This document shows, in pieces, positions 1 to 64,000 of a DNA stretch of 64,000 bases. The notes below the pieces were generated by a model that had not been told where the DNA came from, did no database searches, and was given only the letters and a program-made list of their open reading frames with translations. Made by a program: the position numbers and the translations under genes. The stretch is from Paracyclopina nana. Taxonomy: Eukaryota; Arthropoda; Copepoda; Cyclopoida; Cyclopettidae. The first letter of the stretch is position 1. Every line of letters starts with the position of its first letter. The stretch covers positions 4,164,001 to 4,228,000 of the forward strand of contig JAGUCH010000009.1 of NCBI GenBank assembly GCA_019096065.1. Reading direction: 5' to 3'.

Positions 1-274
1 TCCAAAAGAAAAAATCTAAAAACTGATTTTAGAAGTACCTGATATTTGCAAATATCAGCATAATATCAATCGATATTTTGATCATAATATTGCAGGTGAA
101 CCAGGCCTAAACATTGATTTAAATAAGTAAAAAATAAAAATACTCCGGATCATCTATTCCAATGCCCAGGTTCACCAATTTTAGACGGTCAAAAAATTGA
201 CAATAATTTGGGTGACTAGTCACAACTTGAAGAGCAAAGTAAGGTTAGTGCATCAAAAATCAAAGTATATAATT

Positions 275-280
275 TTTATT
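275..280 (-). terminator. Poly(A) signal of the PH-domain gene
   Basis: AATAAA on the minus strand about 35 bases past the stop codon at 315, as expected for the 3' end of the PH-domain transcript. Confidence 0.5.
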
Positions 281-314
281 GTAGTATATTCCAAATGAAT
301 AAGGTAGAGTATGA

Positions 315-3300
315 TTAGACTCTGGTGATTTGCATTTGCGCAATTTTAGGAGTGGACTCGATGTAGGGCATTCCGGATCCTTCTGCAAACAGCAATAAAG
401 CAAATATTTGACATCTTTTCTTTCATACCTTTAACTTAGTCTATTTACTTTTGTAGCTCTCCTGTAACTTGAGCTCATCATTTCCTTGAAGCTTTGTTCC
501 TTGATTCTTTTCTCTTGGATTGGAATGTGAAGAGTTGGAGGATTCCACTAGAAAATTCACGTCTCAAAAAGGCACAAAATTCAAATAACACATAAAGAAT
601 TACCCGATGCATTGGTTTTCATGGAATTATTTCCAGAATCGTCATTATTGCTGCTGCTACTCTCAGTTTTCTTTGTATTTCTCAGGAAAATCCCCTTCTC
701 CAGGTCAATGCACAAATCTTGGTCGCCAAAATCAGGCAGCCCAATATCACTCATCACTACAAAAATGCTCTTTTTAAGTATTCAATTTGAAAAAAATCAT
801 GTTATAAGCTTACAAGATAACCGGTTAATCCTTTTGACTTTGTTTGCTCTTGGTTTTGATCTCATTATGGGAGGCGAGGAATTCACCTTGATTTGAGTGA
901 CTAGGTTGCAGCTGAGCCTTTTCGAGGTCGCCTCGGCCTCTTTTTCAGCCTCTTCACTTTTGTAAAGGTCATCAAGTTCGTCCAGAGTTATTTCTGACCG
1001 TGTCGTTAATCTCGTGTCAGCATTTTTCCGCCTCGTGACCTGATGCAAATCTTCGCTGTGGTGGAAGCCTGGTGAGAAAAATCCCAAATTGAATTCGCCC
1101 CAAATTGTGTGGTACGAGCTACTTGCCTATTTTTTTCCTTGCCAGCAGCCACCGATCGACAATAGATGGCTCTGGCAGCAATTTATTGGGGCTTTGAACT
1201 CGCTCTGAACGTCGTTTTTTGCTGTTTTGAACGCATTCCTGGAAGAATGAAAAATATTGGTCACATAGAGAGGAAATAACAAAATTATCAGCAGCTCCAT
1301 CTACGTATTTGGAATGAATTGTTTCCATTCATTTTACGGCAGGTCCAGCTGATTATTGCTATGCTAGATATGTGGTATTTAAAAAATCATGCGTTACTAA
1401 AGCAATAAAACTTGTTGAGATGTTTGATCAAGAACCGGAATTTTTGGCTTTATCAATTTTTATTGTCTGCTGCTGCTGACCACTGTGTGTGCATTTTGTC
1501 CTTTCCGCCCACTGTGTAGTACAGCTTTTTTATTTACTTCTTATGGCTCATAGCTGTGCTATTGCAACAAAACTCAAGCTCAAGTTTCAGTGATGCACTA
1601 TGGTTATAAAAAGCAGTTTATTTACGATTTGTTTTCTGGGAGAGCCAAAAACGTGACTCATTTTTCCGCCAAAAGATGACTAATTAGCCGATCATCAGCT
1701 GATGATGCATGGTGGAAACCACGTGGTTCCTGGAGAAATTCACTTTCGGGCCGAGAAGAGGCTCATAACAAAGGGAAACACTTTTAAACGATTCATTTTT
1801 CCATTGATTGATAGCCATCTTTACAAGTTTGGCCCGTCAATTACACTTGACTATGTACTAATTGATCTGTCAGCTTTAGCGCCATTTGAGGTGGTGAAAA
1901 AGGATTCTTTTCAATCAGGCCAAAAAGATCCTTTTGGCAAAAATGCATTTCTTCTCTTAAGCATAGAAGTACTGGGGAAAAATGGCTGTCAGAAAAGGCT
2001 GGTGTATGGTGCCAACTTTACAACTGGTGAGAAATTGAATTCGATTTTCGCGGACATTTGGCCTTGATGCTCTGTAATTATTAATGGCAACTCTAGCTCA
2101 CACATTGTGGGTCTTGTACACTGTGTAGGAGAAATTATAACATTTTGACGTAAATCTCAAGTAATTCATGAATTGACCTTGCTTCATCATTCATTGGTCA
2201 TCTGTTCTTTGACACGGTGGGCGGAGCACTCTAAAGGATCACTCAAACATCTGACCTTTATGACCTTTTCTACTTTGAAAAAGCACCAGAATTTGTTCAC
2301 GATAAAATCTTGACAGAATATCCTATTCAAATATAGGAATATAGCACACGAGGCATAGGAAAAAATCGTACAGAATTCCAAAAGGATTTTTGTCGCTGCA
2401 AAATATGTCCTGATGATGATGATAAAAATGCGATTCTCGTGCTTAGAATCTATACATATTTTGCACATGCATCGCAAGCTGAATTTTTATATATTTTTTT
2501 AAAATGCATTTTGAACCATAAGTTAATTAAGGCAAGATGCCTAAAAAGTCGTTGCACGAATACTCCAAACGAAAAGTTCCAACAGATCAACTGGTTTTTT
2601 GTTTCATTCATGAAATTGGCCAATTTTCACTAGTGCGCAGCGCGTTCTCTTCGCGCTCCGCCCAGTGTGTTATGGAAGATTTCAAAAAGCAATCTAATAC
2701 GCAGAACATAAGTGCTAGGTCTGAATGTTGACCTGTCACTCGTATACACACTACCTGTAGAGAGTTGAACCAATCTCTGATGCCCTCGGTCTTCCGTAAG
2801 TAAATTTTGCCCTCACTTTTACCCAAAGTGATGCTAATCACCAAGTAGCCGCGTCGTTCGAGCAGGTCAATTTCATCCACGTCACACAGTCTGATCTGTA
2901 ACAATTAAAACATGTATGCTATGTATGCGCTTTTGACACATTTGGCTGGCGGCGCCAAAATTCAAATTGTTCGTTTTTGCATATGCAGATTAACTTGTGG
3001 GCCATCGAAGTCTCCGCCGCCGTAAGCCACGCCTCCTTGCCTTTTTTCAATGAAGTGATGCAAAAGAAGCCCAAAATTGATAGAAAAAAAATGAATCTTG
3101 TTTTTTAAGGTCAAACTCCACTTTTAGGATTTTAGAAGAGGGAGAAGATCAGGGTCAATTTGCTCGTCAAAAGGTCATTTAAGGCTAATTACCTTAAGAA
3201 CCGATCAAGGAAAGTTTGGGCCAATTTTGGTTGCGGATTGGGCCTGATCTGATTTAACAGGGTTTTTTCCTAATACACCCAACCAGGAATTCTGAGCCCT

Positions 3301-6300
3301 TAAACGCCAGGATAATACTCAGCGAAACTTAAACGTTTTTTACATAGGTGGTAAGTCAGTTAACTCAACCTGGATAAAACGACTGAAAATTTCTGGTTGG
3401 GCAGCAAGTTTATTGAATTCTTTTACCGGCTGAAGAAAAAGAATTTAAATGAAAGTTGACCTTAATTCTGGGCCTGGGTTTCTGCAATTACAAAGGCCTA
3501 TTCATGTCAGTAGAAAAGCACCACCAACCTTAAAGATGAATTCTCCCATTTCAGTAATCCTGGACGATCCTTTATTAAAGCACTGAAGGTAGTCTGGGGT
3601 GAGAATGAAATATCTCTCCTTCCACTGCGAGAACAATTTGTCCTTCTGCTGCCACAACATCCCCTTTCTCACCGTGGATTTCCTATCAGATTCCAAATCT
3701 CCATCTGGGCATTCCTGAAAATGAATGCAGCAGGTAAAAAATTAATAATCCCATGTAGACCTTTAGGGCACTTTAGCAAAACGACTTTCAGCCTTGTTTG
3801 TTTTTTTCCTCAATCTGCATTAGTTAATTGTGGCCATAAATCCCTTTATACCAGACCACATCAAAATGCCACCAAGCACACTGGGCCGTCATGTTGTAAA
3901 AATGCAAAAAAACACCTTTTAAAATCTCAGTCCTAATTATAAAGCTCCTAATAGCCTTTCTTGTGAAATCATTGAAATGGGATTTTTTAGCCCTTTTTTT
4001 TGGCTGCGTTTGTGCCCCGAGTAAATCACACCCACGCTCTTGCTCTTGTCAGAACAACAGAATATCATCTAAAAGGGGTTGTTCTCAGTCAAGGCCAAGT
4101 ATGAACAATTTGGGTCTCATAAACAAACAGCTGCTCACTTTGGCGGAAATCAATGTGTGCGAATCGCTCAATCAACCTAATTTTCTGATCAACTTTGATA
4201 ATTTAAGTGTCAAAAACAAAGCAATTAGGATTAAGGCATTTTGGCTTGGGCAGCTAATAACAACAACAAACTCTGAGGAGGTATTAGGGCCTGTTCACCT
4301 GCTTATTTGGGCTGACATTTTGGCAAAATATCGGAGAAAAATGCTGAGAAACTGAGGATTTTTTATATTGGTGAAGGATGGCTTTTGCTAATAGGCCGAT
4401 TCCGAAGTAAAAATCTGAAAAATTATTAAACAAATATCAGCGTAATATCGCGCGTTATTTTGCTGAAAATAATGCAGGCGAAAAGGGCTTAAAACTAGGC
4501 ACAAAGTGCTGTTAATTTCGGAGGAATTTCACTTAAGATATGCAATAAAAGTGAAATGATTCTGCGGTCCTTATGTGGATAGGTCATCATCATCTTTACG
4601 AGTCAAAACGAGGCCGCAAATATAAAGTTTAGTTCATTATTACACAACTTAGCGCCTTATAGGGGGGCATTGCGGCAGGTAAATTTCTTCTTGCGACTAC
4701 TTCTGATGTTCTCAAGGCTCATCATCCTGGGGAATGATTGATTTTTACTCATTTCGACCGAAATTCAAACTCGTCTAGCTGCCAGCCAAAAGTCCTACTA
4801 TAAGTATGAAGTGCAAAATATGGACTCACCTGGGGGTCCGTGCACGATTTTTTTGAAACCCCTTTATTTTTATGTCACAAGAGGGCGTTGTCATTGTTTT
4901 CAGCAACAACTCTCACCCACTGTGAGAATCGGCCTATAAAACTCACTAGAAAACTAATCCAATGCTTCCTTTTATGCCGAGGCTTCATTTTCATGCAGGG
5001 ATCTTTTTCAATGTGTAATAATGATGCTTTCAGTAATTTTACACAATTCAATGGTGTAAGCCCATTGTGGCCACACATCAAATGTGACCTTTGAGGCCAA
5101 ATGGCAGATGAGAGAACAAATAGCATACGTGAATTGACTGGACAAAAAGGGATTGCCAAAAATGGCTTAATTGATGCTTGTTCTCCATTCAAGGGCAGCA
5201 AAAGTGTGCCAAATGTTTGACTTTTGCTCTAATTGATGCTTTTGAGAAAGTCCAAGAAAAGTGGTGTCATAAGTTGGAGATAAGAGCTGGGGTGCTGAAA
5301 CAATAAAATCACCCTTACGTGGCGAACTGACACCCATTTCTCAGCTTTTATCTGACCCAAAATCTCGCCTCAGCTATTTCACACGCCTTTATATTTTGCC
5401 AAACTGGATTGCTAATTGGAAAGTGGAAATAATCAAAGCTTATGACTCTGCAGGGCCTCAAATTCAATTAGGGGAAATCTTGATGGGGCAGGTTATTTAT
5501 ATATATTTTTTAATGGCCTAAAATTAATCCACCCTTCTCATTAAAAGGAGCTTCTTTAAAGACTTCCCGCGCGGTGCAGAATAGAGATCGGTGGATTTCC
5601 TATACATCATTGGCGTGTATAATTAGCTCCCATTATAAGTATGCTCCTATGTAATTTAATCTGGAACACAGGCCTAGTTGATTAATGAATTGTCCTGGTT
5701 GTTATTTTTTCAGCCTGACCAAAGGGTATTTTTGCCCACGCGCCCAAAAGTAGAGCTCTGTGGATGCTGATGATGATGAGGAACAATCGTTTATATTTGC
5801 TGCTGCGTCCGAGGTCAAAACTCAAAAAATCCCGCCTTCAATTATCTACGTGACTCTGCTCGTTTTTGAAGATGAAATTAAACGTTTGGCTACGTAGGAA
5901 ATTGGTCATAAAGTAAGCTGACATAATTTACGAGACGTAACCAAGTGAAATCAATTTGAGGTGGCGCAGAATTATTGCCCAATATTCTGCGCTGAAAGCC
6001 ATGCTATTGTGTCCTTTTTCACGACGTAAAACGATCTGTATGGTGCAATGGGATTATTGCAACGTATTATTATTATTATTTGGTTGGCTTGTCAAGTGCC
6101 ATCATGGCCACCAAATGTAAGCTCTAATTTTTTAACGGAATTGAGCTGAACCTTGGCAAAAAAATTGCCAATGTCACAGATATCCTCGCATATAAGGGCA
6201 AATAATGGGTTGCCTGACACGAATTCAAAGATGCTCTAATCCTTATATGACGAAACCAGGTGTTGGACATAATCCATAGAGCTCAACAAATTGATTACTC

Positions 6301-7654
6301 CCACAGCCCAAATGCCATGCACAGATTTCTAGCATAAATGCACCGACCTCTAATTTGCATTGAGGCAGCTACTGCTGCACTTACGAGCTTAATCGTACAA
6401 ATGACCTGAATTCGGATAGGGTTGGCCTCAACTGTAATTAGGGTTGAATGATGTGCTCTTAACGAGTTTAAAAAAAGAGGGGTGCCCGTAATGAAGTTCA
6501 AATTATTGCATAATACCACTTGGCCCCAAGTGATGAACTGTTAGACTGACATGGCTATAATAAATAGGTTGGTTTTTGACTTGGACCAAATAAAGAGTTC
6601 ATCCCTTTTTTTGCATGTGCAGCTGTGTGTGGTGAACAACGTTTCTGGCAGTAAAACATGGTCGTGATATGGTGAGCTGGTTTTGTACAAGATTGTAATC
6701 TCAAAGTGGTCAAATTTGACTCTTTTGATGCTACCACATATATGCAGGAGAATATTAAGTGAACTGCAAAAATCCTTGAAACGGAGAGAATTAATCTGTT
6801 TCCTCTGTGCTGTGATTTTTTCTGCCAAAATCATGGCCCACTTTTACTTTGTGACGTTGAGCATGATTGTATTTGAGAAGGATAAAAGCATGACACCAGC
6901 AAAAAATGCGGAACTGAAGAATTTGTAACTCGATTCCAAGACAATGCAAGATCAGTCAAATCAGCTTGTGATTGTATATTACTTATGCTTGGCTTTTCAA
7001 ATCTTTTCAAAAAAAGCAATGAATCTGCAAGTCATCATTTTATTGTCGAAATTGCTAACCCCTCTCGATCAAGTTTATTATTGGAGTAGCTGCAGTTAGT
7101 GGGAATAAGGCAAATTTTTGGCCGAGCCATGAAAAATGGATTTGACAGCTTGATGTTCTATAGAATTCCTTCTTGTTACATTCCCCTCAATCAATCAAAA
7201 GGACCCACAAATTCAAGTTCACGCTATTTTTGCTGCATTCTCGTAATACAAACTGTTTTGAGAATAAACATGATGATTAACTTGCCCAGTGCAAGAAAAA
7301 CGCATCAAATGGATCAGTTATTGCCCGATCTGCCTTAAAATTGCTGTAACGGTTTACCTTTGACATATCCGGTGAAGATGCCAGAAATCGCAAATCGGTC
7401 AAGCTTCTGGCTTTGTTTGCGGAATAATTATTGCACTGCTGATTGACACTCACTCTGGTCACGTGTCTTCGATCTGCACCACCAGCAAAAAACGCGTCGA
7501 AATGCATCGGTTCGTGATTGATCACGACGCGTTGCGATCCAGCACAACCCGAATAATACTGCCACTGTGGACTGCCACTGACGGAATTGTTGTTGTTGAA
7601 TTTCACCAAATCTTTGGCTGTCAGCCGAGACTTGAAGATCTTTTGCTGAGCCAT
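315..7654 (-). CDS. PH-domain protein with PDZ-ligand-like C-terminus (8 coding exons, 436 aa)
   Basis: Coding exons on the minus strand, in order: 7654-7358, 3714-3529, 2895-2755, 1238-1127, 1068-814, 756-604, 547-449, 382-315. Phases agree at every junction and the sum is 437 codons including TAA. Residues about 114-208 form a pleckstrin homology domain: strands with KGMLWQQ, QWKERYFIL and SSRITEMGEF, closing with the conserved helix Trp in GIRDWFNSLQ. PH domains bind phosphoinositides or proteins at membranes. Residues 1-99 are Asn/Ser-rich without a known domain; the tail after 245 is charged, Ser/Asn-rich and probably disordered. The protein ends QITRV, matching a class I PDZ ligand ([S/T]-x-hydrophobic). 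The intron after 1127 appears to be GC-AG. The ATG at 7654 is the first in the open frame. Introns 1239-2754, 2896-3528 and 3715-7357 hold nothing I recognise. It resembles arthropod single-PH scaffold proteins, but I do not name an orthologue. Confidence 0.8.
1125..1126 (-). other. GC donor of a GC-AG intron (1126-1069)
   Basis: The exon ends ATAG at 1127 and the intron begins GCAAGT, the usual strong context for GC donors. The intron is 58 bp and ends in a good acceptor (TTTTCTCACCAG). The GT available 3 bases inside gives a reading frame that stops soon after the acceptor, whereas the GC donor gives an open 84-codon continuation. Confidence 0.6.
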
Positions 7655-8809
7655 GATTACGTGAGTCTTCGGATTCTTGGGCTCAAATAAATTCGGCTTC
7701 TGCAGCAACGATGAGTTTCAAGCGCGCGCCTGAAAATCGAGCGCCTACCTCTCATATGTGCCACTGTGTGGGCCAAAATTGAAAAACCAAAATTATTGCC
7801 TTGATTCCATATTCATTTGATTCAGTTGTGGTTCATTAATTAAGGTCAACTTTATTTACGAAATTCCAAATTCAAGCTGCTAGCTGGCATTTTTAAAAAA
7901 TCCCTCCATTAAAAAACCCATTGAAATGTACTCGGTTTTTGTGAGCTATATGAGAATGCTATTAGCAAAATTCCTCTTTTTTTCCACCGTGTACAACTTA
8001 ATGACAAATGGCAGAAGATGTAAAGAGCTTAAAAGCTTTTTTTAACTTCAGGGTGTAATGTTCCAATAAACTCTTCTTACTGCTCAACCTTGAGCTTGAA
8101 ACTTTTTATCTTTCGGCCTCTTTCAGAAATTAGCCACGCATTCAAGTCAGATAAACAGAAATTGTCAATTCTTTCCAAATATGGCCATAGGAACACAGTA
8201 GCTTAAAAACTCACCTTGGCAGTTTTCAAGCTATTCACTAATAAATTCTCAGCGGGAAAATAGAATTAACTCGAGGTTGCGTGCGGGAGTTTTTAAATGT
8301 TCCGCTCGCGTGTCTATGCCTGCTTTTCTCAGCAAACGCGAAGCAACTCGAAATCTCAGTCCGAAGCTCTCAATTAGCTCAGTTTTGAATTTCCAGTGCG
8401 AAACGAGGAGCGTAGTGAATTCAAGAGATCGAGAAATTATCTTGATTTCTCCGGTCTCTTTGCAACATTTTAATTTGAAGCGAGTTCAGAAGTCACGAAT
8501 CATTGAAGCACCAGAATTGAAGGTAGGACCGACATTTTTTTGTTTTTCTCCTTAATCTTGGCGATTTGATTTTCGATCGGAAAAGCATGTGCGTTCTCGT
8601 ATATGTTCATTAAAATGAGCAATTTTGTCCGGAATTGATTGAAATTCCCTTGAAGACAAACTTTTGCCGAACGGAAGGTTTATAACAAAGAATCACGCAA
8701 CCTCTCAGTAAGACGGAAATCGGAACTTTTAAAAAATATTTTTGTACAATCTCTTACGTTGAGAGCATAAAATATTTTTGGACAAATGCTGAAAGACACA
8801 TGAACGCAA
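7655..8809. other. Intergenic region between the PH-domain gene and the 530-aa gene
   Basis: No complete gene is seen. From about 8270 to 8530 the sequence is richer in CpG than its surroundings and ends at a good plus-strand donor (GAATTGAAG then GTAGGACC near 8520). This could be a 5' untranslated exon of an unidentified plus-strand gene, but no partner exon was found. Confidence 0.3.
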
Positions 8810-8815
8810 TTTATT
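8810..8815 (-). terminator. Poly(A) signal of the 530-aa orphan gene
   Basis: AATAAA on the minus strand about 65 bases past the stop at 8878. Confidence 0.5.
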
Positions 8816-8877
8816 TCAGTAGTCATATTCACAATTGGAAATTCTGTACACGTTTGAGAATTGATGGCAACTGAGTT

Positions 8878-10470
8878 CTACAATCTGTAGCTATATCCCC
8901 ACGAATGCCCTCCAACATTTCCCCTATAAAACGAAACGTATCGATGGTCTCCCGAGCTCCGCCTGCCCAAATTAACCGATTTCACTGGTGGAGGTCTATT
9001 ATGGCCGAATCTGGAGGTCAAAGGTCTGGGCTGAAGGCTGGAAATAACCGCTGAGGCCAAAGTGGGGCCTTGATTGTTAAACAGCAGACTTTTTCTCCTC
9101 TGTCTCAATGGAACTGGAGGAGGCCACACCTTTGCATAAAAATGGTCGTGCCTCTCCTCTGCCACTTTGTTGTCAATGTCAATTTCATTATTGACATCCT
9201 CTTTCTTTTGGCCAAAATCTTCGGGGCTATTATGGTAATTTGTGGCAAAGTAGTAGTTTTTGGGCGCCCTTTGCCTGGGCTCCAGAGATTTGACTATTGT
9301 TGTGGAAGCCTCTGTTGTTGTTGTTGTTATTGTTGTGGTTGGCGCTGTTGTTGTGCTGCGAGCCAAAGATGGCACTTTGTTAATTCCCTCAAAAAATCCC
9401 TCCATGTGGACTGGTGGCCTCTGCTGGCTCTGCTGTTGGTAAGAGTATGAAAAACTGTGGGGCGTGGTGGTAGACACGAAGAAGGAGGGCGTGGCCGTCG
9501 TCGTTGGGAACGAAGGCTCGTCTTCTACGGAAGAATCTTCGTGGTGGTTTTCAGTCGAGCGAAAGTTAGTGAATGGAGCCGCGGTCGTAGTTGACAAAGG
9601 GGGCGTGGCCCTGGCTAAATTGCCAAAAGGGTTAAGAGGAGGCGGGTCGATATCAAAAAGAGGGCGGGGCAGCTCTTCAAGGTTGAAATTCTCAATTGTG
9701 GTTGGCTCAAAGAGGCCACGTGGCGTGGCAGTTAGGGCTGCTTTTTTAGCCATTTTGGGGGGGCGTGGCACTTCCACCAAATTGAGAAACTCCGCCCGAC
9801 GTTCACTGTGAAAGTTCTCCATTTCGTTGATGAACTTTTCCTCGTCAAAGAGGAAGTCTTTGAAGATTGGATTAGCTGCCACCTTGTGCTCCGAGTCTTC
9901 TGGGGGTAAGGCCACGCCCACCCCCGTGTCTGAAGGAATAAAGTCGGGAGGTGGCAATTTTGGCTCACGATAGGGTGCCACATAGTCATCCAAGGGCTTC
10001 CAGGGAGGGTCAAAGGCTTTTCTGTTTGGCGTGGCCCCGCCCCTCAGAACAAGTAAATCCCCATCACTAAGCCACACCTCTTTTGGCTTGAGATTGCCCA
10101 AATCCTGGGCGTTGACCACAGTTCCATTTTTGAGCTTTTCCTGGAAATGCCGTTCCATAAATTGGTGATTGAGCTCTCGTTCCGGAAAGAACTGGTCAAT
10201 CAGGGCATACGGCGAGTCCTTGGAGCTGACGTTCAGGGTGGGGAGAGATTCCTCATTGTTGTCTTTGTTGATGTGTTCATCGTTGATGATCTCGTTTTCG
10301 TTGACGGCCAACCGTTTGCTGTGCCTTTCCAGTCTTCTCCGTTGGCGCTCGCGCCAGTCCCATAATTGGTAGGAGTGACCGGATGTGGCCAAAAAGCTGA
10401 AGATGATCACAAAGATGAGGAGAAAAATGATCAGGGATGAGCGGTTCCTGGATGATGAGATTAGGATCAT
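8878..10470 (-). CDS. Orphan secreted or type II membrane protein, Pro/Thr-rich (530 aa, one coding exon)
   Basis: One uninterrupted reading frame. Residues 12-29 are strongly hydrophobic after a basic/serine N-terminus (signal peptide or signal anchor). Then comes a very basic stretch (RQRRRLERHSKR, 42-53), an acidic/Asn linker, a Pro-rich middle with PPPDF and PRPP motifs (170-290), Thr-rich mucin-like runs (292-337 and 372-391), a second basic site (RQRRK, 456-460), and a Gly/Tyr/Arg-rich end. The two basic clusters could be furin-type cleavage sites. I recognise no domain or family. The ATG directly follows a good splice acceptor (TTTTAATTTCAG), so a 5' untranslated exon probably lies upstream at higher coordinates. 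Long Thr runs put long stop-free frames on the opposite strand (9070-9811); those are shadows. Confidence 0.75.
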   Translation of the reverse strand: MILISSSRNRSSLIIFLLIFVIIFSFLATSGHSYQLWDWRERQRRRLERHSKRLAVNENEIINDEHINKDNNEESLPTLNVSSKDSPYALIDQFFPERELNHQFMERHFQEKLKNGTVVNAQDLGNLKPKEVWLSDGDLLVLRGGATPNRKAFDPPWKPLDDYVAPYREPKLPPPDFIPSDTGVGVALPPEDSEHKVAANPIFKDFLFDEEKFINEMENFHSERRAEFLNLVEVPRPPKMAKKAALTATPRGLFEPTTIENFNLEELPRPLFDIDPPPLNPFGNLARATPPLSTTTAAPFTNFRSTENHHEDSSVEDEPSFPTTTATPSFFVSTTTPHSFSYSYQQQSQQRPPVHMEGFFEGINKVPSLARSTTTAPTTTITTTTTEASTTIVKSLEPRQRAPKNYYFATNYHNSPEDFGQKKEDVNNEIDIDNKVAEERHDHFYAKVWPPPVPLRQRRKSLLFNNQGPTLASAVISSLQPRPLTSRFGHNRPPPVKSVNLGRRSSGDHRYVSFYRGNVGGHSWGYSYRL

Positions 10471-13400
10471 CTGAAATTAAAATGATGACTTTAATTCACT
10501 GTTACAATGGGCCTTTTTTCAAAATGGAGTTTGTGGTTTGATCAATTTTTCAAGGCGAGCTTTATGTAAAATTAGTGAATGTGATGATTTTCTTTCGGTT
10601 TCCGTTAGCCTTCTGTTGAGTGTTGAAGTCGGCTATGATTTGCCATATCAATCTCAATTTGAGGCGGAATAAAACCTTGATGGATTTTTTTTGGCCATTA
10701 AAAGTTTTCTTTACTATTTTGTCGTCTAGGTCATCAACCTTCATTTAGTCATGGCAAATTCTCAACCCCCCAAAAAAGTGATTTTTTTCCTTCTTTTAAA
10801 ATTTTACAAAGTGCTTTGGAAATTGCTTGCAAATCATCGTTTTTCAATGTTTTTGGTGCCATGCCAAATCATCTTTGACGAATTTTTCTGCGTAGCATTT
10901 CCCACAGTGTCCCACAATTTGTCACTCATGGCGCAATTTTTCACGCATTTTGATCATGTTCATTTAGTAGTAGTATATGACAAAAAGGCCAATAAGGCAT
11001 GAAAAGTAATTGTCAAGGAATAATATGCTTTACTTTGTGCTGCATTTTTCGCGATGAAACCGTAATCACATTCGGCTGCGATTCACAGTACGGAAAAAAT
11101 TATGCATGCCTTTTTCAGTGGGCTTAAATGTAACTGAATATATCCTTGAGGGCTTCTTTACAGCATTGTCAAATTTTCCTGAAAATAGGAGCTCCAAGTT
11201 CTATAGAATTCCGGCCTGAATATTATTGGGAATCAGGAAATGCTCCAAGTCTATTTTTGACCGATAAACAGTTTCAGCCAACGAAGAAGATTACATCAAT
11301 AACGCGCTTTGTTATCTTCGCATTATAAGCCACATATGAAGCGGAACTTTTGGTGTGAAGATGATCACGTTTTTTTCAATGGAACAATTGATACATTTTT
11401 TTTTTCAAATCTAACGGACACAAGTTCTTTTATTGTAGAAATAGGTCTAAAAAATGTAATGTTATTTTGTTGAAAAATCGCATTTTTTCTAAGCTTCATT
11501 TCAATTACGAGGAATGCAATTTTAAAGAACGCGTGAAGAGTCTTGACGCACTAATTGCGTAGCTCCAATCAGAGCAATATACCTTTTGCAAACCACAACA
11601 GCGTAGCCCTAATTTTTTTCGGTCTGTCAAGAACGTTTTTGAGCATGCGTACTAATCCATCCTTCAAATTTTTAAAGGGCAATTTATCCCACTGTATGAA
11701 TTGTGCCTTCGTCAACAAAGACGCGAGTTGCGTTCGTTGAAATCACCGAATGTGAAAAACATTTCGTGCGTATCTTTCTTTTCACGCAATGCTCAGCATC
11801 TGTTGAAATGTTGAATTTTTGAAGCCTGAATTTATTTATAATGATCCCATAAAACGAGGTCTCAAACATCAATAAATTTAGCATGTTCGTGACTCGAACC
11901 AAATCATCTTCATAGTCATACTATACATAGTAGTACAAGCATATACAGAAGCATCCCCGGAAACTAGATCGCGATCACGACTTTGAAAATTGTCGCATCG
12001 TCACTTCGTGTTTTCACATTAGCATTTTTCTGGCCCATTATTGCTCTGCTAGTGGTGGGCCACGTGCCATGGTTTTTTATGGCTTGATTTGGCACCTGTG
12101 TGGCCTGGCCTTACCATAAAACTTAATCAAGATTTAACCATGAAAAACAAGTCAAAATTGCTCGAAACTGCTATCAGTGAGGCCTACATTGTTGAGGAGT
12201 GAAAAAGCATGAGAAACTTGCTAGAATCAGCTATTTTTGCGTAAAAGTATGATAGAATGAAAATACTAATTGAGCGCATTGTGTGTGGCGAAAATGTTGA
12301 TTAAGCCAGTTTTATGGTAGGAGTATGCACACGTGGTGGGTCTTTTATCATCAGCGTGTGTGACAATTAAAAAAGGCCCTGAGGTCACATGTGCACACAA
12401 AAGCTCTGATGTTGCCTTGGATGGTGCAAGAGAATTGCGACAATGCACCTTTATCTTGATGGCAATCTTGATGTACTGGCTATTCTTGGATTATTATTCC
12501 ACTAGTACACGAGGAATGTTAATGGGCCTAAATTTACAGCCCACAGCAACTGCAAACTTGATCATCATATTGATCAGTTTTTAACCCCTTTCTAAGGTCA
12601 AAGTCATACACTTTTCTACTTCCACTTTTAATGGCCAATTAACAGCATGCGCGCAAGTGCTACTGATGTATCCACTTGCAATAGTATTTTACGATCAAAA
12701 TAGTCCATTAAAGGGCATAACGACCCTGATGTGGTAGCATTAATTACTGAAACGATTATTTCTGGCTCAAATCAAGCTGCATGACTGGAACTTGATTTTT
12801 TCACCCCTTGCTTTTCTAGATAGTCAATTAAACGTTTATTCAGAGAGTTAAAATTGGGAGTGATGGATGTTGGCCATAAACCTTGACATTGGGCCAATTT
12901 TCTAGTGTACTTCATTCGGGGGACAACTTTGATGAGACTCACGAGCACATAGTGGTGCTCTATAGAGTGTGCCAAAGATTCGAGATTTGTAGTTCTAGTA
13001 TGTGTAGCTCCTTTTGAACTTTGTTTTGGTTAATCAAGTGAATAATCGTTCTTTCTGTGCCCTTTGTTCCCCTAATGTAGCTGGTGCTCAGTATGGAAAA
13101 ACAGGGGAGCAGATTTGAAGGTTAGGGACTTTCTTGTTCACGACTGCGTATAAAGAATCTTCCATATTTTGCAAGCATACCTGACAGTTATGTTTCTCGA
13201 CTTGAATACTGAAAATGTCTGCTACATCTTCATGCTATTCATAATTGGACTCCAATTTTGCAAAAAAAAAATAACTTGATTCTGAATAAAGCTCGCAATG
13301 CACTGGGTATTTGACCGATTTCACAAGTGCCACGAATGGTACACTGTGCTACAAAATATACAGTTCAAAACATTTTCAGAATATTCTTAAGCTATATTTT

Positions 13401-16400
13401 TAAGCTCGCTGAAGAGTTCTAATTAGAGCTTGCCATCATCGTCATGCGCAAGTGTGACTTGCAAAAAACGTGAAAAGATGACTTATCATTCTCTCTTGAG
13501 TTCAATTACTATTTTTATTGAAAAGTCTGCTCAAAGTTCATGGCAGCCATTCAAAAAATGTCAATTAAAATCTCCAGCCTCCCCGCTTAATGGTTATTTT
13601 TTAATTGACAGATTTTGCGCTCTCTTTGCAATTTAGAACAATAGGATTGCATGAATTCTTGATCCGATCTGATGATCTTGATGCTAGCTGAAAAAAAAAA
13701 CTGTTGCCACCTTCTTTAAATTCTCAGAAGATTTGTATTTTTTCTCAGTCTTGACGTGACAATGCCTAGTTAGCCAGCCGTCGTTTTCACTCAACAATGC
13801 AATGGCTTTTAGTAAAAGGTCATGTGGAAAATGGGAATATGCTACACATTTCCTTGTTCTAGAACTGATGGCAAATTAGGGTATGGTGGCATTGGCTCCA
13901 AATTAGAGCTGTTAACAACAATTACACATCTGAGTGAGCAAATCACCTTCTGGACATTTCATCATGTCGTTACAGCATTGAAACGCTTATTTCTCAAGCC
14001 AATAATAATCCACTTTTTCTGCTTGCAGCCATCAAAGTTTACTACCTCTTTTTCGCAACAAAAGTTCAGTGCCTTATATTAATTTTTCGCCAAAAGGATG
14101 ACACAGCAGTGGTGTCAGGGCAGACCTTGCACTATTTTCAGGCTGGGAAAAAATGGATCATGGTCACACACACATCCACATTTGAAGCGTGCTGCTGTGC
14201 TCAAAGATCATTTCTTGTGCGAAAGTTCAACTGAAAAATTGCCCTCATGATGTGATGAAAAGGCATGAATCATGGTCATGTTACTATGACTGCTCCTACT
14301 ACATAAGGTCAAAACTGAAGGCTCTATTGTTTACATAAAATTATCCTTGATATTTGGAAAATGGTTGGAAACTTCAATTTTCTTTGATTCGCCTGCAATT
14401 TTGCATCATCCATCATTAGCCCAAAGAATACAATGCCCAAGACCTGTTTCAATATCATGCCAAAAAGGCATTATCAATTTTTATGTTAGCCTTTATTAAG
14501 CTTGTGAGGTTGATGCGTATTCGCATTTTTTGAGAAATTGCTTGTTATTATGGTGAAATTAGGTGAGCTCTGATCAAGGTCTTAAGCATGACCTCAAAGG
14601 TCAAGTTCAAACTCCAATTTGAATCTTTGCTTAGAGTAATTTTCCCATATTGCCATTACATAATAAAATGGCTCGTTAGAATTTGATGAGATTCTAGAGC
14701 GATTCCATAGCGTGGCATAGTCCATTTTTCCCACATCATTTAGTAGATAAAATTAGCAAGTCTATTTCATAAATACTTCTTTGATGAGCTCAAAATGCTT
14801 GCTTTGCATTTCTAAATGTCTCCTTGGAATTGATAATTAGTGAAACACTAATGGTTCTAAGAAATTTGACCTTCAGCAGCAAAACAACGCTGAAAAGGCC
14901 AAAAGTTATCGCAGTCTTGGCAAACTTGCCAAAAGAGTGCTTTTTTCTGTCTCAAAAAGCGTAAAGCTGAACGCACTCGTTGCTAGTTTGACTTGTGTGA
15001 TTGCAAAAAGGAAAAAAAAATAGAAGATGAATGTGTGAAGTATTTTGCAATCGATATTTTCCTTTGTGCACTCAGAATGATGAGAATCGTGCCACAAATT
15101 TTCGGGCGTGTTCGAGACAATGTGTGAGGTCTAGCTGACAACACTGAGAGAGGCCTTGAAGGTCAAGAGTATTATTGACCCATTAGAGGTGTCAGAAATC
15201 GTGTAAGCATTAACTTTTCTTTACGCCAAAAATAATGCTAGATAAAATTCGACAAAGGAGGGCCTTGACTCATTTTTATCTCAAATATATGCCAGGCTTG
15301 ACAAGGCTTCAACCATAATTAGACTAGGTGCCAATGGTTTTTAAAAGTTAATTTTCGTGCGAAAAAAGCATTGCTTGCTGCTGCTCTTTTGTTTTTTAGT
15401 GCACTCCTCGTTCCTATTATCTTGTTCCAACAACAAGGAAACAAACATGGCTAAAAATGAGCTGTTTTGCAGGGGAATTGAGCTGCCCAAAAAAGGCCTA
15501 ATTCGTGCTCAAGTGCAGCAAGGTGGGAAATGGAGCCAATTCACCACTCATCATAATTCCCAAAGCTACAAATTATCCAACTTCAAAAAACTACCTCTAC
15601 ACAATTTCAGACAGTAAAAAAACGCATTCTAAAGCACAGAATTAAATAGTACAGTGTGGAAATTCTCTCTGAAAATCGCCATTGATTTGTTAATATCAAC
15701 ATTAATCAAGCTCATAGAACCATGGAGTTGAAAGGTAAGTTTCATCTGTAAGGTAAGTTCAGCTGACATCTCCATCTAATTTGCCCTTAATAATAGAATT
15801 TTGTGCTGTCAAATTTCAGATCTTACTTCCTATATGAGGACTCTTAAGTTGACATCTCTAATGAGACCCATGACCTAGTGAAGTCATAATAACTAGGAAG
15901 ATATACTCCTAAAACTGCCATAGACGATACCTTCAAAAATCATCAGAACCTTAATAAAATTATTAAGATATGATGATGTAACTTATTTTTAATGATCAAA
16001 GCATTGTGAAACATGATAAACATGGCTGAGCCACAAAATGGAGGCAATCAGAGTGAGAATTCATGCATTATTGTGGGCAAAATAAAAAGACACTTTTGAC
16101 TGTGACTCTTCTTAAAAAGCTATAAATATCAGTCATACAAAAGACCGCAGCTTCTTACCATTCTGCAGCAATTAATCAAAAGCAAGGTACCATTTAGCAT
16201 AAGCGGTGAACTTCTTTTGTGTCTGAAAATTGACAAAGCTCTGAACATTTGTCTGTAGTGAGAAAACGACTCTCATTTTTCCGCTGCTGGATTCTCAATC
16301 AAGAATTGCGTAAAATTCCTCTAGCAAATCTTAGGGTTTAAAAGTCGTGAGGATTTAGCAAGAAAAATCTCATTGATAAGCCTTATATTTTCACAAGTAG
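10471..16400. other. Gene-poor intergenic DNA
   Basis: About 6 kb of AT-rich sequence in which I find no convincing exon. Small open frames occur on both strands at chance frequency and lack family resemblance or splice context. At 13222-13310 a plus-strand frame (LHLHAIHNWTPILQ and onward) faintly recalls the C-terminal part of LINE reverse transcriptases. Too short and decayed to call. Confidence 0.4.
16120..16160 (+). promoter_or_regulatory. Candidate TATA-type core promoter
   Basis: GCTATAAATATCAGTC near 16121-16136 on the plus strand, followed by a CATTCT-type start region about 30 bases on and a possible donor at about 16187 (AAAGCAAG then GTACCA). It could serve the polycystin-like gene 2.8 kb downstream through an untranslated first exon. 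That link is inference only. Confidence 0.25.
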
Positions 16401-16423
16401 AGTAAATATTTATCCAAGCTTAC

Positions 16424-16578
16424 CTTGAAAATGTCAGTAGGTGTAATTCTTGGTTGAAGAGAAAAACCGAGCCTTTTGATGACACATGATCCATGTCATG
16501 ATCATTTAGAAGGTAGAAGAACTTAGCACGTCCGACCTCGATGAGGGCAAAATCAGAACTGAAGCTGAGCGCCGCGTG
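16424..16578 (-). CDS. Isolated candidate internal exon, 51 codons, gene unidentified
   Basis: Minus strand, bounded by acceptor TTGGTATAG and donor TTTTCAAG followed by GTAAGC. It starts in phase 0 and ends with two extra bases. The translation begins HAALSFSSDFALIEVGRAKF and continues FYLLNDHDMD; the D-H-D-M-D stretch recalls the start of an EF-hand loop, but the loop is not complete. Base composition is less AT-rich than the surroundings. A possible next exon starts near 16293 (SSGKMRVVFSLQTN). No first exon was found; 18639-18214 on the same strand is open but unproven. It could be a real gene with small exons or a decayed copy. Confidence 0.33.
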
Positions 16579-17069
16579 CTATACCAAAGCGAGTAGATTG
16601 AGGGAACGTCAATTACCTCAGAGTCTTTCAACCAACCAAATGTAGCAGATCACCATATTATAATTTTGCAAATCTATTTAAGTTCACAATTTTTCAATGT
16701 TATTGTGCTTGCCTTTCGTAAATCCCTCTAATTGAGTTTAAAAGTTTTGTGGCCAGTTTTTGTAGCTGCATTATCCAGATCTTCTTCTTGGACAATTTCC
16801 GAAGTCATCAATAACTTTTGGGTCTGATGCCTTCTTGGTGGTCAATCGCATTTCATTGCCATGTGACTTCCTGATTTAATTTTTCTGAATTACCACGTTG
16901 ATAAGTTTCATGAATTGTTCAAGAGGAAATGCTTGTGACAAAATGTCAGTGTATTTTCTAATTTTGTGACTCAAAGGAAATAATAGCATAGCTCAATTAA
17001 TTTTTTCTCAAGTTTGAGGAATTTGTCTATCATTTCCAAGATTCAGCTTTGAGGCGCCAAGATGGTCAC

Positions 17070-17420
17070 ACTTGACTAGATTTATGGCAGACATCAAAAT
17101 TCAGGGAATAAATCTATCTTCTGTTGGTCATCTAGACATGTGGCCGTTAGTATTCACAAGGAAATGTTCCACATACTGTCAAAGGATTCCTTGTCAATTC
17201 CACCAAAAGGAAGAAGTTCACAAGGTGTCCATTTCAACACCGTGAATTGGCATTTCGTGGCAAATTCCATTTGGAACAGATGTCACCTTTGCGAAGAAGA
17301 ACATGAGCACTGATCTTCTCTTCCTTCCATGTTGTTCCTACAAATATGCTGCTATTTGTATCTTTTTCCAAGGAAGTAATATCTGCTAGTGGACCAGTGG
17401 TGTACTGCAGTATGTGTGCG
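17070..17420 (-). pseudogene. Decayed coding-like sequence, family not recognised
   Basis: Minus-strand frames give protein-like stretches with several interruptions, beginning GPLADITSLEKDTNSS and later WKEEKISAHVLLRKGD. This looks like a broken gene or mobile-element remnant. No diagnostic motif is visible, so I assign no family. Confidence 0.25.
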
Positions 17421-18995
17421 GTTTACTACTGCTCAATAATGAATTATGCTTTTATGACTTGCCTTGCAAATATTTGCCTTTGACTCTTTTCAATCACTTG
17501 CAAATGGCAGCTTTAAAAAATCAATCATTATTAATCACAATTTTCTGCGAATGCAGTCGTATGATGCAATTGTCTTCATAACAAAACAACCAAAAATAGC
17601 AAAACGCCCTAAAATATTTTCCTCAATTTGTTTCATCAAAGTATATTCAAAAATAGCAGCTGCATATACTTTGATTGTAGTTGAAAATCTTATGGAGTAA
17701 ATCTTTGAACTCAGTGAGGTCACATGACATCTTTATACCGTATTTCCGACATTTTTATGTTATTGTGCAGGCAAGAAAAATTGTCTCTACCCTCAACATC
17801 CTGAATTCTTCTAAATTACTTTCGTGAAAAGGTTGACAGGATCCTAGCCGAGACCGTTAGCTAAATGCAAAATTGAATTGGCCTTGAGGGGAAAATCTGG
17901 AAGATGTCCTGGCGACAAATTGCAGTAGTACTTATGTACCACTGTGCACTGAATTGGAGATGTGATACGATCAAGGCAAAATCATAGCAATTTTTAACTA
18001 GGCCTAGGTCAGCTTGTTATGAAAAGGGGTATCCTTTGCTTTCAATGTTGATTTTAGCAGATGAGAAGGGCCTCCTCCATTTGCCTGGTTCCAAGGCTGC
18101 ATTTTTTGCAAGTAAGTTCCCTCATCTGCCATTAGTACAATGAGTGGGACAAAGATGAGTTGGATTTTCCCAGAGGTCAGTCTATAATAATCAGCTTAGC
18201 TATAGCCGATGATTTAGCACGGAGAAATGAACTTGAATGGGCATTTCATTGGGGATTTGCAAAAATCAAGATGTACAGGATTGGCACATGTAAAAAGGCA
18301 CAATTTTTCACTATGCTTAGAAATATTCCCCAAATTCAGCAGACTTGGAATTAATTTCTGTTTCTTATACACTATGAAATTAGATTTGATACAGAGAATT
18401 GCCCGCCTTGAAAATGCATTCGACGGGAACCATGCAAATGTAAAACTGCAGAAAATTCCCCCCTCTCGCAGTTGGTTTATTCCGAATATGTACGAGTAGC
18501 CAAGCTTGCAATTGCGCACGGTTACGGTATCCATGGCTGCTAGAAAGGTGTCGTAATATCCACCATTGTTTCTCAAATGAATGCTCATTGAACAACTCTT
18601 CGATGGCATTTTAATGCTAATTAAGGGCGGGAATTTCATTGTAGCATAATAAAAGTCTCGCCTTCTTTGAGAATTGTGGTCGCCAAGGTTGTAAAAAAGG
18701 GGCGGAAAAGGGGCTTTGAAAAAGCGAGAATAATTTTATTTTTCATTTGTGTGAATGATGCCATTTTGATATTGGCACATTTTCCAAACTCGAATAATTT
18801 CTATTGCAGGATTTTTAATAGGTTTCCAATGGTTACATATCTGTAGTCAAAACAGACACATGTATATCGCAACTGTTATGATAGGATTATGTAGCAGGTT
18901 GAATTGTCACTTATGGTTACGAGCCTCAGTGTAGTAACCAAATCAGGGAAAGGCCTTAATGCAACTCAGTAACATTCTGACCGTTGGCCTTCAAA

Positions 18996-21900
18996 ATGGC
19001 TCGCTGGTCATTTCGCTTACGTATCTTGATCTTTTTATCTGCAATTCTGCTACATAAGGTAACGAGAACTAGCTGATCTTCAATTAGCTAAAATTAGCCC
19101 CGTCGCCCTTTCTAAAGATCTCGTCATAAAAACTGCCAAATGGGTTGTAATGCAGCATAAAAAGAGGTCCAAATTCATTTTGGAACTAAGCTAGTTGTAA
19201 GACCTTAAGGTCAGGACTTTGTTGTTGTGCACAAACCTAATCAGAAATGTTGTATATCTGGCCATTGTTTCAAAGCTTCTCTTTTGTGGTAGAAATGCGA
19301 GGGTGTTGTTTATGATGGCACCGTCTGCTATGTTGAGCAATCTGATGTATTTTATGTGGCCCCACATTTCGATCCTGATACGTTGACTCCTGAAATGTGC
19401 ATGGATGGCTGTGCTAATATTGGAGCTGAATTTGTGCTAGCAGGAATCACTCAAGGAAATGTTTGCCTTTGCGGCAAATCCGATGCAGGTACTAAACATA
19501 GTGAAAGGTTGAGTGAGAGCCATGGCAAATGTTGCGTTTCAGGCCTCTTTGAGGTTCCTGCTGGTTCTCCCACCGATTGCACTTTTAGCTGCCCCGGGGT
19601 GACTTCCAATCCTGGAAAATGTGGAGGAATCACAGGAGCTTTTTCGGTGTACACTGCAATCAGCAATAGGCCAAAAATTGTCTCTTTTACCTTATCTCAG
19701 GTAATTGCAAGAGCATATGCACTTTTAGAGGGTTGCTCACTAAACAAATGTAATTTGTAGGCTGGTACAGATATTACCATAAGTGATATTGACACTGGTG
19801 GTGCTTTGGCGTACATCTACTACGAAATTGGCCATGGATCTCTGCCAGTTCGATTCAATGATGCTGTGGCATCCTCTTTTGGTGACATCATTTTCCCTGT
19901 AGGGTCTCTACCAGCTGGTGATCTTTTGGTTACAGGTGCTTTGTGAATTTTAAAAGGGGTAGCTTTATTAAGGCTTGTTTTTTTTCATAGTCTATGCTAC
20001 TGATGGAACTGGAGATATTGTCATTTCTAGCTCCAAAATCATCACTACAGAACGTCCATCAATGCCTTTGAAAGTCAGCTGTCCCATTGTGGCTGAGCCT
20101 GACATATCCTATAAATGTGGATTTTCAAGCATCTCTGGCAGTGGATCTTTGCCTGTTTCCTTTATTGACTCTGCTGATGTCAGCATCATGGACTATGTTT
20201 TAGATTCCTATGGTGAAATCAATTCTCAAACGCACACTTATGTCTTATAAAGTAATCTTTTGTTAGGCGCTGACAAGTTTTCTCTTGGAAAAATTCCTCC
20301 CAGGAGATTTGAACAAATGAATGGTGGACCTGTTCCTCTTTATCCAGAATATTACCCGTCAGCCCCTGTTGTCATTTCCAATAGTCGGGCTCCAGCTTAC
20401 TTAAAATTAATTTTCCTTGAGTGGTTCGGAGCTGAGGTTGGATCCAACCCCCTCAACTTATATGTAAATAGAGTTGAAATAAGTTTATGGATTCAAAACT
20501 ACCTTTCTAAAGGTTTATCAACCTGGCTGCTCCCTAGCTGCTGGTGGGGTTTACAACCCGACAAATGGATTGTGTGAAGTGGCTCATTCAAGAGAAATAG
20601 GCTTAAATAGAGGCTTTGGCACTGAGTTGACCTGTGAAGCAGTAACCTTTAACAACTTGTTTCAAGACTGCTATGAATCCACGTGCTCAGCAACTAACTC
20701 TAGATGCTTGACAAGTGCTGACCAGAGTAATTTCCATTGATTTGTGGGTGAACTTATCTTAGTTTCTACTTCTTCGATTTTTCTCAGGTTTCCCCGATAC
20801 TTACACGTTAATCAGTGGGCCTTATGAAGTGACAGGCACTCCCAGTGATTATAACACTTATTACTATGCTGATTTGTCTACCATGGAAATTACGCTTGAA
20901 CCTGGCCAACTTTTAGCCTTTGATGCAGGCCTTGTTGGATACATGTAAACGTTTGAGTAAATTTATTAGGTCATTGCAGTTTTGACTTTTTATGCTATTC
21001 AGGACCGAAAGTGATCCTTTCAAAGTTGACAGAATGTCAGATTCTGGAGTATCAGCCAATGGAACATACTTTATTCGAGCAATTGGAGTAAAGCCAGAGT
21101 TCCTGTGGTTCGTTTCCACATGCTTCGATGCCAATTCCAATTATACAGCAACACTCTCAGTAGCCATTACTATTTTAATTGCATTTTTTTGCAAGAGTAA
21201 TATATGTTTAAATTAAGGATTTTGGTGGGACAGTTTCTGTTTCCAATGTGACTGTGTGTGAGGATCCTATTGTGAACATGACAGTGACTTTTGTTGCCAC
21301 TGAAACCGTTCAAAAGCCTGAATGGGCTCCCGAGATTTGTGTGAAACGGTCTGAAAATGTGGACATACTCATTGCCACTACCAAAGGGTTTCCAATTACT
21401 TATAATATTTCTTATGATGATGGCAATCCTTTTTTCATTGATGAAGTTATCACATCTAAAGGTACTTAAACTTAACGCTTGTTTTGCCCACTAATTTATG
21501 ATTTGAATCAGCTGATGCACGGCTAATTACAAATACACACAATTGGGCATCGCCTGGAAGATACCAGGTGGACATTTTTCTTGAAAATAGACACAGCGAT
21601 CCTGAATTTGGAAGCGTTGGATACATTCACAATTTCACCAATTTTGTAAACATCCAGGATCCAGTCTTGATCGATTTCGCTGAAGATGTGCTCGACTTTT
21701 GGTTAACTACAGATGGTAAGCCTTTTATAAGCATTATTTCCAGTATGATGACATTGTTTTATTTTTTCAGTGTTTGATTTTAAGCTTATTCTTGACGACA
21801 CAAAGCTACCGCCTACTTCTCCTCATTTCTCATGCATTTGGGGTGATGGCTTGTCAAACATTGATGTGTCCCTAAATGACTCTGATACAAGATTCATGGA

Positions 21901-24900
21901 AGTTGCTGGGGGGTATTTTAACTATCACTTAAATCACACTTATGCAAAGGCAGGGATTTACACCGTGAATTGTACACTCTTCAATATGGTCAGCTCTAAA
22001 TCTTTTTCAAAAGAAGTATGAACTTGTATTGCTTGAAAGCAGCAAAATATTTTACCTTTTTCCTGCTTAGATCATAGTATATGAGCCAATTGTTGACTTC
22101 AAAGTTGGGGTCAACTTTTTTCAAAAGGGGACTCTAAAATTGGTTCCTGGACTTGGAACCTCAAAAAAGATTGTTCCACTTGGGACCCCAGCAACATTCA
22201 CTTTTACATACACAACTGGAACAATTGATAAAATTATTGTCAAAAATGCCAGTGCTCCCTCCACTCCAATTCTTGGGGAATTTCCTGTGGCAGACATATT
22301 CAACGCCAAAAATCTCATAATTAACTTGACATTCCTTGCTGTGAGTATTTTAAGATGAAAGAAAGGTATTAACACTTACAGCTCCAATGTACTTTTCAGG
22401 AGGGAAAATATAACCTGACATTTCAACCATGGAGTAGCGTATCACTTGATTATCCTCCAGTTTTGGTCCCAGTAGAAATAGTTGGTCAAGTTCAAGGAAT
22501 CCTAGTTGATGACAACAGGGTCATCTCCAACAAAGGTGACATCAAGTGGTTCAATATCAAATTCGACTCAGTAGGAGCTGGAACATGTGTGGTGATTGAC
22601 TACAAAGATGGATACAAAGTAGCCTATGGGGCCCAAGAGTTCTGCAAAAGTTGGTCCAGGTCCTCAAAATTGGAATACATCCCTGGATATGAAACCATTC
22701 CCAACCCCTTTGTAATTGACCATGTCTACTATGACTATGGCATGTTCAACGTCACAGCTTATGCACACAATTTTGTCACTGATGTAGAGACTTTTGACGA
22801 CTTGATGGTGATTGTAACCAGTGCTCCATGTAATCCTCCTGAAGTGACTATTCCTTTTAACTCGACCATTGGTACGGCTCCAAAATCCTACTCTATGAGC
22901 CAATCTGTAGCAGTCGGCACCCTCGCAAAGTTAAACTGCTCTGGAGTCATCAGCACCAGGAAAACTTGGGAAATATACAAAGCCATTGTTAATGAAACCA
23001 ACCTGGCAGAAAAATTGACCATTGTGAAAATTGCAAGTGTTGCTCCAGCTACCATGGACAAAGCTGAGCTAATCATACCGGCAAGGGCCCTTTCTTATGG
23101 AGTTTACAAACTGATATTTTTCTCCAGAATGTGGGACACTTCCCTAGAGGATCCAATGTGGACTAGAAAGCTACCTTTTGAGAGAAATGCCTTCACATAC
23201 ATTGAAATAGTTCCATCTGAGCTCACGGTGAAGTTGATTGACTCAACTGCTGATTTGGTAACTCGAGGAAAAGGCCAAACCCTAGTCTTGGAGCCATACT
23301 TGTACAGCTTCGACCCTGATTACCCTCATTTAAAAGTAAATTAGCCCCCACGCTAATGGCAAGTCTAAATGAGCGGCTTTTACATTTTCCTATTTCAGGA
23401 TGTAGGCCTAGAATTTCGTTGGTTCTGCAGAATGATGACTGATCAAAGTACGGGAGAAACTTTTCCCACTGATACAAAAGGTCAACTTCTGTATGACAGC
23501 ATGAACTTAATTACCATTCCTGATGGTAAGCCAGTCAACACCAAAGGAGGCTGTTTTGGAAGTGGACCAGGTATGCTAAGTACTGCAAAAGACAAGTTCA
23601 TTGCAAAAAGTCGATTTTTCCCTCCAGGTGCTATTAATGCCACTGAAGGGTCCTTGACTTTGGACACCAAAGTTTTTCATGACTCAAAAGACAAAATCTA
23701 CGAAATTGTTCTTCAAGTTAGGAAAGACACTTCCTCTTACAAGCCAGGGTTTTGGAGAACTTCTTCCAAAAAGCTGCAAGTGAATATTGTGCCAGGAATT
23801 CCCCCGCTGATGAAAATTCTTTGTGCTGATCCTGCTCTGTGCTTTACCAATTCAACTGGTGATACGTTTATCAATCCCAGCTCCAGGCTTGCCTTGAAGG
23901 CTTCTTGCAGCCTTGATGAGGGGTCAGATTGCACTGACCCGATGACCTACAAATGGGTTATTAGGTCAGCAGATGGTCTAGATCTAACTGCTGAGTTTCT
24001 CAGTAACTCTCCCACTGGCATCAGTAACATTGAAGTGGCAGTTTTCCCAAATTTTTTCAATGAGACCAAAAGTCCAAGATACTTTGTTGGACTCACAGCC
24101 TTCAATGCCTTAGAATCCAAAGGGTCCACTATGATGTTTATCAACATAAACCAAGTACCTTTTGGCGGAACTTGTGAGGTCAATCCGCTGAATGGTGTAT
24201 CCATGGTTGATGATTTCTTCTTGATATGCAATGGCTGGACTGACAAAGAGCTTGGTGATGCAGGCATCAAACACTACTTGGTAACAAGTGTTACTAATGA
24301 CGTGATGTCAACCCTTGCCAAGGTAAACAAGAAATTCGATGGACCACTAGAGATATCTTTGTCAACTGGGGTGCATTATGTCACTGTTGTGATTGAAGAT
24401 CTTTGGGGGGCAAAAACCCTGTACAAATTACCCAATCCAGTTGTGGTTGATCCAGTCAGTGCTGATGACTTTAAGGATTTCATGTCATCAGGGAAGCTTG
24501 ATGAACTTTTGGGGACTGGTGACACTGGTGCGATGTTGATGGCTCTTCAAGCCCAGGCTCAAGTTTTGGCTGACTCGGATGAAACCTTGGTTGAGGAGAA
24601 GACCACTGTAAATGTCGCCAATGTGCCTCTAACACCAGCAGAAGAGGAGTTCAACAAGGCTGCTGCGAAGGGAACCTTAAAAGTGAATTCTTTGGTCATG
24701 CTTAACATATCTGGTGCCGCAGTTACGACCGATTTGTCCAGTGCTCAGATTGTGGCCAAAACTGTTGAAGCTCTGGTGGGCGAGCCACCCTTGCCTGGTG
24801 AAAAAGGAACTGTGGGCCTGGAAGCCACCAAAGCTGCAACAGACATCTTGCAGCAGCTCGTGAATTCCATTGCCAAAATGGAAGGAATTGCTGAGCCCTC

Positions 24901-27900
24901 GGCCATTTTGCCAACCATGACATCCATGACAAATGCTATTGGAACCCTGCTGGAAGGAATCATGGGTACATCGAGCATTTCACCCGATGAAAACTCGAGT
25001 GCTGATGAGTTGTGCTCTCAGCTGTTGCCAATTGATACAATAAGTGCTGATAAACCTGGCGTAGTTGATTACGATACGGATATTGGTGACGACATTGAGG
25101 CCAAAGTCCCTGAAGATCCCCTGGCTCAAAGGTGTGGAGGAATTATTGATGCAGCTAAATTAACTGGGGAGAAAGTTGGCCCTCAGCTCTTAGATATGTT
25201 GGCATCCATGGGTCAAACACTGCTTTCCAAATCAGTGGTCAATGAAGTCCAATTGATTGAAACTCCAACAATCAACATTTATGCAAAGATGTGAATAACT
25301 TATGCTCTTTTTCGTTTTAAAATGAACTGGATCAATTTAATTTTAGGACACTGGGAAAGGAAATGGGCAAAACGCACAAGCTTGGAAACTCAGCTGATGC
25401 ACCATGGGTGAAATTTCCGGATGATTTCTGCTTGGGCCCTTTGAAAAATTCAACTTGTGATACTCCTGCTGGGGTATCGGCTGTAGTATACGACTCAAAT
25501 CCTATGGTATTTTGACTGTAATTGCCACCTGTATTATCAATTACCCTTGATGAATATTTCAGGGAAGCCTGCCTTCGAGTCCAAGATTATCTTCAAATAC
25601 AAAAGTGATTGAAGTGACAGTATCTAATCGAGACAATGTTGTAATTGACATTCGACAAATTTACCATGAGCAAAAGGAAGGTATCCAATTTTTCATACCA
25701 AGGGCCAATAAATCTCGAGAAGGAATGGAGCGTAAGTATTGTTGGTGTCATGCCCAGAACCTTCCATAACAGTTTCTCACAGCTCCTCAGTTTTACAATA
25801 CATCCGCCGTATTTGGACCTTCATACAATAAAACTCAGTATATGATGCATATGATTGAGGTGGGAGAAGTGCATGTGGACTCAGTCATTATAATAGAGTT
25901 TTATCCAATGCAACTTGATACTCACTATGTGCTTCTCTTTGATTATGAGAGGATTCCTACCTACACTGAATTTGAGCATGTTGCCTATGTATCCATACCT
26001 GAGCTCAAGTCCTCTAACAACACAAAGATCAGATGGGACAGTAACAACGATTTCTATGAGTGGTTCCTTGATAACGATGCTGTGGCAAACAGGACAGGAC
26101 GTTTTTTCATTACTGTAGCGACCATCAAGGATGGTGAGATAATCACTTCGAGCGATATGGAGAACAAAAAGTTCGACAAGGCTAAAATGGAAAAATTTTC
26201 TGTGAGCTGTTTCTCAGCCATCACATAAAATTATGATGACGTCTGTCTTTTTCAGGGGGACTACAGTCTTAGAACATTCCACGCCGGATGCTACTACTTC
26301 AATAGGAAACAATATGCATGGGTGGCTGATGGAGTTAAAGTTGAACACAATGAGTACTCTGACACTATTTGCAGAGCATCTCATTTAACCAGTTTTGCGT
26401 CTGGCTTTTTCCCCACTCCCAACACGATTGATTTTGACTTTGTATTTGCTGATGCAAGCCTAACAGACAATATGACCATCTACTTTACCCTCATTGTCTG
26501 TTTGCTCGTGTATGTCTTGCTGTCTATCTGTGCAAGATTTCTGGATGTCCAAGACAACAAAAGACTTGTATCTCTGGCTCTGCCTGACAATAATCCTCAA
26601 CACAACTATTTGTATGAAATCTTGACTTTTACTGGCCATTGGGACGGCTCATCGTGCGATTCTGCCGTCTATTTTGAGCTAACTGGTGACTATGGATCCT
26701 CAGGGGAAAGAAATCTGGATCCTGGTAGGAGGGACACTCTAAGAAAGGGCACTGTTGATAGCTATGTTATGAAAAGTCCCAGGTATGAGAGCCTAGATTG
26801 TCTTTATTTACCTTGTAATATTATGTGTTTGCTATATTAGGCCTCTGGGCTCTCTGAACTACATAAGAATATGGCATGATCACTCAGGAAGGGATGACTA
26901 TGCCTCCTGGTTTTTGAGTGCTGTAATTGTGATTGATCTTCAAACTGGAGAAAGATATGAATTTGCTCTTAATAGGTGGCTAGCTGCTGAAAAAGAGGAT
27001 GGAGCTGTAAGATAGTCATTTGTCTTCTCTACAGTTTTCCATTTCTAATGTGTGTGCATTTTCTAGATTGAGAGGCTGATTCAAGCCTCTGGCCAAAGAA
27101 GCTGCCAGGATATGATGATGCATACAGCAGCAAGACACATCAAAGAAAATCATTTATGGTTCAGTATTTTCTTCAGGTCGCACAGATCAAGATACACTAG
27201 GCTTCAAAGAACAGCTACAGCCTTCACTATGCTATTTTTGGGCATGTTGGCTAACTTGATGTGGTACGGTGTTGTCCCAGAAGAATCAACAAACTTTCAA
27301 ATTCTGAATTTGGCCTTTTCACCAACTCAACTTTACGTTGGCTGCATGGTCACTTTGATAACAATCTTCCCTACTCTTCTGATTGTTTTATTGTTCAAAA
27401 AATCGAGCAGATTCAGGCTCAGACCTAACAGAATTGACACTGCTCTAGAGCGTTCAAACCAGCCAATAAAGAAGAAAAAGGACTTGACTATAGCAACTTC
27501 AGAAGACTCTGGCCTTGGTAAATATTACAGAAGTTAGTAAAACTCATAGCATTCACATGACTTCTTTTCAATAGAAACAAATGATAAAGAAAATGGAAGT
27601 AGCAGTGACTCCTCAACTGGGTCCTCCTCTGATTCCAGCTCAAGTTCAGATTCTGACGAGTCAGGCAGTGAAGAAGAAAACAAAGCTGAAGCAGATAAGG
27701 CAGGATCTGGTTCAGGGTCTAGCTCTGGTTCTGACTCTGAATCCAGTTCGGACTCCAGCTCAGCCGAATCAGAGGGTGAACAAAATGGAAGCAAATCTGC
27801 CAAAAGTAGAGCTAGCACGAAATCAGCTAAAAGTAGAGTTAGCTCAAAATCAGCAGAAAGTGCGAGGAGCTCCAAGTCTGCAAAAAGCAAGAAGAGCCCA

Positions 27901-30520
27901 ACTGCATCGGCCACAAGCAAAAAGAGCAATAAATCAGCTGTAAGCAGAGTTAAATCCTCTAAGGAAGAGACTCAACTCGATAAAAACCCAGATGCTGCTG
28001 TCATTCCCATGGATAATGCTGACAGCAAATATGAGCCTAAGAAAAGAACAAGAAATTTCACCTTGCCCTTTTTCTGCAGATACATTGCTTGGCTCATTTG
28101 CCTCCTCACCATAGTAGCTTCTTGCTTTTTCATTTTGCTTTATGGACTGCAGTTTGGCAACGACAAGACTTATCAATGGTTGGCTTCTTCGATTATTGCC
28201 TTTTTCTTCAGCATGCTATTTGTGGAGCCAATCAAAGTAGCCCTGATAGCTTGTTGTGTTTCTGCAACCTGCAGAAATGTTGATTTGGACAAGGATGACG
28301 ATGTTGAAGATGATGAAGTTGACCCTGAAATTGCTGACTCAGTTGACTGGATCACTGGCGATCTTGAGCCAAAAGCACCATCTGAACCAATTGATGAAGT
28401 GAAGCTGGACATGATAAGGATCAGAAGGCAGAAGGATGTTGAAATGTGGAGCATTGTGAATGAGCTAGCCGGGTTTTTTGTGTTCATTGTGGTCGTTTTC
28501 ATTATGGCTTACCTCAGCAGAGATATCAGCAGCTTTAGGTATCAAAACCAGCTGGCAGACAATTTTGTGTTCAAGAACGGATTTGACAAGGTGGCTACAG
28601 CTAATGATTGGTGGAAATGGATTCATGCAACTGCTGTGACTGAGCTGAAGGCAGCTGCCTGGTACAATGGACAGCCACCATATGGATTACGAGGATTCAT
28701 AGGAGACTTGCAAAGCAGAGTTATGGGATATGGCACACTAAGGCAAATTAGAGTGAGGCCAAATTCTTGCCATGTTCACAAGTTTGTGCTGAATTTGACC
28801 CAAGAGTGTGCTCAGGTACTTGTGATTTTTCTTGGAATCGTTCATGTATGTAATAATACACAATGTTCATTCACTTATTTAATTCTAGCAAACAATTTTT
28901 ATCAATGAGGATGACACAGATTATTGCAATGCCTGGGAAGAGAAGAATCCTCTAACGGAATTCTTGCCATCTTGCTCTAAAGCTGAGTTTAAACACACAA
29001 CTGCTGAAGAACTCAACTCAATGCCTTACTCAGCTCAAATGGACTCTTATGGTGGTGGAGGATATGTTTATCACATTAAAGGGTCCTCGGCTACAATAAG
29101 GACAGGGCTTAGGGAACTGCAGCAGCAAAGATGGATCAACAACCACACCAGAGCTGTATTTTTGGAATTTTCTGTGTACAATGCTAACTTGAACTTATTT
29201 GGAATTGCATCAATTGTTGCTGAATTTATCCCTGGGGGTGGAATCAAGCCATATTGGAGATTTGACCCAGTGAGGCTTCTCCACTACCACTCAAAAACTG
29301 GAACCTACATTTTGATCTGCGAAATCATATTTTGCTTTTACATTCTCTTCTTCACCTACAAATTTATCAGAGACCTCAAATCCATGGGATGGTCTTACTT
29401 TGATTCTTATTGGAGCTTTGCTGATGTAACTATTATAGCAGCAAGTTTTGCTGGCTTTGGAATCTATGCCTGGAGGCTGATTCTCACCAATGAAATTTTG
29501 GATACGTTTGTGAAGACAAAGGGTAATGGCTACATGAAGCTTCAGCATGTTGGATTAATTGATGAAAATTATGGCTACTTGGTTGCCCTCATTCTGTTTG
29601 TGGCAAACATCAAACTCATAAAATTGCTAAGATTTAACAATAGGTAACTATTAGATCATGTCACTGTAAATATTTGATCAAAACACCCTACATTCAAAAT
29701 TAGGTTCAGCCAATTGATTCTTACTTTGAGGTCATGCTGGGATGACTTGTCTGGATTTTTGGCCATATTTTTCCTCCTTTTCTTTGCATTTGTCCAGCTG
29801 TTCTTCATGATCCTTCAGCCAAACCTTGATGATTTCAAATCTATCACAGCTGCTTTGGAAACTTGCTTCACGATGATGCTGAACAAGTTTAAGTTTGGTA
29901 CAATGAAGGAGACTTCAATGACTGCTGCTGTTATGTTCTTCATATTTGCTGTGTCGTGCAGCTTCATTCTCATCAATGTACTCTTGACAATTATCATTGA
30001 AGCATATGAGAAAGTCAAGAATGAGCTTGCTCAAAGAGGCAATGAATATGAAATTCTTGACTTCTTGAAGGTCCATGCAAAACATGTGATTGGTCTGAAG
30101 GAATTGCCACCTAAGGAAAATGCTCTCGCTGATGACTACTCTGGCCTTAGGAAAGAGCAAAGACAAAGGTTGCTTGATGAAGCAGCCGAGGAGGAGGATG
30201 GCATTGACATCAATGCCAAATTGCTGCCAGAAAAGGTTGATCGTTTCTTGGAAGTTGTCAACGACACATACTTCGATGGTGAGTTGACCTGGAGGGACAA
30301 GTTCGACCGTCAACGAATGAAAGCCTGGAAAGACCCTTACAAATACCAAAGAAAGCAATTCAGTGCATTGTTTGGGGATGATAGCGATAGCAGCGAAAGT
30401 GAGGAATCTGATGATGAAGAGGAAAATGGAGCTCCAAAGGAGCCGACTCCTCGGAAGATTTTCAATTCTAGTGATGATGTTGGACGTGGCTCAAATTTTA
30501 CCAAGCATGGTTATTATTGA
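18996..30520 (+). CDS. Polycystin-1-like receptor-channel protein (23 exons, 3362 aa)
   Basis: Exons: 18996-19058, 19293-19700, 19761-19935, 19991-20212, 20267-20463, 20513-20726, 20788-20944, 21003-21159, 21218-21461, 21512-21715, 21771-22015, 22071-22340, 22400-23335, 23399-25290, 25347-25506, 25563-25731, 25783-26201, 26256-26782, 26841-27006, 27067-27517, 27575-28815, 28889-29643, 29704-30520. All phases close; introns are mostly 50-75 bp. Order: signal peptide (1-21); WSC domain with its cysteines (23-150); PKD-type folds, clearest at 680-762 (WGDG, HTYAKAGIYTV); REJ-like region (850-1850); GPS at 2045-2094 with CRASHLTSFA, predicted cleavage between L2088 and T2089; TM1 (about 2118-2138); PLAT (2162-2275, IWHDHSG); TM2-TM3; a Ser-rich cytoplasmic loop (2426-2555); TM4-TM6; an extracellular polycystin domain; TM7-TM11 with a pore region (3130-3160); acidic C-tail. 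In the family such proteins pair with PKD2-type channels on cilia or sperm and act in mechanosensation or fertilisation. Role here is inferred. Confidence 0.93.
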
Positions 30521-30526
30521 AATAAA
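30521..30526 (+). terminator. Poly(A) signal abutting the stop codon of the polycystin-like gene
   Basis: AATAAA begins at the base right after the TGA at 30518-30520, implying a 3' UTR of only some 20-30 bases if used. Confidence 0.5.
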
Positions 30527-30712
30527 GATTATTTTTCCTCTGATCATTGCTATTTTTATTCTTACCATGACATAAATTGCTTAACACGAAAAAATTGGGT
30601 CATTTAAGATAATAGGCTTTTGTTTAAGGCTATCAGCCCCCACGTTCAAAGTACTTTTCTGCTCAATTTGGTATGCACCATATCGGAATCAAGGCGATGT
30701 TTGTACGAGTAA

Positions 30713-30718
30713 TTTATT
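30713..30718 (-). terminator. Probable poly(A) signal of the SYGSP/octad-cysteine gene
   Basis: AATAAA on the minus strand, about 200 bases past the stop at 30922. With the signal at 30521 this leaves under 200 bases between two convergent transcripts. Confidence 0.4.
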
Positions 30719-30921
30719 TCACATATAAGCTGCAAACGCATAAAAACAACTCACTCTTGCATCGTCATTAGTTATTATGCTTATGACACAATTGAGCAAA
30801 TTCATCATTCATGGAAGGCCAGAAGGGCCAGCCTTCAACAAGAATATGAAAAAACAAGTAGATATAATATGGCCTCGGAAACAATGAATTATAACAAAAT
30901 GAGCTATAATGTAAGCTTGAT

Positions 30922-33900
30922 TTATCGTTTTCTTCCATATGTGGTATCGGTAACCAACCCTCGATCAGCTGAGCTCCTTAAATCAATCATTTGATTCTCG
31001 TCTTCATAATCATCATAATATTCATATTCTTCTTCTTGGCCTCCAGAAGGTTTGCTGTAGGATGAAAGGTCGTTGGGGTTAAATACGGTTTTCAAGTCAG
31101 CATCTTCCTCGACGGCGGTTGAGGCAGAGTCACTAAGCTCCAAGTCTCGATTGTCGTAGCTGCCTTGAGCCTCATTATCTGAAGCCAAGTAGCTACTGGC
31201 TGATCCCCTTAAATCAATGGCTTCTGTTCCTGAAAGATCTGCAGAAGAATTACTATCAGAGTTCTCAGAATAAGTGGCTTGTGCAGCAGGTGCGGGAGAG
31301 TCATAGGAATCTGCTGAGGGCTCATCCGAATCATAATTTTCAGGAGTGGCATTAAGACCAGATTGAGGGATTTCATTAATGAACAAGGTGTCTTCGTTGG
31401 TATCAGGAGAGGAGCCTTCAGAAGAGTCATAGTTGATTGAGCTGATGGAGTGGGAAGACTCGATGTAAACAGGGATGTTGTTGTCATAGGTTTGTTCAAT
31501 GGAAGCAAAGGTGTTATCGGTGGCTACTCTTTCGGGAGATCCATAGGAGTCAGATGCAGAGTTGACTGAGGGTTGCTGGGGAGATTCGTAAGATTCAGGA
31601 GCTGAATTAACTGCTGGTTGTTGAGGAGATCCGTAGGAATCTGGAGCTGAGTTAAAAGAAGGTTCTGGTGAGCCATAGGTGGATAAGGAGATTTCAGGGG
31701 AGCCATAGGAGGCAGGTGCTGAGTTAACTGAAACCTGAGGGGCACCATATGATTCAGGTGCAGAGTTTACTGAAATATCTGGTGATCCATAAGTATCAGG
31801 TGCTGCAGCTAGCCTTGGGGTGCCAACAGCTGCAATTGGAGAGCCGTAGGAATCTGGTGCTGAGTTAGCCAAAACCTGTGGTGATCCGTATGAGTTGGGT
31901 GCTGAGTTGATAGATGGTTGAGGTGATCCATATGAGTCAGGTGCTGAATTAGGCGAGGCTTGTGGTGATCCATATGAGTCAGGTGCTGAGTTTAAAGATG
32001 CTTGTGGTGATCCATAAGAATCAGGTGCTGAATTGGGAGTGGCTTGTGGCGATCCATATGAGTCCGGTGCAGAGTTTACTGATGCTTGGGGTGAGCCATA
32101 CGAGTCAGGTGCTGAGTTCACTGAAGCTTGGGGTGAGCCATATGAATCAGGTGCTGAGTTAAACGTTGCCTCAGGTGAGCCATATGAGTTGGGCGCAGAG
32201 TTTATTGAAGCTTGAGGTGAGCCATACGAGTTGGGTGCTGAGTTTACTGAAGCTTGAGGTGAGCCATATGAGTTGGGAGCTGAGTTTACTGAAGCTTGAG
32301 GTGAGCCATATGAGTCAGCAGCTGAGTTAACTGAAGGTTGGGGTGAGCCATATGAGTCGGGTGCTGAGTTGAATGCTGCTTGGGGTGAGCCGTATGAGTT
32401 GGGTGCAGAGCTGATTGAAGCTTGAGGTGAGCCATATGAGTCGGGTGCTGAGTTAACTGAAGGTTGAGGCGAACCATATGAATTGGGGGCAGAATTGACT
32501 GAAGCCTGTGGTGAGCCATATGAGTCAGGTGCTGAGTTGAACGTTGGCGAGCCATAAGACGCCTGGTTGAAGGAAGGTGCCGAATTCACTGATACAATGG
32601 CAGGTCCTGAAGATGAAATGGGTACAGCTGAACCTCCATAGGTAGGCTGAGAAGATGATCCTGAGCACTTTTTGCACCAAAAAACAGGTTGGCAAATTGG
32701 ATCTCCACAAGTTTCCCTACAGAAAATACTGTTTAGTAAGCGATTCTAATTTTTAGAAGTAGTGGTGTATCTTACTTTGGTACTGTCCTACATTCCTGCC
32801 TTGGAACAGTTCCGCACTGTTCTCTGGGAATGCTTCTGCAGTCCTGTTTTTCTTGCTGCTTTGGTACAGAGTTACACTCTTGTCTCGGGACTTGAGAGCA
32901 TTGCTGCCTTGGAACTGTGGAGCATTGTTGCCTTGGCACGGTGGTGCACTCTTGTTTTGGTACACTATTGCATTCTTGTCTTGGGACTTGTTTTGGAACC
33001 TTGAAATACATTTTTCTCTTTAGGCCATTTTCAATCAATAAATCTTTCATTATTTAAATTCACCTGTTGGCACTGTTGCCTTGGAATGTTCCTGCATTGC
33101 CTCTCTTCAACTTGTCTTGGCACACTCTGGCACGATTGTTGAGGAACCTAAATAAAAAATATAGGTTAAAGATATCCAATTCATGAAATGCCACAGTCCA
33201 CTTACGCTTTCACACTTTTGTGAGGGGACATCTTGGCATTGCTCTCGTGGAACTGATCTGCAGTTTTGACTTTCAACCTGCTTTGGCACACTCTGGCAGT
33301 TTTGCTTGGGAATTTGTTGGCACGATTGTCTTGGCACCTACAAATAAGACTTCAGTCCTGATCCTTTTAGATGCTGAATTCACTCAGTTACCTGATTACA
33401 GTCTTGTTTGGGCACCTGTTGACAGTTTTGCTTGGGCACAGAAGAGCATTCTTGCCTTGTGGTCTGCTGGCATTGTTGTCTTGGCACGGTTTGGCAATTT
33501 TGCTTTGGTACTTGTTGGCAAGCTTGCCTTGGAACCTGAGATGAGGAAACACTTTATTAGCATTTTAGATGAAATGTATTACATAAAATCTTACTGTCTG
33601 GCATTGTTGTCGTGGAACTGATGAGCATTCTTGCCTTTCAACTGGCTTGCAATCTTCCTTTGGAACATTTCTGCAAATGTTTCTCGGTACCTTTTGACAT
33701 TGTTGCCTGGGAATCTGTTCAAGAGCCCAAATGTTTACTCTTTGCCATTCATCTTCCTCAAAAATCGAATATTACCTGCTTGCAGTTGTATCTTGGAATT
33801 TGGGTGCACTCCTCTCTTGGAACATTTCCACATTGCCTAATTGGAGCTTGGCGACACTAAAATTAAAATATTATAATTAATTTCATTAAGTTATCTTTTA

Positions 33901-35912
33901 AGTTCATTTTGTACTTGTTCGTCTGCGATTTGTCTACAATTGGGAACAGCCACTTGTCTGCAATTTTCAACTGGGACACTTTTGCAGTCCTTTTTGCCCC
34001 CATAACCTTCTTGTCCTCCATCTCCACCATATCCCTCTTGGCATTCGGACACATATTCGGTGGTGCATTGGTTTTCGTACTCAGTTGAGCATCTCTCCTT
34101 GTAGACAGTTTCGCATTTCTCCTCGTACTCAGTTTTGCATTCCTCCTGCTCCACAGTGGAGCATTCCGTTTCAAAGGTTTGCTCACACTTTTGCTCCAGA
34201 ACCTGCTCGCAAACATCTTCCAATTGCTGAGAGCACTCTTGTGCATATGTGGTTTGGCAGTCCTGCTCAGTAACAGTTCTGCATTGTTGCTCCTCCACAG
34301 TGGAACACTGCTGCTCATTAACCGTGGTGCATTGCTCTTCATACGTTGTGGAGCATTGCTGCTCATTCAATGTGGTGCATTGTTGGTCTGGAACTGATCT
34401 GCACTCTTGCTCATTGACGGTGGTGCATTCATTTGAGTAGGTAGTTTGGCAATCTTGCTCGTAGGTTGTGGAGCATTGTTCCTCGTAAGTGGTAGCACAT
34501 TGCTGCTCGTATTCAGTTTGGTAAGTGGGCTCGCACACTTGCTCATTGACAGTGCTGCATTGCCTTTCTGAGACAGTCGAGCAGACTTGTTCATAACTAG
34601 TGGAGCACTGTTGCTCGTACTTGGTCATGTACTGGATTTCGCACTTCTCCTCTTGCACAGTGGTGCATTCGTTTTCGTAGGTGGTATCTTGAACAGTGGT
34701 GCATTGTTGGTCATAGGTGGTTTGGCACTGTTGCTCTTCCACGGTGCTACACTGCTGCTCATTGACTGTCGTACATTGCTCTTCATTGACTGTCCTGCAC
34801 TCCTGCTCGTAAGAAGTTTCGTACCTCGTTTCACATTTCTAAAAATGGAATAATTTGTTGGGGTGAAAAACTCCATAGGAAGGAAAGTGTGTTTACCTGT
34901 TCGTTAACGGTGGAGCACTGCCTTTCGTTGACGGTGCTGCATTCTTGCTCCTGAGTCGTTGTGCACTGGCTGTCACATTCCTGTCCTCCCTGTTGGCAAT
35001 CATCTCCTGTCCTGGTCAAGCTTCGAATCACTTCGCAATTGCTGGAGCTTTGAGCCTCATAAGTTGGCTGGCTGGATCCATATGATGACAGAGAACCTGA
35101 GTTATAACCAGAATTTGAGGCAGGTGCTGCAGGTGACCCGTAAGAGTCGGCAGAATTCGATCCTGAAGGTGACCCATAAGAAGCACCTGCAGGGCTTGAC
35201 TGCGAACCATAATTGTTAAGTGCAGGTGCAGAAGAAGGTGATCCATAAGAGTCAGCTGAGTTCAGGGCAGGTGCAGCGGGTGATCCATAAGAGTCGGCTG
35301 AGTTAAGTGCAGGTGCAGAGGGTGACCCATAGGAGTCAACTGAGTTGAGTGCAGGTGCTGACGGTGACCCATACGAGTCGACTGAGTTGAGTGAAGGTGC
35401 AGCAGGTGAACCATAGGAGTCTCCTGCAGGTGCAGAATTAAGGGAGGGTCCCCCGTAAGAGTTTCCTGCAGGTGCAGAGTTTTGGGAGGGTCCTCCGTAC
35501 GAGTTTCCTGCAGGTGCAGCATTGAACGAAGGTCCTCCATAAGAGCTACCGGCAGGTGCAGAAATGGAATCGATCGTGTTCAGAGATGGCGCTGAAGGTG
35601 CAGCTGACCCGTAAGAGGAAGGTGGTGCTCGTGCGCCTCCTCCATTGGGTGGAGGTGATCCATAAGAGTTTTTGGCAGGTGCAGAGTAGCCTCCGAATGC
35701 AGGCGTCAATCCACCTTGTAACGAGGGAGATCCATAAGAGTCTTGTCTTTGTCTTGGCCTTAGTTTTTGGACTAGATTGGATAGGAAATTCCGAGGTATG
35801 ATTGGGTTGGCATCTGCGGTAACAAGTAGTAGAGTGCTGCACACCTGCAAAGGTAGCAAAAAGAAACTTTACTATTGAGGACATCTTCATCATAATCATG
35901 CACCGCAAGCAT
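30922..35912 (-). CDS. Secreted repeat protein: resilin-like SYGSP arms around an octad-cysteine core (10 exons, 1486 aa)
   Basis: Exons in order: 35912-35904, 35844-34897, 34838-33915, 33856-33776, 33714-33595, 33535-33392, 33337-33206, 33147-33064, 32999-32776, 32716-30922; introns 54-64 bp, all phase 0 except the last. A 3-codon first exon joins to give the signal peptide MLAVCSTLLLVTADA. Residues about 36-265: SYGSP repeats with APAG and SADSYGSPAAPA spacers. About 270-890: one Cys every 8 residues, first as CxTVNEQQ/CxTTYEEQ units (exons 2-3), then as CxxVPRQx units (exons 4-9), well over fifty Cys. Residues 925-1285: about 24 copies of a 14-residue unit NSAPDSYGSPQASV. Then an acidic Ser/Tyr-rich tail ending TYGRKR. 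SDSYG[A/S]P is the motif type of resilin elastic repeats; a cuticle or extracellular-matrix role is inference. I know no named family with this layout. Confidence 0.88.
31525..32560 (-). repeat. Coding minisatellite, 42-bp unit, about 24 copies
   Basis: In-frame tandem repeat inside the last exon of the SYGSP gene. Each 42-bp unit encodes NSAPDSYGSPQAS plus one variable residue. Copies near 32000-32500 are most alike; those near 31550-31800 have diverged (SYGAP, TYGSP, SYESP) and changed length, the usual picture of a repeat growing from its younger end. Confidence 0.9.
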
Positions 35913-35950
35913 GGCTCAGCGGGTGTTTTTGCTCAAAAGGTAGCAGCCCC

Positions 35951-35960
35951 ACCTTTATGC
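35951..35960 (-). promoter_or_regulatory. TATA-like box of the SYGSP gene
   Basis: GCATAAAGGT on the minus strand about 40 bases upstream of the ATG at 35912, leaving room for a 5' UTR of about 15-20 bases. Short leaders and tiny first coding exons are common in arthropod cuticle-type genes. Confidence 0.35.
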
Positions 35961-37060
35961 TATCTTTGAGCTTGCCTACTCGATATTGTTACAACAGAAG
36001 CTCACAAATGAGGCCCTGGAAGGAAGATTTCACATGTTGAATAAAATCCGTTTTTTCCCTCAACTTTTTGTATGATGTAATTAGATAGTCAAGATAAACA
36101 GATGCAGCATAATTTATGCACGAAGCCCCCAAAAAAGGTGATTTTCTTCATAGCTGATATGGGAGGCTTTTAAAAGCTAATTTTAACCTTTTCGCTGTGT
36201 CATGGCTCTCAGTCTGTCGGTATGTAACAAAGAAAGTGTGCAATTTCAGAATCGTCCGTTATGTTCAACTAAGATATTGACCATAAATCTTAGCGGTGGT
36301 GGCCCGTTCAGATTCACAATATGATGATTGCATTCGCGCGCACGAGAAAACCAATTGCCATAAATTGATGCTTGAGATGCACACCGCGTTCCACGATGAT
36401 ACTTTTTTTGCAAGCCATCTGCTCAATGTCACTAGCTTTCAGACTGCGAACTGGGAGCCCATAAAACTTCCGAAAAAGGGAATCCTCTTTCTTGGCCACT
36501 GTCAGGTTTGAAGGTGATCAATTACTCTTGGGAGTGCAAGCTGGTGGACTGTCGTGAAATGGTGATTAGGAAAATCGGTATGCAAATCTCAAAAAGGATA
36601 TTCAGCCAGAATATTCATTTGCCATCAATGAGGCAAAAATAACGTGGCCAGACTTTTTTTGATTGATGCCTGTAAAAGTAAGCACTTTTTTGAGACGTCT
36701 TGAGGGTAAACATGAATGAAAAAAATTGCTTTGAACATGAGTGAAAAATTGCAGGTGCCTAAATGGAGTTTTGTTATTCTGCGAGAGTAGCCCTCATTTT
36801 AGCAATGCTGAACACCCTTCTTTTGCTGAAAGCTTGAATTGTGTGTGTACATATGAATTTTTGACCTGTCATCCTGTTTGTACAATGTAGGTCAAGCTGC
36901 TGGAAAAAGTGGCAAGTCACTAGCTATATGTACATAGGATGAAGGAATGAAACTTTTGCTCAAGCAAAAAACTAATTTTAATAAGCCACTACTTGTGAGG
37001 CTCCGTAGGACTTTGCTTTATCTAGTTTTTGCCCCCTTCTTGATTTATGGGCCATGATTG
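35961..37060. other. Intergenic DNA upstream of the SYGSP gene
   Basis: No exon or element recognised. Overlapping open frames at 36296-36511 on both strands look like chance. Confidence 0.4.
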
Positions 37061-37062
37061 TG

Positions 37063-38300
37063 CCCCCCACCAGAATGAAAAGTGTCAATAACGGTTGTAT
37101 AAGTTAAAGTTATGTGAACCCTTATGAAGCAGTTTGGAAGAAGATACAGTAATAGATACGCAAGGTTTTGAAAAAATAACGTTAAGTTAAATGACCATTT
37201 GATAAACTTTAAATGAGCCTTCATTTCACCATTTTATTGACTTTAAATAACAATTGAGTTTATAATTTAAATATGAATAACCCAGCGTTTAATTACAGTT
37301 TTTAATCCCATGAAGAGACATTATAGTTGACTAAGAAAACAGCAGAAGAAGAATTTAAATTTATTGCAGTCTCTTGTAACTGCAACTTAAAGGTTGCATA
37401 TTGTCTGTGAAAGACATGTTTTGGAAGTGAACTTCCAAAACTAAAACCATTAGAATATTTGGACACTTAATGAAGTCCAGCCTTTATTCTCGTAAGTTAT
37501 CAAATTAGATTTAGAGACAACTCTAGGAGATATTTGATATGCTTATAAGTAAGTTTTAAAGACTCAATCTTTTGACAATTGACAATTATATTAACCATTT
37601 TTAGTTTATTTTTGTTTCTAAGTAATATAATTTTTTTGTAACTCTATTTCAAATGAAGGAACAGCTTTTTCAACAAGTTTTATGAATCATTTTTTGGCCA
37701 ATATTAATTGAAATGAGCATCTTATCATTATTTCTTATGGCAGAATCAATGCATGACTCTCAGCGCCATCTCTTATTAATTTTAAAAACTATTTTTAAAA
37801 AGTTTGTTTAATGGTAAATTCATGGTTCATGATAATGGTAACATAATGAGTAAACTTTTCTTTTTTCGTTTTAAAAGAGCACTTTTTCAAAAAAAAAAGG
37901 GTAAGATTATCCTGTCTTTATAGAACAGTTTCATTTTTTAATTATAAGCATTTTGGTTTGGCAAAGATCAGAAATTCTCAACAGTTATTTAAGGCCATTA
38001 ATTTGTAAGTTACTCAAAGTAATATAAAGGTAAAATTTTAAAGGGTATTTAACAGTAGTGTTACTTAACCTTTCATAACAGTATTTAACAGGAATTTAAA
38101 GCAGATTTTGAAAGTTTGTTTCACGGCTTTTTAACTTCAGTTAAATAACTTTTCTAAAATGTAACTTAACGCTTCAGAGCAAAAGGTTTAATGATGATTA
38201 TTTTAAGTTACTTTAAATAACCATTATGTACAGTTACAAATTAATGGGTAAATAACTGTAACTTAATCTTACATTATTTTTCAAATATTCTGGTGGGGCC
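37063..38300. mobile_element. Possible non-autonomous DNA element with about 12-bp inverted ends
   Basis: The left end reads CCCCACCAGAAT (within 37063-37076) and the right end ATTCTGGTGGGG (38287-38298), its reverse complement. Subterminal AAGTTAAAGTTAT (left) and, inverted, AAGTTACAGTTAT (right) extend the similarity. The interior is more AT-rich than its flanks and full of short GTTATTTAAAG/TTAAATAAC-type motifs on both strands, with no coding frame. No clear target-site duplication. Confidence 0.4.
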
Positions 38301-38992
38301 AGTCAAAATTCATTCCACAAAAGACTTTTTGGTCAAGGTCTGTCCATCATCAAGATGAGACTTGAGAGACAGACCTCCCACATGAGACACAATGGGGACT
38401 GAAAAGCTTTGAAAAATCTCAAAGTTTCTGTAGGTATGGGCCAAAAATCGTGGATTATTATGGAATTGCTTTACTGCGTAATTCACACTCTTTTTCGCAC
38501 CCGAATTTGGCTGAATATTGTCAAGTCACGAAAAAGCTGATCGTGATGGAAAAATTCGGAGCCGGTGGATGCCTCGCTAATTTTTGCAATACAGAACCAC
38601 ACTTCATATTTATCAATGATGTGCTATATGCAATTCGCGAAAACTTTGGCATTCTGTCGTGAAACTTCTTCAACTGCATGCATCAAGCTTGAAAATTGAC
38701 GATCAGCGATGCAGTGTGTGCGTCAGAAATTTCACAATAAATTACACGTTGTTATGCTAATTTCTTGACTAATAATATGAGCAGGTGGAATTTTTTGAGA
38801 CTTTTTCCTTTGTGAGGAAATCGCGCTTTGTCCAAAAAAGATGCTTGAAATGATGATGGTCAACCATTTTAGGCTTTATGTGTGATGACAACTTTCACAC
38901 ACAATGGGGATCTGCACTACTAGTACAAGTGCCAAATGCATATCTTGAATAAGAAAAATAGGGGGAAAGTTTTGATGTCCAAACGAATATGC

Positions 38993-39392
38993 ATCAATCA
39001 GGGATTCTTTGAAAATCACTCCAAATGAAGAGTACTGTTCTCAGTAATTAATAGCTTTTCCTTTTTTATTGCTCGTAAAAATGTAACAATACTGTCCTGA
39101 TGACGAGTCCATATAGGGTTTTTCGCTCATGAGTAGTCAAATGAAAGATCATCGAGTGGCGAAGCCACGAGTGATCTGGAATTTTACTACGAATCAATCA
39201 GGGATTCTTTGAAAATCACTCCAAATGAAGAGTACTGTTCTCAGTAATTAATAGCTTTTCCTTTTTTATTGCTCGTAAAAATGTAACAATACTGTCCTGA
39301 TGACGAGTCCATATAGGGTTTTTCGCTCATGAGTAGTCAAATGAAAGATCATCGAGTGGCGAAGCCACGAGTGATCTGGAATTTTACTACGA
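38993..39392. repeat. 200-bp perfect-looking tandem duplication
   Basis: 38993-39192 and 39193-39392 read the same base for base as far as I can compare. Each unit holds about 84 bp of flanking sequence, the left arm and centre of the palindrome at 39277-39444, and about 30 bp of its right arm. Only the second copy runs on into the complete right arm. The identity implies a recent event. Confidence 0.85.
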
Positions 39393-39444
39393 ATGAGCGA
39401 AAAACCCTATATGGACGAGTCATCTGGACAGTATTGACATTTTT
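39277..39444. mobile_element. 168-bp near-perfect palindrome (hairpin-type MITE)
   Basis: The left arm starts AAAAATGTAACAATACTGTC and the right arm is its inverted copy ending GACAGTATTGACATTTTT, with few mismatches. The centre is GTGGC-GAA-GCCAC near 39356-39368. The complete element could fold into one long hairpin. It has no coding capacity, so mobility would need a transposase from elsewhere. The family is not recognised. Confidence 0.6.
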
Positions 39445-40186
39445 GTCAGCTTCGTGACGGTTAAAAGTCCAATAGCACTGTTTAAAATGCTAAAAATTGA
39501 TAAATTTACCAATTAAATTGGCCTAAAAAACGATAGCTCGTTTGCAGGTATAACTTTGCGGTCAATAGCGCGCGCACGCATCTCCAGCAAGAGCTCAGCG
39601 CTTGTAGGGCTACTAGATATTTAAAGGAATTTTAGCCAGAATTTTTCGAAAAAACGCCAAAATGACGAATTTGGCTTGAAATTTTAAATAAGATGTCGCT
39701 TGTAATTCTATACTTTTTTCCAAGATCGATAAAAGCTTGTTACAAAGAAGGCTATAAAAAATTGATTTTTAAATAATAGTGTTTTGGCAGACTTTTCTAG
39801 AATGAGGATGTTTAAGAGATACTTAAAATTAGAATGTTTTGGAGGTCTGTTGTTCATTATAAATTATTTTAGAAGATTTTCTGAAAACAGAATGGAATGT
39901 AATTAATTTTATGTGACACAATATATGAGATGTCTGATAGTACACTGGCATAGTGCACACCTTACACCCAGCCGACCCAGGTTCGAATCCCGGTCAACTC
40001 TTTTTTTAATTGAAGAAGAACTCTAAAGTTGCCAACTGTACAATAATGAGCATTATTTCTTCACATGTGACGAAAAAAGTCATTATTGTACGGTAGATGC
40101 GAGCGCACGCCAAATCTCAGCAAAATACAGCGATTTTCGCTTCACTGCCGTATGTAGTGAACCCACCGCCAAGCTGACAAAAATGT
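39437..40186. mobile_element. Candidate 750-bp element with 16-bp terminal inverted repeats
   Basis: Starts ACATTTTTGTCAGCTT (39437-39452) and ends with the exact inverse (40171-40186). Its left end overlaps the last 8 bases of the palindrome. The interior has two similar GC-rich patches in direct orientation (about 39570-39600 and 40098-40127, both with GCGCACGC) and a tRNA-like sequence. No coding frame. Confidence 0.45.
39939..40000 (+). ncRNA. tRNA-like sequence with pol III A and B boxes
   Basis: A box TGGCATAGTGC (39946-39956) and a perfect B box GGTTCGAATCC (39980-39990) at normal spacing, followed by a T7 run at 40001. The acceptor ends do not pair, so this is a tRNA-derived SINE head or a tRNA pseudogene, not a working tRNA. 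Confidence 0.5.
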
Positions 40187-41261
40187 ACTTTATTCGCATT
40201 TTGTCACGTTTTATCTCATTTTTGTCTCTTGCCTGTTTTTTTATGCATGAGGTAAGACAATATGGGTACTAAAAATGACAATGCTAATGCATTTCATCCA
40301 TGATGATGAAATAATGAAACTTTAGCTGAAGAAACTCAAAGATGCAATCTAGCTCATTAATGAAAATGAATACCTTAGTAATTACATTAATGCTGCAAGC
40401 TACTTGAGAGTTGTCAGTCACGATGATGCACAAGTGCAAAGAGAACTGGGACACGAAACTGGTTCTTTTCGGGGTCAAAGTGGTCATAAATGGAAAGTGA
40501 GGAGAAGATCAAGGCTTTTTTAAATAGGCATGATTTTCACACTTGAATTAAAAACGAGCGAGTCATCAATACACATTCGGAAAAAAATACCCAGCTTTGA
40601 ACTCTCAAGGTTGCGTATGATATGTTTATGCGCGACGTGACGCGCGCGTTGTCTCATCTTGACGCATCGCGACGCGTCGTTCTCGTCATTTATACGCAAA
40701 GCCCATGTTCACAAATTGAGAGGACTTATCATCGTGATTACGGCCATAAACCACTTTTTTCAATGGCCTTCAACGGTTTTTTCCCTAGGCTTTTTTTGAT
40801 GACCTTTCAATCAACAAGATCTGAAACTCAATACCACATAAGTGATGACCATTTTTCTTCACATCTCATTTGGGTGGAACTTGTGAGCTTGGCTATAAAA
40901 AGAGCCAAAATCCCTTTGAGATCATTTGTTACTTGTCTAGTGTTGCAAATTGCTCGGGTCGTGGGGGGCATATTAATTTTAAGCCATGCAATTACGAAAT
41001 ATTCTTTTAATTCATTTTCTCTAAAGTGTGACGTGTGTTTGCTTTGTTGGAAAAGAAGAAAATGCTGGAAATATGTAAATGGTTTTTTTTTCTTCCCCCA
41101 AAAAATGGTGAGACGAAAATGACTGATGGTCTATGTAGTCATTCAGTTTTTGCTAGAAAAAAGCTAAGATTGTGAAATCAATTTTAGTAGCCTAAGCTGA
41201 TCCTAATATTTGCCATAGTAATTATGGCCAATTAGTTTTGCTTTGTAATCTTGGCATCTTT

Positions 41262-41300
41262 CGCCTATATAAAATGGAGGCCGCTCAGCAGATGACCATC
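41262..41300 (+). promoter_or_regulatory. Candidate TATA-type promoter
   Basis: TATATAAAATGG near 41265, with TCAGCAGATGACC about 25 bases on. A 36-codon open frame (MTIVTRRFFQQVKLKN...) begins at the ATG after it, but no gene could be built. Confidence 0.3.
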
Positions 41301-42519
41301 GTGACACGAAGATTCTTCCAACAAGTTAAGCTCAAAAATGTTTTAAAACGTTATTTATCAAGCGGTTGCGTCATGACGCAATGTCCTCGATCTGATAAAT
41401 AAACACTTAAAAAGGCTGATCAAGACTTGGCGAAAATGTGGCTTGAAAGCAGAGTGTTTAAGCCACTAGGAAGTTGCCTTTAAGGCATACACCACCTTTG
41501 GGGAAAATTAGGTCTAGGTCACACGTAACAGGGACAAATCAAATAGCAGGTCGAAAAATGACACCAGATCGGTCATCATCATCATAGCAGACGACAACAC
41601 GCGTTTAAGGGCTCGAATGGCCTGAAATTTGGGCGCATCTATCTTGCTCGAATTTGTATTCAAGATCAAGGCGAGATTTTGCGAGCCAACTTTCATCTGG
41701 GTGGGCTACACTATCCTCAATTTGGCCATGAAAACCTGGACTATTTTCAAGAGGAGAGAAGCTGAAGAAGTGCAGTTTCCTGCGAAATTGCCATGTGATT
41801 TAGGCCTTTAAAAAAAGGGATTTTTTGATGTGCAAAGATCCATCCCAGTTCTCTAATGATCAAGATTACCCATGCATCATGCTCAAGCTGCTCTAGACAT
41901 GGAGGTCAAAAGTCAACCAAAGTTGTACACTATGATGATTAGTTATCGTGTTTCTTGTGAAACATGTAATAATGTTTTTGGTATAAAGGACCAAATATCA
42001 TTTTAATGAAGGTACTGATACCAATTTGTGGCCGAATCAAAGTTTTGATGAATAATAAAAAAATGAGCTAGAGACAAATCTTGACAATTTGAAATAGGCA
42101 TGAATTGTAGACAATGCAAGGCCTACTTTAAAAGTGACCAGCCTGATTAGAATCTTCATCTTGATTGGGTTACCTTCAACAAATTGTGGTGGCTTTTACA
42201 AGTCTCCCATGACAATGGAAAACCATAAATAGAGGGAAGCATGCTATATCCTAAAGATGCAAGTGAGATTGTACCAAGTAAAATGCTGTGTCTGGTTTTT
42301 TGGCGATTTTGAGGCCTATTGTAATCTCAATTAAGCTCAGGTAGCTTGAGCTCGCGGGTATTTTTTTCCATTAAGCTGTAGTTAAATGCCGACTTTGATG
42401 TGAGGAACCGGAACGGAAAATGTGAGGCTTGCTCATACTTGTATGTAATTATGCTTAACCACATCGGAAAATTGAAAGATTCAAGCGCGCATCATTGATA
42501 TCGTCAAAGTTGAAGAAGT

Positions 42520-42795
42520 ATGTCAACTGTAATTACATTTTTTATCATCTTCATCTTTTGTGTGTGTGTTTGCAATCGCACCACGACGATATCGATTGGC
42601 AATAATCATGCCAAGGACAATTTATTCAACAGTTGGATTGATGAAGAATCATCACTGAAGGTCACACTCAGAAAAATGGGGAGAAAAGCAAGCAGAAGCC
42701 ATTGGCACCCGCTTGGATTTTGGCAACAAATCAAACCAACAAGGACAAATGAACTGATCATTTTTGGTAAGATGATAGCATTATCAATGACTTAA
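42520..42795 (+). CDS. Candidate small secreted protein or first exon (up to 91 aa)
   Basis: ATG at 42520 begins MSTVITFFIIFIFCVCVC, a good signal-peptide profile, followed by a polar stretch with a GRK site (LRKMGRKASRSHW) of the kind that processing enzymes cut and amidate in peptide precursors. A donor GTAAGA lies in the frame at about 42766, so this may be exon 1 of a longer gene. No second exon found, no family recognised; chance is a real alternative. Confidence 0.25.
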   Translation: MSTVITFFIIFIFCVCVCNRTTTISIGNNHAKDNLFNSWIDEESSLKVTLRKMGRKASRSHWHPLGFWQQIKPTRTNELIIFGKMIALSMT

Positions 42796-45700
42796 GAAAT
42801 GCCCCAAAGGTACGCTCAATTCATCGCGGAATTGATAAAGTCCTAATTTTCAGTCAATTTAAAATTGATTTTAGCCCAAAGGTACATGGAGTTATGGAAG
42901 GCCTTTGCTTGTTTTGGCATGAACGCGTAGGATGGCCCAATAAAATATTTTACTACCAAAGGCTCTCATAACTTTTAGCTATATAACTGTTTTTTCATGT
43001 CGAGCTCAAATAAGTGCCAATTCAGAGATGACGCGAAGGAAATAGAAAACGAGGGTCCATTCGGCTGCCCTTACGCTGTAATTGCTAATTTTTGTCTTTG
43101 TGCCTTTTTATGACCTCAGTGGGCCATAAAAAGGTCTTCTTCATCCCCCAGAGCTTCAAGGCCAAAAGTAGAAGAGCTAATCAAGGTGCGTGTAGCGCTA
43201 CTACAATATGGCATATATCTGAATTCACATGTCTCAAATGAGGGGAAGAGAATCTGGGTCATATAAGTCTGGCCTTGGGGTCAACTTCCAAGGTGTCAAT
43301 CTAATGTTGTCAAAATATTGCTTGAACAATGTGAGACAAGTTTAGCTTCATCTTGTCCACTTTTCCTTACTTTTTTTGAGGGGATGCCATGGAGAATTGA
43401 AAATCCTCTTAACGGCTTTTTGTATATTGGCAAGATACCCAAGGATCATTTGATGGCCATATTTATACAAGGGATGCTTGAGCTTCTTATCTTTGTTTGG
43501 CACACAATTTGGGAATTAGCAGGCTAAAATGAGCCTTTCAGAAAAGACAAATCTAACATTGATGTTCCATATTTGTGCAAGCTGTCTTGCCAGAAACAAG
43601 CCACTGCTATTATTATTGTGAAATGAAGAAGCAATTTAGGCTTGCAGTTCTTCCTAAAGCTTGGTTTTCTGTCACAATTCAAGCAGCAATAAGAAAGAAA
43701 ATAAGAGAGAAATAATGCCCAATTACTCAAGGTCGACTTTATTAGAACTTAGCATCAAATTCAAATCATGATTGACTAATCGGAAAAATGCTAATAGCTA
43801 CATTTTGAAAGTCTTTTTGTCCGATGTTTTTTGCTTATATCTTATCTTGGCCTCTCAAGATATTGTTGCTATGTTTTAAAGTTCTTGATGGAAAGCCAAA
43901 ATGTGAGCTGAAAACCTCATATCGTTGATTTTAATGCATGCTTCAGCATCCTAACAGTTAAAAGGAAACTAAAGCCACACGTTTCCTAAAACGGTGCATG
44001 TTTATGAACTAATTAAAACTGCACAGATTTTAACGTCTCTTTTATGGCTCCACAAAATTACCTACAAAAAAAACAAGATTGCTTTTTTCCGTCAAAACAA
44101 ACTATGGAAGAGAGAGAGAAAAAAGCTAGAGTCCTGCCCTTAAGTGTGACATTGAGATTTTTTGGCCAATGACACTGTTAGCCTTGAAAATTTGTAGCAG
44201 ATGATTTGGCCGCGCCAAGAAACATGCATGATTATCATATATGAGTGAAGGAAACCATTAATTTGAGATGCTAGAACACAAAATGAGAGCATATGATTCA
44301 TAAGGCCTATTGCACAAGCACAAGGGGAAAATCTGCACAAAAACTGTCTCATCATGATTTTATAAGAAATTCCTACAAAAGTGCTTTCCCTACCTCTTAT
44401 ACAATATCTTAAAAAAAGTTTTGAAAACGTTTTGCTCTGTTTTGTCCCGTAGTGGTGTAATCTTCAGAAATATAGATATATGGATCTGCATGACACATGG
44501 CGTGTCCCAAATTATCTGGCATCATCCCTCCGAAATCCTCAGTATAATGAAAAGTTGGGCACTTTCATGCAGAAAATTGGCAAAAATTGCTCCTAAGGTC
44601 AAACCGTCTTCAAAGCTAGCAAAAAACCGGGAAAAGTCATAATAAAGGATCATTTGCTGATCATCATATTACGATATTATTTCCAAAAACGTGTTTTGGC
44701 ACTGAAAAATTCCGTTAAATGTTCGAGCTGTGGCCTTTGAATTTGCCCTTAGGTCCAAGAGTCCTTAATGAGTAATCTGTCTAAGTCGAGGAAGATTCTC
44801 ATGCAAAGTTTGTCTGACCTCATAAATTCGGATGTTTTGTTCTCTCATCATCACCTACGAAAAATATTACGACCTCGTTGAACAAGAGGGAATTAGTGCC
44901 ATAATTTCGTATTCATTAGCCTTTTTCATCTCTAGTACACTGTGTACTTACTAGTATGCACTTGATGCCAAGGTCGCCAAAATTTGCCCCTTAGTGAAAA
45001 ATCAACCATTGCCTTATACACTGTGACCAATCTATAAATGAAGGCTTGCAAGCTGTATATTTACATTTTTCAATTGCTTTTACCTCCGCCCTCTGGATAA
45101 ATTAAAAAAGTTCATTTTATTTTGGAAGTAAGAAAAAAACGACTGCACTTTGATGCGGATATGGGCTCAGCTTGTAATTTGATACGATCCATGATCCTCA
45201 CAGCAACAAAACGTGTAATTTAGGCTAAATTCATCAAGAAGCCATCAACATACAATTTTAGGCTGAATTACATCGCATATCAAGGCCTAGCCAGGTCAAC
45301 AAGAGCCTTGAGGAATGTTGACTGATTGTTTCAGAAGAAAGAAGACCTCATGATCACGACTTTGGAAAAACAAAGATCATCCAATATTATATGTATACCT
45401 AGGATTTCCACTGTGGGACTTATATGAATTGTCGTGCTGTCTAGAAATCACGAGCTAGTTGAACATGGCGCAAAAAATTGCATCCTTCATCATGAATCAT
45501 CATGAGAGTCCAGTTAAAATTGAGCCATGAAAAGGATTGGCTAAAGAATCAGATGGATTTCTCATGCATTGGAAATGGGCATTAAAAATGCTTTTTATCA
45601 TCATTACCACCACCAGCCCACTGCATATATTGGTAGTAAATCATTCCTAATCACGTGGTTCTTGTGGCCAACGTCATTTTCTCTCTGGGTTTCTTTAAGC

Positions 45701-46006
45701 CCTTGTAGTAGCTTAAAAACTATGGATGATGGATGTCTTGATGGGAATTGACAGCATAATTGCAAATCTTTTGTGCAAGCTACTTTTAATTTTCTAGTGC
45801 TCTCAGATTGAATGATGAACATTTTCTTCAAATCATCCAAAGTAAGTGGATCAAAAGGTGCTGGTAATTGGGAGACTTTGCCTTATGATGGTGAAAAGTG
45901 TTACAAGACGACCTTTGAGATTGCTTTATTATTCAGCCACAATCATTTTGTAACACCTTCCTTTAACGAAAAAAGTGTGGGGCCTAAGCGATAACACATT
46001 TTCCAG

Positions 46007-46505
46007 GGCGGCCGTACTTGGATCGACTAGGACATACTGTCCCTGGATAGACTGCAACAGATCGTCCTTGGATAGACAGACAGAACTCATAGTCCCTGGA
46101 TCGACGAGACGGATAGTCCTTGGATCGACTACTATGACTAAGCAGGACCTAGGTCGACTAGAATGAACTGTGCTAGGATAGACTGACATAACTGACTGTC
46201 CCTGCATCGAAAAACGGATCGTACTTGGATCGACAGCTAGAACGTACTGTACAATGTTAGAATTCAACAAAAACTTTTGTTCTATCCAAGGACTGTATGT
46301 TCTCATAGTCGATCCAAGGACGATTTGTCTTGTCGATCCAAGTACATCTCGTTTTTCTTGTCTAACCTAATACATGTCAGTCCTGGTCTATCCAAGGACT
46401 GTGTGTTCTGACAGTCGGTCCACGGATGATCCGTTTTGTCGATGCAAGGCCGGTTCGTCGTAGTCTATCCACGGACGATCCGTTGTCGATCCAAGGGTAG
46501 GAGTC
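46007..46505. mobile_element. Foldback-type element built of degenerate 25-40-bp repeats
   Basis: The left half (46007 to about 46250) repeats CCTTGGATCGACTA-type units; the right half repeats the inverse, GTCGATCCAAGGAC. The two halves form a long imperfect palindrome around about 46255. CATTTTCCAG occurs directly on both sides (45997-46006 and 46506-46515), a likely 9-10-bp target-site duplication. Long tandem-repeat inverted ends with 9-bp duplications are the hallmark of Foldback elements, which are related to Mutator-like transposons. No transposase inside. Confidence 0.7.
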
Positions 46506-46515
46506 CATTTTCCAG

Positions 46516-49212
46516 CAGTGAGATTAATGGCTTCCCCTTTGTATTCACTAGCAAGGGCTCAAATTGGCCAATTGAATTTACCACCTTGGCAACTTTCCAA
46601 AATAAAGACTTCACTCACAGCGTTAAGAGAAAAAACATAAGATTCACATCTTGAGCAAAAACAAAAACATGCTGCTTTATATTTATTGCTTGCTTGTACT
46701 GAGATCTTGTCAGCAATTTGTTTATAAAACTTCTTACAACTGCTGACCTTACAAAAGACCTTTTCTTACTGTTGATGCTTAAGAATATGTGCATTCCTAG
46801 TTCTTACTTGATGGCTTAATTGCACTAGTTAGCCATTTCCATTTCAGGTTCTTGAGAATCCTTTTTGAGAAGCAAGTGGAAACATTAGATTAATTTTGGC
46901 CTAGGGTAGGTTGAGAAATTATTTTGCAGAAGAGGCAAAAAAGCCAATAATTTAAGTGAAGGGAATTTAACGCTCATTTCTCATCGTGTTTGTTTGTGTC
47001 ACGTGTTTCCTACCCTCATTGGCTGTGGAGCCTTGCAATTTTTTTGCTCGATATCGAATTTCCTGTCCAATTGTCTTTTGTGCCAAAAGATCACAGAGAG
47101 ACAATACGAATCTTCTTAATAACCAGTCTCGTATGGTAATGTCACGGAAGTACGGTTTGCGGTGAATGATTACAAACCATTAACAACAGCAACCTTGCCC
47201 TTGACACCCCTATAGACATTATTTTACTGATACAGCTCAAAAGAGGGAAAAGTCTTCTTCATGATGATGGTGGAGAAATCACCTCATGCTGGTAAATGTT
47301 TGTAAATGGCTTAATTAAGTTGACTTGAAGGTGTGATTGATCATTTCGTGTAAATGTGCAGATCATCAATCTGAATTTCAAATTGCCCACAGGGCCTCGG
47401 ATAAATGTGCTCTTCTTACTATTTGCACCACATTTGATGGTAGCATGAGAAAATGTGCATCGCTACAATTGCGTAGGAAAATTCTAAAGAGTGAGCATTT
47501 TCATTTTAGAGGGGTGCTTCCCAAGGATGCAAAAGTGTCAACCTTACAGATTGCATTTTCCTTGTACCTTGTTAATTCTATATGCCTACATTTCTTAGGG
47601 TCAAAAGTCACCGCGGAGGGTAGAAAATGGTGCTGAAATGTCTTGAAAAGGCTGTACAAGGATATATCGTGATTTCTTGACAGAAATGAGGCAATCTGGA
47701 AATCTCGACATTCAATCTGTGTGCTTGCTTTGCCACCCGAAGAAAAGATGGAGCCTTCCAAAATTGCTTTAGATTTTTGAACTAGAAAAAACGACATCAT
47801 GCCTACTTCAAGCAAATCTAGTGCCAAAACCATTTTTCAGTCTTTAGCACACATCCTTTTCCCATTCGAGCATTTTTTTTACTGTTACAGTTACCAGATC
47901 TATATTTTGCCAAAGACAGGTCTTTTCGCATGATTCTCTTACCTGGAATGAAGAAGAGCATATAATTAGAAACAGTTGATCAGCTTGTAAGCTGTGGTTT
48001 TTAATGCCTATTTTGTGCAGACCTTGCCCACGATAATTTTATTTGGATCATTGAAAAAAAAGTCTCCATTGGATGAAAAGCAAATCTTTTTGTGCAAAGA
48101 TCCCCTAGAGGTCAATACCAAAGACAATTGTGGTTGTAACCTCATGATCATTTTAATTTTGCCTCTAACATTCCTTGAAGGTCAGCGATCTTGCAAGTGC
48201 TCAAAAACTGAGCTGCACCGGCTATGATCTTTAAAGAGTCACTAAATCGATTTTAAGCTGCCAAATCAATTTTGGCTTAATGTGAATAAAATAGAGAATG
48301 ACTTTGGGATTCTAGAGTTCCATGCTTAGAGGTCGTTTTGGGTCAAATCAGAATTTTGCTTGACGCTTGGCATCAAAGGTGTAAGGTAAAGAGTTCTCTA
48401 AAATCGGTTTTTGAACAATGAAACTTGATGAAGATAAGGAGGTGGACAGAATAGACCATGAAAATTCTCAATTTCTCCTTAGAGCGAGAGTCGACGTGCA
48501 TCAGTTTTGGCACCTCTCCTGCCACTAATTCAGCATGAAAATTTGAGGTCATACACAAAGGTCTTGGTCAAGATTTTGTCATGCAAATTTTTTTCCACCT
48601 CCATCTTGTCATATGGCTTTAGCCAGAAGTTGTATTCATCCTCTGTTAAAAGCTCTTTGTAAAAGTGCTAGCTAGCAAAATTATTCACGGTCACATAAAC
48701 CCAAATAGAAGAGTGGAAGTGTGCAAATTCATCATTGGGCTAAGTTTGCATACACAACCATGGAAGTGTGCAGCAAAAGTCATTTAATTCTCAAAGACAA
48801 TTGGCCTCCAGCTGGGCAGAATGAGAAAATGATCATGAATAAAGATTTCCAAATTAGCCAATTTTTAAGTGCCATTCTTGATTAACTCTGCTTCAGACAA
48901 GAAAAGGATAAGCCTTTTTGAGTTAGTTCATCACAGTAGGTGGCTTTGCAAAACTACATCATCACTTAAAAGGACAAAAGTCAAGGAACTTTTTGCAAGG
49001 TCTGTGTGGAGAAATCTGCCAGCAAAACTTGACAATTTTCACCTTGGGCATTAATCAAAAAGGGGGCAGCAGAAGCATCAAACTGCTCATCTAGCCTTGA
49101 GTTAATCAATTGGTGATGGTTTGCAATGAGAAATAGAAAATGCATGCAAATTTGATTGAAGGAGATGTATACCACAGTCCATTGTTTAACCCTGGCTCAC
49201 CTCCCACTCATC
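46516..49212. other. Gene-poor intergenic DNA
   Basis: Nothing recognised. Open frames here (for example 47337-47636) have no splice context or protein-like composition. Confidence 0.4.
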
Positions 49213-49221
49213 AATTTTTAC

Positions 49222-50539
49222 GGGACCATATAAAATGCCCAAACTCGCCCAAACTCACCCAAACTCGCCCAAACTTTTTAATCTTAAAAATTTCAATGCA
49301 GGTAGATCCAGTGGCATTAGCAGAGCAAAAATATATCATTTTTAATGTCCAAATCCAATAGTAAGTACCTAAAAAAGTCATATGGCTGCTATAAAAGGAG
49401 TTTGGGCACAAACTCGCCCAAACCTGCACTAAATCTAAAGGTTTGGGCGAGTTTGTGTTTTTTAAGTTTTTAAGTTAAAACTATCATTTTATGAACAGTA
49501 AAATGGCAAAAGATCTACAAATAGGTTCTGCAGCTTGAAAAACACTTTTCTTGAAAGTTTGGGCTGGTTTGTGCAGGTTTGGGCGAGTTTGTGCCCAAAC
49601 TCCTTTTATAGCAGCCATTTCAATGTTTAAGTTAATAATTAACCCACTTCCAATAGGATTTGGAAGCTGTAACTTTATATTTGGGTTCTCCTCATCATAA
49701 GGGAGCTTTAGGCATTAGAATTTTGAAAATCTAAAGGTTTGGGCGAGTTTGTGTTTTTTAAGTTTTTAAGTTAAAACTATCATTTTATGATCATTAAAAT
49801 TGCAAAAGGTCTACAAATAGGTTCTGCAGCTTGAAAAACACTTTTCTTGAAAGTTTGGGCTGGTTTGTGCATGTTTGGGCGAGTTTGTGCCCAAACTCCT
49901 TTTATAGCAGCCATTTCAATGTTTAAGTTAATAATTAACCCACTTCCAATAGGATTTGGAAGCTGAAACTTTATATTTGGGCTCTCCTCATCATAAGGGA
50001 GCTTTTGGCATTGGAATTTTGAAAATCTAAAGGTTTGGGCGAGTTTGTGTTTTTTAAGTTTTTAAGTTAAAACTATCATTTTATGAACAGTAAAATGGCA
50101 AAAGATCTACATATAGGTTCTGCAGCTTGAAAAACACTTTTCTTGAAAGTTTGGGCTGGTTTGTGCAGGTTTGGGCGAGTTTGTGCCCAAACTCCTTTTA
50201 TAGCAGCCAATCAATGTTTAAGTTAATAATTAACCCACTTCCAATGATTTGGAAGCTGAAACTTTATATTTGGGCTCTCCTCATCATAAGGGAGCTTTTG
50301 GCATTAGAATTTTGAAAATCTAAAGGTTTGGGCGAGTTTGGGCGGACAGACTATTATAAAGTATTCTTTCATTCTTTAAATGACTTTTTTAGGTACTTAC
50401 TATTGGATTTGGACATTAAAAATGATATATTTTTGCTCTGCTAATGCCACTGGATCTACCTGCATTGAAATTTTTAAGATTAAAAAGTTTGGGCGAGTTT
50501 GGGTGAGTTTGGGCGAGTTTGGGCATTTTATATGGTCCC
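49222..50539. mobile_element. Non-autonomous Mutator-like (MULE) element, 1318 bp
   Basis: Begins GGGACCATATAAAATGCCC and ends with the inverse, GGGCATTTTATATGGTCCC. The ends are inverted repeats of 160 bp (49222-49381 and 50380-50539) that look nearly identical. AATTTTTAC flanks both sides exactly (49213-49221, 50540-50548), a 9-bp target-site duplication. Long inverted ends plus a 9-bp duplication fit Mutator-like elements. The ends carry clustered CCCAAACTCG repeats. No transposase is encoded; open frames in the two ends are the same sequence read twice. Confidence 0.8.
49441..50343. repeat. Tandem repeat inside the MULE, three copies of about 296 bp
   Basis: Units start GTTTGGGCGAGTTTGTG at 49441, 49737 and 50033 (periods 296, 296, 293), with a truncated fourth start at 50326. 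Each unit contains GTGCCCAAACTCC..., inverse to the segment at 49391-49430, so the element has nested inverted and direct repeats. Confidence 0.85.
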
Positions 50540-50548
50540 AATTTTTAC

Positions 50549-53500
50549 CATTACTTGAGATGATGTACCAAATAAGACACACCTTTATGAGTTTTTTCCC
50601 TTTGGGAAAGTTCCATACTTGTGGCCTTGTAGGTTTTCAAGTTGTTGAGCTTTAAAAAATGGGTCAAAGCACTTCTTGTGATGCAAACTTGCTCCTGGAG
50701 AAAAAATCTTTTGCTTGCGCATGACAAGCATCACAACATGCAATGCAAAAGATGGTCAGAAGCCATCAAGACAGTAACTTGAAGGCTGAACAAAAGTTGT
50801 GAATTCACTTGTTACAAGATCTGAATCTAAATTTGGATTTAATAACCCCTAAGGGCTCTGCATGACAGCCATGATTCATTTAAAAGATAGCCATCAGAAT
50901 TTATCAGAACCTATCAATAACTAGTTGTAAAACTCAGCTCGAATTAATGCAAGTCACATTTTTTTTTGTAACTGAAACAAGGTTATGGGGGATTGACTGA
51001 GTAGCAGTATAGTAGTCTCATTGTCATCATTTTTCGTGGCAAATGCATTTATCTGCTTGAAAATGCCTGTTCCCAAGGAAGCCTTTGATGAGATTGCAAT
51101 GCAAGGTCACAAATTAACACTTTTTGCATGTTTTATTGACGGCTTCTTTCAGGCAACTTTGTTGTGGCTCGTATGCATATGATGAGGAGACGCGTCGCGT
51201 GACCGGAACCACGTGGTGCGGTCAGCTGATGAGCTTCCCCATTCTGTTGCTTAAAATTCCTTTGAACTAACATTGTCATGCCGATTCTCCTCGCGCAGGT
51301 TAAATACTGTTTGGAAATAGCAAGCATTATTATTGCTTCATGCTTGGATTTGGGCTCTTATGAATCCTCAGCATTTCCGGCTGATCCTTTCCCTTCCTCG
51401 AACTCATCATCAGAATCGGCAATTGTGACTAAACAATTGAGGAGTCTCTGTGACAGTTTTTGTTCAAAAGTGTCTTCCTGATTTGCATACCCTACATGGT
51501 GCTTGGGAATGTTGCATTGCATTGTAAAAATAACCTCAAGTGTCTATATTCTGATGTAATTTTAATTCCATTTTTGATGGTGAAAAAATTGAAGGTGGAT
51601 TCAAAATTGGCCTGACCTCTTGTTAATAAATTGGTATTCAGGTAGTCTGATGAGCAAGTCGTGAATTTTGTAAATGCCAATATATTGCCTCATGAAAAAG
51701 GGGAAGATAATGAGCCATAGACTTAATAGGCCTGTCATCAGGTCTTTGAAGGTCCACTTCATTTGCTGCTAGTCATCTTGAAGAAATCTAACGGAAGTTC
51801 CATAAAAAGTGGATTATTATTCATAGCTATGGAATTTCCTGAGCAAGAATCCTCTTCCAAGGCCTTAGCACTGTGTGTGCAAAACAGCCTTTGTGAAGAG
51901 TAAGTGAGAAATTGAGCTTCTTCATGAATAGCCAAGTTAGGCTGGCATGGGATAACTTGAGGTTGGAAACAATAGAAAAGCCCTCAAAAAAAACTTTGCA
52001 TGAGCATCATAGTGACCCTCAAGCTCCTTTTATTGAAAGTGCACAAGCAAGGCGAGGCCTGAACCGCCTTTTTCGTGGCAAAATTGATAAATGAGGCATA
52101 AAAGGATATTCCACAGCAGCAGAGTCAAGAAAAATAGCCCTCTATTGTGCAAATGAAGAAGGGGGAGTGAAGAAGAAGTAACTGTCATGCCTTTTAGGGA
52201 ATCGGGCTCTTGATGAGAGACATCAAGGATAGCCTTAAATAACTCGACACCTTTCTGAGAAAATCTGCATGTAATTGTGTTCATGGGATGGAATGTTGTG
52301 TCAACGTTCCATAAAAGTCGACTAGAGGTCACAAGTGCTAGAATTCAATTCACTTTTTAGCTTTTGAGTGACATTCAGCTAACATCCGCACGACAGCCAC
52401 TCTTGCAAGTCAGCTGGAGCAAATTAATATTAGAAGGGCTCGAGTAAAGCACGAAATCTTCATAAAGTGTAACGAGGCCTCAATTACTTTTGAAAGTAGA
52501 TGTCTTATCTTCTTCTCCAACAATGGAAAATGTATCTTGGAAAAACTATGAAAATATAATTTTCTCCATTCCCAAAATAAGTTAACCAGAGCCACTTTTG
52601 ACAAGTACAGCAATTTCTTTCATGTGAGACTTTGAGAAGCAAGGTAATTGGGCTAATAAGGAGATGCACCACTTTGGAGCTGTACAGGGTGAAGCTCAGA
52701 ATTACTTGTCACTGAGGCTCAAATGTGAAGTTGGTAGCATATTGGCCTTGATTTAATTGCTGAAGGGTTATGATCAATAGAAGCTGCTGAATCATCCAGA
52801 TTTCACTAGCATGATTGGCTACAAAAAATTATATCTTTAGGCTTTTTATGGCTGTATGCAATTTTTATAAAGATGGGTAGCAGCAAATGCTTGCAAAGAT
52901 GCCAGATGACAAATCCTGGTATGGGGAACATCTGAACAATTGTGGCCAGGAGCCCTGATAGTATTTCACCATACTATTTTGAGACCTACATGCCAAGGTC
53001 ACATGTGAAAATGGCAGAATCTCAGACCTTCTTGGTTTTTATTGGGGTCAATTTTCTCAGGTCACCCTTATTTTCTAACCCGTGAAGTACTCTATGGCTA
53101 AGGAGATGTCTGTCATGAGAAATATAGGCCACGTGGTGATGATGCCAAAATGGTATTTTTGCGCAGTGATTCTGCCTTTTTGCACGCTCGGGATGATCAG
53201 AGTTAAAAACAAACAAGCCAATGATGCGTTGAAAATTCATAAGGGGTTTTTAAGAGTGCATCGTGACTCTGCTCAAATACTTTGACGATTTATCTAAGGA
53301 ATGAATGCAAGTAGTGAGCTTTCTGAATTAAAATGCAGTTCTGCCTTATGATGATGAGAGCGGCATGACCTAACCATTTAAGCTAGATTAAAGGCTTGAT
53401 AAGGCACCCTTACAATTTCCGAGTCATGTGTATGCATTGTGTAAAACGCATAAATTAGGATTATTCCGTGTCAAATCACGGGTTAATTTTCACACATAAC

Positions 53501-55627
53501 TGTTAGCGCTCGAGTGCCAAAGCCTACATGAGTGAAGGCTAAAACTTAGAGTGAGACGAACGGGTCAAACAATGACCTCAAGCCATAATTTTGCGGGGTC
53601 GCGAACGCTCAAAAGTGCACCGAATTTCTCGCTAATGTGCACTTTGGTGTGACTCATCGAAGGTAGTTTTTTTCTTAGCAAGGTGACTAGTTTTACAATT
53701 GTGCAATAATCATCCTAAGCTCCCAAAATTCTTGCAAGCCGGGCTGAAAATTGTCGTATCGCTATTTATCTCAGCATACATAAACAATTACCACTTGGAG
53801 TGATAGTGGGGTCGCCTGTATTTGAAATTGAAAAGAATGCGACTCATTTTCCCACACCACCTCCCTATTGGTCTTTGGCAACTTTACTTCCTTTAAAGGG
53901 CAATTGTGTGCATTTCTGCCTTGGTAAGTGATGGGAATTTCAGCTCAAGATGACAAATTCCAGAGGCAAAGTGCAGAGCTTCTGAAGTAACTTTTTAACC
54001 TTCAACCAAGAGCTAAAAAAGTCTCACTTTTTGCTCATACTGCCAAAAAAGCTTGGAGCTCTTCTGAGGCGGACTTAGAAATTGAAAAGTGGCAATGTGG
54101 CATGTGACAATTGATTTGAGGAAACAAGAAGGATGTCATTATCAAATGAGTACTGTTTGCTCATGATGGCAATTCTAATGAAGGAAGAGAAGCCATAAAA
54201 AAGTCCCGAGTTGTCAGTATTTTAAAGGTGCTTGAATCCTTGTTGCATCATCATCACTCTATGATTTTTCGCGATTGAGTGACTTTTTCTAAATATTTTT
54301 GCCTATGCATTTAGTTTCGAAATTGAAGAAGTGCGCTATTCAACTTCCTTTTTTGACCAATTATTCCAGGGGAGGATGTTCAATTTGCAGCAGTCTTATT
54401 TTTGCCAAATGCAAATATTTGCATTTGTTGCAGGAGCACAAGTAATTGTTGTGTATCTTCCATCAGCAGCTGCTTCTCTGCATGGAAGATGTCAATTTTG
54501 CGGCCCAAATTTTGATGATAGTTCCAAACCGTTGGTTTATTGTTGTTGCATTGGGTACTTCCTCATGAAAATTATTGTCAACATTTTACATGACCTCTTG
54601 GGAAGTTTGAGCTGACTGAAACCCCCTTATTTTTTACTCGTTATGCTTTTATTCGTTGCTCGCCTTAATTGTTTCAAAATATCATTTCAATGCCATTCTC
54701 TTCTCAAAATGAGCTAGTAAGGAAGCATAAATTATGGAAGTGAAGCTGCGATAATAATTTAATTTTTCCATCAACCAGCTCTCAGATATACATGAACTTG
54801 ACCTTTATTTTTTACCGAAAGTTCATCAGACGATTTCATCTTTTATCCAGAGTGCATAAATTGCTGTAATTTCCAGAAGTACGAATACGATTTCCTTCAG
54901 AGTAGATTATCTAAAAAAAGTGCTTCTGTCCAACACCTCTATGAAAGGATCTTTTTTCAACATTTTGACAGGCTTTGCAAATCATTGGCTGAAACTTTTT
55001 TCTGCGTGTCCAGACTCATCGAAAAATTACCGAAAATTGGCTTCAATGCCAGACAAATAAGTGCATTAATCAATGCTTCTCTGCACGAGTGGCTGAGTTG
55101 AAAATATGAAATACTGCCAACAATTTGCTGTTTAATGAGCCCATTTAGAATTGCAGAAGCATGAGAGAAAAAATTCTTGCAAATAAATGTGTCTTGCGAC
55201 AGAAAGTATCGATGACTTTTTATAAAGTAGGCTATTAAAATTCATGAGAATCAATTTTTTCCTCATAAAATTTTGCTGAACAAATGTTCTTTTTATGCAT
55301 GGTGATCGATTTCCATGATGCTGATGACATACTTTTCAGAAAAACATTCAGTTTGAAAAGATAATGGTCAAGCCTTGATTTTTGCTCTGGCTTTTATCAT
55401 CATTATAAAGGTCGTGTTAATAATTACAAAATTGCATTGTGGATTTGATTGAGAGAATTTTTGCGAAGCTGAGAATCCCTGCAAGACCTGGGGAAATTGC
55501 AGCAAAACCGATATTTGGTTAGTGCAGCAATTTCCTGAATGATTTCAAGTTGCCCAAAATATCAGATAATTTACCATTCAATAATGTGTAAAAAGATTAT
55601 TTTATGAAACCGAGTAAAATCCACTTA
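50549..55627. other. Gene-poor DNA, possibly introns of a minus-strand gene
   Basis: If the first exon at 55672-55628 and the 3' exon candidate at 51432-51365 belong together, most of this is intron. I could not find intermediate exons with confidence. A stretch at 53022-53240 is open on both strands and not convincing. Confidence 0.35.
51140..51432 (-). other. Candidate last exon with 3' UTR and AATAAA
   Basis: Minus strand. Acceptor CAATTGTTTAG ends at 51433. One frame gives an acidic tail (TIADSDDEFEEGKGSAGN, then a stop); another, in phase with the exon at 55628, is also open for about 32 codons and is basic. After about 200 bases of less AT-rich sequence comes CAATAAAAC near 51140, a possible poly(A) signal. 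Suggestive of a gene end, but which frame is used is undecided. Confidence 0.3.
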
Positions 55628-55672
55628 CCGTGACGATGAGCAGGAATTTGACTCCAAGAATGGCTTTCGCCA
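55628..55672 (-). CDS. Probable first coding exon of a secreted protein (15 codons)
   Basis: ATG at 55672 reads MAKAILGVKFLLIVT, a typical start of a signal peptide, then a strong donor (ACG then GTAAGTGG). Upstream on the minus strand is a TTATTATG box and, about 35 bases on, GAGTCAGTTC, an arthropod-type initiator (near 55760), giving a 5' UTR of about 90 bases. A short signal-peptide exon followed by a long intron is a common arrangement. The remainder was not found with confidence. Confidence 0.5.
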
Positions 55673-55754
55673 TTTTGCTGACTTAGATGAACTCGAATGC
55701 CACTAATAAATACTAGCCAATAAATAAATTGGTTAGAATTTCGAAGTTGCTGGT

Positions 55755-55800
55755 GCCACAAGGAGCCGACTAGAACTGACTCAAAAATGTTCAAGTTTCA
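55755..55800 (-). promoter_or_regulatory. Core promoter of the 55.6-kb minus-strand gene
   Basis: TCAGTT initiator near 55760 with an AT-rich TTTATTATG box about 35 bases upstream on the minus strand. Confidence 0.35.
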
Positions 55801-56473
55801 AGTTCAGCATAATAAAGCAGCTGATTCTGCTGCCCGAGGGAAAAGAAGACGCGCGGAGGATGACGCAAAGTACGCGTCATAAAGTCGTGACTTCACGAGG
55901 AGACTTCAACGCGCCCGCAAGCTCCTCGCGTAAATAATCATGGGCGACTTTAATTTGTTGGCAACTACAGAGCCAGTTAAAACCACAGAAACTCAATGTG
56001 GTGATAATGAAAAAAAAAATTTCAATTATGCTGTATTTTATAATATAGTTAGTTGTCTGTCTTTGCTTCAGCTTGTTTAATCGATCAACCTTTTGTCATA
56101 TTATATTGCCAGAATCTTGCTTACGAACGCAGAGCGAATGCTACTTTCTTCGTTGATGAATTTAATTTTTATATTTCCTAGGACCAAATAACGAATTGTA
56201 ATCCTTTTTTGTTTGTTTCCTCTTTTGTGTGCTCTTGATGAAAATAAAGCACAGAGGAAATACTTTGCATTATTAAAACTATATAATTACCATACAATTA
56301 TTCAAATTAAATGCACCTTTTGATTTCTTGTTTTGCTAGAATTATTTTTATGTGCCTGCAATATAAAGCACATATACCAACTCGCACAGAGTTTACCTTT
56401 CTTTACACCTCTTTATAATTATAGGTTTGCGGAATTTTTTATGGCTCTATGGCCTTTTATAGTTATTTATTTC

Positions 56474-56648
56474 GAGCTGGGGCACGTAAAGTAGGGTCAT
56501 TAAATAACTGAGCGAGGATTTTAAAGTGGGAAAACTCGAGTACAGCTTTACTAGCCCGAGCCTGCGAGGGCTGTAATTGTACGAGTGTTTTTCCATTTTA
56601 AAATCCAAGGTCAGCTATTTAATGACCCGATTTTACGTGCCCCAGCTC
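56474..56648. mobile_element. 175-bp imperfect palindrome (hairpin-type MITE)
   Basis: The left arm begins GAGCTGGGGCACGTAAA and the right arm ends TTTACGTGCCCCAGCTC. Inner blocks GGTCATTAAATA and GGATTTTAAA also recur inverted. The centre is GCCC...GGGC near 56552-56570. Different in sequence from the palindrome at 39.3 kb, with the same single-hairpin layout and no coding frame. Confidence 0.6.
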
Positions 56649-56837
56649 AAAATATACAATTTTATATTCTGTAATACGATTTTTGAGTGTTTTAATGAAG
56701 TTACCGGGCTGCCCCGTGCCCTAGAAAACACTGCTCGGTTTTTAGTTGCTCTGTAAATATCATTGGCTCTCATGAGCTAGCATCCCGTGGTTTGGGAGCA
56801 ATGAAACATACTTTTAAAAACCTTATTTTCCAAAGGT

Positions 56838-56910
56838 GCTCCTATGGCACAATGGTTAGAGCGCTTGGCTCTTGATTAAGGGGTCTAGGGTTCAAACCCC
56901 AGTCATTCCT
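56838..56910 (+). ncRNA. tRNA-like sequence, Lys-type (CTT) anticodon loop
   Basis: A box TGGCACAATGG, an anticodon stem CTTGG/TTAAG around loop CTCTTGA (CTT at 56871-56873), and B box GGTTCAAACCC, then a T10-type run. The 7-base acceptor ends do not pair and the T stem has mismatches. It is probably a degenerate tRNA or SINE head, not a functional tRNA. Confidence 0.5.
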
Positions 56911-57006
56911 CATTTTTTTTTTGATATCTCTATTTTGCTTAAATTATGGTTAAGTCTATAGATCATCTTGGGTTAAGTCTTATACATAGCATGCAATTTT
57001 CATGAT

Positions 57007-57079
57007 GTTTCCATAGCTCAGTGGTTAGAGTATTGGAATGCTGATCCAACAGTCTGAGGTTCAAACCTAGGATGATCTT
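57007..57079 (+). ncRNA. tRNA-like sequence with GCT at the anticodon position
   Basis: Perfect A box TAGCTCAGTGG, perfect 5-bp anticodon stem TTGGA/TCCAA around ATGCTGA (GCT at 57040-57042), B box GGTTCAAACCT, then T-rich sequence. Acceptor and T stems do not pair well, and a serine-type long variable arm is absent. Likely a tRNA pseudogene or SINE head, 97 bp downstream of the other one. Confidence 0.5.
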
Positions 57080-57269
57080 CTCTTTCTTCTAACTTTTTTG
57101 GAATTCGGATCATTTCCATGGAATTTGAGGGCATTAAATTACTTAAAATCCCTCAAATTTGATTCCTGGACCATTAAGTATTTAATAGCCCCCAAATTGC
57201 TTAGAAAGAACTGTGGTATAAAAGAGCTGAGTCGGATCGGTAAACTGAATTATAACACGAGGAAATCGT

Positions 57270-57315
57270 ATTACAGTATATAAAATATAAATGGCGCGAA
57301 AAGCACTCAGTTGCC
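57270..57315 (+). promoter_or_regulatory. TATA plus initiator promoter, probably of the plus-strand calcium-sensor gene
   Basis: TATATAAAATATAAATGG near 57273, with CACTCAGTTGCCC (TCAGTT initiator) about 33 bases on at 57309. It lies 950 bases upstream of the ATG at 58261, so a 5' untranslated intron would be needed. A second TATAAAAG lies at about 57216. Confidence 0.45.
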
Positions 57316-58260
57316 CAAAGATTGCAAAAGCAAATAAACGCAAGTGAACTCTTCCAGTCCTAAGTATTCTGTAAAAAATGGGCTTCACGATTTTCTACCC
57401 TGAAAATCAATATTGACGCAAGCTTCTCCCATTGAGTGGAAGAAAATCAGGAATGGCTCGCTTTTTCTCATATTTTTTATGCTAGAGGTAACTATTGATG
57501 GCGGATTTTACGTAGTGCTCAACCTTGGCTCAAGAGTTTCGCCAGATGAGTTCGTAATACAGCATTGAACATGGTGCCATCAAGATGACCAATGAATGGT
57601 TCAAGGACATTTTGTCTGTTTTTTCTCTCACCGTGGGTGTTAATTTAGGGCTTTGACAGCACATCCTCAGGATACACAAGGGGTTGAAAAAACAAAGTCA
57701 CAAGTCATTTGAAATGTCTTGTAATAATAACTACTTTTCTCATGACTGTTAAGCATTGGCGCCTTCGCATTAACTCTGATTTTTTTAAATGTTGCAAAGC
57801 TATGTCATGACTGGATCAATTGTGGGCTTTTAATTAGCTCAAAAAGCATGTCTTACTCAAGCCTACAATTCATTTCGGTCTAATGATTGTGAGCACGCAA
57901 ATTGTTAAACTTCGATTTTCAGTTCTCGTAAGATTCATAAATGTTGCAGTTGCAAGAAAAAGCTTTCAATTTTTTTCTTTGAACATTTCTTCTACTGGCA
58001 AGTTTCTTTTATAGTTTGTGCGGCAAAATAAGTTGCTCTGTCATGAGCAATTGTAACTTGCAGTAGCTTATGTATTATCAGAAGAACATGGCATGTACTG
58101 CAATATAATATACAACTCCAAGGGCCTTGTTTCTGTTCCTCTTCATGAACTCTACTTTTGCCTAGATGAGTAAAAGCCAGCCTTTGGTATTTAGTTGACC
58201 GCCAAATCTACCATGGCAAGGACAACAGCTCCTTGTAAATAGCTGAATAAAGGAAACAAT

Positions 58261-59077
58261 ATGGGAAAAAAGCACAAGTCTAAAAAGAGGAAAAGTCTGA
58301 AACAAAAATGTGTCAAATTGCCACAAGAAGATTTGGATTACCTGGTTCGACACACCAAACTCACTGATGAGGAAATAGTGTAAGATCCCTCTTTACTACA
58401 TTTCTTATGCATTTTACAAATATTACATAATTTTCTTGCTTGATACAGTGACTGGCACAGAAGCTTTTTGAAGGAATGTCCTAAAGGTGTTTTGACCAAG
58501 ATTGATTTGCATGCAATGTACACTCGCTTGATCCCTAATGAAGATCCTTCAACCCTTATTGATCAATTGTTCAGAATATTTGACAGGGATGAAAGTGGAA
58601 CAATTGATTTCAAAGAATTTGTCTTGGCCACAGACATAACCACTACAGCTGATCCTGAGGAAAAATTGCGATGGACTTTTAAGGTACTTTTCATAAGTTG
58701 CATAGCAATAACATGCTGCAATTTAATTGGCTTTTTTAAAGCTGTATGACAAGGATGGAAGTGGTACAATTGAGATATCAGAGATGGAAGAGATTCTTAA
58801 CACAATTTACGTCATGGAAGGAATTGCATCTGCATCAACCGTTGCAAAAACGCATGCCAGCCAAATGTTCAAAGACTTGGATCAGGATGAAAATGGATCA
58901 ATTTCTCTAGAAGAGTTCATTGAAGGCTGCTTAAATGACAGGGAATTAATATCACTCATAAGAAAAGATGATGAAGCGGAAGAAGTCGAGGGGAATAATT
59001 TGCCAGTTGAAAAAAGCAAAAAAAGCAATGCTGATTACACGAATGGCCTAAGCATTAGTGGGCAAGCTTGTAATTAG
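58261..59077 (+). CDS. Neuronal calcium sensor-family EF-hand protein, copy A (3 exons, 229 aa)
   Basis: Exons 58261-58379, 58449-58683, 58742-59077; phases 2, 0. The first EF-hand is degenerate and carries the family Cys-Pro (ECPKG, 49-53). Functional-looking loops: EF2 DRDESGTIDFKE (85-96), EF3 DKDGSGTIEISE (121-132), EF4 DQDENGSISLEE (165-176), each with acidic residues at 1, 3 and 12. NCS/recoverin/GCAP proteins bind Ca2+ and regulate kinases, cyclases or channels. The N-terminus MGKKHKSKKRK is highly basic, and Lys at position 3 does not fit the usual N-myristoylation signal of the family. The C-terminus is extended and acidic to polar. Which subfamily it belongs to cannot be said from this. 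Its tail-to-tail neighbour is a paralogue. Confidence 0.9.
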
Positions 59078-59259
59078 GTGACAAATTGCAATGGCTTAAA
59101 AGAATAATACCAAATGATGCATGATGGTGGTACCTATAAAAGACGATTTGCAAAAAACTTCTCATTCTGCAGTGCCAGATAATTACTTCACTTATGGTTA
59201 TAAGACACTGTTCCAATTGTAACTAATTTGATGAACAATGTTTGCAGACTGCCAAAATG

Positions 59260-59265
59260 AATAAA
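59260..59265 (+). terminator. Poly(A) signal of calcium-sensor copy A
   Basis: AATAAA about 185 bases past the stop at 59077. Confidence 0.45.
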
Positions 59266-59611
59266 AAATGGAGGAGAAATCAAATTGCTAAAAGTTCTTT
59301 TTTTGTGTGCAAGTTCTTCAAATCGGTTAGAGGCTCAACTCGTGCAGAAAATGAAATGCATCAAAATTATTTTTTGCTGTTTGGTTACCGACTCACAGTT
59401 TCTAAATCAAATTGAAGGACACTTCTTAAAGAACATTTATTTTTTGGACCCACAGTTCTTTAAGAGGCTGTATTTTGCTACTGCCAAATTCAGTGTATGG
59501 GCCCTTTTTATGAATTGTATTAATTTATGCACATCACGTTCTTCCTCACGCACGTCGAGCTATCACCTTGCATTCAGCCATGCTAAACTAAGATTTAATT
59601 CGCAAATATTT

Positions 59612-59617
59612 TTTATT
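59612..59617 (-). terminator. Poly(A) signal of calcium-sensor copy B
   Basis: AATAAA on the minus strand about 110 bases past the stop at 59726. The two convergent genes are about 350 bases apart between these signals. Confidence 0.45.
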
Positions 59618-59725
59618 TATTAACTAACGAATGTTTGAAGAAATTTAATGAACGTATCATTAGTTAGCTGATGAAGAATCTTAGATTAATGATGGACAGT
59701 CTTTCGAACATTAAGCATTTTTCAT

Positions 59726-60575
59726 TCATTCGTAATCGAGGTCTTCAGTCTGCTCTTGGTTGTCCATGGGCTCTTCTGCTTTAATTTCCCCAGGGTTGCT
59801 TTCTTTCTTTAGTACAGCCATAAAATCTGTGTCTTTCATGCAGCCTTCAACAAACTCCTCTAGGCTGATTGATCCATCACCATCCTTATCCAAGTCCTCA
59901 AAAATTTGTCTGGCATGAGTATTGGAATAGATATGCTCAGTAGTGACTCCTTCCATGATGTACACTGTTTCAAGAACATCAACAAGTTCGCTCATTTCAA
60001 TTGTTCCGCTGCCATCTTTGTCATACAGCTGAATAAAAACAATTAACCAGTTTCCATCTACATTCACGTGATGAAGAAGAAATGTATGTTACCTTGAAAG
60101 TCCATCGAAGTTTTTCTTCTGCATTAGATGATTGAGTTATATCTGTAGCCAAGACAAATTCTTTGAAGTCAATTATTCCATTATTATCTTGGTCAAATAT
60201 TCTGAACAAATGATCAATGATGACAGAAGGATCTTCATTCGGCATTATTCTTGCGTACATAACATGCAAGCCAGTCTTTGTCAAAACTCCATTTGGACAT
60301 TCATTGAGAAATCTTTGGTACCAGTCACTGTTAAAACAAGTGTTTAAGCAATGCCATTAGATAAGCACATGTAATATTAAAACTTACTTTATTTCCTTTT
60401 CAGTGTGCTTGGTGCGTTCAACGAGAAATTTCAAATCAGCCTTTGGCAATTCCTGCTTGATTACTTTTTCCTTCTTTTTCTCCCTTCTGTTAGTTTTTAT
60501 GCTTTTTCCTCGTTGAACTTTTCCCTTTTTGCCAAGAGCTTTTACGTCTTTGATAATGCTTGCTGGCTTATTCAT
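59726..60575 (-). CDS. Neuronal calcium sensor-family EF-hand protein, copy B (3 exons, 241 aa)
   Basis: Exons 60575-60388, 60327-60093, 60028-59726. The intron positions and phases match copy A, and the middle exon is 235 bp in both. Cys-Pro motif NECPNG (71-76); EF2 DQDNNGIIDFKE (108-119), EF3 DKDGSGTIEMSE (144-155), EF4 DKDGDGSISLEE (187-198). EF1 is degenerate. The N-terminus is longer (63 residues before the first conserved DWYQ), very rich in Lys/Arg and starts MNKP, so it cannot be myristoylated; the C-terminal 30 residues are acidic (ends TEDLDYE). It arose with copy A by inverted duplication. A soluble or charge-anchored calcium sensor is inferred. Confidence 0.9.
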
Positions 60576-61505
60576 TATACAAAGCTACCTTTCTTGCCGG
60601 GGAATGAATGCTTACTAAAAACTGAAGGTACGACTGAGCTATTATTATCAGGTTTTGAGGTCGGACACACGCAGATCTTGAAGAAATACAGCCATTACAA
60701 CAAATTATCAAATGCCTTTTTTGATCACCAAATTAAGCAAATCTTTTTAGATATGAGCAAATTGATGCAATCAAACATTTTTATCTTAAGTTTATGCGTT
60801 TAGATGAACTGCTCCCAAGTTCAAGCCAAAGAATCTCGTGATTAATGTTTGGTTGCATGCAACCATTGCATAGTACAGTGTTATTGGTATTGTTTTTAGT
60901 ATCATCTAGGTGTAATGTTCGACAATACATAACTAGCAATGCTTGCAACAATTATGAATAATGCTACAACGCATATTAATTCAGTACTCGCGACTAGCCT
61001 TTTGTTTCAGCTTGCTCTGAATGAAACATGATTGATGAAGATGCTCGAATAAAACCGAATTGAGTGTGTGGGCTCCATTTTTTCTGGAGGGCAAACAAAT
61101 TTTGTCGTCATCAAGGCCAACCTCTTGGGTCATTCCAGTTCGGACATTTGCCAATAATGCAAATGAATCGAGCAGACGAAATTCTTCTTCTACAATCGTG
61201 ACTGTGGTTCAGCAAAGTATTTTCTACTCGACTCGACATTGAGAAAGAGTTATGGGCCACTTTTATAGTGAATGACCAATCGCCCTTGAGTTTTGTCAGA
61301 AATTCATGTGCTTTTTCAAGCCACTTATTGCTTCTACTGCATGCAACTTTCTGTTTGGATCATTAGTTGCTCTCTCATTAGTCTGCCATTAGCAGAAATG
61401 CACTTTTTAGACAAATATTCAAGAAAAGCGTAGGATTATCCCAAGGTTTTATAGACATTATTGACCATACCTCAATATTTGCATGAACTTATGGCTACTC
61501 CAGTG
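60576..61505. other. Intergenic DNA between calcium sensor B and the monooxygenase
   Basis: No exon recognised. AGCTCAGTCG near 60640 on the minus strand could be the initiator of copy B, with ATAATAATA about 15 bases upstream. Confidence 0.35.
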
Positions 61506-61511
61506 TTTATT
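61506..61511 (-). terminator. Poly(A) signal of the monooxygenase gene
   Basis: AATAAA on the minus strand about 95 bases past the stop at 61604. Confidence 0.5.
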
Positions 61512-61603
61512 CAGATGAAATCACAACTTTGCTGCTGCTATTAAAGTCATAGATGTCTGGACTGAGATTGTTTCATATACTAGCATATCACAAATCTGAA
61601 TTG

Positions 61604-63462
61604 TTATGCTCCATTGTCTTTTTTCTCCAAGGTGATCCAATAGTCTTTTAAAAGATGAACCTTGCTTGTGATCCACCAGTAATGGATCAAATTGCTGGGC
61701 CATAAGATGAAATTGATGCCATCTTTATTCTTGTACCAACTTTTGCAAGACCCTGTAAAGTTTCTGGTCAAGCTCCATTTATCCATGAGCCATCTAAACT
61801 CCTTGACTCTTTTCTCCTTTACATCCACACTTTTGATTCCAAATTCAAGCATTTGCTTCAAACACTGCATAATGTAGTTGACTTGACATTCTATCATGAA
61901 CAGCACTGAATTATGAGCCAGAACAGTGTTGGGGCCCATCAGAATGAAAAAGTTGGGAAAGTTGGGCACAGTGATTCCATTGAAGGCAGCTGGGTGTGAA
62001 TCAAAATAGTCCCTCAAATTATGACCAAACCTTCCAATTGCCTCGAAGCCACAAATGCTATCTAAATAAAATACAGATTAAAGTGGTCACATAATGAAAA
62101 ATTACAAGTCTTTGTGACCTTCAATATGAAATCCAGTGGCGAAAATCAGCAAGTCAATACCAATGCTTTGGCCATGTTTGGTCACTATTCCCGATTCAGT
62201 GATCTCTTCAATCTCATCAGTGACCAAATGCACATTTGGCTTCTCAACAAACATTGGAAGGTAATCATTGATGAGCAGGATTCTTTTGCATCCAATCTCA
62301 TAATTAGGAGTCAATTTAGCTGCCAGTTCAACATCACCATTGACTTGCCTCAAAACATCCTTTTTGAGGTAATTCTGCAGCCATCTAGAAGAGTTGGCCA
62401 TTTTTGACATGTTATGGCTGCATTCATCTGGCTTCGTCTGGTTTTGAACTATTTGTTTACCTTGATGTCGCGCCTTTTCGAAGCCAAGTCAAGGAAGTTA
62501 ATTCCACCATGAGGAAAGTGGCCCAGTAATTGAAAGTCATCAGGAAAGGTAATTTTGACACCAATGCCTTATACCAATCGGGGAATTCCGCGTCGATTCT
62601 GGGGAAGAACCAATTCGGCGTTCTTTGAAAAACATAAAGTTGGTCAACTTTGTCGGCAATTTCAGGAGCAATTTGAACTCCACTTGCACCAGACCCAATA
62701 ACTGCAACATTTCGGCCTTTAAGGTCATAGCTGTGGTCCCATTCTGCTGAATGAAACTTGTGGCCTTTGAAGTTTTCCAGTCCTTTAAAGGCTGGCACGG
62801 TTGGTTTCCTTAAGAATCCACAGCCAGATATTAGATGAGTTGCTACTAATTTTTCTCTAGTTGAGTCCAATTCTAAAGTCCAATAGGAGCCTTCCTCAAC
62901 CCAAGTGGCCTTTTTTAAGCCCGTATTCAGCCTTATGTGGCCTTTAAGGCCAAAATGGCTGACTGCATCTTGCAGATAGCTCTTGATTTCCCTCCCAGGT
63001 GAAACATGTCCAGACCAGTTGGGATTTTTGAAAAACGAGAGCTTTTGCAAATTCATTTTTGAGGCCTCTTTTATCGAGATTCTGCAGTAAATGACAAATT
63101 ACCTGGTAAAGCACAGACCAAACGTCACATTTAATGCCTGGATATTGATTAGCATGCCAAGTACCTCCAACATCAGAGCTTTTCTCCACAATAACGAAAT
63201 CGATGCCAGCCATCTTTAATTGAATCCCCATACAAAGGCCAGAAAAACCTGCTCCCACAATGCAAACTTTGGCCTTGTCCTTATTCAGGATTGAATTAGC
63301 CTTCTTTTTCCCCAAATGAGAATGGACCCAATAGCCCACTAATAGTGAAGTCACATGGCAGTAAAGGGGAGCTTTCAGCACGTACAAGCCCAAAAGGCTT
63401 AAAAGGCCCACGAAAAAGGCCACTGTGACAATAACAGTGATATGTCCTCCTCTTTGGCTCAT
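61604..63462 (-). CDS. Membrane-anchored FAD/NADPH monooxygenase, Baeyer-Villiger type (4 exons, 557 aa)
   Basis: Exons 63462-63103, 63041-62461, 62384-62106, 62057-61604; phases close on 558 codons. Residues 8-48 hold two hydrophobic segments, so the enzyme is probably membrane-anchored. FAD-binding Rossmann motif VGAGFSG (69-75), then VGGTW (98-102). The fingerprint [12 protein letters not shown] (211-222) matches FxGxxxHxxxW(P/D) of Baeyer-Villiger monooxygenases, while classical FMOs have Tyr/Phe at the Trp position. NADPH Rossmann motif IGSGASG (235-241); later GCKRIL and ATGF, and [12 protein letters not shown] near the C-terminal part. The family inserts one oxygen beside a ketone carbonyl, or oxidises S/N, using NADPH and O2. 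The third exon could instead start upstream, giving a 43-bp intron; the 76-bp intron with better acceptor was chosen. The start ATG at 63462 is the first in frame. Confidence 0.88.
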
Positions 63463-63497
63463 TTTTGCCTGCACTTTATTAGCACAAATTCTGATTT

Positions 63498-63521
63498 ACT
63501 GATAAGATAAGCACATTTATA
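63498..63521 (-). promoter_or_regulatory. TATA and initiator of the monooxygenase gene
   Basis: TTATAAATG (TATAAA at 63521-63516) and TTATCAGTAA (TCAGT at 63502-63498) on the minus strand, 40-60 bases upstream of the ATG. The spacing is a little tighter than usual. Confidence 0.35.
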
Positions 63522-64000
63522 AGAAGAAGGACACCTGATTATGATCAACTCCTTTTCATTATGATTAAAATCTACAAACGTTGACACGTTTATGGGGACA
63601 GCTGGCAAATGCTGGAATGTCATCCATAGTGTTCAAAAGATTTCTTGGAAAGGGCACAGTCAGTTTGACCTTTAGCCATTTTTTGTCAATGTGCCTTAAA
63701 TATGTGCATTCTACTTTGCTTTATTGTTGGGCTTCTGAATGCTTGCAAATTGAATCCGTTACTGCAGAAGAGTTTAATGCTCCTCTAAGCTTGACCATTG
63801 CCCTTGCTTAAAATAGTAACCGTTACTTACTGATGCACTTCTAGCAGCCTTGTCAATGGCAAAAAATGCAGAACAGAAAATCACTCAATTTTCCATAAAG
63901 TATAGCCAAATATATTAGCGTCACGATCATTTTATTGATGCTAATTTCGTGGCCAATCAGCTCATACATCATCAGCTGTTGTGTGACCTTTCTTGGCTAT
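63522..64000. other. Right flank, no gene recognised
   Basis: A plus-strand open frame at 63581-63811 has no recognisable content. Nothing else is supported. Confidence 0.3.

Follow-up and report, generated by a model that had tools for sequence, protein, structure and literature searches.

A single gene on the minus strand of Paracyclopina nana contig JAGUCH010000009.1 encodes a protein whose core consists of two equal Cys arrays, one acidic and one basic, with a Gly-rich hinge between them. The arrays mirror each other about the hinge in Cys spacing, differ in overall charge, and covary in sequence between mirrored units. There is good reason to regard the product as a secreted structural protein in which the two arrays are paired antiparallel and in register, most likely within one hairpin. 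With somewhat less confidence it is proposed as a new class, a single chain that encodes its own zipper: equal Cys arrays of opposite charge, mirrored in spacing and matched in residue type unit by unit, would form a ladder about 95 nm long, with about 35 cystine rungs and, at one end, a pair of arms open to cross-linking.

Gene model and exon joins

The rebuilt minus-strand model reproduces the ten exons and nine introns of an earlier sequence-only reading, with a predicted protein of 1486 residues. All nine introns are GT-AG and 54–64 nt long; eight junctions are in phase 0 and one is in phase 2, and the frame is kept at all nine. Exon 2 (34897..35844; all features are on the minus strand) has one open frame that carries the remainder of a putative signal peptide, the N-terminal SYGSP arm, the N-side clasp Cys and the first Cys units (array 1 Cys 1–3). 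It is followed by exons 3 (33915..34838), 4 (33776..33856), 5 (33595..33714), 6 (33392..33535), 7 (33206..33337), 8 (33064..33147) and 9 (32776..32999). Exon 10 (30922..32716) holds in a single open frame the last array 2 Cys, the C-side clasp, the C-terminal arm, an acidic tail and the stop codon. An AATAAA poly(A)-type signal is situated approximately 200 nt past the stop (30713..30718).

Exon 1 (35904..35912, encoding MLA) is the least certain part of the model and its assignment is uncertain. The donor, GTGCAT, agrees with the consensus at 3 of 7 sites; intron 1, at 59 nt, is in keeping with the other eight introns, and a CATAAA TATA-like box is found at 35959, 47 nt upstream of the exon. 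Two alternatives were considered: a GTAAAG donor, which yields an intron of 28 nt, and a one-base assembly error, with a longer signal peptide joined. No donor with at least 5 of 7 matches and an in-phase ATG is present in the nearest 2.4 kb, and over 8 kb the best donors are 6.3–6.7 kb distant.

The weak exon 1, together with a gene model drawn from genomic sequence alone, would be compatible with two or three adjacent repeat genes joined in error. This is highly improbable, as arm and core share one frame in exon 2 and again in exon 10, the frame is kept at every join, and the mirror symmetry described below spans introns 2–9 and therefore gives independent support for those exon joins. The earlier proposal of a single gene with Tyr-repeat arms flanking an octad-Cys core is thus supported. 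Searched with the model by tblastn, the window (the whole 64,000 nt stretch of DNA analysed) has no match beyond the gene itself at E = 0.001.

Cysteine arrays and their mirror symmetry

Residues 286–906 contain 75 Cys with 74 spacings, of which 60 are exactly 8 residues and 8 are exactly 12. The octad Cys period suggested previously holds, the 60 spacings of 8 being far above those in 10,000 residue shuffles (mean 3.6, maximum 12). All 12 occurrences of a nine-Cys x7 DNA pattern in the window fall within exon 3, and 100 shuffles contain none. The core had been taken for a single regular block; the period stands but the uniformity does not, there being two arrays of differing consensus and charge with mirrored spacing.

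Array 1 (C297–C585, 34041..34965) spans intron 2 and consists of 30 octads and 4 dodecads with the consensus C-S/T-T-V/T-Y/N-E-Q-Q. It is acidic (K+R = 14, D+E = 64, residues 293–585). Array 2 (C604–C892, 32707..33986), encoded by exons 3–10, also has 30 octads and 4 dodecads, but is basic (K+R = 45, D+E = 26, residues 604–896) and has the consensus C-x-Q/S/T-V-P-R/K-Q-x. The hinge (residues 586–603, QEGYGGDGGQEGYGGKKD, 33987..34040) lies at the mirror centre. Outside the arrays are the clasp Cys: C273, C286 and C293 on the N side (34975..35037) and C897, C903 and C906 on the C side (32665..32694).

Counted outward from the hinge, unit lengths match in 34 of 34 places in mirror order and in 26 of 34 in direct order; with four dodecads on each side the exact chance of the mirror match is 2.2e-5, for a symmetry that was spotted post hoc, not predicted, in one sequence. 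The best mirror axis, i+j = 1189, maps Cys onto Cys in 72 of 76 cases, and 2000 spacing shuffles reach at most 56. Thirty-six of the 38 Cys pairs are equidistant from the hinge. Clasp residues C286 and C903 are at equal distance; the two other clasp pairs of the three, C293/C897 (292 and 293) and C273/C906 (312 and 302), are off the mirror. The four-residue extensions occur solely as mirrored pairs.

The 30 mirrored octads covary at the positions that face each other (z = 5.15), with 0 of 3000 permutations and 0 of 2000 local shuffles reaching this value. Direct-order pairing of the octads gives z = −0.3, the third codon bases of mirrored octads −0.4, and twelve cyclically shifted registers −1.7 to 2.1. 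The rung types are V3 opposite R5 in 13 of the 30 octads, T3–K5 in 6 and E3–V5/I5 in 3; 3 octads cross the named types and 5 more fit none. In the 24 pairs holding R or K, V/not-V is associated with R/K (Fisher P = 0.009), while none of 16 shifts gives P below 0.37.

Exact facing (k+j = 8) has the top z of nine antidiagonals compared, and the diagonal j−k = 2 has z = 4.76. Position pair 3–5 dominates the facing cells (4.8) and the non-facing cell 1–3 reaches 4.6; summed, the seven facing pairs give z = 5.1 and all 49 position pairs 5.6. As the full set is as strong as the facing pairs and one non-facing cell nearly equals the leading facing one, which units pair is better established than how their residues align within them. 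The ten octads nearest the hinge show no covariation when taken alone (P = 0.50). Net charges of mirrored octads display no significant anticorrelation (r = −0.21, P = 0.14, with the same r in direct order) and the score for facing charges shows no signal (P = 0.54); one of four offset charge sets is nominally significant (P = 0.034).

The proposed cystine ladder

The mirrored spacing and the covariation of mirrored units argue for an antiparallel lie of the strands. In the proposed structure the two 288-residue arrays would pair residue i with residue 1189−i, which would put Cys opposite Cys at approximately every eighth residue. The chain would reverse at the hinge and then zip outward, giving an elongated hairpin ribbon crossed by about 35 cystine rungs, with as many as three further rungs at the open end; taking 3.3 Angstrom per residue, the needle would be about 95 nm in length. 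Partner and register may be set by the opposite charge of the arrays and the matched rung types, with the mirrored four-residue extensions serving as possible register marks. Both Tyr-rich arms would exit at the same end of the needle, where dityrosine or similar bonds may cross-link them, or they may become entangled in a matrix outside the cell, e.g. cuticle or eggshell. We infer that the protein is secreted and disulfide-bonded, and that it forms a hairpin, rather than a dimer, of rod shape; a tissue and material role can be suggested weakly. The regular disulfide-capable rod of the sequence-only reading is thus retained in a more specific form, a mirror-programmed antiparallel ladder, in which the disulfides and the rod are presumed.

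In keeping with the ladder, array 2 carries Pro at position 4, at Cys parity, where the backbone NH is dispensable in a two-stranded ribbon.

Antiparallel pairing could instead run between two molecules, with array 1 of one chain bound to array 2 of a second; the product would be a disulfide-laddered antiparallel dimer or a staggered fibre, with arms at each end. Such pairing predicts the mirror spacing and the covariation just as well, but the Gly-rich linker of 18 residues falls exactly on the mirror centre, where it would suit a turn, and the two-molecule arrangement appears unlikely.

AlphaFold models show no ladder in chains that lack the partner array. The model of 152 residues of array 1 without array 2 contains helices at a mean pLDDT of 45, the best block of ten residues reaching 78; its alignment used array 2 exons as rows and may have misled the prediction. 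One array 2 exon, without array 1, gives 57.8 and short helices. These low-confidence models, together with the low-complexity sequence, would agree with Cys arrays that lack a defined ladder and link many chains flexibly and irregularly, like those of other Cys-rich matrix proteins. However, a random network gives no evident reason for 34 mirrored spacings and covariation at the protein level, and such a network is considered improbable.

If the hairpin ladder is correct, symmetry and covariation within one sequence can reveal how a low-complexity matrix protein folds, and a single chain with its register code built in can make a stiff needle of about 0.1 micrometre. The zipper predicts disulfides at i+j = 1189, which can be tested by mass spectrometry. 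The mirror scan can be applied to other genomes in search of such zippers, which would, if real, also be a pattern for engineered fibres.

Theta-defensins, tachyplesin and protegrin are cystine-ladder beta-hairpins, short peptides with two or three rungs. The likeness is in cross-strand disulfides at facing Cys of an antiparallel pair, here putative; the Cys do lie at mirrored positions (36/38 pairs equidistant, mirrored units covarying). The P. nana protein differs in having about 35 predicted rungs, eight residues apart in 288-residue arrays, as well as arms and mirrored dodecads. Pfam gives a weak match to the T4 gp5 C-terminal trimerisation domain (PF22178, E = 0.0042), but at 17.7 bits against a cut-off of 30.9 membership was rejected. 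The T4 gp5 needle shares the eight-residue period; it is built from three chains and has no Cys ladder.

Arms, matrix proteins and searches for relatives

The N-terminal arm (residues 16–272, 35038..35808) consists of SYGSP/SYGGP units and the C-terminal arm (residues 907–1330, 31393..32664) of units of the form NSAPDSYGSPQASV; an acidic tail with a net charge of −27 follows (residues 1331–1486, 30925..31392). SYGSP is found 30 times, 9 in the N-terminal arm and 21 in the C-terminal arm, so that motif counts confirm the SYGSP arms noted earlier at both ends of the core. Its spacing is 14 residues in 20 of 29 cases, with a DNA period of 42 nt.

The 30 SYGSP motifs, the 14-residue units and a Tyr share of 7.0% and 6.8% in the two arms are what a resilin-type cuticle elastomer carrying a Cys insert might display. 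As in resilin and other YLP-like motif 2 repeat proteins, the Tyr-centred repeats are regularly spaced and the start is of secretion type. A mark of pro-resilin is the Rebers-Riddiford chitin-binding domain. Pfam searches with exons 2, 3, 6, 9 and 10, and with residues 1–906, gave no match to a chitin-binding domain at E up to 10, with HMMER filters removing most matches above E ~0.1. Gly is only 12.8% (residues 16–272) and 7.1% (residues 907–1330), compared with 30–40% in resilin as given in an excerpt of PMC5082342, and the core is rich in Cys, a residue that cuticular proteins characteristically lack according to a passage of PMC2932725. Because Gly is low, Cys is present and no chitin-binding domain was found, the "resilin type" formerly assigned is unsupported as family membership, and a resilin with an insert is a poor candidate.

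An eggshell protein acting like the insect vitelline membrane proteins, with disulfides first and dityrosine later, is a less probable reading; it bears on tissue and chemistry, and is compatible with the ladder. The vitelline membrane motif is C-x7-C-x8-C; the protein has 0 Cys spacings of 9, which C-x8-C requires, and no Pfam match to the VM domain is listed for the same five exons or for residues 1–906. Both chemistries are documented for Drosophila vitelline membrane proteins, disulfide cross-links preceding dityrosine, in the relevant part of PMC10697589, and a passage of PMC2932725 describes many resilin-like repeats in Vml. The earlier claim that no named family combines both chemistries was therefore too strong. 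In the Drosophila proteins (Vm26Ab/sV23, Vml) the likeness is in repeats with Tyr plus Cys; they differ from the present protein, which has no VM domain but has 288-residue Cys arrays and mirror spacing. The VM domain is also missing from some lepidopteran vitelline membrane members, according to an extract of PMC9455775. Judged by titles and abstract openings, none of the papers listed describes the arm/core layout.

The viral_contigs, genome_contigs, phage and plasmid collections hold prokaryotes and viruses, and therefore the searches of these say nothing about arthropods. Exon 3 has no confirmed relatives in viral_contigs (0 of 3 pattern stretches) or genome_contigs (0 of 7), and the whole gene gave no blastn match in plasmids. 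A phage record matched exon 3 by tblastn (19% identity, E = 0.009) and a PDB sequence matched exon 9 (E = 0.014); both were taken as chance. The PDB search gave none for exons 3 and 10, and PHROGs searches with exons 3 and 9 gave weak matches (best E = 0.011). Neither the array-1-like nor the array-2-like pattern is present in viral_contigs. The array-1-like pattern is found at six loci in genome_contigs, of which, on translation and judged by eye, three are closed by stops and the remaining three consist of octads that are nearly identical to one another but differ in composition from array 1. The nine-Cys x7 pattern is found in at least 120 stretches of viral_contigs, with an open frame over the pattern in 78 of 120 listed loci. 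By eye, 0 of 60 such viral frames (60 of 88 rows listed) resembles the core; in 47 of these 60 the unit DNA identity is at least 0.8.

Exon structure and the SYGSP arms

The repeat gene is found on the minus strand at positions 30922–35912 of a single genomic sequence, and was rebuilt from that strand as ten exons: exon 1 (35912–35904), exon 2 (35844–34897), which carries the N-terminal arm of SYGSP repeats and the first Cys units, exon 3 (34838–33915), exon 4 (33856–33776), exon 5 (33714–33595), exon 6 (33535–33392), exon 7 (33337–33206), exon 8 (33147–33064), exon 9 (32999–32776), and exon 10 (32716–30922), which carries the last Cys together with the C-terminal arm. All introns are 54–64 nt long, with a GT start and an AG end. 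Their shortness and the types of repeat suggest an arthropod, perhaps a crustacean. Exon 1, with a poor donor, is the weak part of the gene model. Upstream, a TATA-like box lies 47 nt from the ATG; downstream, a poly(A)-type signal follows approximately 200 nt past the stop. The predicted product consists of 1486 residues with 77 Cys, 76 of which follow the putative signal peptide. The sequence-only reading had joined SYGSP arms and a Cys core in one gene, and this is borne out: since exons 2 and 10 each carry both, the fusion is read directly from open frames.

The arms contain 30 SYGSP motifs (9 N-terminal and 21 C-terminal), and 20 of the 29 spacings are 14 residues, a DNA period of 42 nt. 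Among 18 units of the C-terminal arm, codon-position differences are 0.18 (first), 0.07 (second) and 0.51 (third), a third-position excess as expected if selection keeps the peptide. In the Cys arrays the third codon positions show 0.62 and 0.60 vs. 0.45 and 0.31, a contrast smaller than that in the C-terminal arm.

The arms had been assigned to the resilin type; membership in resilin fails on low Gly content and on the lack of a chitin-binding domain match in Pfam. Membership in the vitelline membrane proteins fails for want of a VM domain match. Vitelline membrane proteins are described as combining disulfide and dityrosine stages (PMC10697589), and an eggshell protein is described as having resilin-like repeats (PMC2932725). 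In Daphnia magna, pro-resilin and Vm26Ab occur as gene annotations (PMC10253896). The architecture may be a new one, although arthropod databases could well contain relatives that have been overlooked. Viral contigs L098 (minus strand) and L070 3016 (+) carry another kind of Cys-x7 protein repeat, with CTFNTGxx octads.

Two mirrored Cys arrays

Between residues 286 and 906, 60 of 74 Cys spacings are 8 and 8 of 74 are 12; in 10,000 residue shuffles the number of 8-residue spacings never exceeded 12. The block of roughly 600 residues with Cys at every eighth position is thus real, but it consists of two arrays, a division missed earlier. Array 1 (C297–C585) is acidic, with consensus C-S/T-T-V/T-Y/N-E-Q-Q; array 2 (C604–C892) is basic, with consensus C-x-Q/S/T-V-P-R/K-Q-x. 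An 18-residue Gly-rich linker, the hinge, separates them.

Each array contains 30 octads and 4 dodecads (8- and 12-residue Cys units), and their order outward from the linker is the same in both: 34/34 spacings agree, vs. 26/34 in direct order. Of 38 Cys pairs, 36 are equidistant from the hinge. In a scan of all mirror axes the best (i+j=1189) maps 72 of 76 Cys onto Cys, compared with 56 for the best axis in 2000 spacing shuffles. The chance of matching mirrored placement of four dodecads among 34 units is 2.2e-5, a figure that leaves the equal unit numbers uncounted and applies to a symmetry spotted after the fact. The mirror spans introns 2–9 and any length-changing join would break it, which supports the gene model.

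DNA inversion is an unlikely source of the mirror, since both arrays are read in one direction and a Cys codon would no longer encode Cys once inverted; tandem duplication would yield units in direct order. The arrays are also divided differently, array 1 over two exons and array 2 over eight (exons 3–10). Introns 4–8 (33000–33775, minus strand) split the octad at one same place, two residues past Cys in phase 0, a shared split point which suggests growth of array 2 by exon duplication.

Covariation and a predicted fold

An antiparallel model was used in which octad position k faces position 8−k of the mirrored octad. Summed mutual information at facing positions of the 30 octad pairs is 3.46 vs. 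a permuted mean of 2.45; 0/3000 permutations reach the observed sum (z = 5.15 on repeat). Direct-order pairing shows no covariation (z = −0.3). With the register shifted cyclically by one to six units z stays between −1.7 and 2.1, and shuffling confined to blocks of about five units never reaches the observed value (0/2000); the signal is therefore not due to a gradient along the arrays. Third codon bases of mirrored octads show no covariation (z = −0.4); the first two bases give z = 4.3. The signal persists with a reduced alphabet (z = 4.95) and when the three E3 units are dropped (z = 5.2, 27 octads). It is held by octads 10–29 (0/3000) and is absent from the ten octads nearest the hinge (P = 0.50).

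Residues at array 1 position 3 and array 2 position 5 match as V3-R5 in 13 of the 30 octads, T3-K5 in 6, and E3-V5 or E3-I5 in 3; T3-R5 (2) and V3-K5 (1) run counter, and the other five are Q3-R5, L3-R5, V3-D5, V3-S5 and S3-Q5. Among antidiagonals the exact facing one ranks top (z = 4.95), with diagonal j−k=2 near it (4.76), and summing over all 49 position pairs gives an equally strong signal (z = 5.6). As judged from sequence, the pairing of mirrored units is therefore firm, the residue register within units less so. Charge tests on the mirrored arrays were mostly null.

The simplest physical reading would be an antiparallel ladder with Cys opposite Cys in predicted disulfides; the nearest known fold is probably that of small cystine-ladder hairpins. 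All spacings within arrays are multiples of four, which would put all Cys, and Pro at position 4, on one face at one site type of a two-stranded ribbon. In such ribbons non-hydrogen-bonded sites tolerate Pro. The hinge would form the turn, with zipping proceeding outward from there, and the opposite charges of the arrays would disfavour like-with-like array pairing. A dimer of two chains, instead of one folded chain, fits the same data. Two structure predictions gave helices at low confidence and no ladder. As a single-chain ladder the core would be about 95 nm long at 3.3 Å per residue, with both arms probably exiting at the open end, where there are three more Cys per side, one pair of them equidistant.

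Neighbouring features

A polycystin-1-like REJ/GPS/polycystin channel gene at 19293–30520 (+) ends tail to tail against the repeat gene; its WSC, REJ, GPS, Polycystin_dom and PKD_channel matches fall on successive open frames that probably form one gene. A 532-residue Pro/Thr-rich open frame at 8878–10476 (−), with a signal-like start as judged by eye, gave no Pfam match at E = 0.001. At 61604–63495 (−), of the two frames scanned, 62460–63098 shows a Flavin-binding monooxygenase-like match and 61607–62077 no match. A marginal tRNA family match (31 bits vs. a cut-off of 29) is found at 57014–57070 (+), where ARAGORN finds none. A 200-bp tandem duplication at 38993–39394 (2.0 copies, 100% matches) is either recent or an assembly artefact, and a satellite-like array at 49431–50340 has a period of 296, with 3.1 copies and 96% matches.
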